In this document: piece by piece, positions 1 to 53,570 of the stretch
Numbering within the stretch: the first letter of the stretch is position 1
Layout: each line of letters begins with the position of its first letter
Source of the DNA: Nocardioidaceae bacterium
Lineage (GTDB): Bacteria > Actinomycetota > Actinomycetes > Propionibacteriales > Nocardioidaceae
Direction of reading: 5' to 3'
Assembly: GCA_030447585.1 (NCBI GenBank)
Contig: JAUJOO010000011.1
Location: forward strand, 45,960-99,529
Length of the DNA: 53,570 bases
Made by a program: the position numbers and the translations under genes
The notes under the pieces: model-generated
The model's database searches: none
What the model was told of the DNA's origin: nothing
What the model saw: the letters and a program-made list of their open reading frames with translations, nothing else

Positions 1-85
1 ACGATACCCGCCGGTCCCCCTGCTTACACATCAGGCTTCCGCAGTTCGGGGCTCTTTCCGGACCCTCGCCGAGCTCAGGCAGCCG

Positions 86-1183
86 TCAACCTGCTTGCCC
101 CTCTGACCACCCGCCGTACGAGCCGATGAGCTGAACTCCACCACCAGGCTCGGCGGTCACCTCACCACAGACCCAGGAGTCAATGCCGTCGTCGCGCAGC
201 AAAGCGACAGCATCGTCGGCGTGCACCGCGGCAACCACGGCGACCATGCCGACGCCCATGTTCAGCGTCTGCTCCAGGTCACGCTCGTCGACCCGGCCGA
301 CGGCCTGCACGAGGCTGAAGATCGGAGGGGGGGTCCACGTCGACCGCGACACGACTGCGCTGACTGAGCCGGGAAGCACCCTGGCGAGGTTGGCCGCCAG
401 ACCGCCGCCGGTGATGTGCGACATGGCGTGGGTGCCGGTGCGCCGAGCGAGCGCCAGGCACGGCAGCGCGTAGATCCTGGTGGGCTCGAGCAACTCCTCC
501 CCCAGCGTGCGGCCGAGCTCTTGGACCTGGCGGTCAAGGGACCATGCCGCCTGACGCAGGAGCACATGGCGAACGAGTGCGTAGCCGTTGGAGTGCAGGC
601 CCGACGAACCCATGGCGATCAGTACGTCGCCCGGCTGGACCCGCTCGGCACCGAGCACCGCCTCAGCCTCAACCACGCCGGTGGTGGAGCCGGCCACGTC
701 GTACTCGTCCGGCTCCAGCAGGCCCGGGTGCTCCGCGGTCTCACCGCCCAGCAAGGCGCAGCCCGCCACGACGCACGCCTCGGCGATCCCCTTGACGATC
801 GCCGCAATGCGTTCGGGGACGACGCTGCCGCAGGCGATGTAGTCGGTCAGGAAAAGCGGCTCAGCCCCGCACACCACCAGGTCGTCGACGAGCATCCCGA
901 CCAGGTCGAAGCCGATCGTGTCGTGCTTGTCGAGGGCCGAGGCGATGGCGACCTTGGTGCCTACGCCGTCGGCACTGGTAGCGAGCAACGGCCGACGGTA
1001 GTGGCGCAGGGCCGAGGCGTCGAAGAGGCCGGCGAACCCGCCGATACCCCCGACCACTTCTGGTCGCCGCGCCTTGTCGACCCACTGCTTCATCAGCGCG
1101 ACGGCGCGCTCACCGGCCTCGATCGAGACACCTGCAGCGGCGTACGCCGACCCGCCGCCGGGGCGGGCGGCTGCCTCAGCCAC
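86..1183 (-). CDS. purM: phosphoribosylformylglycinamidine cyclo-ligase (AIR synthetase)
   Basis: PurM makes aminoimidazole ribotide from FGAM with ATP in de novo purine synthesis, in the cytosol. The 365-residue product has the expected length and the family landmarks in order: an N-terminal SYAAAGV-type start, a TSADGVGTK nucleotide-binding segment (about residue 69), DDLVVCGAEPLFLTDYIA (about 100), LGGETAEHPG (about 144), GLHSNGYALVR (about 195) and HITGGGLAANL (about 256). The start is a GTG 18 bp after the purF stop, so the two are almost certainly co-transcribed. No frameshift is seen. The identification is secure. Confidence 0.97.
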   Translation of the reverse strand: MAEAAARPGGGSAYAAAGVSIEAGERAVALMKQWVDKARRPEVVGGIGGFAGLFDASALRHYRRPLLATSADGVGTKVAIASALDKHDTIGFDLVGMLVDDLVVCGAEPLFLTDYIACGSVVPERIAAIVKGIAEACVVAGCALLGGETAEHPGLLEPDEYDVAGSTTGVVEAEAVLGAERVQPGDVLIAMGSSGLHSNGYALVRHVLLRQAAWSLDRQVQELGRTLGEELLEPTRIYALPCLALARRTGTHAMSHITGGGLAANLARVLPGSVSAVVSRSTWTPPPIFSLVQAVGRVDERDLEQTLNMGVGMVAVVAAVHADDAVALLRDDGIDSWVCGEVTAEPGGGVQLIGSYGGWSEGQAG

Positions 1184-1201
1184 GCGCGACCGTCCCGCCG
1201 G

Positions 1202-2761
1202 TCAAGGCCTACTCAGCGCATCCGCCGCGCCACCGCCGGCGAGGGCCGCTGACAAGCCGTCTGGGCCCAACGGCGCGTCCAGCTTCGGCTCGAGCAGGTG
1301 CTTGCCGAGGAAGCGAGGCTCCGGCAGCTCCACCGGGTAGACACCGTCGAAGCAGGCCCGGCACAGGTCGTTCTTCGACACCTGGCTGGCTGCCACCAGA
1401 CCGTCGAGTGAGACATAAGCCAACGAGTCCGCGCCGATAGACCGGCGGATCTCGTCAGTGCTCATGCCGTTGGCGATGAGTTCGGCCCGGGTCGCGAAGT
1501 CGATCCCGTAGAAACAGGGCCACTTGACGGGCGGGCTGGCGATCCGCACGTGCACCTCACGCGCTCCGGCCTCGCGCAGCATGCGCACCTGGGCCCGCTG
1601 GGTGTTGCCTCGCACGATCGAGTCGTCGACGACTACCAGCCGCTTGCCCTCGATGACGTCGCGCAGGGCGTTGAGCTTCAGCCGGATGCCGAGCTGCCGG
1701 ATGGTGTTGCTTGGCTGGATGAAGGTCCGGCCGACGTAGGAGTTCTTCACAAAGCCTTGGCCGTAGGGGATCTTGCTCTCCTCGGCGTACCCGATGGCCG
1801 CCGGCGTCCCGGACTCCGGGACTGGGATCACAAGGTCGGCGTCGACAGGGAACTCCCGCGCCAGCGTCCTGCCGATCTCGGCACGCACCGTGTGCACCCG
1901 CTGACCGCTGATGAGGGTGTCGGGGCGGGCGAGGTAGACGAACTCGAACAAGCAACCCTTGGGCTCGGCCGCCGCGAAACGCCGGCTGCGCAGGCCGTCC
2001 TCGTCAATCGCGATGAGCTCACCGGGCTGCACCTCGCGAATGAAGGACGCACCAACGATGTCGAGCGCCGCTGTCTCCGACGCGACCACCCAGCCGCGCT
2101 CGAGCCGGCCGAGGACCAATGGCCTGATCCCTTGCGGGTCGCGGGCGGCGTACAGCGCGCCTTGGTCCATGAACACGAGGCAGAACGCGCCGTGCAGCGT
2201 TGGCAACACCTCCAGCGCCGCCTGCTCGACCGGCCGGTCGGGATAAGCCGCGAGCAGCGCGGTGACGAGGTCGGTGTCCGTCGACGCCTCGGTGGCCCGC
2301 AACTGCTGGGTCGGTACGTCGAGTTGGCCATTGGTCATCGCCAGCTCGTCGACCCGGCGGGCCAGGTCACCGGTGTTGGTGAGGTTGCCGTTGTGGGCCA
2401 GGGCTATCGAGCCGGCGGGTGTGGATCGGAACGTCGGTTGGGCGTTCTGCCAGACGCTCGAACCGGTGGTGGAGTAGCGGGAGTGGCCGACCGCCACGTG
2501 GCCGTTCAGCGAGGCGAGGGTGGACTCGTCGAAGACCTGGGACACCAGGCCCATGTCCTTGTAGACGAGGATCTGTCGACCGTTCGCGACCGCGATGCCC
2601 GCCGACTCCTGCCCCCGGTGCTGCAAGGCGTAAAGCCCGAAGTACGTCAGCTTGGCGACGTCCTCACCGGGCGCCCAGACACCGAAGACGCCACAGGCAT
2701 CTTGCGGTCCGAGTTCGTGCGGATCAAGGTCAGAAGTGAGCCGTCCGTCGCCGCGAGCCAC
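1202..2761 (-). CDS. purF: amidophosphoribosyltransferase
   Basis: PurF catalyses the first committed step of purine synthesis, PRPP plus glutamine to phosphoribosylamine. The 519-residue protein has a short leader before DACGVFGVWAP, whose Cys (about residue 23) becomes the N-terminal nucleophile after leader removal in this family. An N-terminal glutaminase domain follows (LQHRGQESAGIA, HNGNLTN). The phosphoribosyltransferase half carries the PRPP loop VVVDDSIVRGNT (about residue 374) and Cys residues late in the chain (RACFDGVYP) that fit the Fe-S type. The start is GTG. It lies directly upstream of purM, in the order purL, SCP-like, purF, purM usual for actinobacteria. Confidence 0.97.
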   Translation of the reverse strand: MARGDGRLTSDLDPHELGPQDACGVFGVWAPGEDVAKLTYFGLYALQHRGQESAGIAVANGRQILVYKDMGLVSQVFDESTLASLNGHVAVGHSRYSTTGSSVWQNAQPTFRSTPAGSIALAHNGNLTNTGDLARRVDELAMTNGQLDVPTQQLRATEASTDTDLVTALLAAYPDRPVEQAALEVLPTLHGAFCLVFMDQGALYAARDPQGIRPLVLGRLERGWVVASETAALDIVGASFIREVQPGELIAIDEDGLRSRRFAAAEPKGCLFEFVYLARPDTLISGQRVHTVRAEIGRTLAREFPVDADLVIPVPESGTPAAIGYAEESKIPYGQGFVKNSYVGRTFIQPSNTIRQLGIRLKLNALRDVIEGKRLVVVDDSIVRGNTQRAQVRMLREAGAREVHVRIASPPVKWPCFYGIDFATRAELIANGMSTDEIRRSIGADSLAYVSLDGLVAASQVSKNDLCRACFDGVYPVELPEPRFLGKHLLEPKLDAPLGPDGLSAALAGGGAADALSRP

Positions 2762-2770
2762 TGACGCAGT

Positions 2771-4111
2771 CTACGTACTGTCGGCAAGCTTCTGGAGCAG
2801 CAGCGCCTCGGCGAGGCACACCCGCTCGAACTCCGCCAGGTGCAGCCCCTCGTTCGCACCATGCGCCCGGGTGTCGGGGTCCTCGACGCCGGTCACCAGG
2901 ATCGCTGCGGCAGGGAACATCTCAGCGAAGGCGGCAATGAAGGGGATTGACCCACCGACGCCGATGTCGACGGGCGCCGTGCCGTCCCACGCCTCCGCGA
3001 AGGCGGCCCGCGCGGCGTCGTACGCCGGGCCGTTGGCGTCGACAGTGAACGGTTGGCCGACGTCCCCGTCGATGACCGTCACCTGGACGCCCCAGGGGGC
3101 GGACTCGACCAGATGCTGACGCAGCTGGTCGAGCGCTTGACGCGCGTCGTCGCCGGGTGCCACGCGGAGGCTGATCTTGGCGCGGGCTGCGGGGATGAGC
3201 GTGTTGCTGGCGTCGGCGACCCGGGTGGCGTCGAGGGCGATGACCGAGATCGCGGGTTTAGCCCAAAGGCGATCGACGACCGAGCCGGTGCCGATCAGCT
3301 CGACTCCGTCAGCGATACCGGCGTCAGCTCGCAGCCGCTGCTCGGCGTACTCCAGGTCGGCGGCCTTGCCGACGGTCAGTCCGTCGACGGCGACATCACC
3401 GTTGTCGTCGTGCAACGTCGCGATCAGTCGGCACAGCGCGGTCAGTGCGTCGGTGGCGACGCCTCCCCACATACCGGAGTGCACGGCGTGGTCGAGAGCC
3501 CGGACCTCCACCACACAGTCGGCGAGGCCGCGCAGCGACGTGGTCAGGGCTGGAGTGCCAATCTCCCAGTTCGTCGAGTCGGCGATCACGATGACGTCAC
3601 TGGCGAGCTTGTCTCGGTACGTCGACAGCAGCGCCTCGAGGGTGGGCGAGCCGACCTCCTCCTCCCCTTCGACGAAGACGGTCACCCCGACGGGCAGGTT
3701 GTCGCCGTACGCGCGGATCGCCGCCAGATGGGCGGCGATGCCTGCCTTGTCGTCGGCAGCGCCTCGGGCGAACAGGCGGTCACCGCGTTCGGTCGGCTCG
3801 AACGGTTCCGACGCCCACGTCGATCGGTCGCCCTCGGGCTGCACATCGTGATGCGCGTACAGGAGTACGGTTGGTGCTCCCGGCGGCGCCGGTCTGCGCG
3901 CAAGCACGGCCGGTCTCCCCCCGTCAGCCGAGACGATCTCGACCTCGAGCCCGGCGTCGCGGAAGAGGCCAGCCGTGGCCTCCGCTGACCGGCGTACCTC
4001 GTGGGCTCGGGCCGGGTCTGCGCTCACGGACTGGACGCGCACCAGGTCTTCAAGGTCGGCGCGAACCCCCGGCAACACCTGCGCCAAAGCGGCGCGCAGA
4101 TCATGGGTCAT
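2771..4111 (-). CDS. M20 family dipeptidase / metallopeptidase
   Basis: This is a zinc-dependent peptidase of the M20 family that probably cleaves di- or small peptides in the cytosol. The ATG at 4111 gives about 446 residues. Metal-ligand segments are visible: LLYAHHDVQP (first His/Asp), RGAADDKAG (bridging Asp), EGEEEVGSP (catalytic Glu pair), ADST (Asp) and RAHGANEGL (last His) near the C-terminus. A dimerisation-type insert lies in the middle (HSGMWGGVATDA). It sits between purF and the SCP-like gene on the same strand, 9 bp upstream of purF, so it is probably in the purine operon by position although its function is unrelated. The exact substrate cannot be read from the sequence. Confidence 0.92.
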   Translation of the reverse strand: MTHDLRAALAQVLPGVRADLEDLVRVQSVSADPARAHEVRRSAEATAGLFRDAGLEVEIVSADGGRPAVLARRPAPPGAPTVLLYAHHDVQPEGDRSTWASEPFEPTERGDRLFARGAADDKAGIAAHLAAIRAYGDNLPVGVTVFVEGEEEVGSPTLEALLSTYRDKLASDVIVIADSTNWEIGTPALTTSLRGLADCVVEVRALDHAVHSGMWGGVATDALTALCRLIATLHDDNGDVAVDGLTVGKAADLEYAEQRLRADAGIADGVELIGTGSVVDRLWAKPAISVIALDATRVADASNTLIPAARAKISLRVAPGDDARQALDQLRQHLVESAPWGVQVTVIDGDVGQPFTVDANGPAYDAARAAFAEAWDGTAPVDIGVGGSIPFIAAFAEMFPAAAILVTGVEDPDTRAHGANEGLHLAEFERVCLAEALLLQKLADST

Positions 4112-4256
4112 GTCCGCGATGCTAGCCGCGCTCCCCGTTGCTATCCCCGCCCTCCTCGGGGTTTGCCATGCGTACGTGTCAGTTCGCATGTACGCATGCC
4201 AGATCCGCCGTGTAGAGCCGTGGTTTGCTGTGCAGACCTTCCAATGCGCAGCTTTG

Positions 4257-4631
4257 TCAGACCAGCGGGAGGTGGTCGGACAGGTTGGACCGCTCCCCCG
4301 ACGCGTGTACGGCGCCGTGGCCGACCGCGTCGGCGAAGGTGAGCTGGCCTCGGGCCAGCGCGATCCAGGTCATCGCGTCGACCTCGACCACCGCTGGAGG
4401 GGTGCCGCGGGTGTGGCGGGTTCCCTCGACGCACTGGACCGCTGCGTACGGCGGAACTCGCACTTCCACGCTCTTGCCGGGTGCGCGAGCGGCCAGCACC
4501 GCGAGGAAGTGTTTGACCGCGGCCCGGACGTCAGGCCCGTCGGCTTGCCCACCAGAGCGCACCGCTTCGTCGATCCGGTTCAAGACCTCGCTCAACTCGG
4601 GGGCCGCCAACTGACGAAGTTTCCCGGCCAT
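4257..4631 (-). CDS. sterol carrier family protein (SCP2-like, purine-locus type)
   Basis: This is a small protein of about 124 residues. Its pattern (MAGKLRQLAAPEL start, then VRVPPYAAVQCVEG and RGTPPAVVEVDAMTWIALARG) matches the sterol-carrier/SCP2-fold family regularly found between purL and purF in actinobacteria. The biochemical role of this family is not established, and a lipid-binding role is inferred from the fold name only. I chose the ATG at 4631 rather than one three codons upstream because family members start close to this motif. It is intact and precedes the M20 gene in the same direction. Confidence 0.8.
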   Translation of the reverse strand: MAGKLRQLAAPELSEVLNRIDEAVRSGGQADGPDVRAAVKHFLAVLAARAPGKSVEVRVPPYAAVQCVEGTRHTRGTPPAVVEVDAMTWIALARGQLTFADAVGHGAVHASGERSNLSDHLPLV

Positions 4632-4696
4632 GCAAGCCACCCTAGGTCCGGAGCACCCCCTCCGGTCACCGCGCCCGTCGAGACGTCACATGGGGG

Positions 4697-4732
4697 CCGA
4701 CAGGTCGGCAGGAACCGACACGTCGGCAGGAA
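4697..4732. repeat. 18-bp direct tandem repeat downstream of the purL remnant
   Basis: Two adjacent 18-bp units, CCGACAGGTCGGCAGGAA and CCGACACGTCGGCAGGAA, differ at one position. Each contains a small dyad (CCGAC..GTCGG). They lie in the 138-bp gap between the end of purL and the SCP-like gene. They could be a transcription attenuator, a protein-binding site or a slippage product. Nothing in the sequence decides between these. Confidence 0.6.
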
Positions 4733-4769
4733 ACGGGCCGTTGGTGGTTCTCGGCGAAAAAAGCGGCGG

Positions 4770-5095
4770 TCAGCTCGTGTCGAGGGCAGCTGGCAGGGTT
4801 GCCGACCAGGCCGCACGCAGTTCGGCGAGCGGGATGCGGAACTCACCGTGTACGTCGAGGACCGCCTCTTCGCCGCGACTCTTGGTGAGACCAATCCGCG
4901 CGTGCGGGAAGTCGCGCGCCGTACACAGGTCGGTGAAACGGGCTTCCTGGTCAGCCGGCACGGCGACGATGACCCGAGCCGTCGACTCGCTGAACAGCGC
5001 GATGAACGGGTCGAGGCATGTGGGCAGGCTGATCGCGGCGCCGACGCCGTGCCGCAAGCACGACTCCACCAGCGTCGAGGCGCTGGCCGCGGCGT
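4770..5095 (-). pseudogene. purL: purL C-terminal fragment (FGAM synthase II)
   Basis: Only the last ~105 residues of PurL are present. TLVESCLRHGVGA, DPFIALFSESTARVIVAVP and FTDLCTARDFPHARIG match the glutamine-independent C-terminal part of FGAM synthase subunit II, ending LAELRAAWSATLP. PurL is normally about 740 residues or more, so over 85% is missing. Homology stops abruptly near 5080-5100. Beyond that point the DNA codes, on the other strand, for the C-terminal part of an unrelated LuxR regulator. PurL is essential for purine prototrophy, so either a full copy exists elsewhere or this junction is an assembly or deletion breakpoint. Confidence 0.85.
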
Positions 5096-5895
5096 ACGCC
5101 GGGCCGGCCCACCAAGCCCGAGAATCGGCCGAGGCAGGCCTCACCCAGGCAACGGAGCAGGGAGTCGTACCAGCACAGCTGCGGCTGCGCTGGGTGCTTG
5201 GGCTCGCGAACCTGCTCGATGCCGACCCACGTGGCGCCTGGGCCGTCTTGGAGCCGGCACTGACCACGATGGTCGAGAAAGGGGTCGGGGAGCCGGGATT
5301 CGTGCCGGCTGTTCCGGATGCCGTCACCGCCCTCGCGGCCCTGGGCGACCTCCCGAGGGCGAAGCAGGTAGCCGCCATGTTGGACCGTTCCGCCGCAGCC
5401 GGCCACCGGTGGGCTGCTCCGGCTCAGGCCTACTGCAAAGGCCTTGTCCTGTTGGCAGCCGGAGCTCCAGACGCAGGCGCGACCGAGCTGATCGAGGCGA
5501 GGGACTCCTTCGAGTCAATCGGGTTCAAGTTCGACGCTGCCCGTTCCACCTTGGAGGCGGGTGGGGCGCTTCGGCGCTCCGGTCAGCGGGGCGCGGCTCA
5601 CGCAATGGTCAGCGACGCCGTACGACGCTTCGCCGCCATGGGAGCGAGCGCCTGGGCGGAGCGCGCCGAGTCCGAACTGGCTCGCGCCGGCGGGCGGCGT
5701 ACCGGACAGACACTCACCGCTGGCGAAGAACAGGTCGCCGCTCTGGCTGCTGCCGGTCGGACGAACCGCGAGATAGCGGCCCAGCTCTTCGTGTCTGTTG
5801 CGACCGTCGAAGCCAATCTCACCCGCGCCTACCGCAAGCTTGGGGTAAGCTCGCGCAGCCAGCTCACCAGGCTACGTACAATGGCCGCTGAGTAG
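5096..5895 (+). pseudogene. LuxR-family regulator, C-terminal part only
   Basis: The reading frame open through 5895 encodes helical repeat-like sequence (RLRWVLGLANLLDADPRGAW, ALGDLPRAKQVAAML) followed by a clear LuxR-type helix-turn-helix: LTAGEEQVAALAAAGRTNRE then IAAQLFVSVATVEANLTRAY. This is the end of a large LAL-type or TPR-containing LuxR regulator. The N-terminal sensor or ATPase region is absent, and the frame runs without a sensible start into the purL remnant at about 5090. It may be untranslated. The HTH call is firm; the subfamily is a guess. Confidence 0.8.
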
Positions 5896-5979
5896 CAGGG
5901 GGTTGTGTTGTGGCGTCGAACGACGCATGATGCAATTACGAATGGTGAGATTTGTCCGTTTCGACCCAAGGGTGTGCGC

Positions 5980-8104
5980 ATGTCTTCACGGCAGAGCTTC
6001 GCAAAGACGCTGGCAGGTGTGGTCACACTCTGCTTCCTGCTTCCCGGTTCGGTGCTGGTCGCAGACGGCGACGAGCTCGACCCGGTCCGGAACACGCCGC
6101 TGCCGTGTGAGAACGGCGAGTTGCCCGCTGACGCATCAGGGAGCCCGTTCCCGGCGCGGTCGGCGAAGCGGCTCGTGCACCTGGCCAACCGCTGCGGGAT
6201 CGTCGGCACGGACGTCGAGTTCCAGTCCCGGCGTGACGCCAACGGCAAGATCCGCGACTACGCATTCCTAGGCACAATCGGCGGCGGTCTGCGGATCTTC
6301 GACGTCACCAACCCGCTGCGACCACGCGCAGCCGGCGGCAATCTCACCACCGGCTACCAGAACGACGTCCAGGTCAGGGGAAACATCGCGGTCCTTAGCT
6401 ACGACGGTGTCGCCGGGCTGCCGGTGACGACTTCCACATGCCTGGCGGCGAACTATCCCGATTCGAACGGGCAAGGGGTGGACGTCTTCCAGCTGCACTA
6501 CAACCCTGAGAACGCCGCTAACCTGAGCTCGCTGACACCGGCGTTCAGGACGACGACCAAGACCTGCTTTGCCAACCCGCCGGGCGGTGCCCACAACTCC
6601 ACCCTCCACCCCTCCGGCAGGTTCCTCGCGATCTCGAACCCCAGCTCTGACTGGGCGGTCGACATCTTCGATCTGCGCAACCTGCCCAAGGGGGAGTTCT
6701 TAAACGCCAACCGACACCTCTTCCGGCTCATCGACGAATCGCGCAAGAACGCGGACAGGTGCCCGGCGGACGCCAGTTTCCGGTGCATCGTGATGAAACG
6801 ACCACCTGCCCCGAACCTGGGCAGCAGCAGGCAGGACGTGCCGTACAACCAGTTCCAAACGACAGGCTGCCCGACAGCCAAGGAAGCGGCAGCTAACAGC
6901 GCTTGCGGCTTGTGGCGGCCGCATGACGTGTTCTTCTCGAGGGACGGCGACACAATGTACGTCGCGGCCCTGAACTCGACGTTCATCGTGAACGTCGGTG
7001 GGCTGCTGAGCGACGGCAGGGTGCGCACCAAGACGATCATCCCCAACTTCGCCTGCCCGGACGCGGGCCGGGCGGCGTGCGGCTCGAGCGACGCCACCGG
7101 GCTCGACAACACGCACAACGTGGAGCTGTCGCACCAGGCCGACACGACCGCGGACGGGAAGATCCTGGTTATCTCCGACGAGCGCGGCGGAGGTGTCATC
7201 AACACCGACTGCAACTTCGAAGACCAAGGGACGATCGGCGGCACGCACTTCTGGGCGCTGGCCCCGGTCCCCGGTCTCTCACGCACGGCGAAGGCGAGCG
7301 TCGCCCGGCCGGTGAAGCTGGGAACCTACTTCAACCCCGACCCGGGCGTTGCCTTCATCCCTGACCCGATCGAGGACGCTTTGCCCGGTCGGGCGGAGCG
7401 GGCCTGCACCTCGCACGTCTTCAGAATCGGCGGCAACGGGACCGCGTCGCCGGGCCCGATCGACGCGCGTTTCGACGGCGTCTCCCGATTGGCGCCGCGA
7501 CTGATGACGCAGGCTTGGTACGGCGCGGGTGTGTGGTACATCAACTTCCGGTCGGCGTCGAGCGACAGCGACGGCCTAAAGAGGACCCGCGCAGCACCTG
7601 GGGCAACACCCGGGGATGGAACGTCCAACCGGGTGCGGACACCTGGTCAGCCAAGGAGTACAAGGGCTACATCTACGCCGGTGACATCGCCCGCGGCTTC
7701 GACGTCTACGGCTGCGCAACCCCCGACCAGTCCTGCGACCCGCTCGTCACGCTCACGAAGTTCGGGCCGCCCAGCGCAGAGCGCGCCACCAAGGTGCGGT
7801 TCGAGGTGTCGTACGACAACACCGGACCCGCAGCCTCCGACAACGCGCGCGGATCCGAGACCGGCTGCCGGCACAGCTGCGGTTCGTCTCCGCATCGAAG
7901 GATGGCACCTACAACCCTGAGACGCGGACGGTGACGTGGAAGCTGGGGTCCGTGCCCGTCGGTGAGTCGGGGACCGTCACGATGACCGCTAACGTGCGCT
8001 CCTCTGCCCCGGTCGGGAGCGCGATCGTCAACCAGGCGTTCTTCACCGGCGAGATGACCGTCTCCCCGCCGACTGCGGTCACGGTCACCTGGGTGACGCC
8101 ATAA
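5980..8104 (+). CDS. secreted LVIVD-repeat protein with C-terminal DUF11-like domain (two frameshifts)
   Basis: The ATG at 5980 starts a signal peptide (hydrophobic TLAGVVTLCFLLPGSVLVA). A beta-propeller-like region of LVIVD type follows, with GTIGGGLRIFDVTNPLRPRA, HPSGRFLAISNPSSDWAVDI and ARGFDVYG. The C-terminus resembles a DUF11 surface domain (RFEVSYDNTGPAASDN, then GTYNPETRTVTWKLG), ending WVTP at 8104. The frame changes near 7580 and near 7855. Each change is restored by one extra G, so the original is one ~700-residue protein. It is probably exported and cell-surface or extracellular. The function of this family is unknown. Confidence 0.8.
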
Positions 8105-8191
8105 GACGGCTCGCCGCCTGACGCGGCATCCCAGCAGCCAGCGGCTGGCACTTGTGGTTGCCGACGTCGTCGTTGCGAGTTTGACTGAAGC

Positions 8192-9816
8192 GTGCCCTCC
8201 GACTCTGCGGTCAAGGACCCGCTGAAGACCTACCGGCGCAAGCGGGACTTCTCGCGGACTTCGGAACCGTCGGGCGACACCTCTGCCGCCGAGGTCGGTG
8301 GAGGCGGTTCCCGGCGGTTCGTGGTGCAGCGTCACCGTGCGCGCCGGCTGCACTATGACTTCCGCCTGGAGGTCGACGGCGTGCTGGTCAGCTGGGCAGT
8401 GCCGAAGGGGCCGACTCTGGATCCGGACGTCCGGCGGGCGGCCTTCCACGTCGAGGACCACCCACTGGAGTACTTCGACTTCGAGGGCGTCATTCCGGCG
8501 GGCGAGTACGGCGGCGGTGACGTGATCGTCTGGGACGCGGGTAGCTGGGAGCCGCACCAGGCCGGCAAGTCTGCCGATCCGGGCCGCGCGATCGCCGCCG
8601 GCGAGTTGCATCTCGACATGTGGGGAGAAAAGCTCAGCGGCCGGTTCGTGCTCGTCCGGACGAGCACGCCGGCGTCCGGCAAGGACGAGTGGCTGCTGCT
8701 GCACAAGCACGATGAGTACGCCGTCAAGGGCTGGAACGCAGAGGATCACCCGCAGTCGGTGCTGAGTGGGCGGACGAACGAGGAGGTGAAGACCGACCCA
8801 GACCGGATGTGGCGCTCAGACCTTCCCGCGGCCCGTGCCTCGATCGCGCTCAAGGCACCTGTGGTCGAGACGGTCGGCGCCGAGGAGCTGGCTGAGCTCG
8901 ACACCCTGGCAGCTGGGGGACCTGGTGGGTGTACGGCCGCGAGCTGAAGGTCACCAACCTCGACAAGGTCCTGTTCCCGGCGCGCCCCGGCGAGGGCCCG
9001 GTCACCAAGCGAGACCTCGTACGGTACGCGGCCCAGATCGCACCCACGCTGCTGCCGTATCTCAGCCGCCGAGCTCTCAACTTGCACCGCTACCCCAACG
9101 GTGCACAGGCGAAGGGGTTCTGGCACAAGGAAATCCCCCGGCACGCACCGGACTGGCTCCCGCGGTGGCACAACCCCGAGGCAGCGGCTGACGAGACGCA
9201 GAACTATCTGGTCGTCGACGAACCCGCCGCCTTGGTGTGGGCTGCCAACTTCGGCGCCCTGGAGTGGCATGCCTGGACGTCGCGGGTCGACCAGCCTCGA
9301 CGCCCGACCTATGCGCTCGTCGACCTCGACCCTGGGGACACGACCAGCTGGGACGACCTGCTGGTCCTGGCCCGCCTCCACCGCACCGCGTTCGAACACA
9401 TGGGCGTCGTCGCCCGCCCCAAGGTCACCGGCCGACGTGGCATCCAGATCTGGGTGCCCATCGCTCCCGGCCCCGACGTCCGCGAGACCCGCGCCTGGGT
9501 CGAACGGCTGTCCAAGAGCGTCGGAGCCGTCGTCCCCGAGCTGGTCAGCTGGAAATGGAACGTGAACGAGCGTGCAGGTCTGGCCCGGCTCGACTACACC
9601 CAGAACGCGATCAACAAGACCCTCGTCGCCCCCTACAGCCCGCGACCTGCCCCCGGCGCTCCGGTCTCGGCTCCGATCGAGTGGGACGAGCTGGACGACC
9701 CGGACCTGTCGCCCGACGGTTTCACCATCCGCACCATCGTTCAGCGGATCGCCGAGAAAGGCGACCTGTTCGCAGAGGTGCTGCAGCACGCCCAACGATT
9801 GCCGGCTCTGAAGTAG
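8192..9816 (+). CDS. LigD-like 3'-phosphoesterase-polymerase fusion without ligase domain (one frameshift)
   Basis: An N-terminal LigD phosphoesterase domain (FVVQRHRARRLHYDFRLEVD, then SWAVPKGP, HPLEYFDFEGVIP, GEYGGGDVIVWD) is followed by a LigD-type primase-polymerase domain (LKVTNLDKVLFPA, metal motif VDLDPGD, TGRRGIQIW, RLDYTQNAINKTL). The frame breaks at about 8920 in a run of five G. A sixth G gives AAGGTWWVYGREL and joins the domains into one ~541-residue protein. There is no ATP-dependent ligase domain and no ku gene nearby. LigD polymerases fill or extend ends during nonhomologous end joining. GTG start at 8192. Confidence 0.9.
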
Positions 9817-9868
9817 CGAAGCCGTCCCGGGCCCGCGCGGAGCCAGATGTTGGTTTAATTGACGTGTC

Positions 9869-10945
9869 ATGCGCTCTTCTACAACCAAAGTGACCCGAGG
9901 CACGGGTCTGGCCGCCGGGGCTGTGGCGGCGTTGGCGCTCACGGTCGGAGTCGTGCTGGAGGAGTCGCCGGACGTGATCGACAAGAGCACACCCGGCGCG
10001 GCTGACTCCGCCCCCGGCTCCCGCCTGTACTGGTCTCAAGTGGTGAGACCCGGCTTCCCCGACCCCTTCACTCGCCTTGTCGTAGCCGACTCGGATGGTG
10101 GGAACGTCCGAACGTTGACGTTTCCTGCCGGCGGCGTCAAAGACATCCACCCACGGGTCTCACCAGACGGCGAACGTGTGGTGTTCGAACGAGACGATCC
10201 CGAGGGCAAGGCCCACCTTGTGGTGGTCGAAGCCGCGGGGGTGCTGAGGAGCCAACGTGTTCTCGATCTGGGCTGCCTGGATCCCTGTCTGGAAGACCAG
10301 AGCCCAACCTGGACCCCAGACGGGCGACACGTCGTGTTCACCAGGGTGATGGGCCCGTTCAACCAGGCAAAGGGATCGGGTAAGTCTGCCGTGTTGTGGA
10401 GGTCAGATCTGCGGGGTGACCGTCTGGTGCGCCTGTCGGAACCGGGCATCGATGGGAGGTTCGAGGACTACGACGCCACCTTCGCTCCGGCGGGCTACAT
10501 AGTGTTTCGACGGTTCAACAAGGCGATCAACCGGTCAGCGGCGTATCGGATGGAGGCTGACGGCTCCCATGCGCGTCGACTGACGCCTTGGTCTTTGGAC
10601 GTCGACGCCGTTTCCGTCTCTCCCGCGCTGTCGGGGCCAAGCCGGAACCTGGTGGTCTTCGAGACCTACGGACAAGGCACTTTGATTGACTCTGCGGTAG
10701 CCACCGTGACAGCCGATCCCCCTGGCCAAAAGCCCGACATACGCTATCTCACCTCCCCCAGGCCTACCCTTGGGTCGTCGGGAAACAACAATCCGGCTTG
10801 GTCGCCAAACGGACGCAAGATTGTTTACGGTAATGGTCAAGGAGGCGACATCTTGACCATGCGGTGGGACGGCAGCAACAAAAAGACCGTCTCAGCTTCG
10901 CTCCTTCCGGAACTCCATCCGGCATGGGGGGCGGCGCCGTCGTAA
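9869..10945 (+). CDS. TolB/WD40-like beta-propeller protein, exported or membrane-anchored
   Basis: This 358-residue protein has an N-terminal hydrophobic stretch (GLAAGAVAALALTVGVVL, residues ~12-29) that acts as a signal or anchor. Repeated PD40-type blades follow: HPRVSPDGERVVFERDD, SPTWTPDGRHVVFTR, DYDATFAPAGYIVFRRF, NPAWSPNGRKIVYGNG and a final LHPAWG. These match the TolB-like periplasmic or secreted propeller family. No catalytic residues can be assigned. It follows the LigD-like gene by 52 bp and may be separately transcribed. It is intact, with codon use less GC-extreme than its neighbours. Confidence 0.8.
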   Translation: MRSSTTKVTRGTGLAAGAVAALALTVGVVLEESPDVIDKSTPGAADSAPGSRLYWSQVVRPGFPDPFTRLVVADSDGGNVRTLTFPAGGVKDIHPRVSPDGERVVFERDDPEGKAHLVVVEAAGVLRSQRVLDLGCLDPCLEDQSPTWTPDGRHVVFTRVMGPFNQAKGSGKSAVLWRSDLRGDRLVRLSEPGIDGRFEDYDATFAPAGYIVFRRFNKAINRSAAYRMEADGSHARRLTPWSLDVDAVSVSPALSGPSRNLVVFETYGQGTLIDSAVATVTADPPGQKPDIRYLTSPRPTLGSSGNNNPAWSPNGRKIVYGNGQGGDILTMRWDGSNKKTVSASLLPELHPAWGAAPS

Positions 10946-11034
10946 CGCACTTTCACATTGGGTGCGCATAAGTAGTCGCCGGAGCGATCTAGGTGGCGTG
11001 CCTCCGCGCAGCGCTACCTGGGCAGGGGCGGCGG

Positions 11035-12072
11035 TCAGGGCGGCTGCGGCGACGCCATCTCGGCGTGTACCCCGAGCAGCCGGACCTTGCGCTCGAAGTC
11101 GAACTTTGTGGTAAGGGCGGCCGCGGCGTCGGCGATCTGGGGTGGCTCGGTGGTCGGTCGCTCGAGGGTAAGGCTGCGTGTGCGGGTCTCGAAGGGTGCG
11201 TAGCGCACCTTGACAGTCACCCGGATGGCCGGTCGGCCTTCCGCCCGAAGATCCTCGGCCACTTGCTCGGCCAGTCGGCGTACCTCGACCTGCACCTGGG
11301 TCCAGTCGGTGAGGTCCTGCTGGAAGGTGGTCTCCCGGCTGCGCCCCCGTGCGACGTACGGCGATGCGTCAACCTGGGAGGAGCCGACCCCGCGCGCGAG
11401 GCGGCGGTACCAGGGTCCCATCGTCGGACCGAGCTCGGCCGCAAGATGGTGCGCGTCGGTCTCGGCGAGCTCACCGACAGTGCAGATGTCGAGCGCGACG
11501 AGGCGCTTCGAGGTCTTCTTGCCTATGCCCCACAAGGCATGAGTCGGTCGATCCGCCATCACGGCGTACCAGTTGTCCTGCGTGAGCCGGAACAAGCCGC
11601 GCGGCTTGCCGAAGTCGGTGGCGAGCTTGGCTCGTAGCAGGTTGTCGCCTATGCCGACAGAGCAGTGCAGCCCGGTGGCGCCGAGAACCGATCGTTGCAC
11701 GTGGTGCGCGAACGCCTCGGGGTCGTCTGTCTCGACGCCGAGGAATGCCTCGTCCCATCCCAGCACCTGGACAACCGCGCAGAGCGACCGCAGGGTCTCC
11801 ATCACCCGTGTGGATGACTCCTCGTACGCCGGCGCGTCGACCGGCAGGAAGACCGCATCGGGGCACTTGCGGGCGGCGGTGCGAAGCGGCATACCGGAGC
11901 CGACGCCGAACTCGCGCGCCTCGTACGACGCGGTGGACACGACACCGCGCTCGGTCGGGTCACCGCGACCGCCGACGACGACCGGGCGGCCGGCCAGCTC
12001 GGGACGACGCAGCACCTCGACCGCCGCGATGAACTGGTCAAGGTCCACGTGCAGCACCCACATCGTGGCCAT
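11035..12072 (-). CDS. dinB: Y-family DNA polymerase (DNA polymerase IV-like)
   Basis: This is a translesion polymerase of about 345 residues starting at ATG 12072. The palm begins with VLHVDLDQFIAAVEVLRRPE (first catalytic Asp), followed by GVVSTASYEAREFGV. The second catalytic pair is in LGWDEAFLGV, where family members usually have S-x-DE. A helix-hairpin-helix-like segment (THALWGIGKKTSKRLVALDI) and a little-finger region (SRETTFQQDL) complete the fold. Both catalytic acids are kept, so it should be active. It is divergent from the sigma-factor gene, with a 137-bp shared upstream region. Confidence 0.92.
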   Translation of the reverse strand: MATMWVLHVDLDQFIAAVEVLRRPELAGRPVVVGGRGDPTERGVVSTASYEAREFGVGSGMPLRTAARKCPDAVFLPVDAPAYEESSTRVMETLRSLCAVVQVLGWDEAFLGVETDDPEAFAHHVQRSVLGATGLHCSVGIGDNLLRAKLATDFGKPRGLFRLTQDNWYAVMADRPTHALWGIGKKTSKRLVALDICTVGELAETDAHHLAAELGPTMGPWYRRLARGVGSSQVDASPYVARGRSRETTFQQDLTDWTQVQVEVRRLAEQVAEDLRAEGRPAIRVTVKVRYAPFETRTRSLTLERPTTEPPQIADAAAALTTKFDFERKVRLLGVHAEMASPQPP

Positions 12073-12209
12073 GTCGTCAGTCTGCCGCTGGGTACAAAGA
12101 AGCCTCGATGGGATCCACTGTCTGGCTGCGCCCACCCTGTCGCCTTGCGCCAACCGCTCACTTCAGTGCGTCCAGGAAAGACACCGGGCACTGCCGGACA
12201 GGTGACATC

Positions 12210-12788
12210 GTGGGTGCTGTGTCCGAGTCCGAGTCCGAGTCCGAGTCACGTCGAGCACGTTTCGAGCTGGTCGTCCAGATGGTCGGCGAGCCCCTGCGCC
12301 GGTACGCCGCTCGTCGTACCGACGCTGAGACGGCACAAGACGTGGTCGCCGACACGTTCCTCGTGATCTGGCGTCGCCTCGAACACGTGCCCGAGGGCGG
12401 GGAGCTGCCATGGTGCTACGCCGTGGCACGTAACTGCCTGGCCAATGCCGATCGCTCCGCCCGGCGTCAGCGCGGGCTGGTGACGCGGATTAGTCGACTC
12501 GACCCGCCGCGGGTATCGGATGATGATGGCTCGCCAGACTTGCCGGACCCTGCCATTCACCGCGCGCTCACCCTGCTCTCAGCAGACGACCGGGAGCTGC
12601 TCAGGCTGTGGGCTTGGGAGGACCTGCGACCGGTTGAGATCGCGGTCGTGCTCGACACCACGGCAAACGCGGTGAGTATCCGGCTGCACCGCGCCCGCAA
12701 GCGACTCGCCGACCTGCTCGACGCTGACCCCGGAAAGCCTCCACCTGATGTCGGACACAAGCAGGTACGAGAAGGGAGCGGCCCATGA
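12210..12788 (+). CDS. ECF-type RNA polymerase sigma factor
   Basis: The ~192-residue sigma-70 family protein has region 2 (DAETAQDVVADTFLVIWRRL, then LPWCYAVARNCLANADR) and region 4 (LSADDRELLRLWAWEDL, EIAVVLDTTANAVSIRLHRA). I chose the GTG at 12210 because GGACAGGTGA lies just upstream and the region 2 homology begins soon after. The N-terminus is a Ser-Glu repeat encoded by a hexanucleotide tandem. Its stop overlaps the ATG of the following membrane-protein gene (ATGA), so the two are translationally coupled. It probably responds to an envelope signal; target promoters are unknown. Confidence 0.93.
   Translation: MGAVSESESESESRRARFELVVQMVGEPLRRYAARRTDAETAQDVVADTFLVIWRRLEHVPEGGELPWCYAVARNCLANADRSARRQRGLVTRISRLDPPRVSDDDGSPDLPDPAIHRALTLLSADDRELLRLWAWEDLRPVEIAVVLDTTANAVSIRLHRARKRLADLLDADPGKPPPDVGHKQVREGSGP
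12221..12247 (+). repeat. hexanucleotide microsatellite (GTCCGA x4.5) in the sigma-factor N-terminus
   Basis: Four perfect GTCCGA units plus a partial fifth encode alternating Ser-Glu residues at the start of the sigma factor. The unit is a multiple of three, so slippage would lengthen or shorten the acidic tail without breaking the frame. Confidence 0.9.
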
Positions 12789-13414
12789 CCGATGACCTCG
12801 AACGCCGCCTGCGTGCTGCCGATCCCGCGCGCTCGGCAAGCGTCTACCAACCGGCCGACTCCTCAGTTCGGCAACTGATGGAGGCGACCATGGATACCAC
12901 CAGCAAACAAGACGAGACCCGCCGCCCGCGTTGGCTGCCAGCCGTGGCCGCCGCAACGGTCCTCGCGGTCATCGGCATAGGCACCTACACCGTCGCGACC
13001 GGCGGCGACAAGGATCCGGCCCCCACCGCCGTCGGCTCGTCGACCGAGACACTCACCGGTGGAGGTCAAACAATGGAGCTGTCTCTCCCACCGGCGGACC
13101 GTATGACGTCCTGCGTCGGCTACTCGGTCGACGTCCTGGCGGACATGTCCCCTGCCTTCTCCGGCACGGCGGTCGAGGTCGACGAGGACAGCGTGCTGCT
13201 GGAGGTGGACGAGTGGTACCGCGGTGGTGACGAGGACACAGTTGAGCTGGTAACCGCCGACGGAGAGTCGACCTCACTGACCGACGTCGTCGAGTTCACC
13301 GAGGGCGAGCGGTACCTGGTCACCGCGAGCAGGGGCACCGTGAACGCATGTGGGTTCACCGACAAGTGGAGCCCCGAGAAGGCTGCCGACTTCGAGCGCG
13401 CCTTCGACAAGTAG
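12785..13414 (+). CDS. single-pass membrane protein coupled to sigma factor (putative sigma regulator)
   Basis: This 209-residue protein has a cytosolic N-terminus of about 48 residues (MTDDLERRLRAADPARSAS), one transmembrane helix (WLPAVAAATVLAVIGIGTY, ~50-68) and an acidic exported domain with two Cys (TSCVGYSV, VNACGFTDKW). Position and topology fit an anti-sigma factor or a membrane-anchored partner. However, the cytosolic part lacks the HxxxCxxC zinc motif of ZAS anti-sigma factors. The start overlaps the sigma stop by 4 nt. The ERYLVTASRGTVNACGF segment resembles small exported TIMP/NTR-like domains of actinobacteria; that resemblance is weak. Confidence 0.75.
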   Translation: MTDDLERRLRAADPARSASVYQPADSSVRQLMEATMDTTSKQDETRRPRWLPAVAAATVLAVIGIGTYTVATGGDKDPAPTAVGSSTETLTGGGQTMELSLPPADRMTSCVGYSVDVLADMSPAFSGTAVEVDEDSVLLEVDEWYRGGDEDTVELVTADGESTSLTDVVEFTEGERYLVTASRGTVNACGFTDKWSPEKAADFERAFDK

Positions 13415-13556
13415 CAACATGCGTGTTCACTCTCCATTAGTTCTTTCCAACCGGTGTTGTTCGCCTCGGATGGTCTAGCATCGACCCCGACGGGGGAGGC
13501 ATCGATGCTTCCCGCTCGACGATGACATGTCAGGTCCTCACGACTATGGGAGCATC

Positions 13557-15240
13557 ATGCGAACCAGGCTCAACCTGCGACGGTCCATCCCGGTGGCCGC
13601 GGCGATCGCCCTCGCCGCCACGGGTCTTTCTCTCTCCAACGCCCCGGGCAAGCCAGTGTGGCGCCCCATCAGTCTGCCCCAGCCTCGACGCAGGCCGGAA
13701 AGCCCGGCAAGGCGGTCGACATCCAAGTTCTCAACGTGTCGGACTTCCACGGGCAGCTGGACCCCGTCAACAATGTCGGTGGCGCCGCCGCACTGAGCAC
13801 CTACTGGCAGCGCGACCGAGCCGCCAACCGAACACCCTGCTGCTTACCGGCGGAGACGCGGTGGGGGCGAGCCCGCCGCTGTCGTCGTTTTTCGGTGACA
13901 GACCGACCATCGAGTTCATGAGCTACGCCGGCTTCGACGCCGACACGTTCGGCAACCACAACTTCGACAAGGGCCTGGACCACCTCCAGACGCAGATCGA
14001 CCTGGCCGAATTCCGTTACGTCTCCGCCAACCTCGACAACGTCGAGGACAATCTGACCGGCGTGAGCCCGTTCGTCATCAAGCAATTCGACGGTGTGAAG
14101 GTGGCCGTGATCGGGGTGACCAACCCAGAGGCACCCACGCTGGTAGCACCGGGCAGTCTCGGCACGATCGAGATCACCGATCCCGCCGCTGCCGCGATGG
14201 AGGCACGCGCCCAGGCCAAAGAGCTTGGCGCGAAGGTCTTCATCGCCATCGGGCACCTCGGCATCGAGGGCAAGGACAGCAACGGGCAGCCGACGGGGCC
14301 ACTTACGGAGTTCGCCTCGCAGGTGAAGGGCTTCGACCTGATCCTCGGTGACCACACAAACGTCAAGTACAAGAACGTCATCAACGGCGCGCTCGTGATC
14401 GAGAACCTCAGCAAGGGCTCCACGTACGCGCGGACCAATCTGCACTTCGACGTCCAAAGCAGAGACAAGGTCACCGCCACGTCGGAGTTCGTGGTGCCGG
14501 TCAGCAACGCAGTCGCCCCCGACCCCAACGTCGTGTCGATGCTGCAGCCTTACCGCGACGAGCTCAGCCGCCAGCTCGACGGCGTTGTCGGGGTCGCGAC
14601 GGATGTCTTCCCGCGCGTCAACAACAACGAACGCATCCGTGAGGTGGCCCTTGGAAACCTGGTTGCGGACTCACTGCGCGCTGCGTACGGGACGCAGATC
14701 GCGTTCACCAACGGCGGCGGCCTGCGCTCGTCGCTTCCGTCCTCGTCCTACCTTCCAAAGGACAAATCGCTTCGTCGCCCAAGTGATGGCTACGCCGCCG
14801 GACCTCCGTACGACGTCGTGGTCGGTGACGCCTACTCCGTGCTTCCGTTCGGCAACCAGTCCCTGACCAGGACCGTCACGGGCAGCCAGTTGTGGTCGGT
14901 CCTCGAGCGCAGCGTCTCGAAGGCGCCCGCCGCCAACGGCGGGTTCCTGCAGGTCTCGGGCTTCCGCTTCACCTACAACTCCGCGCTGCCGGCTGGGTCA
15001 CGGGTGCTGTCGGTGACGCTGGACGACGGCACGGTCGTCGTCCAGGACGATAGTAGGTACACGGCGACGACGAACGACTTCACCAACAGCGGTGGCGACG
15101 GCTACGTCGAGCTGGCGGACGGCCAGGGAACGACCCGCAACCTCATGGCCAACGACCTGCTCGACTACATCCGCGCCAAGGGCACCATCACGCCGAGCAC
15201 GGACGGACGCATCGACGACCTGAACAGGCCCGATGCCTGA
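13557..15240 (+). CDS. secreted 5'-nucleotidase / UDP-sugar hydrolase family metallophosphatase (two frameshifts)
   Basis: The ATG at 13557 starts a signal peptide (SIPVAAAIALAATGLSLS). Metallophosphatase motifs follow: NVSDFHGQLDP, TLLLTGGDAVGAS, DTFGNHNFDKG, IGHLGIEG and LGDHTNVKY. The C-terminal 5'-nucleotidase domain has NLVADSLRAAYGTQIAFTNG, then GLRSSL and GGFLQVSGFRFTY. Frame changes near 13655 and 13825 each need one added base (the second is CC to CCC, giving AANPNTLLL), after which a ~562-residue protein reads through. It probably hydrolyses nucleotides outside the membrane for scavenging. The usual GNHEFD is GNHNFD here. Confidence 0.87.
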
Positions 15241-15300
15241 CGGTGAGCGGCGTCGCGAGGGCGCTCGCAGAGCCGCTTCCGGACGGCCGGGCGGAAAAGG

Positions 15301-15972
15301 TCACCCTGGGCCGACGTCACCCGGCCGCACCACCCCCGCCTCATAGGCGAAGACGACCGCCTGTACACGATCGCGGAGACCGAGCTTCAAGAGAACGTGC
15401 CCGATGTGTGTCTTCACGGTCGTCTCGGACACCACCAGGCGCGCTGCGATCTCGGCATTCGACCGTCCTCGTGCGAGCTCGATGAGGACGTCCCGCTCGC
15501 GAGGGGTCAACGTTTCCACCACCGGTGGTGGTGCCAGGTCACGCGGCGGGAGGCGGGCGAACTCCTCGACTACCTTCCGGGTGACCGAGGGCGAGAGCAA
15601 GGCTTCACCTCGAGCAACCACCCGGATCGCCTCCACGAGCTCCTCGGCCGGTGCGTCCTTGAGCAGGAAGCCGCTTGCGCCGGCGCGTAGTGCCGCGTAG
15701 ACGTACTCGTCGACGTCGAACGTGGTCAGCACCAGCACGCGGCCCGGGTGGTCTGAGGCCGTCAGCCGGCGTGTCGCCTCGAGCCCATCCATCACCGGCA
15801 TCCGGATATCGATGAGCGTTACATCTGGAGACTTTCGCGCAACCACCTCGAGGCCTTCGACGCCGTTGGCTGCCATGCCAACCACCTCCAGATCCGGTTC
15901 ACCGTCAATGATCGACGCCAGACCGGTACGCAGCATGGCTTGGTCGTCGACGATGACGACCCGGGTCGTCAC
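15301..15972 (-). CDS. NarL/LuxR-type response regulator
   Basis: This 223-residue regulator has a receiver domain (VVIVDDQAMLRTGL with the acidic pair, phospho-acceptor Asp in TLIDIRMPVMDG, Thr in VLVLTTFD, Lys in GFLLKDAP). A C-terminal LuxR helix-turn-helix follows (TLTPRERDVLIELARGRSNA, AARLVVSETTVKTHIG). The GTG start overlaps the stop of the upstream kinase by 4 nt (GTGA), so the two form a coupled two-component system. Confidence 0.95.
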   Translation of the reverse strand: MTTRVVIVDDQAMLRTGLASIIDGEPDLEVVGMAANGVEGLEVVARKSPDVTLIDIRMPVMDGLEATRRLTASDHPGRVLVLTTFDVDEYVYAALRAGASGFLLKDAPAEELVEAIRVVARGEALLSPSVTRKVVEEFARLPPRDLAPPPVVETLTPRERDVLIELARGRSNAEIAARLVVSETTVKTHIGHVLLKLGLRDRVQAVVFAYEAGVVRPGDVGPG

Positions 15973-17138
15973 GTTGCACCGAGCGGCAACCGTGCGCGGA
16001 CGGTGAACCCCCCGCCGCTCGACTCGACGCCTGAGCTGACCGAGCCGCCGTAAAGCAGTACCCGCTCACGCATACCGACCAATCCGTGGCCCCCTGGGTC
16101 TGCCGCAGTCGGCGGCTGGCCGTTGCCGCTGTCGGAGACGCGGATGCTCAACTCGTCATCCGCGTACGCGGTTACAACGGTTGCCGCCGCACCAGATGCG
16201 TGTTTAAGGACGTTGACCAGCGCCTCCTGTATGACGCGGTAGGCCACCAGGTCCAAACCGACCGGCAATGGCCGTGGCTCACCCTCGACCTGGAACTCGA
16301 TCTGGAGACCCGATTCCCGCATTTGGGCAAGCAGCGTAGGGAGGTCACCGAGACCGGGCTGGGGCGTGAGGCCAAGCGAGGTCTCCCGGGCCAGCAAGAT
16401 GCCGAGCAGCCGCCGCATCTCCTGCATCGCCTGGCGGGCGGTCTGCTCAATGGCCTCGAGCTGGACGGCTTCCTCAGGGTGATCGCGCTGTAGCCGGCGG
16501 CGCACCGCTGCTGTCTGGACGACGACGACGCTCACCGAGTGTGCGATGACGTCGTGCAGCTCCCTGGCGATGTGCGCCCGCTCCTCGGCGAGCGCGTTCG
16601 CCACCAACGCCTCGCGGTCCTCTTCCAGCTCGGTGGTGCGCATGACCAGGGCCGCGTTCTCCTCGCTCCTGCTTCGCACCACCGACCCTACCGCCCATGC
16701 GCCGGTGGCGATGGATCCGACGAACAGGAAGTCGCCGAGGCCCGGACCGGCCTCGATGATGATCAGGGCCGCGAGCAGTGCCATCGCTGCGATCCATCCG
16801 GCTACCGACGCACGGCGGTCGCGGTAGGCGCCGACGGCATACAAGGCGAGGATCAGGACCATCATCACGTAGGCAGAGTCGAGCGGGTGTCCGGCGAGAT
16901 CCATGGCGACAAGGATCGAAAAGATCAGCAGGCACATGGTGATGGGTGCGATCCGCCGCCACGCAAGCGGAAGTGTCATGGCGGCGGCGGCAAGCGCGTA
17001 ACCCAAGCGGGGCTCATATCCGTCGACCAGCCAGGTCTCCAGCTGCGCTAGGACCAACGCGCCAACTGCCACGGCCGCATCAGGCCGTGCCGGTATGGCG
17101 CCTTTCGGGAGGCTGGTTCCTGCTTGCACCTGCGGCAT
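15969..17138 (-). CDS. membrane sensor histidine kinase (HisKA_3 / NarX-DesK type)
   Basis: This kinase has about 389 residues from the ATG at 17138. The N-terminal half has several hydrophobic helices (VAVGALVLAQLETWL, APITMCLLIFSILVAMDLAG, MMVLILALYAVGAY) and no large external sensor loop. The dimerisation box IARELHDVIAHSVSVVVVQ carries the phospho-His. The ATPase domain shows RVIQEALVNVLKHA, RVSDSGNGQ and GGHGLVGMRERV. It is the partner of the adjacent response regulator. Its signal is unknown, and it may sense membrane state. It is divergent from the lipoprotein gene at 17309, which is a plausible target. Confidence 0.93.
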   Translation of the reverse strand: MPQVQAGTSLPKGAIPARPDAAVAVGALVLAQLETWLVDGYEPRLGYALAAAAMTLPLAWRRIAPITMCLLIFSILVAMDLAGHPLDSAYVMMVLILALYAVGAYRDRRASVAGWIAAMALLAALIIIEAGPGLGDFLFVGSIATGAWAVGSVVRSRSEENAALVMRTTELEEDREALVANALAEERAHIARELHDVIAHSVSVVVVQTAAVRRRLQRDHPEEAVQLEAIEQTARQAMQEMRRLLGILLARETSLGLTPQPGLGDLPTLLAQMRESGLQIEFQVEGEPRPLPVGLDLVAYRVIQEALVNVLKHASGAAATVVTAYADDELSIRVSDSGNGQPPTAADPGGHGLVGMRERVLLYGGSVSSGVESSGGGFTVRARLPLGAT

Positions 17139-17308
17139 GCTAGTCGGCGGTTGACAGGCGCAGCATCGACCGCAAGGACGAGCTGTCATGCCGTGTCTCG
17201 TCTCTTGGTAGGACGCCATAACAGTCCTCGCGCACGACGCGATGCGGCGGCCTGCGTCCCTACGTTGAGGGCCGGACGAGACCGTCCCCCACCAACCAGG
17301 GAGGAACC

Positions 17309-17782
17309 ATGAAACCGAACCTAGCTCTGATCGCCACCGGCATGCTCCTGCTCAGCACGGCATGCTCGAGCGAGCCTTCCGGCTCATCCAGCGCGGCGGC
17401 AGCGAGCGCTGCAGACACCACGTCCGTCGCGACAAGCCCCGGTGCCACCAACCAGGCAGCGGAGCCGCCGAGGGGTGAGGACGCCGACCGCTATTGCACG
17501 ATCACCAAGCGTCTGGAGGCGGCGGGTGAGGAAGCGTTTGCCGGGCTGGGTCGGGAGGCGTCCGCGGCGGACTACAAGGCGGCCGAGCGGGCCTTCGTGC
17601 TCAACAACGCTCGGCTGTTGGACCAGCTCGTCGCCGCCGCGCCGGGCACTCTGACGCCGCACGTTGAGACGTTGCTTGCGGCGATGCGTCAGCGGGGCGG
17701 CCTGCCAGCGAAGCACGTGGAGCAGCGGGACGCCACGAAAGCCGAAAAGCAAGTGCTCGCGTTCGAGAAGAAGCACTGCTGA
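17309..17782 (+). CDS. small lipoprotein of unknown function
   Basis: This 157-residue protein has a lipoprotein signal (MKPNLALIATGMLLLSTACS) with the lipobox LSTAC, so Cys19 would be lipidated and the mature protein anchored outside the membrane. A Ser/Ala-rich linker follows. The helical domain has two Cys (DADRYCTITKRLEAAGEE and the terminal KKHC) that could form a disulfide. A strong ribosome site, GGGAGGAACC, precedes the ATG. It is transcribed away from the histidine kinase gene, suggesting regulation by that system. I recognise no family. Confidence 0.85.
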   Translation: MKPNLALIATGMLLLSTACSSEPSGSSSAAAASAADTTSVATSPGATNQAAEPPRGEDADRYCTITKRLEAAGEEAFAGLGREASAADYKAAERAFVLNNARLLDQLVAAAPGTLTPHVETLLAAMRQRGGLPAKHVEQRDATKAEKQVLAFEKKHC

Positions 17783-17910
17783 CAGGATTCTGCCGCCACA
17801 CTGCCCCCGTGAGGCTGCGCGCCTGGGCGACTGCGATGCTCCGGCACTGAGCGGCGTACGCGTCGGCACACCGCCGAGCGGCTGACGACCAGAACCGACC
17901 GCGACGATCT

Positions 17911-18531
17911 CTAGCTGAGCCCGCGCATCCGTAGCGCGGCCTGTGTGCGGTCCTTGACCTGCATCTTCGCGAGTACGTGGGACACGTGGTTCTGCACCGT
18001 CTTGAGGCTCAGCGCGAGTTCGCGGGCGATCTCTGGGTTGCTGCGTCCGGCGGCGATCAGGGCGAGCACCTCCGCCTCTCGGGTGCTCAGTTGCGCGCCG
18101 TGGCCCCGCTGTCGTCCGTGCCCACCAGAGAGCACCCGTTCGGCGACGCCCGGACCGAAGACAGCTCCACCGGACGCCACGGCGCGGATAGCGGCCAGGA
18201 CTTCCTCCTGAACGGCTCCCTTGAGCAGGTAGCCCCGAGCCCCGACCTGGAGGGCAGCCAGCACGCTGTCGTCGTCGTCGACCATGGTGAGAACCAGGAC
18301 AGCGACCGACGGTGCCTGGGCGACGATCCGACGTGTCGCCTCAAGCCCGGGGACGCCTGGCAAGTTCAGGTCCATGAGTACGACGTCGGGGACGAGCTCG
18401 ACGGCACGCCGGACGGCATCGTTGCCCTCGCCGACCGCAGCCACGACGTCGATGTCTGGCACCGTCGCCAGCAGGCCGCTCAGCCCGTCGCGAAAGAGTG
18501 GGTGGTCGTCGACCACGATCACCCGGATCAC
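17911..18531 (-). CDS. NarL/LuxR-type response regulator
   Basis: Start chosen at GTG 18531, which overlaps the kinase stop by 4 nt; a longer upstream frame adds only low-complexity Gly/Ala. The ~206-residue product has a receiver domain ([14 protein letters not shown], acceptor Asp in [30 protein letters not shown]) and a LuxR HTH ([40 protein letters not shown]). It is coupled to the kinase upstream. Confidence 0.94.
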
Positions 18532-20501
18532 GACGCCGCCACCGGCTCCCGCGGCAGCCACAAGGCAACCGTGGTGCCGCCAGGCGTACCTGATCGGATG
18601 CTCAGCTGGCCACCGATCTCGGCCGCGCGCTCGTGCATCGTGGTGAGTCCGATCCCGCCTGGGCGCGGCCGCACCTCACCGGTGCCGTTGTCGCTGACCT
18701 GCAGCCGGATCCCGTCGTTCTCGACGGTGAGAACGACCTCGGAGCGGTCCGCGCGCGAATGCCTGACGACGTTGCTGAGCGCCTCCTGGGTGACCCGGTA
18801 CGTCGCCACCTCCACGGCGGCAGGCATCTCGGGAAGTTTGTCAGGCAGTGACACCTCGACGGTGAGGTCCGCGCTCTGCGCAATCCGCTCGGCGAGCTGG
18901 GCCAGCGCTCCGTCGAGCCCCAGCTCGTCGAGGGCGGGTGGGCGCAGCCCTTCGACGATGCGCCGAACGTCCAGGACCGTCGAGGCGGCACCGCTGCGGA
19001 GCCGGAGCAGCTCGGCGTCGGCGTTCCTGCCTGCCGCGATGACGTTACGTACCGTGTCGACCTGGAGGGTGAGGCCGGCGAGCGCCGGGCCCAGCCCGTC
19101 GTGCAGATCACGGCGTAGCCGTCGGCGCTCTTCCTCCCGGGCGAGGATGAGGTGCTCCTGCGCCTCACGAAGGTCGTCCACAAGGCTGGCTGAGTGGACC
19201 ACCCCACCGATCTGGCCGGCCAGGTCGTCAAGAAGCGTACGATCGGCTGGCCGTAGCTTCGGCGCACTCAGGTGGAGGGAACCGACCGTCTGTCCGTACG
19301 CGGTCAACGGTGTCACGTCGTACACCTCGCTCGGTGTGCCATGCACGGCCAGCGACCGACCGTGTACGTCGAGGATCTCGACGTACCCGAGCCCGAGCCC
19401 CGAGCCGATCTCTTCGGTGAGGGTGGTGAGCAGGCCCGGCACGTCCATGGCGTCGGCGAGGCGTCGACCCGTCGACGCGAGTACGTCAGCGGGCTGCGAC
19501 CACTGGCCGTAGGTCAGCCGGTTCACGGCGCGCTGCAGGGTGTTGTGGATAGGAGCGAACGTCACCGCGACCACTCCGGCCGCGACCCAGGCAAGCCAGG
19601 GAGCCCCGCGGTCGCGAAGGAGGGCGCCGACCCCTCCGACCGTGATCGCGTACAGCGCGGCAACCACTGCGGACAGCGCAACGAACGTGACCGTGCGGTT
19701 GACGACCAGCTGCACGTCGTACAACCTGCGTTGCAACAGCGCGACCGCCACAGCGACGGGAATCGGCAGCGTAACAACTCCGAACATCCATGGCTCGATG
19801 GCCGGGGATGGGATGAAGGGGATCAGCAGCAGCGGAGCAGCGAACGCAGCGCAGAACCACAGCAGCTGCTGGCGGACGAGGTCATCTCCGGCGCGCCAGC
19901 GGTGCACGAGCCCGACGACCGCCACGACGAGAGCCACGGCAACCAGGAGCAGGCCGCCGAGCGCGAGCAGGTCGGCGACCACGGCGATCGGTTGCGGCAG
20001 ACCGGTCGGGCTGTCCAAACCGGCCAGCCGGTAGTCCAGCGGGCTGGGCGCGAGGACCGAGCCGAGCCCGAACAAAAGGATGGCCGAGACCGCGAGGGTG
20101 ACGGGGCGTCGTCCGCCCCAGGGGGTGCGGCCGTCGGGGAAGACCAGCGGAAGGCCGAGGATCAGCACCAGCCAGCCGAGTCCCCGCGCCGTTGTGCCGA
20201 CGACCGCGAACCACTCGGCGCTCGTGGTCTGACCATGAGCGACCGCTCGCACCCCGAGGGCAAGGACGCCTTCGCCCAGGCCCCAGATGCAGCCGCCGAC
20301 CAACATCAGTCGCCCGACCGGATGGCCCGGCCGGGCGAGGCTGATGGTGATGGCGACCAGCGCATAGGCGGATACGACGAGGAGAACGGCCAGCTCGTTG
20401 ACGGGAGCACCCTGCCCCCGGGCAAGCAGGACGGACGTCAGCGCACCGGCGACACCGGCCAGTCCGGCCAGTACGACGCCGACGATCCTCGCGATGCGCA
20501 T
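18528..20501 (-). CDS. large multi-pass sensor histidine kinase with GAF-like region
   Basis: This kinase has about 657 residues from the ATG at 20501. The N-terminal ~330 residues are a polytopic membrane domain (IVGVVLAGLAGVAGALTSVL and later AFAAPLLLIPFIP). A GAF-like region follows (DAMDVPGLLTTLTEEIGSGL). The kinase core has the HisKA_3 box RRDLHDGLGPALAGLTLQVD and the ATPase signatures RVTQEALSNVVRHSRA, QVSDNGTGEV and GGIGLTTMHERAAEIGG. The start is uncertain: no strong ribosome site precedes 20501, and a GTG about nine codons upstream is possible. It lies between a small membrane protein gene and its response regulator in one operon. Confidence 0.92.
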   Translation of the reverse strand: MRIARIVGVVLAGLAGVAGALTSVLLARGQGAPVNELAVLLVVSAYALVAITISLARPGHPVGRLMLVGGCIWGLGEGVLALGVRAVAHGQTTSAEWFAVVGTTARGLGWLVLILGLPLVFPDGRTPWGGRRPVTLAVSAILLFGLGSVLAPSPLDYRLAGLDSPTGLPQPIAVVADLLALGGLLLVAVALVVAVVGLVHRWRAGDDLVRQQLLWFCAAFAAPLLLIPFIPSPAIEPWMFGVVTLPIPVAVAVALLQRRLYDVQLVVNRTVTFVALSAVVAALYAITVGGVGALLRDRGAPWLAWVAAGVVAVTFAPIHNTLQRAVNRLTYGQWSQPADVLASTGRRLADAMDVPGLLTTLTEEIGSGLGLGYVEILDVHGRSLAVHGTPSEVYDVTPLTAYGQTVGSLHLSAPKLRPADRTLLDDLAGQIGGVVHSASLVDDLREAQEHLILAREEERRRLRRDLHDGLGPALAGLTLQVDTVRNVIAAGRNADAELLRLRSGAASTVLDVRRIVEGLRPPALDELGLDGALAQLAERIAQSADLTVEVSLPDKLPEMPAAVEVATYRVTQEALSNVVRHSRADRSEVVLTVENDGIRLQVSDNGTGEVRPRPGGIGLTTMHERAAEIGGQLSIRSGTPGGTTVALWLPREPVAAS

Positions 20502-20563
20502 CCCGCCATATCGTGGCACAAGGTCAGGCACGACGACCCGCTTTGGGGGCGTTCTCAGCAGGC

Positions 20564-21265
20564 CTAGGAGACGTCCGGACGGTGGCGCAAGAGGCAGACA
20601 GCGACGCCGACCCACCACACCAGCCAGACCAAGGTGCCCCAGTCCTGCTGGCCGATCGCCGCCGCCGGAACTGACGCTACCAGCAAGGCGCCGGTGAACA
20701 ATCCGCCCCAACCGACCCAGCGGCTCATGATCCGGTCCTGCCTGGCCGCGATGGACAGCCCGATGGCGTGGGCGCCCAGCAGGGAGAGGCTGAGGAAGTA
20801 GCCGAAGATGCGGATGTTGTTGATGGCGAACGACGTGTCCAGGTCAAGGCCGTGCTGAGCGCCGTACAGTGCGGCTGCGCCGGCCGGAAAGCCGACGGCC
20901 ATCGTGACGGCGACGTAGCCCATCCCGGCCATGAGCGCGGTCTGCGCCGCCCAGCGGCCGACTTCGGTACGGCGACCGACCGCCCGCGCCAGGAAGACGA
21001 GAGCCGGGATCAGCAGCACGAAGGCCAGTGTCTCGACCATGCCGCCGGCCATGGTGCGTGCCATGTTGCCTTCGACGTAGCCCTCCTGGATCCCTTTGGT
21101 GCCGTCTTGGAAGAGCGGGCTCTCGGCGAGCGCGATGCCCGCGAGCATGAGCACGACATGGGCCAGGGCGAAGCCACCGGCGGCTCGCCACAAGGCTCTA
21201 GTCGGCTGGTCGGCGGTTGTCTGGTGGTGCTTCACAAGAGTCGTACGCGAGGCTGTCTGGGACAT
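20564..21265 (-). CDS. multi-pass membrane protein, first gene of a two-component operon
   Basis: The ATG at 21265 is preceded by AGGAGGG at good spacing. The ~233-residue product has about six hydrophobic segments (GGFALAHVVLMLAGIALAE, VETLAFVLLIPALVFLARAV, GYVAVTMAVGFPAGAAAL, GYFLSLSLLGAHAIGLSIAA, LFTGALLVASVPAAAIG, LVWLVWWVGVAVCLL). No enzyme motif is visible. It lies 62 bp upstream of the sensor kinase on the same strand and may feed it a signal or simply share its regulation. It may belong to the DUF4386-like group. Confidence 0.8.
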   Translation of the reverse strand: MSQTASRTTLVKHHQTTADQPTRALWRAAGGFALAHVVLMLAGIALAESPLFQDGTKGIQEGYVEGNMARTMAGGMVETLAFVLLIPALVFLARAVGRRTEVGRWAAQTALMAGMGYVAVTMAVGFPAGAAALYGAQHGLDLDTSFAINNIRIFGYFLSLSLLGAHAIGLSIAARQDRIMSRWVGWGGLFTGALLVASVPAAAIGQQDWGTLVWLVWWVGVAVCLLRHRPDVS

Positions 21266-21577
21266 GGTCCCTCCTGTCTGTTCGGGGGCGGACACGGTCA
21301 CTCCGTGCTCCTGCCTCCGAGCCTGATCGCTGGACGTCGGCGGGTCATCGGGCGGCTTCCCGCAGGGTTCGGGAAGAACTCCCGGCACATCGGGTGGTGG
21401 GGTCGTTTGAGGCTTGCCCGCCGCATGACGGCACCGTCGTTGGCGATGCCCGACGTGACCATCCCCATCTGGACTGGACTCGCCGCGACGTCATCCTGCC
21501 GATCACGACCCGTACGACGCAGTGCCGACGGACCGGATCGACGTCCAGGAATGACCCACGGCTCCTTGGTTGGTTGT
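21266..21577. other. 312-bp intergenic stretch, nothing recognised
   Basis: This is the gap between the start of the membrane-protein gene and the end of the ERCC4-domain gene. It must hold the promoter of the two-component operon. I see no convincing coding sequence, repeat or RNA, and no strong hairpin. Confidence 0.5.
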
Positions 21578-22558
21578 TCAGGCTTCGTGCGCTCGGCGGT
21601 AGTCCTCGTGGATCTCGACGGGGATGCGGCCCCGATCGGACACCGGATAGCCCTGGTCGAGCGCCCACCGGCGTACCTCGGGAACGGTCGGATCCCGCGA
21701 CGGCAGCGGACCTGCTGCCGGAAGGCCGTCAGCGGCTGCCTCCGACATCCGCTCCTCCGCGAGTGCGACCGCGGCCGCGCCCAGGAACCGGAACGTCCAC
21801 TCCTCGGCAAGCGACCTCGTCTCGCAGAACACGATGGGGACGTTCGGCCACCGCACCTGTGCCTCGGCGAGCCCGTCGGCCACGACTGACGGCTTGACGA
21901 ACTCGAGCTTGAACACTTGCGAGTAACGGTCCTCGACGACGACGGCGCCCCTCGGCAGCGAGGCGAGCTCCCCGAGTAGGTACTTGAGCTTGCCGCTGGT
22001 CAACGTCGACACCAGGTCGGCCAGGGTCTTGCGCTCCACGGAGGCGATCAGGCCGGTTTCGTCGACGAGGCCGTAGTCTCCCGCGGTCAGCGCCGCTCGC
22101 CTGGTGGTGGCCTGCTGGTGCGAGAACGAGTAGGCGTAGCGCTCGTGGCTGTCGACGACGATCTCCAGATCGACCAGCCCGGACGCGCGGGCACCGGGGA
22201 TGGAGACGTTGGGCCGCGCCTGCTTGGCGGTCCGGGCGGTCTGCCAGAAGATCGCCTCGCGCCCTCCTCGGATGCGGGTGATGACGAACTGCGAGCGGTT
22301 CTCCCTACCCCGGTCGAGCACGAGGTCGATGGCCGCGCCCCGCCGTACGCAGGATCGAACCGGCACACGGTCGACGACGTCGGCGTCGGCCGGCCAGTCG
22401 GTGGCTCGATGGCAGTAGACCTTGCTGGTGCGCGGCCACACTTCTCGTGCCTTGAGTACGACGCCCTGGGCGCCCAGCGGGATGCGAACGAGATACGGCA
22501 GCGTCGACCCCTCTTCGGGATTGCGCGCCACCACGAAGTCGTCGTACACACCACACAT
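21578..22558 (-). CDS. ERCC4-domain nuclease fused to an Lsr2-like C-terminal DNA-binding domain
   Basis: This protein has 326 residues. The N-terminal ~125 residues are a family-specific domain (FVVARNPEEGSTLPYLVRI, VYCHRATDWP). The middle is an XPF/ERCC4 nuclease fold: VDSHERYAYSF, TAGDYGL, and the catalytic core SVERKTLADLVSTLTSGKL with the ERKxxxD motif, then GAVVVEDRYSQVF. The last ~40 residues (PTVPEVRRWALDQGYPVSDR then GRIPVEIHEDYRRAH) match the C-terminal DNA-binding domain of Lsr2, including its RGR AT-hook-like triplet. The combination suggests a structure-specific nuclease guided to AT-rich or foreign DNA; that role is inferred. Confidence 0.88.
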   Translation of the reverse strand: MCGVYDDFVVARNPEEGSTLPYLVRIPLGAQGVVLKAREVWPRTSKVYCHRATDWPADADVVDRVPVRSCVRRGAAIDLVLDRGRENRSQFVITRIRGGREAIFWQTARTAKQARPNVSIPGARASGLVDLEIVVDSHERYAYSFSHQQATTRRAALTAGDYGLVDETGLIASVERKTLADLVSTLTSGKLKYLLGELASLPRGAVVVEDRYSQVFKLEFVKPSVVADGLAEAQVRWPNVPIVFCETRSLAEEWTFRFLGAAAVALAEERMSEAAADGLPAAGPLPSRDPTVPEVRRWALDQGYPVSDRGRIPVEIHEDYRRAHEA

Positions 22559-22672
22559 TGTGACCCGGCCGGCCGCATCCCGGCGGCGACCTGCCGCAAT
22601 CGGGCAATCCTCCGCTTCGAGGGCAGGACAACCTGGAGCTTCAAGGGCAAGGCGACCCGCCGGGTCACCGCG

Positions 22673-24040
22673 TCATGCTGCTCTATCACGGTGACCGGCC
22701 ACCGCCGCGTGAATTGCCGCTAGCCGGTGAACCGCCACTTCCCGGCGACCTCTGGGCAACCGGTCGGGGAGCAAGGCGAGCTGCTCGACGTAATGGCCGA
22801 GGGTCTTGCGGTGATCAGGGATCGGCATACCGCGCGGCGACACAAACACCCAGCGGCCCGGACCACGGCGCCTGGTCCCACCTGGGTCGACTCCGGTGGT
22901 GATGTAGTAGCCGTACTCGTGCACGAACCAGTGGTGCTGTTTGCACAGCGGTATCAGGTTCCAGAGATCGGTCACCCCTCCTTTCGACCACCACCACACA
23001 TGGTGGATGTCACATCTGGTGACGGGGATTGAGCAGTTCGGGTAGGCGCAGGCGTCGTACATCTGCTCGATCGCCTTGTTGAGGCCGGCGTTCGTGTGTC
23101 TGCAGGATCTGCCGACGTCGAGAACCTCACCGTGCGGATCGGTGATGAACCGCGTCATCACCGCGTCGCACGACAATCGCTGAGCAGATGCCAGCGGCAC
23201 TCGTCCGAACCTCTCCAGCAGCGGTCCGGCGCCCTCGACAGCCGTGAGCTGGTCGAGGGTGAACGTTACGTTGACGTGCGGCTTCGTGCGGCCGTGCTGA
23301 GGCAGCTGTCCAGACTCGAGTCCCAGCAGGACGATCTCGCTGAATGCGTCGGCCCGGCGCACGTGCCAACTGCGCTCGTCGCCGCTGGTGCGTCGGGACT
23401 TCGCTTCAACACCCTTGACGAGCGCCGCGGCAGTGATTTTGTCGATCATGGCGTCGACCTTGACCAGGTGGCCCACTGGATGCAGGTCGAACCGCCGATC
23501 TGCCAGCGCGGCCACGAGCTCCTTGTCTCGCTCCGGGGCCTGGACCTCGATGAGGTGCTGTGCAGCCAGGCGGACCTCGTCCGGTGAGGCGCTCGCGGCC
23601 AGCTCGACAAGGATCTTCTCGTAGGGGTCGAAGTCGGCGACGCCGAGTCCGGAGCGGGCGCGCGCCTTGAGGATCTCGCTGGCGTGTGCGCGGCTGACCG
23701 TCCCGGACCCCAGCGCCGCAGCCGTCGCCTGCATCTCCCGCAGGCCGCGAGACTCGTGGACGAGAGTGGACGCCTCCCGGCGACCCAGCCGCGCCGCTGG
23801 ACCGCGCAGCCAGGACGCCGCTGATGCGGCGCCATCGTCGACGTACGTGCCGGCCGCGTCGAGAGCAGCCACCTCATCGAGGAGGACGGCCTCGAGCTTC
23901 GCACGCGCCTTCATCAGCTCGCTGATGCGTTCGCCGGCGGACAACGCGCCCCGCTCCACGGCCGGCTGGTCAGCCAGTTCGGAGAGCGCCTCAATCACCC
24001 GCCTCAGCGGACAGCGGACGAGCATGTTGATCGCCGACAT
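22673..24040 (-). CDS. DUF222 / HNH endonuclease-domain protein (13E12-repeat type)
   Basis: This protein has about 455 residues. The N-terminal DUF222 region includes GERISELMKARAKLEAVLLD, SAASWLRGPAARLGRREAST and HASEILKARARSGLG. The C-terminal HNH nuclease motif is CDIHHVWWWSKGGVTDLWNL then IPLCKQHHWFVHE. This family is present in many copies in actinobacterial genomes; its role is unclear. I chose the ATG at 24040, just before the recognisable N-terminus. An ATG at 24112 has a better ribosome site (GAAGG), but its extra residues are Arg-rich and unlike the family. Confidence 0.85.
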   Translation of the reverse strand: MSAINMLVRCPLRRVIEALSELADQPAVERGALSAGERISELMKARAKLEAVLLDEVAALDAAGTYVDDGAASAASWLRGPAARLGRREASTLVHESRGLREMQATAAALGSGTVSRAHASEILKARARSGLGVADFDPYEKILVELAASASPDEVRLAAQHLIEVQAPERDKELVAALADRRFDLHPVGHLVKVDAMIDKITAAALVKGVEAKSRRTSGDERSWHVRRADAFSEIVLLGLESGQLPQHGRTKPHVNVTFTLDQLTAVEGAGPLLERFGRVPLASAQRLSCDAVMTRFITDPHGEVLDVGRSCRHTNAGLNKAIEQMYDACAYPNCSIPVTRCDIHHVWWWSKGGVTDLWNLIPLCKQHHWFVHEYGYYITTGVDPGGTRRRGPGRWVFVSPRGMPIPDHRKTLGHYVEQLALLPDRLPRGRREVAVHRLAAIHAAVAGHRDRAA

Positions 24041-24189
24041 TCTGAGCGGAGGATGAGCGCCTGTGGCCGCCCTCCGGAGCCCTCGTGGACGAGACGTCGG
24101 GCGCAGGTTCATGATGCCTTCGTCTGCCTGGCGCCGTCCGGACGGCTCAGGGGGCCGATGCCTTCCGGGCCTTCGCGGGGTCGCCAAGA

Positions 24190-24404
24190 ACGTCACGAGA
24201 TCCGAGCTGCTGGCGGCGTTCGGTGACGATACGACGGCGGTGCTGGTGTACGACACCGCAACCATTCCCGTGAGCAGTGCCCCGGGGGCGGACCTTGCAG
24301 GTCTCGGCGGGCGGATCTCGCCCATGCGGATCATCTTCGACAGGACACCTTTCGAAGTCGCCCGCCAACGGAGCGCTAGAGCCATGGCCGCCGACGCACA
24401 GTGA
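24190..24404 (+). pseudogene. SnoaL/NTF2-like domain, C-terminal remnant
   Basis: The frame encodes LLAAFGDDTTAVLVYDTATI, APGADL and RIIFDRTPFEVARQ. This matches the last strands of NTF2-like (SnoaL-type) proteins, which typically read YDT..VP..APGAE....FDR.PFE. The first half of the ~120-residue domain is absent, since the upstream sequence is not recognisable. It lies in the gap between the DUF222 gene and the PIN toxin gene. It is most likely a degraded gene end. Confidence 0.55.
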
Positions 24405-24572
24405 CAAGCCTCGCGGTGCTTCCCACGCGGCCAGCCGAGGGTATGACGACCAGCGACCGCGCCTGGGCGAGAGCGCTTGCCACGACGGCGGCAGTTGCCG
24501 GCGTACTCACCGAACTCGCACGGCTCCCTTTCGGCACGCAATCCATAGGCAGCGCCCGGCAGACTCAACCGG

Positions 24573-24985
24573 TCATGGACCGACGACCAACCCGAGCGGC
24601 GCCAACCGTCGTCTCAGGGTTTCGTCGGCAGTGAACAACTCGTCGCCCAGGCGCTCGGCCAATGCCACGTAGAGCATGTCGTAGATCGGGTGCTCGTCGT
24701 AGCGGCGGGAGAGGTCCCAGGCACGGTCTCGATCTGCGGGTTTGTCGACGAGGCTGATGGGAGCTGCCGCAGCCGTTGATAGGCGTCGTCGGCCGCGTCT
24801 CCGTCCCAACGATGACGTCGGCATCCCGTGAGCAGCGCGTTCGCCACCTCCTCGACAAGGAGTCGCGGCGCGTAGAGCGGGGCCCCGACCTTGGCCAGGT
24901 GGATGAGTAGCTGTCCCGCGGGTTCCTCCGGGTCGACATCGGGCGCGACCCAGTCGACCACGATGCTGGCGTCAATGACCGGCAT
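24573..24985 (-). CDS. PIN-domain toxin (VapC-like), one frameshift
   Basis: The ATG at 24985 begins MPVIDASIVVDWVAPD, the usual PIN start with the first catalytic Asp. LLVEEVANALLTGCRRH (second acidic residue) follows. After ~24770 the frame changes, and YDEHPIYDMLYVALAERLGD then LFTADETLRRRL supplies the third and fourth acidic positions. Adding one C in a CCC run restores QLPISLVDKP, giving a ~137-residue RNase toxin. It overlaps the upstream antitoxin gene by 14 nt. Such toxins cleave RNA, often tRNA. Confidence 0.85.
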
Positions 24986-25358
24986 CGCGCTCGTGGCCGC
25001 CGCCGGAGCCAGTCTCGCGCTCGTGGCCGCCGCCGGACCCAGCCACGCGGGCGTTCTCGCCTCCAGACCGAGCCTCGCGGTCTGCCATGACCAGGTCGCG
25101 GGCCGTCTTTGCAACACCACTCGGTTGCGACCGCCGCGCCTCTGCCGCCCACTCGCGCAGCGTCGGCTCCCGGCCGCCGAGGGCGGGTTTGCCACTCAAG
25201 CGAAGTACGTCGTCGCGCGCGACCAGCAGACGGCGGCCTTGTCGCTGCGCCTCGAGGCGCCCACTCCACACCCACCGACGAACCGTCTCCGGCGTACGTG
25301 CTGCCAAGCCGGCCGCTTCTCGTACATCGATCATCACTACACTATCGCGGCTCCGCAT
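24972..25358 (-). CDS. helix-turn-helix antitoxin/regulator partner of PIN toxin
   Basis: This 128-residue protein has an N-terminal excisionase/MerR-like HTH (VREAAGLAARTPETVRRWVW, RQGRRLLVARDDVLRL) and a long hydrophilic tail. I chose the ATG at 25358 because a TAAAAT box ends 6 nt before it, implying a leaderless transcript. An ATG at 25334 is the alternative. The tail ends in two copies of a Gly-Ser-Gly-Gly-Gly-His-Glu-Arg unit encoded by a 30-bp tandem repeat. The gene overlaps the PIN gene, as expected for an antitoxin that binds DNA with its N-terminus and the toxin with its C-terminus. Confidence 0.82.
   Translation of the reverse strand: MRSRDSVVMIDVREAAGLAARTPETVRRWVWSGRLEAQRQGRRLLVARDDVLRLSGKPALGGREPTLREWAAEARRSQPSGVAKTARDLVMADREARSGGENARVAGSGGGHERETGSGGGHERDAGH
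24985..25044 (-). repeat. 30-bp tandem duplication in the antitoxin 3' end
   Basis: Two adjacent 30-bp units begin TCGCGCTCGTGGCCGCCGCC on the plus strand and differ only at their ends (GGAGCCAGTC versus GGACCCAGCC). They encode the repeated Gly-rich His-Glu-Arg tail of the HTH antitoxin. Confidence 0.9.
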
Positions 25359-25370
25359 GATGTGATTTTA
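25359..25370 (-). promoter_or_regulatory. leaderless -10 box of HTH/PIN toxin-antitoxin operon
   Basis: Minus-strand TAAAAT followed by 6 nt (CACATC) and then the ATG. This is the TANNNT spacing expected when transcription starts at the ATG. TGTAGT occurs on either side of the start, 33 bp apart, and could be an autoregulatory site. Confidence 0.6.
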
Positions 25371-25454
25371 CTACACCATGAGTACCACCGACCGACTCGA
25401 TCCCAACTTGCAGCATCGCGTCGCGGTGATGTTTCAGCGGAGGGCCCGAACAAG

Positions 25455-25493
25455 CGTCAGGGACGCCGGACATGACCTCCGGCGTCCCTGACG
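25455..25493 (-). terminator. perfect 16-bp-stem hairpin downstream of LVIVD gene
   Basis: The arms CGTCAGGGACGCCGGA and TCCGGCGTCCCTGACG are fully complementary around a 7-nt loop. The hairpin lies 20 bp past the LVIVD stop codon. It has no T-tract, as is common for actinobacterial terminators. It also separates this gene from the divergent antitoxin promoter. Confidence 0.8.
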
Positions 25494-25512
25494 GACCTGA
25501 TCGTGTTGGCGC

Positions 25513-27439
25513 TTACTCCCGACCTGTGTAGCGGAAGATCCACAGCCCGCTGTCGCGGTCGCTCATCAGCAGCAACGGTCGCGCACTCGAGTCGGGGCCA
25601 GTCTTTCCTTGCTGGAGCGGTGCAACGCCCCAGAAGTCGTTACCGCCACCACCGATGAAGTGACCGGCCTCAGTGATACCGCCCGGGCCGAACTTCAGCA
25701 CCCGCAGGCCGGCGTCGTACCACGACGCGTAAGCCAGGTACTTGCCCGCGCGGGGTCGGTTTTGACCTCGTGCACCGTGAGGTTTCCGAAGCCGGTTGCG
25801 TACGCCGGGTCGAGCGCCTCGGGCACCGCGTAGGTGTCCTGCTCGACCAAGGTCTTCCCGTCGTGCTGGTGGATGTAGCCCCAACCGTCGAAGGTGTTCC
25901 TCGCCGAGACCGACTCGCCGAGGGTGCCGATGGCCGGCATGTCGCCGCCCGTTGCGATGTCAGGGCCGGCGTAGTTCGGGGCGTCGTTGAACAGCAGGTG
26001 TGACGCCCGGTGCCCGATGCAGATGGCGGGGGCCGTCGGGGTGTAGTTGTGGCCCTTTGAGCCGCAGATGAACGCGTCCGGCAGCAGTCCGTTGCGGGTG
26101 CCAGCGTGGCTCTGCGCCACGATGACGCCGTCGTATCCGGCCAGCTGCCCGGACTCGGTCTTCTTGGAGAAGAAGCACACGCCGCGGGTGAAGACGACGA
26201 TGTCGGCTCCTGTCGACTCCGCCGACGGGACCTCCGCGCGGTCGCTGACCCCGTGCTGTCGGTGTCCTCCTCGCAGCCACTACCGCCGTACACCGTCGTG
26301 CCGGCCAGGCCGGACTCCGGCAGTGGCGGGGTCCAGCTGAACGAGCCGGCGCTGTAAGCGCCCTGGTTCGCCCCACTGGTGATCTGGAACAGCGTCCGCG
26401 ACGACGAGAAGTCCTCGTCGCTGGAGAGTAGGTACTTGCCATCGGAGCTCCAGTAGGACTGGTGCGCGTTCCCCTCGGCGATCTGGAAGCCAGTCTCCGG
26501 GTCCGGCGAGCTGAAGTCGGAGTCGGTGACGAACACCGGGTTGGCCGGGTCGTCCACGTTCAGCAGCACCTGGCCGGCGTCCCAGTAGGACACCGACATG
26601 AACCAGTGGCCGTCAATCTTCTGGACCTGCATGTCGTGGTGGTTGACGGTCTCGCCGTTGGCGTAGGAGCCGTACGCCCCCGGCCAGTCCTCGAGCCCCC
26701 GCTCGGAGAGGAACGTCGGGTTGCGCGGGTCGCTGATGTCGATGATGTCGACATCCTTCAGCTCCTGGTTGTCCTGCAGCGCGACGTACGCCTTGCCACC
26801 GTCGGCCCACCCCTGCACCGAGTGCGTGGTGTGGAACGTCTGGTTGCGTACCGCTGGGCTGGCGTCGCCGAAGTTGGCCGTCAGGGGCTTGGGGCTGGTC
26901 GGGTCGGTGACGTCCCAGATGGACACCCCGCTTGGCGCGGGCAGGTTGCCGTTGCAGGTCTCATTGTTGTGCACGAGCACGTCGCCGGTGAACGCAGGCG
27001 TGGACATGTGGAACACATGCACGCCCTCGCCGACGTAGCTGTTGGGGTGGGCGGGGATCCAGGCCACCTTGACCGGGTTCTCGGGGTCACGTACGTCGAC
27101 GACGTGGACGCCGCCGCCCTGGCTGCCGGGGTTACGGCCGGTGCACTCGGGGTGGAAGGCGCCGAGGTAGGCGTACTTCTTGAAGGCGGCGACGTCGCTG
27201 ATGCCGCCGTCGACCGAGGTCAGGTTGTCGACCTTGCCGATGAGGCTGACGTTCTTGCTCGACGCAGGGAGATGGCCGCCGTCACTGCCGTGCTGGTCGT
27301 CGTGGTGGTAGTCGTCATCGGAGCTGACCGGTCCGTCAGATCCTGGGTCGGGGTGGCCGAACGCGGCCGGCGCGAGCGTTGCGCTTGCTGCCAACATAAA
27401 GAGGGCGGTCGGGACGACCGCGCGACGGGTCAGTCGCAT
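25513..27439 (-). CDS. secreted LVIVD-repeat protein with protease-associated-like insert (two frameshifts)
   Basis: The ATG at 27439 has GGAGG 6 nt upstream and starts a signal peptide (AVVPTALFMLAASATLAPAA). LVIVD repeats follow: GGGVHVVDVRDPENPVKVAW, PSGVSIWDVTDPTSPKPLTA, DVDIIDISDPRNP, and a late DSGLWIFRYTG at the C-terminus. The insert GADIVVFTRGVCFFSKKTES then GYDGVIVAQSHAGTRNG resembles a PA domain. Frame changes near 26230 and 25765 are each repaired by one extra G (GGGG to GGGGG; GGG to GGGG), giving a ~643-residue protein. Exported; function unknown. Confidence 0.83.
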
Positions 27440-27756
27440 TCCTGCCTCCAGGCAGAGTTGGGGCTGGTAAGCCGAGGGTGGGTGCAACCGGCACGATCCG
27501 CACCGTGAGCGCATCATAAGGGCTCACGCATGGTGACACAACAACTTCCTTGAGTTGGAGTCACCCGTTATTGGCTGCCTGAAGCGAGCCTTCCTTTGAT
27601 GGGTGCCCCGCCCATGCGGTGTTCCGCTGTAACAGACGCCGCACCCAGAGTGCGTCGAGCAGCACCTCACGTTGACACCTCCAGCCCAGGGACTCGTGCA
27701 GACGCGCTCAACCCATGGGCTCGCCGACACCAGCTAACGGGCACCGGGCCGGTAGC
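27440..27756. other. 317-bp upstream region with imperfect inverted repeat
   Basis: No gene is seen. An imperfect dyad at about 27531-27564 (GGTGAC...GTTGGAGTCACC) lies ~90 bp upstream of the LVIVD start and could be an operator or the end of the neighbouring transcript. The rest is featureless. Confidence 0.4.
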
Positions 27757-28146
27757 TCAGCCGCCACCGGGCATGACGCCGGCGGACAGTGGAGTGGAGT
27801 GTCGGCGCCACACGCGCCATTCGTCGCCGCGACGCCTCCAGATGTCGCTGATGACGAAGACGCCGCTGCGGTCTTGGCCGAGGACGGTTGCCCGCATGCG
27901 TACTCGCTGCAGCACGGCCGCGACATCGCCGTCGACATCGACGCGTTGCTCCTCCACCTCCCACGAGTGCACGACGTAGTCCTCGAGCGTGTCGAGCCAC
28001 CTATCGCGTGGCATCTCGACAGGTGTCGGCTGCACCAGTACCAGGGCGAAGTGCTCGTCAAGGACGCGTTCAGCGGTGGAATGGTCTCGTTCGTTGACGC
28101 AGCGGCGGAAGTCCGCCAACGCCGCATCAAGGTCCTGACCTGTCAT
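27757..28146 (-). CDS. NTF2-like (SnoaL/DUF4440) small protein
   Basis: This 129-residue protein starts at ATG 28146. It has the alpha+beta cone pattern of NTF2-like proteins: LDAALADFRRCVNERDHS (first helix), DEHFALVLVQPTPVEMPRDR, ALEDYVVHSWEV-like strands, and RVRMRATVLGQDRSGVFVI then DIWRRRGDEWRVWRRHST as the final hairpin. Members bind or turn over small hydrophobic ligands, but no substrate can be assigned. It follows the membrane-protein gene by 58 bp in the same direction. It is intact. Confidence 0.78.
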   Translation of the reverse strand: MTGQDLDAALADFRRCVNERDHSTAERVLDEHFALVLVQPTPVEMPRDRWLDTLEDYVVHSWEVEEQRVDVDGDVAAVLQRVRMRATVLGQDRSGVFVISDIWRRRGDEWRVWRRHSTPLSAGVMPGGG

Positions 28147-28204
28147 GACGCCGATGATGACATCTCCAGCTCCGGCTGGAGCAAGATTCGGCGGTCCAGC
28201 ATCC

Positions 28205-28939
28205 CTACTTTGCGCCCGAGCGGCGATCCGGGCCGGTTCCGCGCGCGAGCTCATAAGCGAACACCGTGAAGAACACAGTGGTGAGTACGGTGCCCCATAC
28301 CGCGACGCTGGAGAGGCCAAAGGCAAGGAAGCCGGCGATGACGGCCAGCGGGCCCCACCAGCGGACCAGACCAGCCCGCCAGGCTGCCACCGCAGCCAGC
28401 GGAAGCCCGACGACGAAACCGAAGATGCCGGGGGTCACGATGGCCGGTACTCCCCACATGCCTTCCATCGTCTCGGCCACCTGCGCCGTGGTCTCTACTC
28501 CGGCGACCTGTCCGATGGCGGAGTCGTAGAAGTCGACGAACAACAGACCCGGCAGGGTGGACAGACCCACGAAGCCGATCAGAGCTGCAGCGTTCGCGAG
28601 CCAGACGCCTCGGCTCCGGACCAGGCCGGCGATGAGAAGGGTCGGCACCATCCAGAACGAGTAGGCCCAGTGGAATCCGAACGACTTGAACTGCAGCGGC
28701 TCGGGGTTCTCGGCGTACGCCTTCCACAAGACGACACCGTCTTGCCCGACAGCGGGATCAGCGGAGGCACCCAGGACGGCGAACAGGCCGGCAAGGACTG
28801 GTGACGCGACGAGGAACCACCGGCGGACCATGAGGCCGGCGCTGAGGCGCGAGGGCTCCGTGTCGGCATTTGACCGAGATCCGGCGTGGCTTTGTTCCGA
28901 GTGCTGGAGAATTTGGTCCTTGGCGGAGCGGCTGGTCAT
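28205..28939 (-). CDS. multi-pass membrane protein of unknown function
   Basis: The ATG at 28939 has AAGGAGA 7 nt upstream. The ~244-residue protein has a hydrophilic N-terminus of ~36 residues and then about six hydrophobic segments (FLVASPVLAGLFAVLGA, YSFWMVPTLLIAGLV, NAAALIGFVGLSTLPGLLFV, AIVTPGIFGFVVGLPLAAV, LAVIAGFLAFGLSSVAVWGT, TTVFFTVFAYEL). It lies 82 bp downstream of a two-component pair and is probably in the same operon. No catalytic motif is visible. Confidence 0.78.
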   Translation of the reverse strand: MTSRSAKDQILQHSEQSHAGSRSNADTEPSRLSAGLMVRRWFLVASPVLAGLFAVLGASADPAVGQDGVVLWKAYAENPEPLQFKSFGFHWAYSFWMVPTLLIAGLVRSRGVWLANAAALIGFVGLSTLPGLLFVDFYDSAIGQVAGVETTAQVAETMEGMWGVPAIVTPGIFGFVVGLPLAAVAAWRAGLVRWWGPLAVIAGFLAFGLSSVAVWGTVLTTVFFTVFAYELARGTGPDRRSGAK

Positions 28940-29021
28940 GCAGGGTCTCCTTCGACGTTGGGTCCTGCCAGCCTGCCTTTGCGCGACCTTTCGGCGCATC
29001 GGCCTGCGGCCTGATTGCCTC

Positions 29022-29719
29022 TCAGTCGGAGGAGGGATAAGCGGTTTGTTCATCCTCACCCGCCATGATCAGACCGCTCTCGTAGGCAAAGATGACTGCT
29101 TGCACACGGTCGCGCAGACCGAGCTTGGCGAGCACGTTGCTCACGTGCGTCTTCGTGGTTGCCTCCGAGACAAATAGCTGGCGGGCGATGTCGGCGTTGG
29201 ACCGGCCGCGCGCCATCAACCCGAGCACCTCACGTTCGCGGGGGTCAGGGAGGCGAGCGCCACGGCCCGCCGTGGAGTAGGAGCCGGCCGCCGTACGAAA
29301 GTGTCGATCACCCGGCGCGTGACTGCAGGGTCCAACAGGGCGTCCCCTGCTGCCACCACCTGGATGGCGGCGAGCAGGTGCTCGACTGGGGAGTCCTTCA
29401 GCAGGAACCCCGAGGCGCCGGCTCGCAGGGCCTCGAAGACGTACTCGTCGAGGTCGAAGGTGGTCAGGACCAGAATTCGCGAGGTGGTGCCCTCGTCGAC
29501 CAGCCGACTCGTCGCGGCAAGGCCGTTCAGCACCGGCATCCGGATGTCCATGAGTACGACGTCCGGCTGCTGCCGGCGTACCACTTCCACCGCCTGCTCG
29601 CCGTCACTGGCCTCGCCGACTACGCGCAGCCCTGGCTCACCGTCAAGCAGACTGCGGAAGCCGGCCCGGACCATGCCCTGGTCGTCGGCGATGACCACCG
29701 TCAGCTCCCGGTCGGTCAC
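29022..29719 (-). CDS. NarL/LuxR-type response regulator, one frameshift
   Basis: The receiver domain (VVIADDQGMVRAGFRSLL, acceptor in VLMDIRMPVLNG, VLVLTTFDLDEY, GFLLKDSP) is in one frame. The HTH (GLMARGRSNADIARQLFVSE, TTKTHVSNVLAKLGL) is in another. At about 29240 the sequence ACCCCCGCGAACG should read LTPREREVL, which needs a sixth C. With it the protein is ~232 residues and normal. The GTG start overlaps the kinase stop by 4 nt. Confidence 0.92.
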
Positions 29720-30876
29720 CCGAACTCCCGGACCGGCAGCCTGGCATGCAGCCGGGCACCTCTCCCCGGTGCCGGCCCGAAGTCGACGGCGCCTCCGTAG
29801 AGCGCGACGCGTTCCCGGATACCCATCAGTCCATGGCCGCCGTCACCGTTCTCGCGTGGGCCCACACCGTTGTCGTCGACGGTGATCTCGACGGCGGTGG
29901 GTTTGTACAGCAGAGCCACGGACGCCCGCTCCGCCGAAGCGTGCCGTAGCGCGTTCGTCAGCCCTTCCTGGACGATGCGGTATGCCGCCAGGTCCACCCC
30001 GGGAGGGAGCTCGATCCGCTCACCGGTGACGCTCAGGTCGACCGGCAGACCAGCCGCGCGCACGTGCTCCAGCAGCCGGTCAAGCTCTCCCAAGCCAGGC
30101 TGGGGCGTTAACGAAGGGGACTCGCCCTCCGCGCGCAACACCCCGAAGAGACGCCGCATCTCGGCAAGCGCCTGGCGGGCGGTTGTCTCCACCGCTGCGA
30201 GGTCTCGCGCTTCCTGGGTCTGCTCGGGGCGCAGTCGACGACGTACCGTCTGGGTCTGGATCGTGACGACGCTGATCGAGTGGGAGACGATGTCGTGAAG
30301 CTCACGGGCTATCCGGACCCGTTCCTGCGCGGCGGCGGCGGCGTTCTCGGCGTCGCGCTCGCGCTCGAGCTGGGCGGCACGGTCGATGGCCTCAGCCGCG
30401 CGGGCCGTTCGCTGACGCACCGTCACCCCAACCCCCCATGGCCCTGCGAGGAAGACAAGCGCAGCCCCGACGTCGCTCGGCTCCAACCCGTCCAGGACCA
30501 TCGCCGTGATGAACGGAACACTGACCAACCCCAACCCGAACCAGCTCCTCGGTGGGTCAAGCTCGGCGCCGAGCGTGAAAGACACGAGCACCATGGCGAG
30601 CAAGGTCGAGAACTGCCCTTCGGGGTTGATCGCGATGTTGCTCGCCATCACCGCGGCTGCGACCGAGAGCGGGTACCGGCGTCTCCACGCGAGGGCGGCT
30701 GACGCTGTCCCGGCGAGCGAAGCGTGCAGGACCGGTGAACGGACGGTTTCACTGAACAGCGCCTCGGCGAGGCTGCCCAGCACGAACACGGCAGCCACCA
30801 ACGCGTCGCCGACGGGCGGTAGCAGTCCAGTGAGTCGTGCGCGTCGCCTCGGCGCCGCCGCTGCAACAGGTGCCAC
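29716..30876 (-). CDS. membrane sensor histidine kinase (HisKA_3 type)
   Basis: This 386-residue kinase starts at GTG. The N-terminal membrane domain (DALVAAVFVLGSLAEALF, STLLAMVLVSFTLGAEL, VGAALVFLAGPWGVGV) precedes a coiled segment rich in Ala/Glu/Arg. The phospho-His box is IARELHDIVSHSISVVTIQT. The ATPase part shows RIVQEGLTNALRHASAER, VDDNGVGPRENG and GGHGLMGIRERVALYGG. It closely parallels the kinase at 16 kb, suggesting paralogous systems. It is coupled to the response regulator downstream. Confidence 0.94.
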   Translation of the reverse strand: MAPVAAAAPRRRARLTGLLPPVGDALVAAVFVLGSLAEALFSETVRSPVLHASLAGTASAALAWRRRYPLSVAAAVMASNIAINPEGQFSTLLAMVLVSFTLGAELDPPRSWFGLGLVSVPFITAMVLDGLEPSDVGAALVFLAGPWGVGVTVRQRTARAAEAIDRAAQLERERDAENAAAAAQERVRIARELHDIVSHSISVVTIQTQTVRRRLRPEQTQEARDLAAVETTARQALAEMRRLFGVLRAEGESPSLTPQPGLGELDRLLEHVRAAGLPVDLSVTGERIELPPGVDLAAYRIVQEGLTNALRHASAERASVALLYKPTAVEITVDDNGVGPRENGDGGHGLMGIRERVALYGGAVDFGPAPGRGARLHARLPVREFG

Positions 30877-31165
30877 GTACCTACGCTAGATCTGTGGCCG
30901 GACTCGGCGCATCGTTCTTGCGACGGAGAGGCTGCCTCCGGGCTCGCGTCGGCGGTTAGCCCTTCCCGAGTTTACGCTGCGGACGCGGCGTACGAGCAGC
31001 AGGTGCCCCCGGGGCTTGCGGCAAGGTATGGACATCGAGCGTGAGTAGGCAGTACCGAAACTGGGCCGCATCGCGCTGGCACGCACGATTGCCTGTTGAC
31101 GCACACCGTGCCTCCGGCCAGCATGGAGCGGTGCTGGCCGTGCGGCTGTCCGAAAGGTGGGTGCG

Positions 31166-31543
31166 ATGACCAAGAGTGCGAGCGAGCTGGTGAGTGAGGC
31201 TAAGTCCCAGGTCGAGAACTTGGATGCTGACGCTGTGGAGACGGAAATCAACTCAGGCCAAGCGGTTCTTGTTGATGTGCGCGATTCCGAGGAGCTCGCG
31301 GCGAACGGTCGAATACCGGGCTCGGTGCACGTGCCCCGAGGAATGCTTGAGTTCCGGGCTGACCCGAGCAGCCCGTATCACCAGGAGCCGTTCGATCCTT
31401 CACGGCGCATGATTCTTCACTGCGCCAGTGGCGGGCGATCGGCGCTCGGCGCGGCCACCCTCCAAGCCATGGGCTACAGCAACGTGGCCCACCTCGATGG
31501 GGGCATCAAGGCGTGGAAGGAAGCGGGCAAGCCCGTCGAGTGA
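31166..31543 (+). CDS. rhodanese-like sulfurtransferase
   Basis: This 125-residue single-domain rhodanese starts at ATG 31166, with AAAGGTGG just upstream. AVLVDVRDSEELAANGRIPG and HVPRGMLEF are typical. The active loop HCASGGRSALGA has the persulfide Cys and the CxxxxR pattern, followed by HLDGGIKAWKEAGKPV. It probably moves sulfane sulfur in the cytosol. It stands alone on the plus strand. Confidence 0.93.
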   Translation: MTKSASELVSEAKSQVENLDADAVETEINSGQAVLVDVRDSEELAANGRIPGSVHVPRGMLEFRADPSSPYHQEPFDPSRRMILHCASGGRSALGAATLQAMGYSNVAHLDGGIKAWKEAGKPVE

Positions 31544-31938
31544 TTTGCTGATTGTGGCATCAGTTGGACAGCGGCTCTGCGACTCTGTTCTCCTCAAAAG
31601 GGGCCACAGCTTGACGTGGATTCAGTGCTGGACAGCGGTCCGCTCGGTGGTTTTGCGCCGTGACGTCTCGTGGTCGGCTAGTCCCCACCGCACGGGCGAT
31701 CATGAATAAGGCGACCAGGACGTGGCAAGCCCGGCGATCTCGCCGGACTTTATCGCGAACCCGGGTGCCTTGAGACGCGGCCAGCGCGGCCGAGCTGAGG
31801 CAGCACACCAAACGCTGCAGTCGCAAAGGGTTTGAATTTTCGACCCGATCCGTCGCTTCTTCAGCTTGGTCGGCGAGCAGCCCCCGGCCTTTCGGTGTAG
31901 AAGCGAGGCGGCGTCTCCGGACAAGTTCTGATGGCGGG
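31544..31938. other. 395-bp stretch with no recognisable gene
   Basis: Open frames exist on the minus strand here, but none resembles a known family and none has a good start. The decamer TGGACAGCGG occurs twice, about 70 bp apart near the left end. GC content is lower than in the flanks. It may be decayed sequence adjoining the oxidoreductase remnant. Confidence 0.4.
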
Positions 31939-32590
31939 TCAGACGGTGTATGGGGAGCGGAAGAAACCGCTCGGGTCGACATTTGACTTGATTCGACGAA
32001 GCCGCACAAGATTCGCGCCGTAGTAGTCGGCGAGTGGCCGACCGGGTTCGAGGCGGTTCACGTAGGCCCCGGCAGACTCCGACTCGATGGCCTGGTGAGC
32101 CGTGTTAACCCAGTCTCGGGCATCCTGCACCGCCTCTGCGGAGAAGTCGGACGGGAAGCGGACGTGCCACTGCAACTCCGCAAGGTGGTGACGCCATGGA
32201 AACGCGGTCGCGTCTGGCGAGAAGTCCGTCACTGCGCCTGTGAGCGGGTCAAGGGTGACGCTGGATACTGTGCCGCTCACGGCCCGACGCTCAACGAGGG
32301 CTGGTAGCGCCTGCGCCATGGTTTCACCGATCGTCGCCACCACGTCGCTCCCGGAGACAGTAGCTCGGCGGGTGTCGTCGATCCCCCACCGAAGTACCTC
32401 ACTGCATCCATAAAGGACTTCCGTGAGGTGGACACGCTGGTGGCGTCGACGCCGATCGCGCGCTGAAAGGCGAGCGCTTCGTCGTCTTCGTCTCCAGGTT
32501 GGCAGCAGCCACCGAGGCGTGCTCGCAGAGAGCCATCCTCGGCGGCCTCAAGCCGCATGTTGGCCCAGACCGACCTGGGCATCACCTGAG
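31939..32590 (-). pseudogene. BBE-type FAD-linked oxidoreductase, C-terminal fragment with a frameshift
   Basis: The last ~210 residues of a berberine-bridge-enzyme-like oxidoreductase are present. SFMDAVRYFGGGSTTPAELL and the BBE ending AYVNRLEPGRPLADYYGANL then VRLRRIKSNVDPSGFFRSPY are diagnostic. At about 32345 one missing base in CCC breaks the frame; restoring it gives SPGSDVVATIGETM. The FAD-binding N-terminal half is absent. Upstream of ~32590 the DNA instead codes for a VOC protein end on the other strand. Confidence 0.78.
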
Positions 32591-32595
32591 TCCTG

Positions 32596-32819
32596 GCCGC
32601 CCATCCCCGCACCCGCATGCTGATGAGCACGATGGACATCGACATCCGGGTGGCCGGCGAGCCGCCATGGGACTTGGCCGAGCACGAGCAGCTCATCCCT
32701 TCGAAAGCAGCCGAGCTGGTCACCGCCGGGGCACAACTGTCTCGCGAGGAGTCCTACGGTGAGCACCTTGGTCTTTCGTGATGCTCGACCCGGAAGGCAA
32801 CGAGTTCTGCGTCGCGTGA
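32596..32819 (+). pseudogene. VOC/glyoxalase-like protein, C-terminal fragment with a frameshift
   Basis: MDIDIRVAGEPPWDLAEHEQ, AAELVTAGAQLSREESYGEH and, after a one-base shift near 32778, VMLDPEGNEFCVA form the usual end of a glyoxalase-fold (VOC) protein of the actinobacterial type. The stop is at 32819. The first half of the domain is missing. It meets the BBE remnant head-to-head near 32.6 kb. Confidence 0.75.
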
Positions 32820-33259
32820 TGCTGCATTCACACTGACCGGCTGCGCTGCCGGCACAACGATCCAGCCGAGGCGAAGCGCAAATGGCGCTACTCGAAAAAC
32901 TGAGGCCTGCGACCCGGCGGTGCAAGGGTCTCGCCGTACTCGTGATCGCGGGCGCCATCCCACATCGCGCTGCCCTCTCTCAAGCAAAACGCGACATATC
33001 GGGTAATGCCGGGCTGAGGCAACCTTATTACCTACTCCAACGTGACGGCGGGAATATTCACGGCAGCGCCAGAGGGAGCAATACCGACAATTCCGGGAAT
33101 ATCCCAGTTCTCAGATCACGGTGTGGTAACGATCCACCTCGGAACTCGGTGCTCGGTTGCTGGTTGGTCAAAATAGGGCGGCGCAACGATGCTCGCTCCC
33201 ATACTGGGTCTTGCCCGTCGCGTCACCACCCCGCACCCAACAAGAAGGATGGCTCTTCC
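32820..33259 (+). promoter_or_regulatory. 440-bp region upstream of the M6 protease, with a repeated GGGAATATYC motif
   Basis: No gene is seen. GGGAATATTC at 33050-33059 (containing the perfect palindrome GAATATTC) and GGGAATATCC at 33095-33104 lie 45 bp apart, about 155-210 bp upstream of the protease start. The area is AT-richer than its surroundings (CTTATTACCTACTCC). It is probably the protease promoter region, and the paired motifs are candidate activator or repressor sites. Confidence 0.4.
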
Positions 33260-35687
33260 GTGAGGCGCACTCCCCTCCACGGCAGGCGCCGGGCGCTCTG
33301 CCTCGTCGCTGCCAGCAGTTTCCTCATCGCAGGCTTCGCCGCCTCCTCTCCCATTTCGGCGAACGCCGCTCCACCGAGCGGTCCGAAGGCGGAGCACGGC
33401 GACAAGAATGTAAACCACAACAAACGTGCTCCGTGGACCGTCAAGCAAGATGCTCTGCGACAGAAGGCGCTCGAGAAAAAGCTTCGGGGTGCCAAGAGCG
33501 CCCAAGGCGACATCGCCAAGCTCGGCAAAGGACAGTACGTCGAGCTCGCGCGCGAGGGGACGGACAAGATCTTCGTCGTCCTCGCCGAGTTCGGCGACAC
33601 CCGACACAGCGCATACCCCGACACCACGGCGACCGGACAGCCGGCAAGCGACGCACAGCGCTTCGAAGGGCCGCTGCACAACCAGATCCCGGCGCCGAAC
33701 CGGGCGGTGGACAACACCACCCTGTGGCAGCCCGACTACAACCGGGCGCACTACGAGGACATGTACTTCAACCGGATGGCCAGGTACTACGAGACCCAGT
33801 CCTCAGGCAGGTATTCGGTCGAGGGTGACGTCACCGAATGGGTCAAGGTGCCGTTCAACCAGGCTCGCTACGGCCGCGACTACTGCGGCGGCATCGTCTG
33901 CAACAACACCTGGTTCCTGATCCGCGACGGGCTGGCGTTTTGGACCCAGCAGCAGCTCGACAGCGGCAAGACGATGGCCCAGATCAAGGCATACCTGGCG
34001 ACGTTCGACAAGCAGGACCGCTACGACTTCGACGGCGACGGCGACTTCGCCGAGCCCGACGGCTTCATCGACCATTTTCAGATCGTGCACGCGGGCGGTG
34101 ATCAGGCCTCCGGCGACCCGATCTACGGCAGCGACGCCATCTGGAGCCACCGCTGGTATGCGGCAGTGAGCCGCGGCGGTCCGCACGGGTTCCCAGGGGT
34201 GAACGTCGGCCAGGGTGGCACGTCGTCCGGCGTCGCCATCCCCAACAACCCGACCGGCACCTGGGTCGGTGACTACACCATCCAGCCGGAGAACGGCGGA
34301 CTCGGTGTGTTCGCCCACGAGTTCGGCCACGACCTCGGACTGCCGGACCTTTACGACACCTCCGGGAACACCGGGGGCCGAGAACTCCACCGGGTTCTGG
34401 TCGCTGATGTCCTCCGGCGCCAACATCGGCGACGGCGGCCCGGACGGCATTGGGGACCACCCCACCGATCTGGGGGCGTGGGAGCTCTTCCAGCTGGGCT
34501 GGCTCGACGCCCAGGGCGACCAGGGTCCGTTCTACGACGTCGCGCGTGCCGGTGAGAGGTCATCTCACCAGCTCGGTCCCAACGTCCCGGCGACGAAGAA
34601 GAAGCAGGCCCTCTTCGTCGTGCTTCCGAACAAGAAGGTGGTCGACGACATCGGTGACCCGGCGAGTGGAAGCTACATGTTCTACAGCGGATCCGGTGAC
34701 GACCTCAACAACACGATGACCAAGACGGCAGGCATCAGCGGTGGTGCGCTGACCGCCAAGGTCCGCTACAGCATCGAGGAGGACTGGGACTACGCGTTCG
34801 TCGAGGCCTCGAAGGACGGCGGTGCAACCTGGCTGCCGGTGGCGACCAACCTCTCCGACACCAGTGGCGACCAGAGCGGCTTCAACACCAGCAAGACCGG
34901 GATCACGGGGGTGTCGGCCGGTTACGCGAGTGGTGCCTACGTCGACCTCACCGCGACGCTGCCCGCGGGCACGAACGCGCTGCGGGTCCGCTACCAAACG
35001 GACGGGGCAGTGGCCGACCCCGGCTTCCTGATCGACGACATCGCCATCGACGGCACCCTTGTCGGCACGGCGGAGACTGACACCGAGGGCTGGGCCTTCG
35101 ACGGCTTCCGGCGTACGACGGGGCTCGAGGAGAGCAGCTACTTCAACGCCTACGTCGCCGAGAACCGTCAGTACGACCTGTACGACCGGTCGCTGCGGAC
35201 GGCGTACAACTTCGGGTTCCTGGACAGCCGGCCTGACTGGGTGGAGACCTTCCCGTACCAGGACGGCTTGCTCATCTCCTACTGGGACACGTCGTTCGGC
35301 GACAACAACGTCGGAGAACATCCCGGCGGCGGGCTCATCTTGCCCGTGGATGCCCACCCGACGTTCCACCACTCGTACGACGGCCACCTGCTCCGGCCGC
35401 GGATCCTGACGTTCGACTCAACCTTCGGGCTGGAGCGCACCGACGCGATCACCGTGCACAAGAACAGCCAACCCACGACGATCCCGTCACAGGCTGCTGT
35501 CTCGGTGTTCGACGACACGCAGACGTGGTGGTACAGCAGCGACGAGCATGCGGCCACCGGGTCGCACGTTGGTCGTTACCAACCCGGCTGGTACGGCGTG
35601 GACGTGCCCAAGACGGGCACGACCATCCGCGTGGTCAGCAGCGCCAAGCACGGCAATCAGCTCAACCTGCTGGTAGCACCCAAGTAA
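33260..35687 (+). CDS. M6-family secreted metalloprotease (immune inhibitor A-like), one frameshift
   Basis: The GTG at 33260 (AGAAGGA upstream) starts a signal peptide (RALCLVAASSFLIAGFAA). A propeptide follows, then the catalytic domain with zinc motif HEFGHDLGLPD (HExxHxxGxxD) and the Met-turn region STGFWSLMSSG. Downstream are jelly-roll/MAM-like domains (ALTAKVRYSIEEDWDYAFVE, GGATWLPV, VADPGFLIDDIAIDG) and a conserved tail (LLISYWDTSFGDNNVGEHPG). The frame changes at ~34375 in GGGGG, where one fewer G gives GNTGAENSTGFW. The product is ~808 residues, exported, and degrades proteins outside the cell. Confidence 0.92.
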
Positions 35688-35735
35688 GACAAGACGCAGC
35701 ACTGGCCCCGCCGACCTTCAGTCTGCGGGGTCCCG

Positions 35736-36010
35736 GTGCGTCCAAGCCTTGTCAGCCACGGGGGAGCTGGCCATCAGTACTTCAGCGACGTCGACGCGTA
35801 CGACGGCCGCCTGGTCGCCGTATGGCAGGACAACCGCACCGACGACGCCTACAGCCGCCGGCTGCCGATCGGGAACCGGTTGGACACGCGTGGGGGGGCG
35901 GTGCCCCCAGGAGACGACGTGGTCGCCACATACGCGGCAGTCTCGACGAACGGCGTCGACTGGCCACCGGTCGGCGTGGTCTCGTCACAGACACATCAGC
36001 CGCGAAAGGA
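35736..36010 (+). pseudogene. internal fragment of an exo-sialidase-like (BNR-type) secreted protein
   Basis: The frame encodes GHQYFSDVDAYDGRLVAVWQ, DNRTDDAYSRRLPIGNR and DDVVATYAAVSTNGVDWPPV then GVVSSQTHQP. This resembles the central part of sialidase-like repeat proteins (GHQF.PDVDA.DGRL.VVWQD.R). Neither the start nor the end of a gene is present, and the fragment runs into the 3' end of the oxidoreductase gene on the other strand. It is a remnant of a longer gene lying downstream of the protease. Confidence 0.6.
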
Positions 36011-36018
36011 GCGGACAT

Positions 36019-36729
36019 TTACGGCACGTCGCTGCCACTGGACTGAGAGAAATTGCGAGCCAGCCCGGCGTCGTAAGCCGCGAGCGCCCGAGGAAGCAAC
36101 GCCCGCCACAGGTGGCGGTACACCCATCCGGGTAGCCAGCGGCTGCGCTCCTCATGGGCAACTCGGCCGCGAGGATGGACGAGCCACGGTCGTGGCCCGC
36201 CGTCGTAGCTGACGGCGTACTCGATGTGGCTCAGGTGCTTGACGCTCTTGTAGCCGTACTGCGCCGGCGCGGTCAGTCGTAGCGGGCCGCCGTTGGCGGC
36301 GTCGAGTGGAGCGCCGTCCAATGCCGTGGCCACGAGGACATTGTCGGCGACCGCGTCGTCGAGTCGCAGACAGGCGCGATACCCGTCGAGCCCGTGGAAC
36401 GTGACCCACGCCGCGCGGGACGACGGCGCAGCCAGAGCGACTAACCTCTCGTGCAGGTCGCGGAAGCGGACGCCCTCCCAGCTGATGCCGACAGCGCTCC
36501 AGGTCATCACGCAGTGCAGGTCACTCGTCTGCCTGATGCGAGTCAGCCCATCGGCGAGCTGTGGCCATGTGACCTGCTGAGGCCGACGCACGGTGCCCGT
36601 GACGGTGACCACCGGCAACTCGGGAGCGAGGACGGACCTGCCGGCGTACTGAGGTTGACCGAAACGCCTCCACGGTCGTTTGCGCTGACCGGCCGGGAGG
36701 CACTGACTACTGATTTCGGTGCGGTTCAC
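36019..36729 (-). CDS. sulfite-oxidase-fold molybdopterin-dependent oxidoreductase (MsrP/YedY-like)
   Basis: The GTG at 36729 is preceded by AAAGGGGA. The ~236-residue protein has the fold's landmarks: VTVTGTVRRPQQVTWPQL, the molybdenum-Cys region TSDLHCVMTWSAVGISWEGV, WVTFHGLDGYRACLRLDDA, ANGGPLRLTAPAQYGYKSVK and a final WLPGWVYRHLWR-type tail. No Tat or Sec signal is visible, so it is probably cytosolic, unlike E. coli MsrP. The substrate is unknown. It is downstream of the AlkD-like gene on the same strand. Confidence 0.87.
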   Translation of the reverse strand: MNRTEISSQCLPAGQRKRPWRRFGQPQYAGRSVLAPELPVVTVTGTVRRPQQVTWPQLADGLTRIRQTSDLHCVMTWSAVGISWEGVRFRDLHERLVALAAPSSRAAWVTFHGLDGYRACLRLDDAVADNVLVATALDGAPLDAANGGPLRLTAPAQYGYKSVKHLSHIEYAVSYDGGPRPWLVHPRGRVAHEERSRWLPGWVYRHLWRALLPRALAAYDAGLARNFSQSSGSDVP

Positions 36730-36746
36730 TGCGTCCCCTTTCCGGC

Positions 36747-37674
36747 TTACATACGTACCGTACGGTCCGGTGTGACGGGCTTGGAAGGTGCTCCCGCCAG
36801 GCCGCCCCACCCCCGGGCGGCATCACGACGGCGGGCGTTGGGCAGCCGCTCCCGTCGCGACGCGTCGCGGCGTGACGGCGGCGGCGCTGACGAGTCCCCC
36901 GACCGTCGCGACTGAGCGCGGTATGACGCCATGAGCGCGTCACGGTCCGGCTCGAGGTAGCGCACCGCCTCTCGGATGGTCACCCCGGAGACACGGAAGA
37001 TCCGAGGCTTAAGGAACCCGGCGACAGTCTGCGGCTGCCGTTTGCCGGCTTCGCGCAGCACCCAGCCGATGGCCTTGCGGATGAAGAACTGCCGCTCCTC
37101 GAGCATGGCATCCGCGAGATCGCAGAATCGGTCCCAGCCGTGGAACTCGCCTTTCCGGCCGAGCGTTTTGAGGTGGGCCAGCAGGGCGGAGCGGCGTACC
37201 CAGAAGTCTTCGTCGACGCCCCACCGCCGCAGCGTGGTGTCGACAACCGGGTCGTGGGCCCCGTTCAGCACGATCGTCGCCGCGACGTCGCCCGCGAGGC
37301 CGTCCACGAGTGCCCAGGTGAAGGAGTCGCGGACCAGTGGCTCGATCATGCCGAGGTCGGTCGCGACCATGGTGGCCGCGTACTGCTCGAGCACTCTGAC
37401 CGCGAGCATTCGACGCTCGTGCAGTGGTGACGCCCACAGCTCAGCGGCCAGCGTGAACACCGTCGAAGTGTCGAGGCCGGGATGCTCGCGGCGGATGCGC
37501 TTGGCGAGCGCCCGGATGGTCTGGAGAGGTGCCCGCATGCTCGAGCGAGCTCTTGAGATAGGCCTTCTCGTGCACGGCGCGCTCGTCAGTGCCGGCCGCT
37601 CGCAGCTCCTGCTCGGCCGCCGCGGCCACAGCGGTCGGGTCGAGTTGGTTCAGGCGGGGTTCCGCGTTGGGCAC
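36747..37674 (-). CDS. DNA alkylation repair protein (AlkD-like HEAT repeats), one frameshift
   Basis: The GTG at 37674 begins an N-terminal helix region (LDPTAVAAAAEQELRAAGTD, AVHEKAYLKSSLEH). After a frame change near 37540 the HEAT-like repeats continue: IRREHPGLDTSTVFTLAAEL, WASPLHERRMLAVRVLEQYA, DGLAGDVAATIVL, WVRRSALLAHLKTL and FFIRKAIGWVLREAGK. This matches the AlkC/AlkD-like glycosylase family that removes alkylated bases. The last ~55 residues are Arg/Ser-rich and atypical, possibly from read-through after a late frameshift. Confidence 0.85.
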
Positions 37675-37771
37675 GGCCGGAATCCTGCCACGCCTGCACG
37701 GCGGTACATCTGCGGCGGCGACACGGAGGCACGGCGGCGGGGCGACGCGCATGGCGGCGGGGAGCGAAGGC

Positions 37772-38213
37772 TCAGTCGTGGATGAGAGCCAGCGCAGCCG
37801 CCGCTCCGGGCGGCCGGAGCCACAGCGTCGCCGCCGTGGCGATCGGCACCCACACCGGTTGGTACGAGTTGCCCGGCGCGTTGCGGAGCTGCTCGGGACC
37901 GCCGAGCGACAGCTCTTGTTCGGTGGAGACCTTGGCGAGGTAGAAGACCTGCAGGCCTTGCCGGTCGACCAGCCGCTCTAGAGACACGTCGAGCCCGAGC
38001 TCTTCCTTGACCTCTCGCCTGGCGGCGTCTTCGGGGACTCCCCGGCTCTATCCCTCCGCCGGGGACAGCCCAGTAGTGCAGACCTTTCTTCTTCCGCTCG
38101 ATGAGTGCGACGGACCCGTTGGCGCTGAGAACGAAGACTCGTGCCCGCTGCGGTCGACGTGCCTCGGAGAACGCGCGCGAGGCGGGCTCCTCGTTCGGAA
38201 ACCCATCTGACTG
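37772..38213 (-). CDS. Nudix hydrolase with two adjacent frameshifts
   Basis: RARVFVLSANGSVALIERKK, KGLHYWAVPGGGIEPG, then, after two one-base repairs at ~38035-38045 (one G and one C), ESPEDAARREVKEELGLDV make a complete Nudix box (G-x5-E-x7-REUXEE). The C-terminus FYLAKVSTEQELSLGGPEQL then NSYQPVWVPIATAATLWLRP is typical. The start is not clear: the frame opens after a TGA near 38224 without a good ATG/GTG. Nudix enzymes hydrolyse nucleoside diphosphate derivatives; the substrate is unknown. Confidence 0.8.
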
Positions 38214-38280
38214 GGCGGTTCACGTCGCCGGCTCGCGATCGCCGTACCCCTGTGTGGGCTTCGTGTCTGGTTCCACCGGT

Positions 38281-39255
38281 CTACTCGTCAACTGGCGGCG
38301 GCGGGCCGACTTCGCCGGCTCGCTGATCGCGTTCGGCCCACTCCAGCAGCGGCTCGAGCGAGAAGACCGCGTCGTCGATGCCCTCGTGGAGGTCGCCGAG
38401 CTTGGCGAACCGATCAGGCACCGTCGATATGGTGCAGTCGTCGGGCTCGACGTCGTCGACCTCGTCCCAGCTGATCGGCGTCGAGACGGTCGCGTTCGGT
38501 GTGCCGCGGACGGAGTACGCGCGCAGGCAATCGTGTGGTCGCGGGCGTTCTGGTTGTAGTCGACGAAGAGCTGGTCGGGAGCGCGGTCCTGCGCCACCAG
38601 GTGGTGGTCACGTCCCCGGCCGACCGGCGTTCGACCTCGCGCGCGAAGGCCAGGGCTGCCCGGCGTACGTCGGCGAACCCCAGCGCGGCTCGATCCGGAC
38701 GTAGACGTGCAGGCCGTGACCGCCGGAGGTCTTCGGCCATCCGACGGCGCCGAGCTCATCGAGGATCTCGTGGCTGACGTGGGCGGCGCGCCGTACCGTG
38801 TCGAACGCGCACTGCTCCATTGGGTCGAGGTCGATGCGCCACTCGTCGGGGCGCTCTGTGTCGGCGCGGCGGGAGTTCCAGGGGTGGAACTCGACGGTGG
38901 ACATCTGCACCGCCCAGATGACGTGGGCTAGCTCGGTGACGCACAGCTCGTTGGCGTGGCGGCCGTATCGGGGGAACTCGACGCGGACGGTCTCCATCCA
39001 CGGCGGTGCGCCGTGCGGCAGGCGCTTCTGGTGAACCTTTTCGCCGGTGACGCCGTCGGGGAACCGGTGCAGCATGCAGGGCCGTTCGCGCAGCGCCCGC
39101 ACGATGCCGTCGCCGACGCTGATGTAATAGTTGGCGAGGTCGAGCTTGGTCGCGCCGGTTGCGGGGAAGTACACCCGGTCGGGGTTGGAGATCCGCACGG
39201 TGCGGTGGCCGACCTCGAGCTCCACTGCGGGTGTCTTGCTCTTAGCCGGTGTCAT
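38281..39255 (-). CDS. LigD-like primase-polymerase, stand-alone (several frameshifts)
   Basis: The ATG at 39255 begins a ~325-residue LigD polymerase-domain protein: VRISNPDRVYFPATGATKLD, CMLHRFPDGVTGEKVHQKR, catalytic WRIDLDPMEQCAFDTVR, WPKTSGGHGLHVYVRI, DQLFVDYNQNARDHTIACA and FSLEPLLEWAERD. Frames change near 38670, 38600 and 38515, and the true stop is the TAG at 38281. It has no phosphoesterase or ligase domain, unlike the protein at 8.2 kb. A role in end joining or primer synthesis is inferred from family members. Confidence 0.88.
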
Positions 39256-39265
39256 ATCCAACAAC

Positions 39266-39605
39266 TTAGAGCGTTTCCCGCCGGCCTCCACCAGCAGTGG
39301 GCTTACCCCAGTCGAGGTCGAATGCCGCGCGGATGGCCTCGGACAACTCCGGTTCCTGGCTATCGAGCAGAAAGCCGATCTGGCGGCCCACTGCCTCCTT
39401 CAGCACGGTGACAATGTTGTCGCAGCTGATGACGCTCGCCTGCGCCAGACCGTTAGGCGTCCCGACTGGCACCTCGGTTGACAGGCCCTTGATGGTGCTG
39501 GTTACCGGCGCGACCGTCACCCGCGTCAGGTGAGGCCGGACAGGCGCGGGTGAGGATGAGAACGGGCCGGGCTTTGTCGAGGTGCGCGACATGGATGGGT
39601 CGCAT
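39266..39605 (-). CDS. MazF/PemK-like endoribonuclease toxin, one frameshift
   Basis: The ATG at 39605 gives MRPIHVAHLDKARPVLILTR. After a shift near 39535 the product continues VRPHLTRVTVAPVTSTIKGL, STEVPVGTPNGLAQASVISC and DNIVTVLKEAVGRQIGFLL. KARPVLI, TRVTVAP.T and the NGL..S..SCDN segment are standard MazF core. The start codon overlaps the antitoxin stop (TGATG). It is an RNase in a type II toxin-antitoxin pair. Confidence 0.9.
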
Positions 39606-39841
39606 CAGTCGAGCTCGAGAGGCACTTTCCCGGCGTACCTCGCGAGGCCGTCCAAGTCGTCATCGTCCGGAGCGCTGCCAGTCAGGATCTCCACGTCCCT
39701 AGCGGCTACCTGGCGGCGGCGCTCGCGTTCGACCGCTTTGGAAACCACCGCGGCCCGGCTGCGCGCTCGCCCGTCCGCCACGGCCTGGTCGATGAAGTCC
39801 ACGATGTCGTCGGGAAGACGAACCGCGATCTGGCGAGTCAT
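39605..39841 (-). CDS. ribbon-helix-helix antitoxin of MazEF-like pair
   Basis: This 78-residue protein starts MTRQIAVRLPDDIVDFIDQA, a classic ribbon-helix-helix DNA-binding start. RSRAAVVSKAVERERRR follows, then an acidic tail (GSAPDDDDLDGLARYAGK) that would bind the toxin. It overlaps the toxin gene by one base and is probably leaderless. It neutralises the toxin and represses the operon. Confidence 0.9.
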   Translation of the reverse strand: MTRQIAVRLPDDIVDFIDQAVADGRARSRAAVVSKAVERERRRQVAARDVEILTGSAPDDDDLDGLARYAGKVPLELD

Positions 39842-39853
39842 ACCATAACGCTA
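39842..39853 (-). promoter_or_regulatory. leaderless -10 box of MazEF-like operon
   Basis: Minus-strand TAGCGT, then 6 nt (TATGGT), then the antitoxin ATG. The wider sequence CCTGGTAGCGTTATGGT is nearly the same as that before the AbrB antitoxin at 42302 (14 of 17 positions). Confidence 0.65.
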
Positions 39854-40041
39854 CCAGGTTGGGATGCACTGCCTGCTTGTTGCCTCGGATCAGTCGGGTC
39901 GTCTTGGCCCAGTCCCCAAACGTCGAGAGCCGCTTGAAGACCTACACCGTTCCTCTCGGTGCTCCGTGGACAGAAGCAGGTACTTCGGATCGACCATCCT
40001 GATGTCCCGACAGCCCCGAGCCTCGTCGTCAGCGTTAGCTG

Positions 40042-41691
40042 CTACCGGAGCCTGAGCTGTCGAGCTACCGCGTCGCCGCCGATCTCCCGAACGAGCACAG
40101 GGTCGCCGACCACGATCAGCTGGTCGGTGGCGCGTGACATGCCGACGTACAACTTCTCGCGGGAGCGGTCGCGAGCGGATGCCTCGTTCACGCAGAGCAC
40201 CACCGCCGGCCTCTCCAGGCCTTTGCAACCGAGCACATGGCCGTAGAACACCTCGTCGTCCCAGTAGCTGCGCCAGTAGGCCTTCTGCCCTTCGGACTCC
40301 GTCAGCTCGACCTGCACGGGATGACGGGTTCCGGTGGTGAGCAGGGCGATGTTTCCCGGGTGCCAGCCGACCTCGAGCAACAGTTCGACGGCGTCGTCTG
40401 CGACCGAGACCGGATGGTCGCCGCCGGGGAGGAAGTCAACGTCGGCGCCGTCTCCGCCTCGCGCGGACATGCGCGTCGGCGCAAGCGGGCCGAAAGCGTC
40501 ATGGATCTGCTTGGTGTTGCGCAGATTGTGGTCGAGCACGAGCGGCACCAGCGGCACCGGGGGCTGCCCGAACCTCGAGAAGATGCGCTGGTTCTCGTCT
40601 GAGTAGATGAAGACTCCTCCGGAGTCCTCGTCACGCAGTGACCGCATCAGCGGCGTCCACCAGGAATCGGCGAAGTCCTGGGCCTCGTCGACGATGATCG
40701 AGTCGAACTTCACGTTGTTCGGGAGACCGCTCGACAGCTCGGCCATCAGGGCGGGGAGCTCGACCTCCCAGAAGTCGCTGTTCTCCCGGTCACCGTCGGG
40801 AGCCCCCCAGGATCGGCCGAGCTCCGCGAATGTGCCCACAAACGCCGGCCGCTGGCGCCGCGGCCACTGCTCCACCTGACGCTTGAGGAACTCGCCAAGG
40901 CCGATCGAGTAGCACAGCAGCGCAACCCGCTGAGGAGCCTTGTCGTGGCGCCCAGCCGTGAGCTGCTTGGCTTGAGCCAGAGCCAGCACCGTCTTGCCGC
41001 TGCCGGCGCCGCCTCTGACCTCCACGCGGTTGAGCAGCCGGGTCACCTTGAGCAGGTCTGCCTGCTCGGCGGTGAGCCGGTCGGCGATGGCCTGATGCTC
41101 CAGAGCTTCGGCGTTGAAGTCATGGCGGGTGAAACCCCGACCGCGCAAGATCTCGCTGACCAGCTCCACGTCGTCGTACGTCGGCGGCTTGGCGCCCCGC
41201 CGAGACCGTCTGGCGTTCTCCACCGTACGATCCGCGAGATCTCCCATGTCAGCCCTGGCGTGGAGCGACCAGCGAGGACAGTCCGGTGTCTCGAAGTCGG
41301 CCGGGAAGTCCGAGTACGGCGTCACGACACCATGTGCCCAGGTGATCCGCCCCCTGCTCCAACGCGGATCGCGTTCGACGTAGTGCTGTAACGCGTACTT
41401 CGAACCCGACGCCTGCTCAACCGGGTGAATCGACCGATCGTCGCCCTGTGCGCGTTGTCGCCAGCCACGTTGGTCGTGGTAGACAGAGCCGCCCTTCACC
41501 TCCAGCACGACCACACCTTCGTCCGGCAGGAGCACGACAAGGTCGGCTTCGTGGTCCTTGACCTCGTCGATGATCCGGACGTTGGCGAGCAGGATCGCGT
41601 CTCCCGCAAGCGTGTCAAGCAGGCGTTGCCACACTTCGCGTTCCGAGTTCGTGGCGAACTTCGGCTCAGGTGGATAACTTCGGGCGGTCAT
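40042..41691 (-). CDS. NERD-domain nuclease / superfamily 1 (UvrD-like) helicase
   Basis: This 549-residue protein has an N-terminal NERD domain (FATNSEREVWQRLLDTL, HEADLVVLLPDEGVVVLEVK with the D...E-x-K nuclease triad). A helicase core follows: Walker A VEVRGGAGSGKTVLALAQAK, Walker B SIIVDEAQDF, IYSDENQRIFSRF, LVLDHNLRNT and a C-terminal KLYVGMSRATDQLIVVGD. It is intact at about the usual length. NERD-helicases are tied to DNA repair or phage defence in some contexts; here it lies between two toxin-antitoxin pairs. Confidence 0.93.
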   Translation of the reverse strand: MTARSYPPEPKFATNSEREVWQRLLDTLAGDAILLANVRIIDEVKDHEADLVVLLPDEGVVVLEVKGGSVYHDQRGWRQRAQGDDRSIHPVEQASGSKYALQHYVERDPRWSRGRITWAHGVVTPYSDFPADFETPDCPRWSLHARADMGDLADRTVENARRSRRGAKPPTYDDVELVSEILRGRGFTRHDFNAEALEHQAIADRLTAEQADLLKVTRLLNRVEVRGGAGSGKTVLALAQAKQLTAGRHDKAPQRVALLCYSIGLGEFLKRQVEQWPRRQRPAFVGTFAELGRSWGAPDGDRENSDFWEVELPALMAELSSGLPNNVKFDSIIVDEAQDFADSWWTPLMRSLRDEDSGGVFIYSDENQRIFSRFGQPPVPLVPLVLDHNLRNTKQIHDAFGPLAPTRMSARGGDGADVDFLPGGDHPVSVADDAVELLLEVGWHPGNIALLTTGTRHPVQVELTESEGQKAYWRSYWDDEVFYGHVLGCKGLERPAVVLCVNEASARDRSREKLYVGMSRATDQLIVVGDPVLVREIGGDAVARQLRLR

Positions 41692-41771
41692 TCACGGAAA
41701 CATAACGCGGACGGCCGGTTCGCGGTGGACATCAGCTCTTTCATGCGGCGGTGCTCTCAGCGCCAAACCAC

Positions 41772-42185
41772 TCACTGGTGGCAGTCGCCTGGGTCGACAC
41801 GCCCGCGCTTGCGGTTGCGCTCGTGGTACGACGCGCGGGTCATCTTCGACGCGCGGCTGGTGTCGTCCCAGGTGGCCTGTTGACGCATCCCGGTGAGGTC
41901 GGACTGTTCCTGCTGCAAGTCCGCGAGCAGCTCTGACGGAGCAACCGACAACGCCTGCCCGATATTGTCTTCTGCGTCCGCGAAGAGGCCGACCGAAGCC
42001 TGGCGATCCCCCTGCTCCAGCGCCTCTGACGCGCGACGCTTCGCCTGCTGTGCCTCCTGGAAGAGCACCTCGCTTTGCACCGTTGGGTCGACGACGCGAC
42101 CGGCGGCCTCGTCACCAGGCACCACGTTCACCTGCACGGGCAGGGTGACGACCTGCTGGTGTCGTCCCAGCTGGCGACGCTCGAG
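41772..42185 (-). pseudogene. vWA-domain protein, C-terminal fragment
   Basis: QQVVTLPVQVNVVPGDEAAG, DPTVQSEVLFQEAQQAKRRA and LSVAPSELLADLQQEQSDLT, with a basic end, match the conserved C-terminal tail of actinobacterial von Willebrand factor A proteins (VNVVPGD.AAGRV.DP). The vWA domain itself is missing, and an in-frame stop lies about 45 nt upstream of the first recognisable residues. It is divergent from the AbrB antitoxin. Confidence 0.65.
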
Positions 42186-42289
42186 GGTCCTTCAACAGCT
42201 TGCGCTGCCGATGTCTTGGGACTCCTTGACTACGTCGGCGCGACGGTGATGGACGCCGACATTCAGGAGCTCGCATGCCTACTGCCTGG

Positions 42290-42301
42290 TATCGTTGTGG
42301 C
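42290..42301 (+). promoter_or_regulatory. leaderless -10 box of AbrB/PIN operon
   Basis: TATCGT followed by 6 nt (TGTGGC) and then the antitoxin ATG at 42302. The spacing and surrounding bases mirror the promoter of the MazEF-like pair. Confidence 0.65.
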
Positions 42302-42535
42302 ATGCGAGCAACCATTGACAAGGCAGGACGGCTGGTTATCCCCAAGGAACTCCGGGACCGGCTAGGGCTCTCCCCTGGCGTGGTGGATGTGCACGCGGAT
42401 GGGGCGGGCCTGCGAGTCGAGCCGGTCGCGGTGGGCGATCTCTCCACCAGGAAGGGACGTCTCGTGGTTGCCAGCAGCGGCGCGACGCTGGGTCCCGACG
42501 ACGTACAGGTGCTGCGTGACCTCGACCAGCGGTAG
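42302..42535 (+). CDS. AbrB/SpoVT-type swapped-hairpin antitoxin
   Basis: The ~77-residue protein has MRATIDKAGRLVIPKELRDR then LGLSPGVVDVHADGAGLRVE, the AbrB-like beta-hairpin DNA-binding fold. A toxin-binding tail ends VLRDLDQR. The ATG at 42302 is preceded by a TANNNT box at 6 nt, implying a leaderless transcript. It is 9 bp upstream of the PIN toxin. Confidence 0.9.
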   Translation: MRATIDKAGRLVIPKELRDRLGLSPGVVDVHADGAGLRVEPVAVGDLSTRKGRLVVASSGATLGPDDVQVLRDLDQR

Positions 42536-42544
42536 CCCTCCCTC

Positions 42545-42947
42545 ATGTCTGCTGGACACCAGCGTTGCCATTGCTTTCTTGGTCAGTGATCACTCGCAAC
42601 ACGATCTGGTGTTTGAGGCCCTGGCCGATCGTGACCTTGGTCTTGCCGGACACGCCACCTTCGAGACGTTCTCTGTGCTGACGAGGTTGCCGGCGGCGAG
42701 CCGCTTGGGCCCCGCCACCGCGGTCGAACTCATTGAGTCCAACTTTCCGCACACGCGATACCTGGGTCCCGGGGCCACCGGGCGCCTGCTCGCCTCACTT
42801 CCCCGGCGCAACATCGCCGGTGGGTCTGTCTATGACGCCCTCGTTGGCGCGGCCGCGGCTGAGCACGGCTTGCCTCTTGTGACCAGCGATCTTCGGGCCT
42901 TGGGGACCTACCGCCAGCTCGGCGTCGATGTAGAGCCGCTGCTCTAG
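42545..42947 (+). CDS. PIN-domain toxin (VapC-like) with unclear start
   Basis: CLLDTSVAIAFLVSDHSQHD (first Asp), AGHATFETFSVLTRLPAASR (Glu), GGSVYDALVGAAAAEHGLPL (Asp) and VTSDLRALGTYRQLG (Asp) give all four PIN acidic positions. The ATG at 42545 is one base out of frame with LLDTSV; an in-frame GTG at 42516 inside the antitoxin gene is the alternative start. A one-base error just after the ATG (giving M-LLDTSV) would fit the family better. It is an RNase toxin partner of the AbrB antitoxin. Confidence 0.87.
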
Positions 42948-42949
42948 CG

Positions 42950-43246
42950 GTTCTCCGGCTTCATTGATCGCCTCGTGACTCAGAGATTTCCGAGAGGAGT
43001 CGCGAGCAAGGCTGCCACCTGCGGTCTCGTCGGGAAAGGTGTGCTCGACGCCCGGAACGGTGGCGAAGGCACGATCAGCCGAGACGATCGTTGCCGCTCC
43101 GATGTCTCGTGCCACCGCCGCGAGAACCGCGCCGAAGCATCCGATGTCGGGATGTTGGCGCCAGATCTCAAGGCTCGCCCGGTGCTCGCTTCCCACCGCA
43201 TAGACCAGCACCGTCGGCCCAGCTTGGCGAACCGGAGCCGGCTCAT
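42950..43246 (-). pseudogene. PIN-domain remnant lacking its middle section
   Basis: TVLVYAVGSEH, the N-terminal strand of PIN toxins, runs directly into EIWRQHPDIGCFGAVLAAVA then RDIGAATIVSADRAFATVPG, which is the C-terminal third. About 55 residues that normally lie between, including the second acidic residue, are absent. An ATG at 43246 overlaps the recD stop (ATGA) but needs one added C to enter this frame. No stop follows until inside the convergent PIN gene. Probably inactive. Confidence 0.65.
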
Positions 43247-45112
43247 GGCTGGCTGCTCGCCCGATTGAGGCCGCTGGCTCGGTTGATGCGCCGCTCGACC
43301 GCCGCCCGGACAGCCGCGTCGGTGCCGATGATCCGCACGTGCTGCTTGGCGCGCGTCACCGCCGTGTAGAGCAACTCCCGCGTCAGTAACGGCGACCCTG
43401 CCGGCGGCAGCACGATGCTGACCTTGTCGAACTGGCTGCCTTGGCTGCGATGGATCGACATCGCGTGCACGGTCTGTACGTCGCCCAGTCGGCTCGGCGC
43501 GAGCAGGTCGAGCACCCCGTCGCGCCAGAAGGCGGCTCGCGGTTGACCGTCGGAGCTCACGATCACGCCGGTGTCGCCGTTGAACAACCGCAGCTGGTAG
43601 TCGTTCGACCTGACGAGCAGCGGCCGGCCGACGTACCAGAACCCGTCGCTGGCGTAGCCGTCCACGGCGTCGCTGAGCCAGTCCTGCACCTGCTTGCTCC
43701 AGTGCGCCACTCCGTACAGTCCCTCCCGGTGGGCGCACAGCACGCGGTGCTTCCCGAGCGCCGCTAGGGCATTCTCCGCGTGGCCGTTGCGGGCAGCGGC
43801 GATGAGCGTCCGGCCGGCCTGGCGTACGTCGGCCCGCAGCGTCGCGAGGTCACTCTCCGCTGATGCGATGTCGAGGTCTATGTACTCGATGTCACCGTGA
43901 CCTCCGGCCAGCAACCCGAGCACCTCGTCGCTGTGGCCGTGCCGGATGGCCTCGGCGAGCTGCTGGATCTGCCCGCCGAAGCGGTGCACCTTCGTCAGGC
44001 TGACCATCCCGACGGTTCGCGCCGCGTGCTGCTCCTCAACCGACAGGTCTTCGAGGTCACGGCCCACGTGCGCTGTGTCCACCGCGAGCGGTACGACGCC
44101 CGGCGGCGCCGCGCGCTGCACCAGGTCGCCGAGCACCGCGCCGACCTCGATCGACGACAGCTGGTTGGGGTCGCCGACGAGGACCAGCCGGCACGTCGGC
44201 CGCAGCGCCTCGATGAGCCGTGACATCAGCGTGAGCGACACCATCGAGGCCTCGTCGACGACGACCACGTCGTAGGGCAACCGGTTGTCGCGGTTGTACC
44301 AGAACCGGGTGCGCTCGCCGTGCCGGTTGCCGAGCAGGCGGTGCAGTGTCGATGCGCTGAGCCTTCCGATGCGCGCTTGGTCTGGCAGCGCGAAGTCGGC
44401 CACCTCGCTTGCTGCCGCCGTCGTCATCCGCGCCGCGGCCTTGCCGTCCGTGCGGCGAGGGCGATCCGGAGCGCGCCATCTGCGAGGTTCTGCAGGACGG
44501 CGAGCAGCCGCGCCACCGTCGTCGTCTTGCCCGTGCCCGGCCCGCCCGCGACGATGCTGAACCTGCGGTGGGCGGCGACGTACGCCGCGAGCCGCTGGCG
44601 GTCCGCTTGCTCTGACCGGAAGAGCCGTCGCAGCGCGGCGTCCAGCCGCTCCGGGTCGGGCGTCAGCGGTTGTGCGAGCACCGCCGCGTCGACGTGCGCC
44701 GCGACGACCCGCTCCTGCCGCCAGTAGCGGTCGAGGTAGAGCAGTCCGTCGACCCACCGCAGCGGTCGGTCGGGAGGTCCGTGCGTGCCCACCGCCACCA
44801 GCTGTGCTCTACAGCGGCGACCCAGTCGTCAGCGTCCGGCCACGGAAGGGCATCCGTCGACCGTCAGTCCGTCGGTGGCCACCCGTTGCGCAACGTCGCC
44901 CAGCTCCAACACCACCGAGCCGTGGCGTACGGCGCGCACGGCCAGCGCCGCCGCCAGCAGCACCCGCTCGTCGTTCTCCCCGCACAACCGCTGCAACCGC
45001 CGGGCGACGTGCACGTCGGCACTGGTCAGCACGCCGGCTCGGTTGAACTCCGGAGCCAACTGCCCCTCAGCCCGTAGCGCACGCTCCACCGACTCCCGAC
45101 CACGGCCGTCAC
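43243..45112 (-). CDS. recD: exodeoxyribonuclease V alpha subunit (several frameshifts)
   Basis: GTG at 45112 overlaps the recB stop (GTGA). One added G gives VTAVVGESVERALRAEGQ; then FNRAGVLTSADVHVARRLQR, LAAALAVRAVRHGSVVLE, Walker A IVAGGPGTGKTTTVARLLAV, RIGRLSASTLHRLLGNR, Walker B VVVVDEASMVSLTLMSRLIE, LVGDPNQLSSIEVGAVLGDL and C-terminal VHAMSIHRSQGSQFDKVSIV then ELLYTAVTRAKQHVRIIG. Breaks lie near 45090, 44850-44810 and 44460. RecD is the 5'-3' helicase of RecBCD, which processes double-strand ends. Confidence 0.92.
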
Positions 45113-48100
45113 GACGACGCCCTCGGTGCAGCAGGTCCGACAGGTCGGTGACCAAGGCCGCCGGCGGTGACCACGAGAAGACGCCGTACGGCACGCCGTC
45201 GGCCACCGGAGTCTCCGGCCCGCACATGCCGCGCAGGAAGAGGTAGAGCACCCCACCGAGATGCTGCTCGGGGTCGTAGCCGGGCTGCCGCCAGCGCAGG
45301 TAGCGGTGCAGCGCCACGCAGTACAGCAGCGCCTGCAGAGGGTAGTGCGTGCCGCATCTCGCGCGCCATCGCCTCGGGCCGATAGTCGTACGCCGTGAGC
45401 TGATCGCCCCTGCCGAGCCAGTTCGTCTTGTAGTCGACGACGAGGTAGCGCGGCGTCCCGGTGCCGGCGTCCCGCACCCGCAGAACCGCGTCGATGCTGC
45501 CGGCCAGATAGCCGCGCAGGCTGCGACCGGCGATCAGCGGCACGTCGAGGTCGTCGGCGTACCCCTGGAGGAGGTCGCCGGGCGGGAGGTGGCGGCGTAC
45601 CAGAGCGGCGATCTGGCGCACCTTGCCTCACCAGTCGGGACGTCGCCACCGACCAGTGGCAGCTCGAAGTCGAGCTCGTCAAGCCGATCGGACTTCGCGA
45701 TGTCGACCAGGCGCCGGTTGGCAGCCAGCGGCCCGAGCGGCGTATGCAGCGACGGCAGCAACGCCTGCGCCAGCTCGGCCGGCGGTGTGGCGCCGAACCG
45801 CTCAGAGTCCTCCGCGGCGCCGCCTCCAGCGCCGCGGACAGGTCGGGAGTCGTGAAGTCGGTGCGCTCGGAGCACCGTGTGCACGAGCGTTCCGAACGCC
45901 GCCCCCGACGGCAAGTCCGCCATCGGCGACACCGGGCGGCCCGTGACCGGCGGGCGTCGCCTCCACCTCGGGCCGGTCGGGGGGCTCGTCGGTGATGCCG
46001 GGCGTCTCCGGCTCGCTCACCGCCACCGTCGCACCGGACGCCTCGTGCAGCCCCGCCGTGATCCCGGTGTACGACGTCCGCCGCCACGCCGTGTCGAGCC
46101 GGCGGTCGAAGTCGCGCACCGACATGTCGACCGCCGACCCGTCCGGAGCGGTCAACGGCGCCGTCGCCACCGGACCCGTGACCTCGACGCTCACCAGCCC
46201 ACCCGATGTGGCGGCCAGCGAAGCGAAGCGCTTGCGGGTGCCGTTCTCGTCGGGCAGCGGGACCGAGTCGGGCACCGCTCCCCCGTCGGACCGGTCACCG
46301 AAGAGCAGCCGGTGCAGCGGGGCGCCCGGCGTGTTGTTGGTAGGCGCCCAATGCGCGACGACCTGGAGACCGCGCGCGGGTGAGCGCGACGTACGCCAGC
46401 CGCAGCGACTCCCCCGCCTCCTCCTTGCCGTGGCGTGCCTCGGCGCTCGGCGTACCACGGGCCGGTCGACCCGCCCACGTCGAGCACGCGCTCGTCGTCC
46501 TCGTCGTGCGCGACCGCATCTGCTCCGGATTGCCGCCCACCCAGCGGTCCCAGAGGAACGGCGCGTAGACGACCGGGAACTCCAGCCCTTGGCCCGCCAG
46601 ATCGTCATGACCTGCACCGCCTTGGCGTCGGATTCGAGCCGCCGGCTGCGTTCCTCGTCGATGTCGCCGGCCGCTTCGGCGATCCGGTGCTGGAGCCACT
46701 GCACCAGCGACGACGCCGCCGCCCTCGGTGCGGGCCCGGTGCAGCGCCTGCCCGATGTGTCGCAGGTCGGTGAGGTCGCGCTCACCGTCGTCGCGGCCAG
46801 CAGCTCGCTCCGCCAGCCCGGTGGCGGTCGCCGCCTCCATCAGCGCGGCCACGCCCGTGTCGGTGAGCGTCTCCGCCCAGCGACGCAGCTGGGCGCCGAG
46901 CTCCTCCTGGCGTGGCCCGGTGGCCGTGGCCAAGCTGACGGCGGTCCAGCCGATGAAGCTGGTGAGCGCGGCGTTGCGGGCGAGCCCGGTGCGCTGCGGC
47001 TGCTCCAGCGCGGTGAGCAGGTCGAGCCACTCCGCGCCGCGTCGGAGGCGAAGACCGAGCTGGTCGCCGAGCACGACGGGTACGTCGACCGCGGCCAGCG
47101 CGTCGCGTACGGCGGCGCCGGTGTCGTTGCGCTGCACCAGCACGGCCTGCGTCGGCCGCCTTCCAGCGGGCGGCGTACGCCGTCGCGCTCGACGAGCTCG
47201 GCGCCCGACGCCAGCAGCCGGACGATGTCGGCGGCGACGTCTCGCGCGACGAACGGGCGAACGTTGGCCACCGTGAGCTTGGCCGAGGTCGACTCGTCGA
47301 ACTCTTCGCGGGCACTCGGCGCACGCGCACCGGCGCGCTGACGGGAGCACTGAGCAGGGAGGGCTCGCGGTGCGCGGCGTTGACGTCGTACAGCCGGATG
47401 CGGGGGTCGCCGAGCGCGGCGTCGCCGAGCAGGTGCCGCAACCCGCACCAGCGGCTGGTCGCTGCGCCAGTTGGTGCCGAGCGTCGCCTCGCCCAACGCG
47501 GCCCGCTTGGCCTGCAGGTAGGTGACGATGTCGGCGCCGCGGAAGGCGTAGATCGCTCGCTTCGGGTCACCGACGAGGATCAGGGTGCGGTGGCCGTGGA
47601 AAGCACGCTCCAGGATGTCCCACTGCAGCGGATCGGTGTCTTGGAACTCATCGACCAGCACGAGGATCTGGTAGCGGGCGCGGATGCGCTGACAGGCCTC
47701 CTCGCCGGTGTCCAGCATGAGCGCCGCGCGCAGGTAGGTCAGCAGGTCGTTGTAGTCCATCACCCGCATGGCTCGCTTCCGCTTCGCCACCTCGTCGCGC
47801 GCGCGCTTGGCGAACTCGTAGCGATGCGGGGGCCCCGGCTCGGCGTCGTGCGGCTCGAAAGCCGGCGGGCCGGATCGCCGACGCGCGCCGGCAGCCAACC
47901 CAGCTGCCGCGCCGAACGGCATGGCGTCGGGCGGCAGCGGGCTGTCGTCGCGGCCGTAGTCGGCGACGTAGAGGTCGGTGGCGACGTCAGTGACCAGGTC
48001 GCCGGTGGCTTCGGCGAACGTGACGTCGGAGTCGAGGTCGGCGGCGATGCCCAGCCCGGCCAGCATCTGCGAGCAGAAGCCGTGTGGTGGCGATCGTGGC

Positions 48101-48457
48101 CGGCGTCGAAGTCGGCGACCGCGCTGGCCAGCCGCCGGTGCCGTCGGCGTACCTCGTCGTCGGGCGCGTCGGCCAGTAGGCGCACGACGTCGTCGGTGGA
48201 GCCGCGGGCGGCGGGGTCCGTGAGCGCAGCCGTCACCGCGGTCCGTCGTTCGCGCACTCGCTCGCGGAGCTCGGCCGTGGCAGCCCGGCCGAACGTCACG
48301 AGCATCATCTCGTCCATCCGCGCTGGCCCTCGGCGAGATAGCGCGCAGCCAGGCCGGCGATCGTGTAGGTCTTGCCGGTGCCGGCGCTGGCCTCCAGCAC
48401 CGTCGTCCGTCCGGCAGCGGCTGGTCGGCGCGAAGACGGGAAATCTGCCTCCGTCAT
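45109..48457 (-). CDS. recB: exodeoxyribonuclease V beta subunit (multiple frameshifts)
   Basis: ATG at 48457 overlaps the recC stop (ATGA). Walker A TVLEASAGTGKTYTIAGLAA, then MLVTFGRAATAELRERVR, Walker B ILVLVDEFQDTDPLQWDILE, LILVGDPKRAIYAFRGADIV, ATLGTNWRSDQPLV, AVQVMTIWRAKG and LEFPVVYAPFLWDRW, RLAYVALTRA, and the C-terminal nuclease motif RYLVVDYKTNWLG, ending HRYLRWRQPGYDPEQHLGGV. The frame changes at least eight times. Repaired length is ~1115 residues, normal for the family. It is the 3'-5' helicase and nuclease of RecBCD. Confidence 0.93.
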
Positions 48458-51400
48458 TCGATGACCTCCGCCTCGAGCAGCGGTGTCCAGATCGTGCGGG
48501 CCAGTTGCCCAGCGGGTGCGGCTCGTCGGCGTAGTCGCGTCGGGGTACGCCGGCTCCGCCAGCAGGTCGCCCAGCGTCGTCAGCCGTACTCGCCGGTGGT
48601 CGCCGTCGCCGAACTCACCGTAGGCGTTCTTTCCTGGCCCTTGTTCTCCCACCCCGGGCCGGCGAGGAAGCCCGCCGCGTTGCGGGAGCACGGGTGCCAG
48701 CGGCGCTTGTCGGCATAGGCGCATTGCCTTCTTCTGGCGGCACTGGAAGCGGCCGGGTCAGGCCGAGCCGGTGGAGGGCGACCAGTGCGTCGAGATGTTG
48801 CCGGCGACGTCGGCGGACGGGACCCGTCAAGAACGACCCGATCACCGGATTCTTCCTGTCCCCCGGCCGACTGCGACGGCGCTCCACGTGCGTGCCGGGG
48901 TCGTGTGCGCAGAGGGCGAGCAACTGCAGCCAGGCTCGGATGCGGTGCTTGGCTGACAGCCGCGAGTACTGATGCGCACGACGCGGTCGCCGTACACGCG
49001 CGGCACTGACCCGTCGAGGCGGGTGCCCGACGGCAGAAAGATCGAAACGTCCGCGGTGTTGGGCTCGCCCGCGCGCAGGCCGGTGCTCTTGTCGAGCACG
49101 GCGGCGACGTTGCCGGCGATCGGCTGGCGGACTGAGCCGCCGAGCGTGCCCGGTGGGAGCTCGCCGCGCAGCCGCTCCACCTGCTGGGCGTCGTCGACGG
49201 CCAGGTCGGCGAGGCCGGCTCGCAGCAGCCGGTCACCGACGGCCCACTCCTCCAGCTTGTTGGGGCAGACGGGGGATGGCGCGTCGGACGGCTCGTCCTC
49301 CTCGTCGGCGGTGCGCAGCTCGAAGCCGCTCGCGGCAAAAAGGCGCGGACCGGGTGCTCGAAGAACCGGGATCAGCTTCTCGAGCTCGACCGCGTCGGTC
49401 TGCTGAAGCTCGGGGCAGCGGTCCGTCGAGGAAGGGCCGCGGCTCACTTTGGCCAAGCTGTCGGGCGACGCTGCCGGCGTACGACGCCTTGTCGAAGCTG
49501 AACGGAGCGCTCGCCGCCAGCTCATCGACCGTGAAGTTACGTGGGTCGAACGGCTGCAGCGGATGGCGCACCAGCACTCGGTCCCGGGCCCGGCACCGCG
49601 GCACGCTGGCCGTGCGATCGAGTACGTCGAGCAGCTCGCCGAGCGGGACCGCGGGCGGTCGCTCGGCACCGGTGCGTTCGTCGGCGCCGGTGTAGAGGAT
49701 GACGAGGCGCTCCTTGGCCGCCAAGATCGCGTCGAGGAACAGCTCCTCGCCGGTCCTCCGACCGCCGGTCGCGCTCCCACCCGCGGCGAGCGGGCGAGGA
49801 TGTCGTCACCGTCGATGCTGTTGCATATGGAACACGCCGTCGTCGAGGCCGAGCAGGCAGACGACGCGATGCGGCACCGACCGCATCGGCACCATCGTGC
49901 ACACGGTGAGGTGGCCGGTGCGGAAGTTGGCGCGGGTGGGGCGTCCGCGCAGGCGGTCGCGCAGCAGCGCCCCGTACGTCGGACAAGGTGCGCTCCAGCC
50001 GGGCCGGTTGGGCCAAGGCCAGCGCGTCGGCGGAGCCGTTGCGCCGGCGAGGGTCGCCTTCGCCTGTGTCACCTGCCAGGCGTCCGGGTGGCTCACGATC
50101 GATGAAGCGGTCGACGGCTCCGGTGAGCGCTTGCACCATCCTCGGCGGCTGCTCCTGCCGGAGTGCCGCGAGGGTGGCGTCGAGCCGGTCGAGCAGCTCG
50201 GCGAGCCGGCCGGCGAGGTCGATCTCGGTGCTGTCAATGTCGTCGAGCGGGAGGGCGGTGCCGACCAGGCGGAGGTCCTCCTCATCCATCGCGACGCCGG
50301 CGAGCAGGCGGTCGAGCCCGTGGGACCAGGTGTTCTGCCCGACGCCGATGAGGCCGTAGCCGGCACGGGCCGTGTCGAGCTCCCAGCGGACGCCGGCGCG
50401 GCGTACCCAGTCACCGATACGTTCCAGCGCCTCCTCGTCGAAGCGGAATCGGCGTCGCACCGGCTGCATGGCCGCGAAGTCAAGGATCTCCGAAGCGGTG
50501 AGGCGCGAGTCGGCGAGCTCCAACAGCCTGGCGACGACATCGAGCACCGGGTTGGTCTGTCGCGGTGCGCGAACGGTCGGCCAGCCGGAAGGTGAGCCGG
50601 TGTCCGGGTGCATCTGCGCCGCGGCCGTCGGATCGTCGGAGTCGTCGAGGACTTCGAGCCTTCAGGCTGGCGCTGATCAGCGGCGCGTAGGCGTCGATGT
50701 CGGGGCACATGATGATGATGTCGCGCAGCTCGAGCGTGGGGTCGTCGGAGAGCAGGCCCAGCAACACCTCGCGCAGCACCTCGACTTGCCGGTGGCGGCC
50801 GTGGCAGGCGTGGACTTGCACAGTCATGTCGTCGTCTGCCAAGGCGTGCCAGCCGGGCAGCGCCCGGTCGGCACGCAGGTCGTCTTGCAGCGCATCGAGC
50901 AGCGTGCCGCTGGCCGTTGTCGTGATGGGCAGGTGTTCGTCGGCCGCCGGGCTGGTGTGCGCATGAAGTCGAACGTACATCTCCCGCGCGTCCCGCCCGA
51001 GCGACCGCAGCAGCGGGTGAGCTGCCACTTCGGAGCACGGGTCAGTGCGTCGCGTCGGGTCCTACGGTGGTCCGAGTCGAGACGGTGGTCGAGCTCCTCG
51101 GTGGTCGACTGTCGAGGCCATCCGCAAGCCGCCGCCACAAGCCGTCGGACGGAAACGGCAACCACAGGTGTACATCGCGATGCACAGCCAACGCGTCCAG
51201 TACCACCAGTTGAGCGGTTGTGAGCCTGGCCGCCCGAAGATCGACAACCGCTCGGGGAGTCGACCAGGTCCGGCTCCTGACGCAGTCGCTGGCATGCCGG
51301 GGCAGGCCAACCGCTCCGCCGGACTCGCGGTGTCGATGCGCCCCCGCACGCGACGCCAGCCCGCGCGCCGGCGAGGGTCGCCTTCGCCTGGGTGACCTGC

Positions 51401-53253
51401 CAGGCGTCGCGCGGGCTCACGTCGGTGAAGAGGTCGACGGCTTCGGTGAGCGCTTGCACCCATCCTTCGAGCGGCTGCTCCTGTCGGAGCGCGGCGAGAG
51501 TGGCGTCGAGCCGGTCGAGCAGCTCGGCCAGTCGTCCGACGAGGTCGATCTCGCTGCTGTCGACGTCATCCAGCGGGAGCGCGCTGCCGACCAGGCGGAG
51601 GTCCTCCTCGTCCATCGTCACCCCGGTGAGCAGACGGTCCAGCCCGTGCGCCCAGGTGTTCTGCCCGACGCCGGCGAGGCCGTAGCCGGCCCGCGCCTGT
51701 GCGTCGAGCCCCCAGCGGACGCCAGCGCGGCGTACCCAGTCACCGATGCGTTCGAGTGCCTCCTCGTCGAACCGGAATCGGCGCCGCACCGGCTGCATCG
51801 CCGCCAGGTCGAGAACTTCTGAAGCGGTCAGTCGGGAGTCAGCGAGCTCCAGCAACCTGGCGACGACTTCCAGGACCGGGTTGGTCTGCCGCAACGAGCG
51901 GTCGGCCAGCCGGAAGGTGAGCCGGTGCCCTGGGTGGACCTGCGACGCTGCCGCCGGGTCATCTGCGTCGTCGAGCACCTCGATGCCCAGGCTGGCGCTG
52001 ATCAGCGGGGCGTAGGCGTCGATGTCGGGGCACATGACGATGATGTCGCGCAGCTCGAGCGTCGAGTCGTCGGAGAGCAGCCCGAGCAGCACCTCGCGGA
52101 GCACCTCGACCTGCCGGTGGCGGCCGTGGCAGGCGTGCACTTGCACCGTCGTGTCGCCGTCCGCCATGACGTGTGAGCCGCCGGGTGGCCGGTCGGCACG
52201 CAGGTCGTCTTGCAGTGCGTCGAGCAGCGAGCCGCTGCCGGCGGTCGGTGCGGGCAGATACTCGTCCGTCGCCGGAGTGATGTGTGCGCGAAGCCGAACG
52301 CTCATTTCCCGCGCATCCCGCCCGAGCGACCGCAGCAGCGGGTGAGCCGCCACTTCGGCGGTCGGGTCAGTGCGTCGCGTCGGTACGGCGCCTACGGTGG
52401 TCGAGACTGTCGAGACCACCTCGCCGGTGGTCGAGCCGGCTCCCTCGGTGGTCGCGCCTGTCGAGGCCATCTCGCCCAGCCGCCGCCACAGCCCGTCAGA
52501 CGGAAAAGGGAGCCACAGGTGTACGTCGCGATGCACAGCCAACGCGTCGAGCACCACCAGTTGCGCGGTGGTCAGCCTTGTCGGCCCGAAGATCGACAGC
52601 CGCTCGGGAAGATCCGCGAGGTCCGGCTTTTCCCGCAGTCGTCTGCATGCGGGGTGGAGCCGCTCCGCCGGGCTGTCCGTCCCGATGTGCTGCCTCAGTC
52701 GTCGCCACAGCTCAGGTTGCCAGGCCTGGTCGGCGTCGACCCGGCCGCCGTACCCGTCGGTGTCCTGGCCGGCTCGCCAGTCCGTGATCATGGTCGGGCG
52801 CTCGGCGGCGTACGCCGTGAAGAGGCCGGTGAGCTTCTGCGCAACCGCCATGCGCCGGCCACGGTTGACGCCGCCCTCGACGAGCCCGAGGTGCCGGCCG
52901 AGGGTGCGGCACCAGTCTTCGCCGGCGCAGTCGTCGATGACCTCGAGCAGCGCCCAGGGCAACCGTTCCTCCGCCCACGGATCGTCGTCTGCGCGGACTC
53001 CAGTGGCCGCGACCAGCACCTCACGGACGAGTCGGCTGGGAGGACGGAAGTCGACATTTGCGCAGACCCCGTCCGCCTCGCCGCTTGCTGCTCCCAGCGA
53101 CGCCGACAACGATTGCGCGATCCAGCGCTCCACGCCCTTCGACGGCACCGACACGATGTCGCGCACGAAGGGGTCGGCAGGTAGGTCGCTGAGCGCGTCG
53201 GCGAGCCCTGCCACCAAGCCATCCGCTCGCTCGGCCCGGTGAACATTCAGCAT
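48454..53253 (-). CDS. recC: exodeoxyribonuclease V gamma subunit with internal tandem duplication and frameshifts
   Basis: ATG at 53253. The N-terminal part is intact: LADALSDLPADPFVRDIVSV, KGVERWIAQSLSASLGA, CANVDFRPPSRLVREVL, LSIFGPTRLTTAQLVVLDAL. Mid-protein motifs (CHGRHRQVEVLREVLLGLL, MQPVRRRFRFDEEALERIGD) appear twice because of a ~1.3 kb duplication. The C-terminal hallmarks CLLGLDDGVF and VRHPLQPFDPRNF are present. The span is ~4.8 kb; without one repeat it would be ~3.45 kb (~1150 residues), the normal size. RecC holds the complex together and scans for Chi. As written it cannot be translated whole. Confidence 0.92.
50041..51345 (-). repeat. recC tandem repeat, downstream copy (degraded)
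   Basis: This copy matches 51365-52690 at an offset of about 1324-1349 bp. It covers the segment from SPAERL through AWQVTQAKATLAG. Its reading frame is broken several times (for example LNWWYWTRWLCIAMYTC where the other copy has LTTAQLVVLDALAVHRD), and it has many substitutions. Confidence 0.88.
51365..52690 (-). repeat. recC tandem repeat, upstream copy (in frame)
   Basis: This is the in-frame copy of the duplicated recC segment, continuous with the N-terminal coding part. It contains a Thr/Gly-rich insert (STGATTEGAGSTTGEVVSTV) encoded by GGTGGTCGAG-type repeats. It is about 24 bp longer than the downstream copy because of that insert. Confidence 0.88.
52396..52470. repeat. GGTGGTCGAG-type palindromic repeat inside recC
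   Basis: GGTGGTCGAGACTGTCGAGACCACC (25 bp, arms GGTGGTC/GACCACC; shown here as one element) is followed by GGTGGTCGAGCC and GGTGGTCGCGCCTGTCGAGG variants. A degenerate version lies at 51067-51120 in the other copy. It is translated in frame as a low-complexity linker. Confidence 0.75.
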
Positions 53254-53406
53254 GCCGTCGCCCCATCTGCCCGCTTCATGTGGTGACGATACGACGCGAT
53301 CCCGACACTTTGGAGAGTCCGCCCGGTCGCTGCCTTACCACCGGCTTCGGCGCTCCGACTCATTCACCAGCGAGTGCGGGCTTCCCGCTGACCGGGGTGA
53401 CTTGTG

Positions 53407-53475
53407 GCGCAGTGGCCACCATGCGCAAGGCCGCACACAAAAAGGAAGAGGCCTTGGAGCGCCTCGCCACTGCGC
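53407..53475. repeat. long nested inverted repeat at the right edge
   Basis: The outer arms GCGCAGTGGC (53407-53416) and GCCACTGCGC (53466-53475) are perfect complements. The inner arms CAAGGCC (53426-53432) and GGCCTTG (53450-53456) are also perfect, leaving a 17-nt A-rich loop. It could form a 69-nt hairpin in DNA or RNA. Confidence 0.7.
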
Positions 53476-53570
53476 AATACCGTGCAATGGTGAGCGCGCT
53501 CCCCATACGCCCGCTGCTGCCTCACTCAGTCTCATCATCAGAACGCGTCAACCGCGAAAGCTCGGTATTG
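53421..53570 (+). CDS. possible partial open reading frame running off the window
   Basis: An ATG at 53421 opens a frame with no stop to the end of the window, starting MRKAAHKKEEALERLATAQY. The first part is charged and helical. It overlaps the inverted repeat, has no clear ribosome site, and matches nothing I recognise. It may be chance. Confidence 0.2.
   Translation, partial: MRKAAHKKEEALERLATAQYRAMVSALPIRPLLPHSVSSSERVNRESSVL

Follow-up and report, generated by a model that had tools for sequence, protein, structure and literature searches.

Is a bacterium whose purL gene is reduced to its last part, and set against a regulator gene that is likewise incomplete, unable to make purines, or was the cut made somewhere other than in a cell? 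The question is raised by contig JAUJOO010000011.1 (C38 below) of the Nocardioidaceae assembly GCA_030447585.1, a bin of 3.1 Mb in 55 contigs that is rated 88.6% complete and 1.24% contaminated. The window is the whole stretch of DNA that was analyzed, 53,570 nucleotides at C38:45960-99529, and positions refer to it unless another contig is named. The bin's own genus is called g1 here, with relatives G001 and G003, and g12 is the genus of G014 and G039. A first-pass annotation of the window had the C-terminal halves of purL and a luxR gene meeting at about 5090, offered a deletion between divergent neighbors or an assembly join as the cause, expected purine auxotrophy, and proposed a genome search for a complete purL and for the missing 5' part of luxR. 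The features are collected in Table 1.

Table 1. Features of the window that bear on the purL/luxR join, in order of position.
Feature	Position	Strand	Remarks
purM	86..1183	-	TIGR00878 406 bits, above cut-off; 84% amino acid identity to G014, 77% to C24 copy
purF	1202..2761	-	TIGR01134 519 bits, above cut-off; 98% amino acid identity to G014
Mosaic tract, purF and part of M20	1441..3200	no strand	96-100% to G039; flanking windows 55-92%
M20-type dipeptidase-like gene	2771..4108	-	NF005914 633 bits, next NF006053 dipeptidase; 91% amino acid identity to G014, 75% to C24 copy
SCP_3 (bacterial SCP orthologue) gene	4257..4640	-	PF17844 E = 1.5 × 10−39
purL 3' fragment with its own stop codon	4770..5074	-	about the last 98 of 765 residues
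purL fragment/luxR fragment join	5073..5074	no strand	2 shared bases
LAL-type (presumed) LuxR regulator, C-terminal fragment	5073..5895	+	PF00196 GerE HTH, E = 5.3 × 10−14; ATPase part missing
recC 3' part-recB-recD block	42147..51358	-	92.4% nucleotide identity to G014:C6:273565-282736
Second join, two recC copies fused	51358..51365	no strand	50041-51358 repeats 51365-52707, 83%
recC 5' part	51365..53296	-	80% nucleotide identity to G014; TIGR01450 positions 1-608 of 1063

The search for a complete purL succeeds on another contig, C24, where an intact gene at 338872-341073 has no stops and scores 858.9 bits against a cut-off of 525.75. It shares C24 with purC, purQ, purF, and purM. The first two precede it (families confirmed), and the genes between or beside them are sugar-kinase-like, indigoidine-synthase-A-like (psuG-type), and acyl-CoA-ligase-like, the last named by resemblance. 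On its 3' side come about 8 kb of other genes, then SCP3, M20, purF, and a complete purM. The interval between purL and SCP3, C24 at about 341.1-349.0 kb, includes a methyltransferase, a PHP-domain protein, and an aldose epimerase. Because of the intact purL on C24, the broken purL of the window says nothing on auxotrophy of the bin, and with the neighboring pur genes also in place the prediction of a purine auxotroph fails. The purF of C24, at 350836-352383, is 85% identical to the window purF, so the bin holds two full purF genes, and it holds two purM genes as well. A third purF match, on C23, is weak, with 33% identity over residues 22-257.

The window copy of purL is confined to the end of the protein. 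The minus-strand ORF 4770-5378 matches the PurL model over its last 100 or so positions only (positions 623-722 of 723 in NF002290, E = 4.4 × 10−12, and 621-716 of 718 in TIGR01736), and in the full-length PurL test it scores 24 bits against the curated cut-off of 525.75. It aligns with residues 668-765 of the 765-residue C24 PurL at 66%, and with G039 at 77%. The loss is larger than the N-terminal halves first described, since about the last 13% of PurL and about the last 30% of the regulator are left. The purL fragment contains no stop and no frameshift, which is to say that it is undecayed. Its dN/dS of 0.26-0.27 to G014 and G039, compared with 0.45 between those two genomes, is a weak measure at about 100 codons. 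If it is biological at all, the break in purL must be very recent.

The gene facing purL encodes about the last 275 of about 910 residues of a LuxR regulator which we take to be of the LAL type. The nearest homologue found is at G039 C19:890-1702, with 63% amino acid identity over residues 3-273 of the 275-residue query. It consists of two overlapping frames, about 910 codons together, one with an AAA ATPase domain (AAA_16) and the other with GerE. Open frames of LuxR homologues are mostly about 900-1000 residues. Against the relatives' contigs (best 80 of 188) the top match is 39% over residues 42-269, with shorter stretches up to 63%. Of the features expected in a LAL-type regulator, the window fragment has the GerE helix-turn-helix and lacks the N-terminal ATPase, and similarity begins only at the join. 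The search for the missing 5' part covered C38 and returned nothing, in that 19 LAL homologue pieces gave no match to that contig at the sensitivity used. Those pieces are 639-777 residues long, have lost their first part at the locus edge, and were chosen by their matches within the luxR part.

The join itself was placed from the printed purL sequences of G039 and G014 and the printed luxR sequence of G039, set side by side. Identity to purL reaches up to 5074 and identity to luxR starts from 5073. The earlier observation that both homologies stop at one point is correct to within 2 nt, and the point lies at 5073/5074 instead of 5090. The geometry is head-to-head, with the 3' end of purL on the minus strand and the LuxR C-terminus on the plus strand. 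Beyond the join the ungapped identity to G039 purL is 0.35; the luxR identity before the join is 0.32, in a register that is a few bases off, so the latter figure says little. Reading frames are clean on both sides, and on the plus strand no stop interrupts the frame across antisense purL as far back as an ATG at 4630; resemblance to the G039 regulator begins only at residue 146 (base 5065). Because the word shared at the join is only 2 bases, this is not a plain k-mer collapse. An imperfect 22-base inverted pair (82%) straddles the join with arms at 4941-4962 and 5301-5322 and is taken for chance; two other inverted repeat pairs do not have their arms on either side of it.

The DNA on the purL side is a second, partial pur block in the order purM-purF-M20-SCP3-purL'. 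The block is 86.7% identical to G014 over 4541 bases, compared with 77.7% to G001 over 2583 bases and 77.9% to the C24 copy over 2578 bases, and G039 matches window positions 1-4124 at 90%, in a match that extends to the first base. Quick, protein-based trees with G039 left out (12, 16, and 10 rows for purF, M20, and purM) pair the window with G014, with SH-aLRT values of 100 for purF, 99 for M20, and 96 for purM, and pair C24 with G003 next to G001 at 97, 88, and 96. Duplicated single-copy genes of differing lineage, as looked for in a composite contig, are present here as two purF and two purM genes with different tree positions. Divergence from G039 is uneven along the block, with dS of 0.10 in purF, 0.32 in M20, 0.46 in purL', 0.54 in purM, and 0.71 in SCP3, and sliding identity in 160-base steps delimits the mosaic tract of Table 1. 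We read this unevenness as either a tract of recombination or a mosaic of strains. In purF and M20, dN/dS is 0.07-0.14 versus G014 and G039.

Relatives show what normally stands next to purL. In the purL stretches of 20 relatives (4.4-19 kb; E threshold 10−3) the luxR fragment has no match in any, where three of the 20 have purL running off the contig, those of G003 and G004 starting inside the gene and that of G002 ending inside it. SCP3 is downstream of purL within 16 of the 20 stretches, the exceptions being L071, which ends there, L077, L080, and L081, and purQ or purC, where a stretch shows them, is on the 5' side. G014 has purL full-length in one frame, and in G039 the whole gene is present, split at a lone n into two pieces that overlap. 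The pur locus of G039 is on its contig C8 and the luxR orthologue is on C19, where rplQ flanks it on one side and, beyond one further ORF, truA on the other. A deletion by which divergent neighbors purL and luxR lost their 5' parts at once, leaving a purine auxotroph, would account for the head-to-head geometry, and is nevertheless very improbable given the intact purL in the same bin, a luxR unmatched in the relatives' purL stretches, and purQ or purC occupying the 5' side of purL, an order of genes that already contradicts it. Of the two causes first offered, a simple deletion is not supported by the 20 stretches or by the separate contigs of G039, and the assembly join is the one that we favor.

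Window positions -6412 to -6001, on the contig left of the lone n that precedes the window, have their match in G014 C6 at 0.8 kb from that of window positions 11177-12084. Because these two places adjoin in G014, the scaffold C38 follows a real locus. A repeat-protein gene at 25514-27456 keeps, with respect to purL', the order and orientation that it has in G014 and G039, at a distance of 20.4 kb in the window, 7.7 kb in G014, and 13.7 kb in G039. The repeat protein (25514-27517) has a weak choice-of-anchor-B match and 87% nucleotide identity to G014, G039, and G004; in G014 as in G039 its gene stands on the 5' side of the pur genes, and there are apparent frameshifts near 26255 and 25755. 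Neither g12 genome has a match to window positions 8.1-11.2 and 12.1-17.9 kb, and some right-hand genes, at 24.6-25.4 and 36.9-37.6 kb, are closer to g1/g2 than to g12. Apart from the pur and recBCD blocks, the window is a patchwork whose best matches, among those listed, are in g1, g2, g12, and other genera. That the whole window is pure contamination by a g12 strain was considered, and is weakened by this patchwork. Two LigD primase-polymerase domain genes are on the contig, at 8929-9816 and 38608-39225. Tetranucleotide correlations overlap and do not separate the window from C24; the short stretch 1-5082 leans to g12 (0.60 versus 0.52), as do 2 of 4 C24 pieces. Among the 20 window proteins from 5980-35687, Pfam finds no transposase or integrase family; the search for a transferred element found no tRNA, and Rfam gave no match at gathering thresholds.

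The quality of the contig can be judged at two other places. The pur block reaches the base before the window, C38:45959, which is a lone n, the other four gaps of C38 being 100 N each. A lone n can be a contig-end join, because the one inside the G039 purL is such a case (C8, L193 14156-17526), with two contig ends and an unmerged 1083-base overlap that is 98% identical. The other place is at the right-hand end, where two recC copies stand head to tail with about 1.3 kb of redundant overlap and both map to the same G014 stretch, and where the 38 kb of G014 C6 compared (255000-293000) contains no such repeat. The RecC match of protein P0004 covers profile positions 1-608 of 1063 and then goes out of frame. 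The block beside it has 196 gap positions in 9290 aligned columns versus G014 and many frameshifts, its recC, recB, and recD matches being split over several frames. The frameshifts of 42147-51358 resemble poorly corrected sequence. We read this second unlikely join as two species' versions of one locus, with a redundant overlap. A redundant join of orthologous sequences, another sign looked for in composite contigs, is thus found at recC and not at purL/luxR. With it a composite contig becomes likely and the purL/luxR join less trustworthy, though not proven false.

The purL/luxR join is, in our assessment, probably an artifact of a composite contig, mis-assembled or mis-binned. A pur-locus piece of about 5.07 kb from a g12 relative, running from purM to the last 13% of purL, would have come to lie at a contig end, and assembly or scaffolding software working on a metagenome-type bin, and not a cell, would have joined it at 5073/5074 to unrelated DNA beginning inside a LAL-type luxR gene. 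The main organism, of g1, would keep its own C24 locus with intact purL and suffer no loss of purine synthesis. This accounts for the intact purL and two full purF genes, for window pur genes that group with G014 when those of C24 group with G003, for a block that runs to a lone n at the contig edge, for a luxR of a kind absent from the 20 purL stretches, for the undecayed state of the purL fragment, and for a recC/recC join with 1.3 kb of redundancy beside a gap-rich block of 9.2 kb in the same contig. Less expected from an artifact are the mere 2 shared bases and the clean frames, a repeat protein that keeps its g12 order and orientation to purL' where chance stitching would not favor it, the real locus that the scaffold follows, the unseparated tetranucleotide composition, and the right-hand genes nearer g1/g2; the purF tract could be natural recombination, and misassembly is, in the part of the GUNC paper that we draw on, relatively rare compared with mis-binning (PMC8201837).

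Several of the same observations would suit a real horizontal acquisition, in which a g1 organism with the C24 pur locus took up a partial g12-like pur block, which end joining at a 2-base microhomology placed within or next to a LAL regulator gene. We consider this unlikely. Two pur copies of different ancestry, clean frames at the microhomology, a scaffold following a real locus, and pur ORFs that are intact and above family cut-offs are as it would have them, and on this reading the purL and luxR fragments would be dead and the extra purF and purM may be expressed. Against it, no second insertion boundary is seen, because the outer edge of the block is the contig end at the lone n; no transposase or integrase family is among the 20 window proteins compared with Pfam, and no tRNA was detected; a search of C38 for the luxR 5' part, at the sensitivity applied, gave nothing; and the contig has another unlikely join. 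It is equally doubtful that in a living g1 bacterium part of the purine pathway is diploid, with the organism's own locus plus an acquired g12-type purF-purM block, a recent recombination tract over purF, and a purL remnant facing a decapitated LAL regulator. More doubtful still is that the window contig is a mis-binned stray from a g12-like organism in which a real rearrangement, replacing purC to purL, broke purL and luxR. The 92% identity to G014 over 9.2 kb, the g12-like pur block with purF and purM duplicated in the bin, and purL' with the repeat protein (25.5-27.5 kb) in g12 order and orientation fit a single g12-like locus that has had purC through most of purL replaced. Yet a broken purL beside a purF and an M20 that remain under constraint is unlikely if there is no other purL, the window is unmatched in both g12 genomes at 8.1-11.2 and 12.1-17.9 kb, and purL is full-length in G014 and all there in G039, in two pieces around the lone n.

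Taken at face value, the locus would give a false prediction of purine auxotrophy and a false pair of pseudogenes. If the join is an artifact, a contamination rating of 1.24% does not keep a bin free of contigs with broken joins and foreign core genes; if it is real, the locus would be a modest example of a pathway partly duplicated through transfer.

Compared with PurL as known (FGAM synthase subunit II; NF002290/TIGR01736), the window gene has the last 98-100 or so residues and the stop codon, and differs in that the other 87% or so of the protein is missing at this site, with the intact copy on C24. Compared with LAL-type LuxR regulators, its partner has the C-terminal region with the GerE helix-turn-helix and differs by the absence of the N-terminal ATPase and most of the middle. 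The contig is also comparable to the chimeric contigs and the redundant contamination that the GUNC paper treats in metagenome bins, and which name misassembly and mis-binning as the principal expected errors in such bins, mis-binning being the commoner (PMC8201837). Fragments of related lineages in one contig or bin, with duplicate core genes, are what the window shares with that description (PMC8201837), and our case for it rests on synteny, trees, and the redundant recC join.

Follow-up and report, generated by a model that had tools for sequence, protein, structure and literature searches.

A family of actinobacterial proteins that join a barrel domain, an XPF/ERCC4-type nuclease core and an Lsr2-type DNA-binding tail

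Results

A three-domain nuclease gene on the minus strand

The window, i.e. the whole 53,570-nucleotide stretch of Nocardioidaceae DNA that was analysed, contains an open reading frame at 21578-22558, exactly where a preliminary description of the sequence had put it. It lies on the minus strand, begins with ATG at 22558, ends with a stop codon at 21578-21580 and encodes a protein of 326 amino acids. The gene and its parts are listed here with the evidence for each.

21578..22558 (-): three-domain nuclease gene, 326 aa plus stop (full-length homologues)
22223..22546 (-): N-terminal beta-barrel domain, residues 5-112, with the fold of LigD 3'-phosphoesterase and without its metal-binding residues (fold matches only; no invariant His)
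21755..22174 (-): ERCC4/XPF-type nuclease domain, residues 129-268 (Pfam, Foldseek and VIA)
22073..22081 (-): GDY at residues 160-162, the opening half of GDXnERKX3D (all 61 tailed homologues and 7/7 of the others)
22016..22036 (-): ERKTLAD, residues 175-181, catalytic ERKX3D motif (61/61 tailed homologues)
21590..21679 (-): Lsr2-type DNA-binding domain, residues 294-323 (Pfam PF23359, E 7.2e-12)
21626..21634 (-): RGR, residues 309-311, AT-hook-like minor-groove motif (conservation; role from PMC4466236)

Pfam places ERCC4 (PF02732) at residues 135-257 (E 1.8e-13, 51 bits, curated cut-off 24) and Lsr2_DNA-bd (PF23359) at residues 294-323 (44.9 bits, curated cut-off 26.9), and PHROGs likewise detects Lsr2-like and ERCC4-type families within the single 326-aa protein. 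The fusion is not a chance motif, because both Pfam matches exceed their curated cut-offs and PHROGs agrees, nor is it an assembly artefact, because dozens of independent genomes encode full-length homologues (50-79% identity). The preliminary description was therefore right to see an ERCC4 nuclease and an Lsr2-type tail in one protein, and the C-terminus does give a significant Lsr2-family match. The family it had named for the tail, PF11774, now denotes the dimerisation half of Lsr2, which is absent from the nuclease (no match at E up to 1); the tail belongs to PF23359, the DNA-binding half. A third, strongly conserved domain at the N-terminus (residues 5-112) had gone unmentioned.

The core has the fold and signature of XPF

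When the full-length protein was modelled with AlphaFold2 (mean pLDDT 86.7), residues 127-270 superposed on archaeal XPF/Hef structures with VIA Z scores of 16.8 to 2bgw (rmsd 2.1 over 127 residues) and 16.1 to 1j24, and Foldseek matches the core to 1j22 (E 5.9e-8). The signature of XPF is GDXnERKX3D (PMC6320978), and G160, D161, E175, R176, K177 and D181 are present in all 61 tailed homologues, so the ERKxxxD residues picked out earlier are retained throughout. E175, R176 and K177 also occur in six of seven other-tailed or tail-less homologues, the seventh having a gap at this position. Taken together, sequence and modelled fold make the identification as a nuclease close to certain.

The family thus shares a common nuclease fold and the complete signature with archaeal XPF/Hef and with eukaryotic XPF-MUS81 (ERCC4 domain PF02732), but differs from them in architecture: the SF2 helicase domain is absent from the chain, a LigD-phosphoesterase-like barrel stands at the N-terminus and an Lsr2-type tail at the C-terminus. 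No helix-hairpin-helix match was obtained by Pfam at E up to 1, and the place of the C-terminal (HhH)2 of XPF, Hef and MUS81 is held by PF23359. The protein is not a Hef orthologue by NCBIfam (NF010337, 30.1 bits against a cut-off of 610).

The N-terminal barrel resembles LigD phosphoesterase in fold

Residues 1-128 are as conserved as the nuclease domain, with N13, P14, L20, P27, W41, P42, G74, D78, R83, R88, S89, Q90, V92, G99, F104, W105, Q106 and P116 invariant in 43 sequences. The N-terminal part of the whole-protein model aligned to LigD 3'-phosphoesterases (PE), and so did the domain modelled alone (pLDDT 83), for which the only PDB matches at Z of at least 8 are PE entries (3p43 10.8, 3p4h 10.0, 3n9b 8.9, 3n9d 8.5 and 5dmp 8.2), the next match falling to Z 3.8. 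PE entries also rank first in Foldseek, with weak E-values (3.7e-3). Homology at the level of sequence was rejected: profile-profile comparison by hhalign with 21 LigD_N sequences gave a probability of 0.2%, the outcome was the same after distant members were added, and Pfam reports no match of the domain to PF13298. Common descent with LigD-PE (PF13298/TIGR02777) is nonetheless likely from the modelled structure, as a link at fold level only.

PE chemistry requires His42, His48, Asp50 and His84 (PMC8656161). The N-terminal domain has no invariant or 90%-conserved histidine among the 43 sequences, and by hand alignment the positions of the PE triad are taken by N13, P21 and L23. Since the His/His/Asp metal site of LigD-PE is missing, the domain has a PE-like fold and is not a PE enzyme.

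The Lsr2-type tail was gained once and persists in genomes without Lsr2

The tail is joined to the core by a linker of mostly 28-40 residues. Solved Lsr2 C-terminal domains align to it, weakly when it is taken alone (E 0.05), and R296, W298, G303 and G310 are present in 61 of 61 tailed homologues. The RGR motif noticed in the preliminary description is well kept (R309 in 58/61, G310 in 61/61, R311 in 55/61 with Lys in five more); in Lsr2 this motif is inserted in AT-rich minor grooves, and it lets both Lsr2 and H-NS recognise DNA that is AT-rich and often foreign (PMC4466236). In comparison with the xenogeneic silencer Lsr2 (PF11774 plus PF23359), the nuclease has the same C-terminal domain, with its W, G and RGR, fused to a nuclease.

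Four kinds of C-terminus occur in the family: the Lsr2-type tail, no tail at all (as in L049; such proteins are about 268-290 aa long), a winged-helix-like segment (L161-L165) and a GIY-YIG-like segment (L058 and L060), the last two types being assigned by eye. The winged-helix-tailed proteins, at about 33% identity, are a distant subfamily from other lineages of the phylum; their segment sits in tail position. L058:4529-5878 and L060:747-2120 each encode barrel, ERCC4 core and a GIY-YIG-like C-terminal segment (TLYVGKATRLRTRL) and, judged from their sequences, are possibly double nucleases; Pfam did not confirm the GIY-YIG reading of these tails. The L058 contig, whose title names a Bifidobacterium breve MAG, has probably been misbinned.

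The history of the tail was followed on a tree built from the core only, with the winged-helix-tailed proteins as outgroup. Tail-less proteins are basal and all 66 proteins with an Lsr2 tail group as one clade (SH-aLRT 98); a more careful tree of 66 rows gave the same split between tailed and tail-less proteins (100/97). Because the tailed proteins form a single clade above a tail-less base, the Lsr2 tail was gained once and never lost in the sample (66/66 descendants).

Lsr2 itself, recognised by PF11774, was found in eight of 49 genomes: six that belong to the window's class in the phylum sample, G000 and a Kineosporiaceae MAG. Ten genomes encode the tailed nuclease without Lsr2, of which G337, G387, G397, G407, G436 and G471 lie outside the window's class and the others are G061, G069, G070 and G074; in each of the ten, the tail of the nuclease is the sole PF23359 domain. 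Each of the three Lsr2-bearing genomes tested contains exactly two Lsr2-type DNA-binding domains, one in Lsr2 and one in the nuclease. Retention of the tail in these ten genomes indicates that it is independent of Lsr2 filaments.

These results bear on a reading that makes the protein an ordinary XPF-like repair nuclease, with the tail as a generic affinity tag that merely raises DNA affinity, its AT selectivity being immaterial. The existence of tail-less and winged-helix-tailed relatives, from which it follows that the tail slot accepts other DNA binders, fits such a tag, as does retention of the tail where Lsr2 is lacking. Against this, conservation is high both in the minor-groove RGR and at the Lsr2 core positions, and the tail has not been lost from any of its 66 sampled descendants, so that the tag reading is considered possible, though unlikely.

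The family is a patchy accessory gene of chromosomes and plasmids

Of 396 Actinomycetota genomes sampled evenly across the phylum, 38 carry the family, which is patchily distributed and both chromosomal and plasmid-borne. One scan of species genomes gave 71 loci at which relatives are encoded, the majority at full length. At least 80% of the protein is present in one place on 22 plasmids, whose hosts are Mycobacterium, Rhodococcus, Pseudonocardia, Mycolicibacterium and Streptomyces, and seven of 23 matched plasmid records are typed as mobilizable. RefSeq and plasmid annotations label the proteins either 'ERCC4 domain-containing protein' or, misleadingly, 'histone-like nucleoid-structuring protein Lsr2'. 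The nuclease gene is an accessory gene with a patchy spread that takes in plasmids. Partial or broken copies occur in G057, G086, G011 (L081), L069, L071, L072 and L074, consistent with a dispensable accessory gene. A copy in L026, on a contig titled as an Acidobacteria MAG, is nested among Ornithinimicrobium-type sequences in the tree and is probably contamination.

No relatives were found in 50,697 phage records or in viral contigs, and an origin from phages or other viruses was rejected on this ground. The ERCC4 domain of a halovirus weakly matches the winged-helix subfamily and is the sole viral match of that kind; Foldseek against viral structures returned generic ERCC4 proteins only.

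The plasmid-borne copies raise the alternative of a housekeeping nuclease of mobile elements, resolving recombination or replication intermediates of the plasmids or islands that carry it. Besides the 22 plasmid carriers and the seven mobilizable records, this would suit the transposases, integrases or recombinases that lie near the plasmid copies in several records, and the PIN toxins that are the commonest family of immediate neighbours (6/112). However, the majority of copies reside on large chromosomal contigs with varied neighbours, replication and transfer genes are not constant neighbours, and the lack of relatives among phages and viral contigs also counts against it. A housekeeping function for mobile elements therefore appears unlikely.

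An SNF2-SWIM helicase is the sole recurrent functional neighbour

Immediate neighbours of the gene are diverse and a conserved operon was rejected. Just one functional neighbour recurs, an SNF2 helicase whose N-terminus bears a SWIM zinc finger. Its gene lies within 8 kb of the nuclease in seven loci, in varied orientation (L011, L022, L028, L044, L047, L055 and L080); in L055 the two genes are on the same strand, 40 bp apart. Among the 26 orthologue-bearing genomes of 50 carriers, five have the SNF2-SWIM orthologue within 10 kb of the nuclease where 0.126 would be expected (P(>=5) 2e-7), and the association holds with relatives merged (P(>=3) 3e-4). Co-occurrence in the phylum sample is weak (7/38 carriers against 24/358 others, Fisher p 0.02, phylogeny not removed). 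The helicase is absent near most family members, that of the window included, and the window genome has no orthologue at the cut-off.

Several other candidates for a partner were rejected. The DUF222-HNH gene beside the nuclease, to which the preliminary description had drawn attention as a further putative nuclease, does match DUF222 (E 8e-21) and has an HNH-like motif by eye, but recurs in just four loci and is not a consistent partner. DinB lies within 20 kb in five of 50 genomes, three of them Nocardioides-type, and merging relatives reduces these to three (P ~0.1). A partnership with non-homologous end joining was also rejected: LigD_N does not track the nuclease, which occurs without it in G014, G035, G015 and G017.

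Repair genes are frequent in the window (LigD-PE, LigD-Pol twice, DinB and RecC), a setting common to its close relatives only (L010 and L032). At 8192-9813 (+), separate genes for LigD 3'-phosphoesterase (TIGR02777 over its cut-off) and LigD polymerase overlap head to tail; a second LigD-Pol-like gene lies at 38611-39291 (-). The window holds the only LigD_N of the genome. RecC (TIGR01450 match) lies at the end of the window after RecB- and RecD-like ORFs (43246-53253, -), and in L032 and L010 the nuclease adjoins RecC. A VapBC-like pair at 24617-25358 (-), made up of an excisionase/HTH-type antitoxin ORF (24972-25358) and a PIN-like toxin recognised by eye, adjoins the DUF222-HNH gene.

Evidence on a possible role in defence

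The preliminary description had proposed that the nuclease could cut foreign or AT-rich structured DNA. In the corresponding model, the Lsr2 tail would mark the AT-rich DNA of phages and plasmids in GC-rich hosts and the ERCC4 core would cut it at branched or unwound spots. Such a nuclease would be in keeping with the conserved RGR motif, with the reading of foreign DNA by Lsr2 and H-NS through that motif (PMC4466236), with the GC-rich hosts (about 0.64-0.74 for the window) and with the patchy distribution. Furthermore, the SNF2-SWIM neighbours resemble defence helicases in that PADLOC matches them strongly to 'DpdE' and ZorD models also cross-match.

These resemblances do not extend to specific models: the helicase falls far under the cut-offs of the specific NCBIfam defence models, and its identification as DpdE was rejected as a cross-match (36.6 against a cut-off of 500 for NCBIfam DpdE). 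No defence-system families are prominent among the neighbours except the SNF2 cross-matches and two SoFic, no complete known defence system recurs beside the gene, and the nuclease itself gives PADLOC only a 14.7-bit match over the Lsr2 tail. The gene is itself plasmid-borne, the ERCC4 core is expected to cut structures and not sequences, and tail-less orthologues persist in many genomes. The proposal thus stands in so far as it describes a nuclease with an Lsr2-type DNA reader; the neighbourhoods, in which an SNF2-SWIM helicase is the sole recurrent functional partner, lend no support to the purpose assigned to it, and an anti-foreign-DNA nuclease is regarded as improbable.

Discussion

Here, proteins combining a barrel, an ERCC4 core and an Lsr2-type tail are identified as a real and undescribed family of actinobacterial enzymes. 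Bacteria are not usually credited with their own XPF-type nucleases, and the open-access literature yielded no description of ERCC4 combined with Lsr2, of nuclease fusions to an Lsr2 domain or of bacterial XPF homologues of this kind. The family is conserved across the Actinomycetota and extends to plasmids of non-tuberculous mycobacteria and rhodococci.

The explanation favoured, with modest confidence, is a structure-specific endonuclease of XPF/Hef type for DNA repair or recombination, in which an AT-seeking Lsr2 grip replaces (HhH)2; both the repair role and the AT targeting are what we infer for the nuclease. The ERCC4 core, probably dimeric like archaeal XPF/Hef, would nick branched DNA such as flaps, forks or bubbles, and the N-terminal barrel may serve as a module for recognition of DNA ends or branches, or for contact between dimer subunits. 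On its flexible linker of about 30-40 residues, the Lsr2 tail would insert RGR into AT-rich minor grooves, so taking over the job of the (HhH)2 of XPF and biasing the enzyme to AT-rich DNA, which is often breathing, branch-prone or horizontally acquired. Part of the family probably acts jointly with the SNF2-SWIM translocase encoded nearby.

A bolder version would have the Lsr2 tail direct the XPF-like nuclease to AT-rich, horizontally acquired DNA; there, acting with the SNF2-SWIM translocase, the enzyme would cleave branched intermediates, and foreign DNA would be pruned or rearranged as a result. This is very unlikely; if true, such a nuclease would be a counterpart of xenogeneic silencing, working even in bacteria without Lsr2.

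Nature has in effect varied what occupies the tail slot of one nuclease core (nothing, a winged helix, a GIY-YIG-like segment or Lsr2), and so supplies an experiment on the means by which a structure-specific nuclease is directed to its DNA. The Lsr2-tailed version in genomes without Lsr2 makes it possible to test directly if AT-rich (xenogeneic) DNA is selected for cutting, as opposed to silencing only. The analysis also flags a misleading annotation, since some members of the family bear the name Lsr2 in RefSeq.
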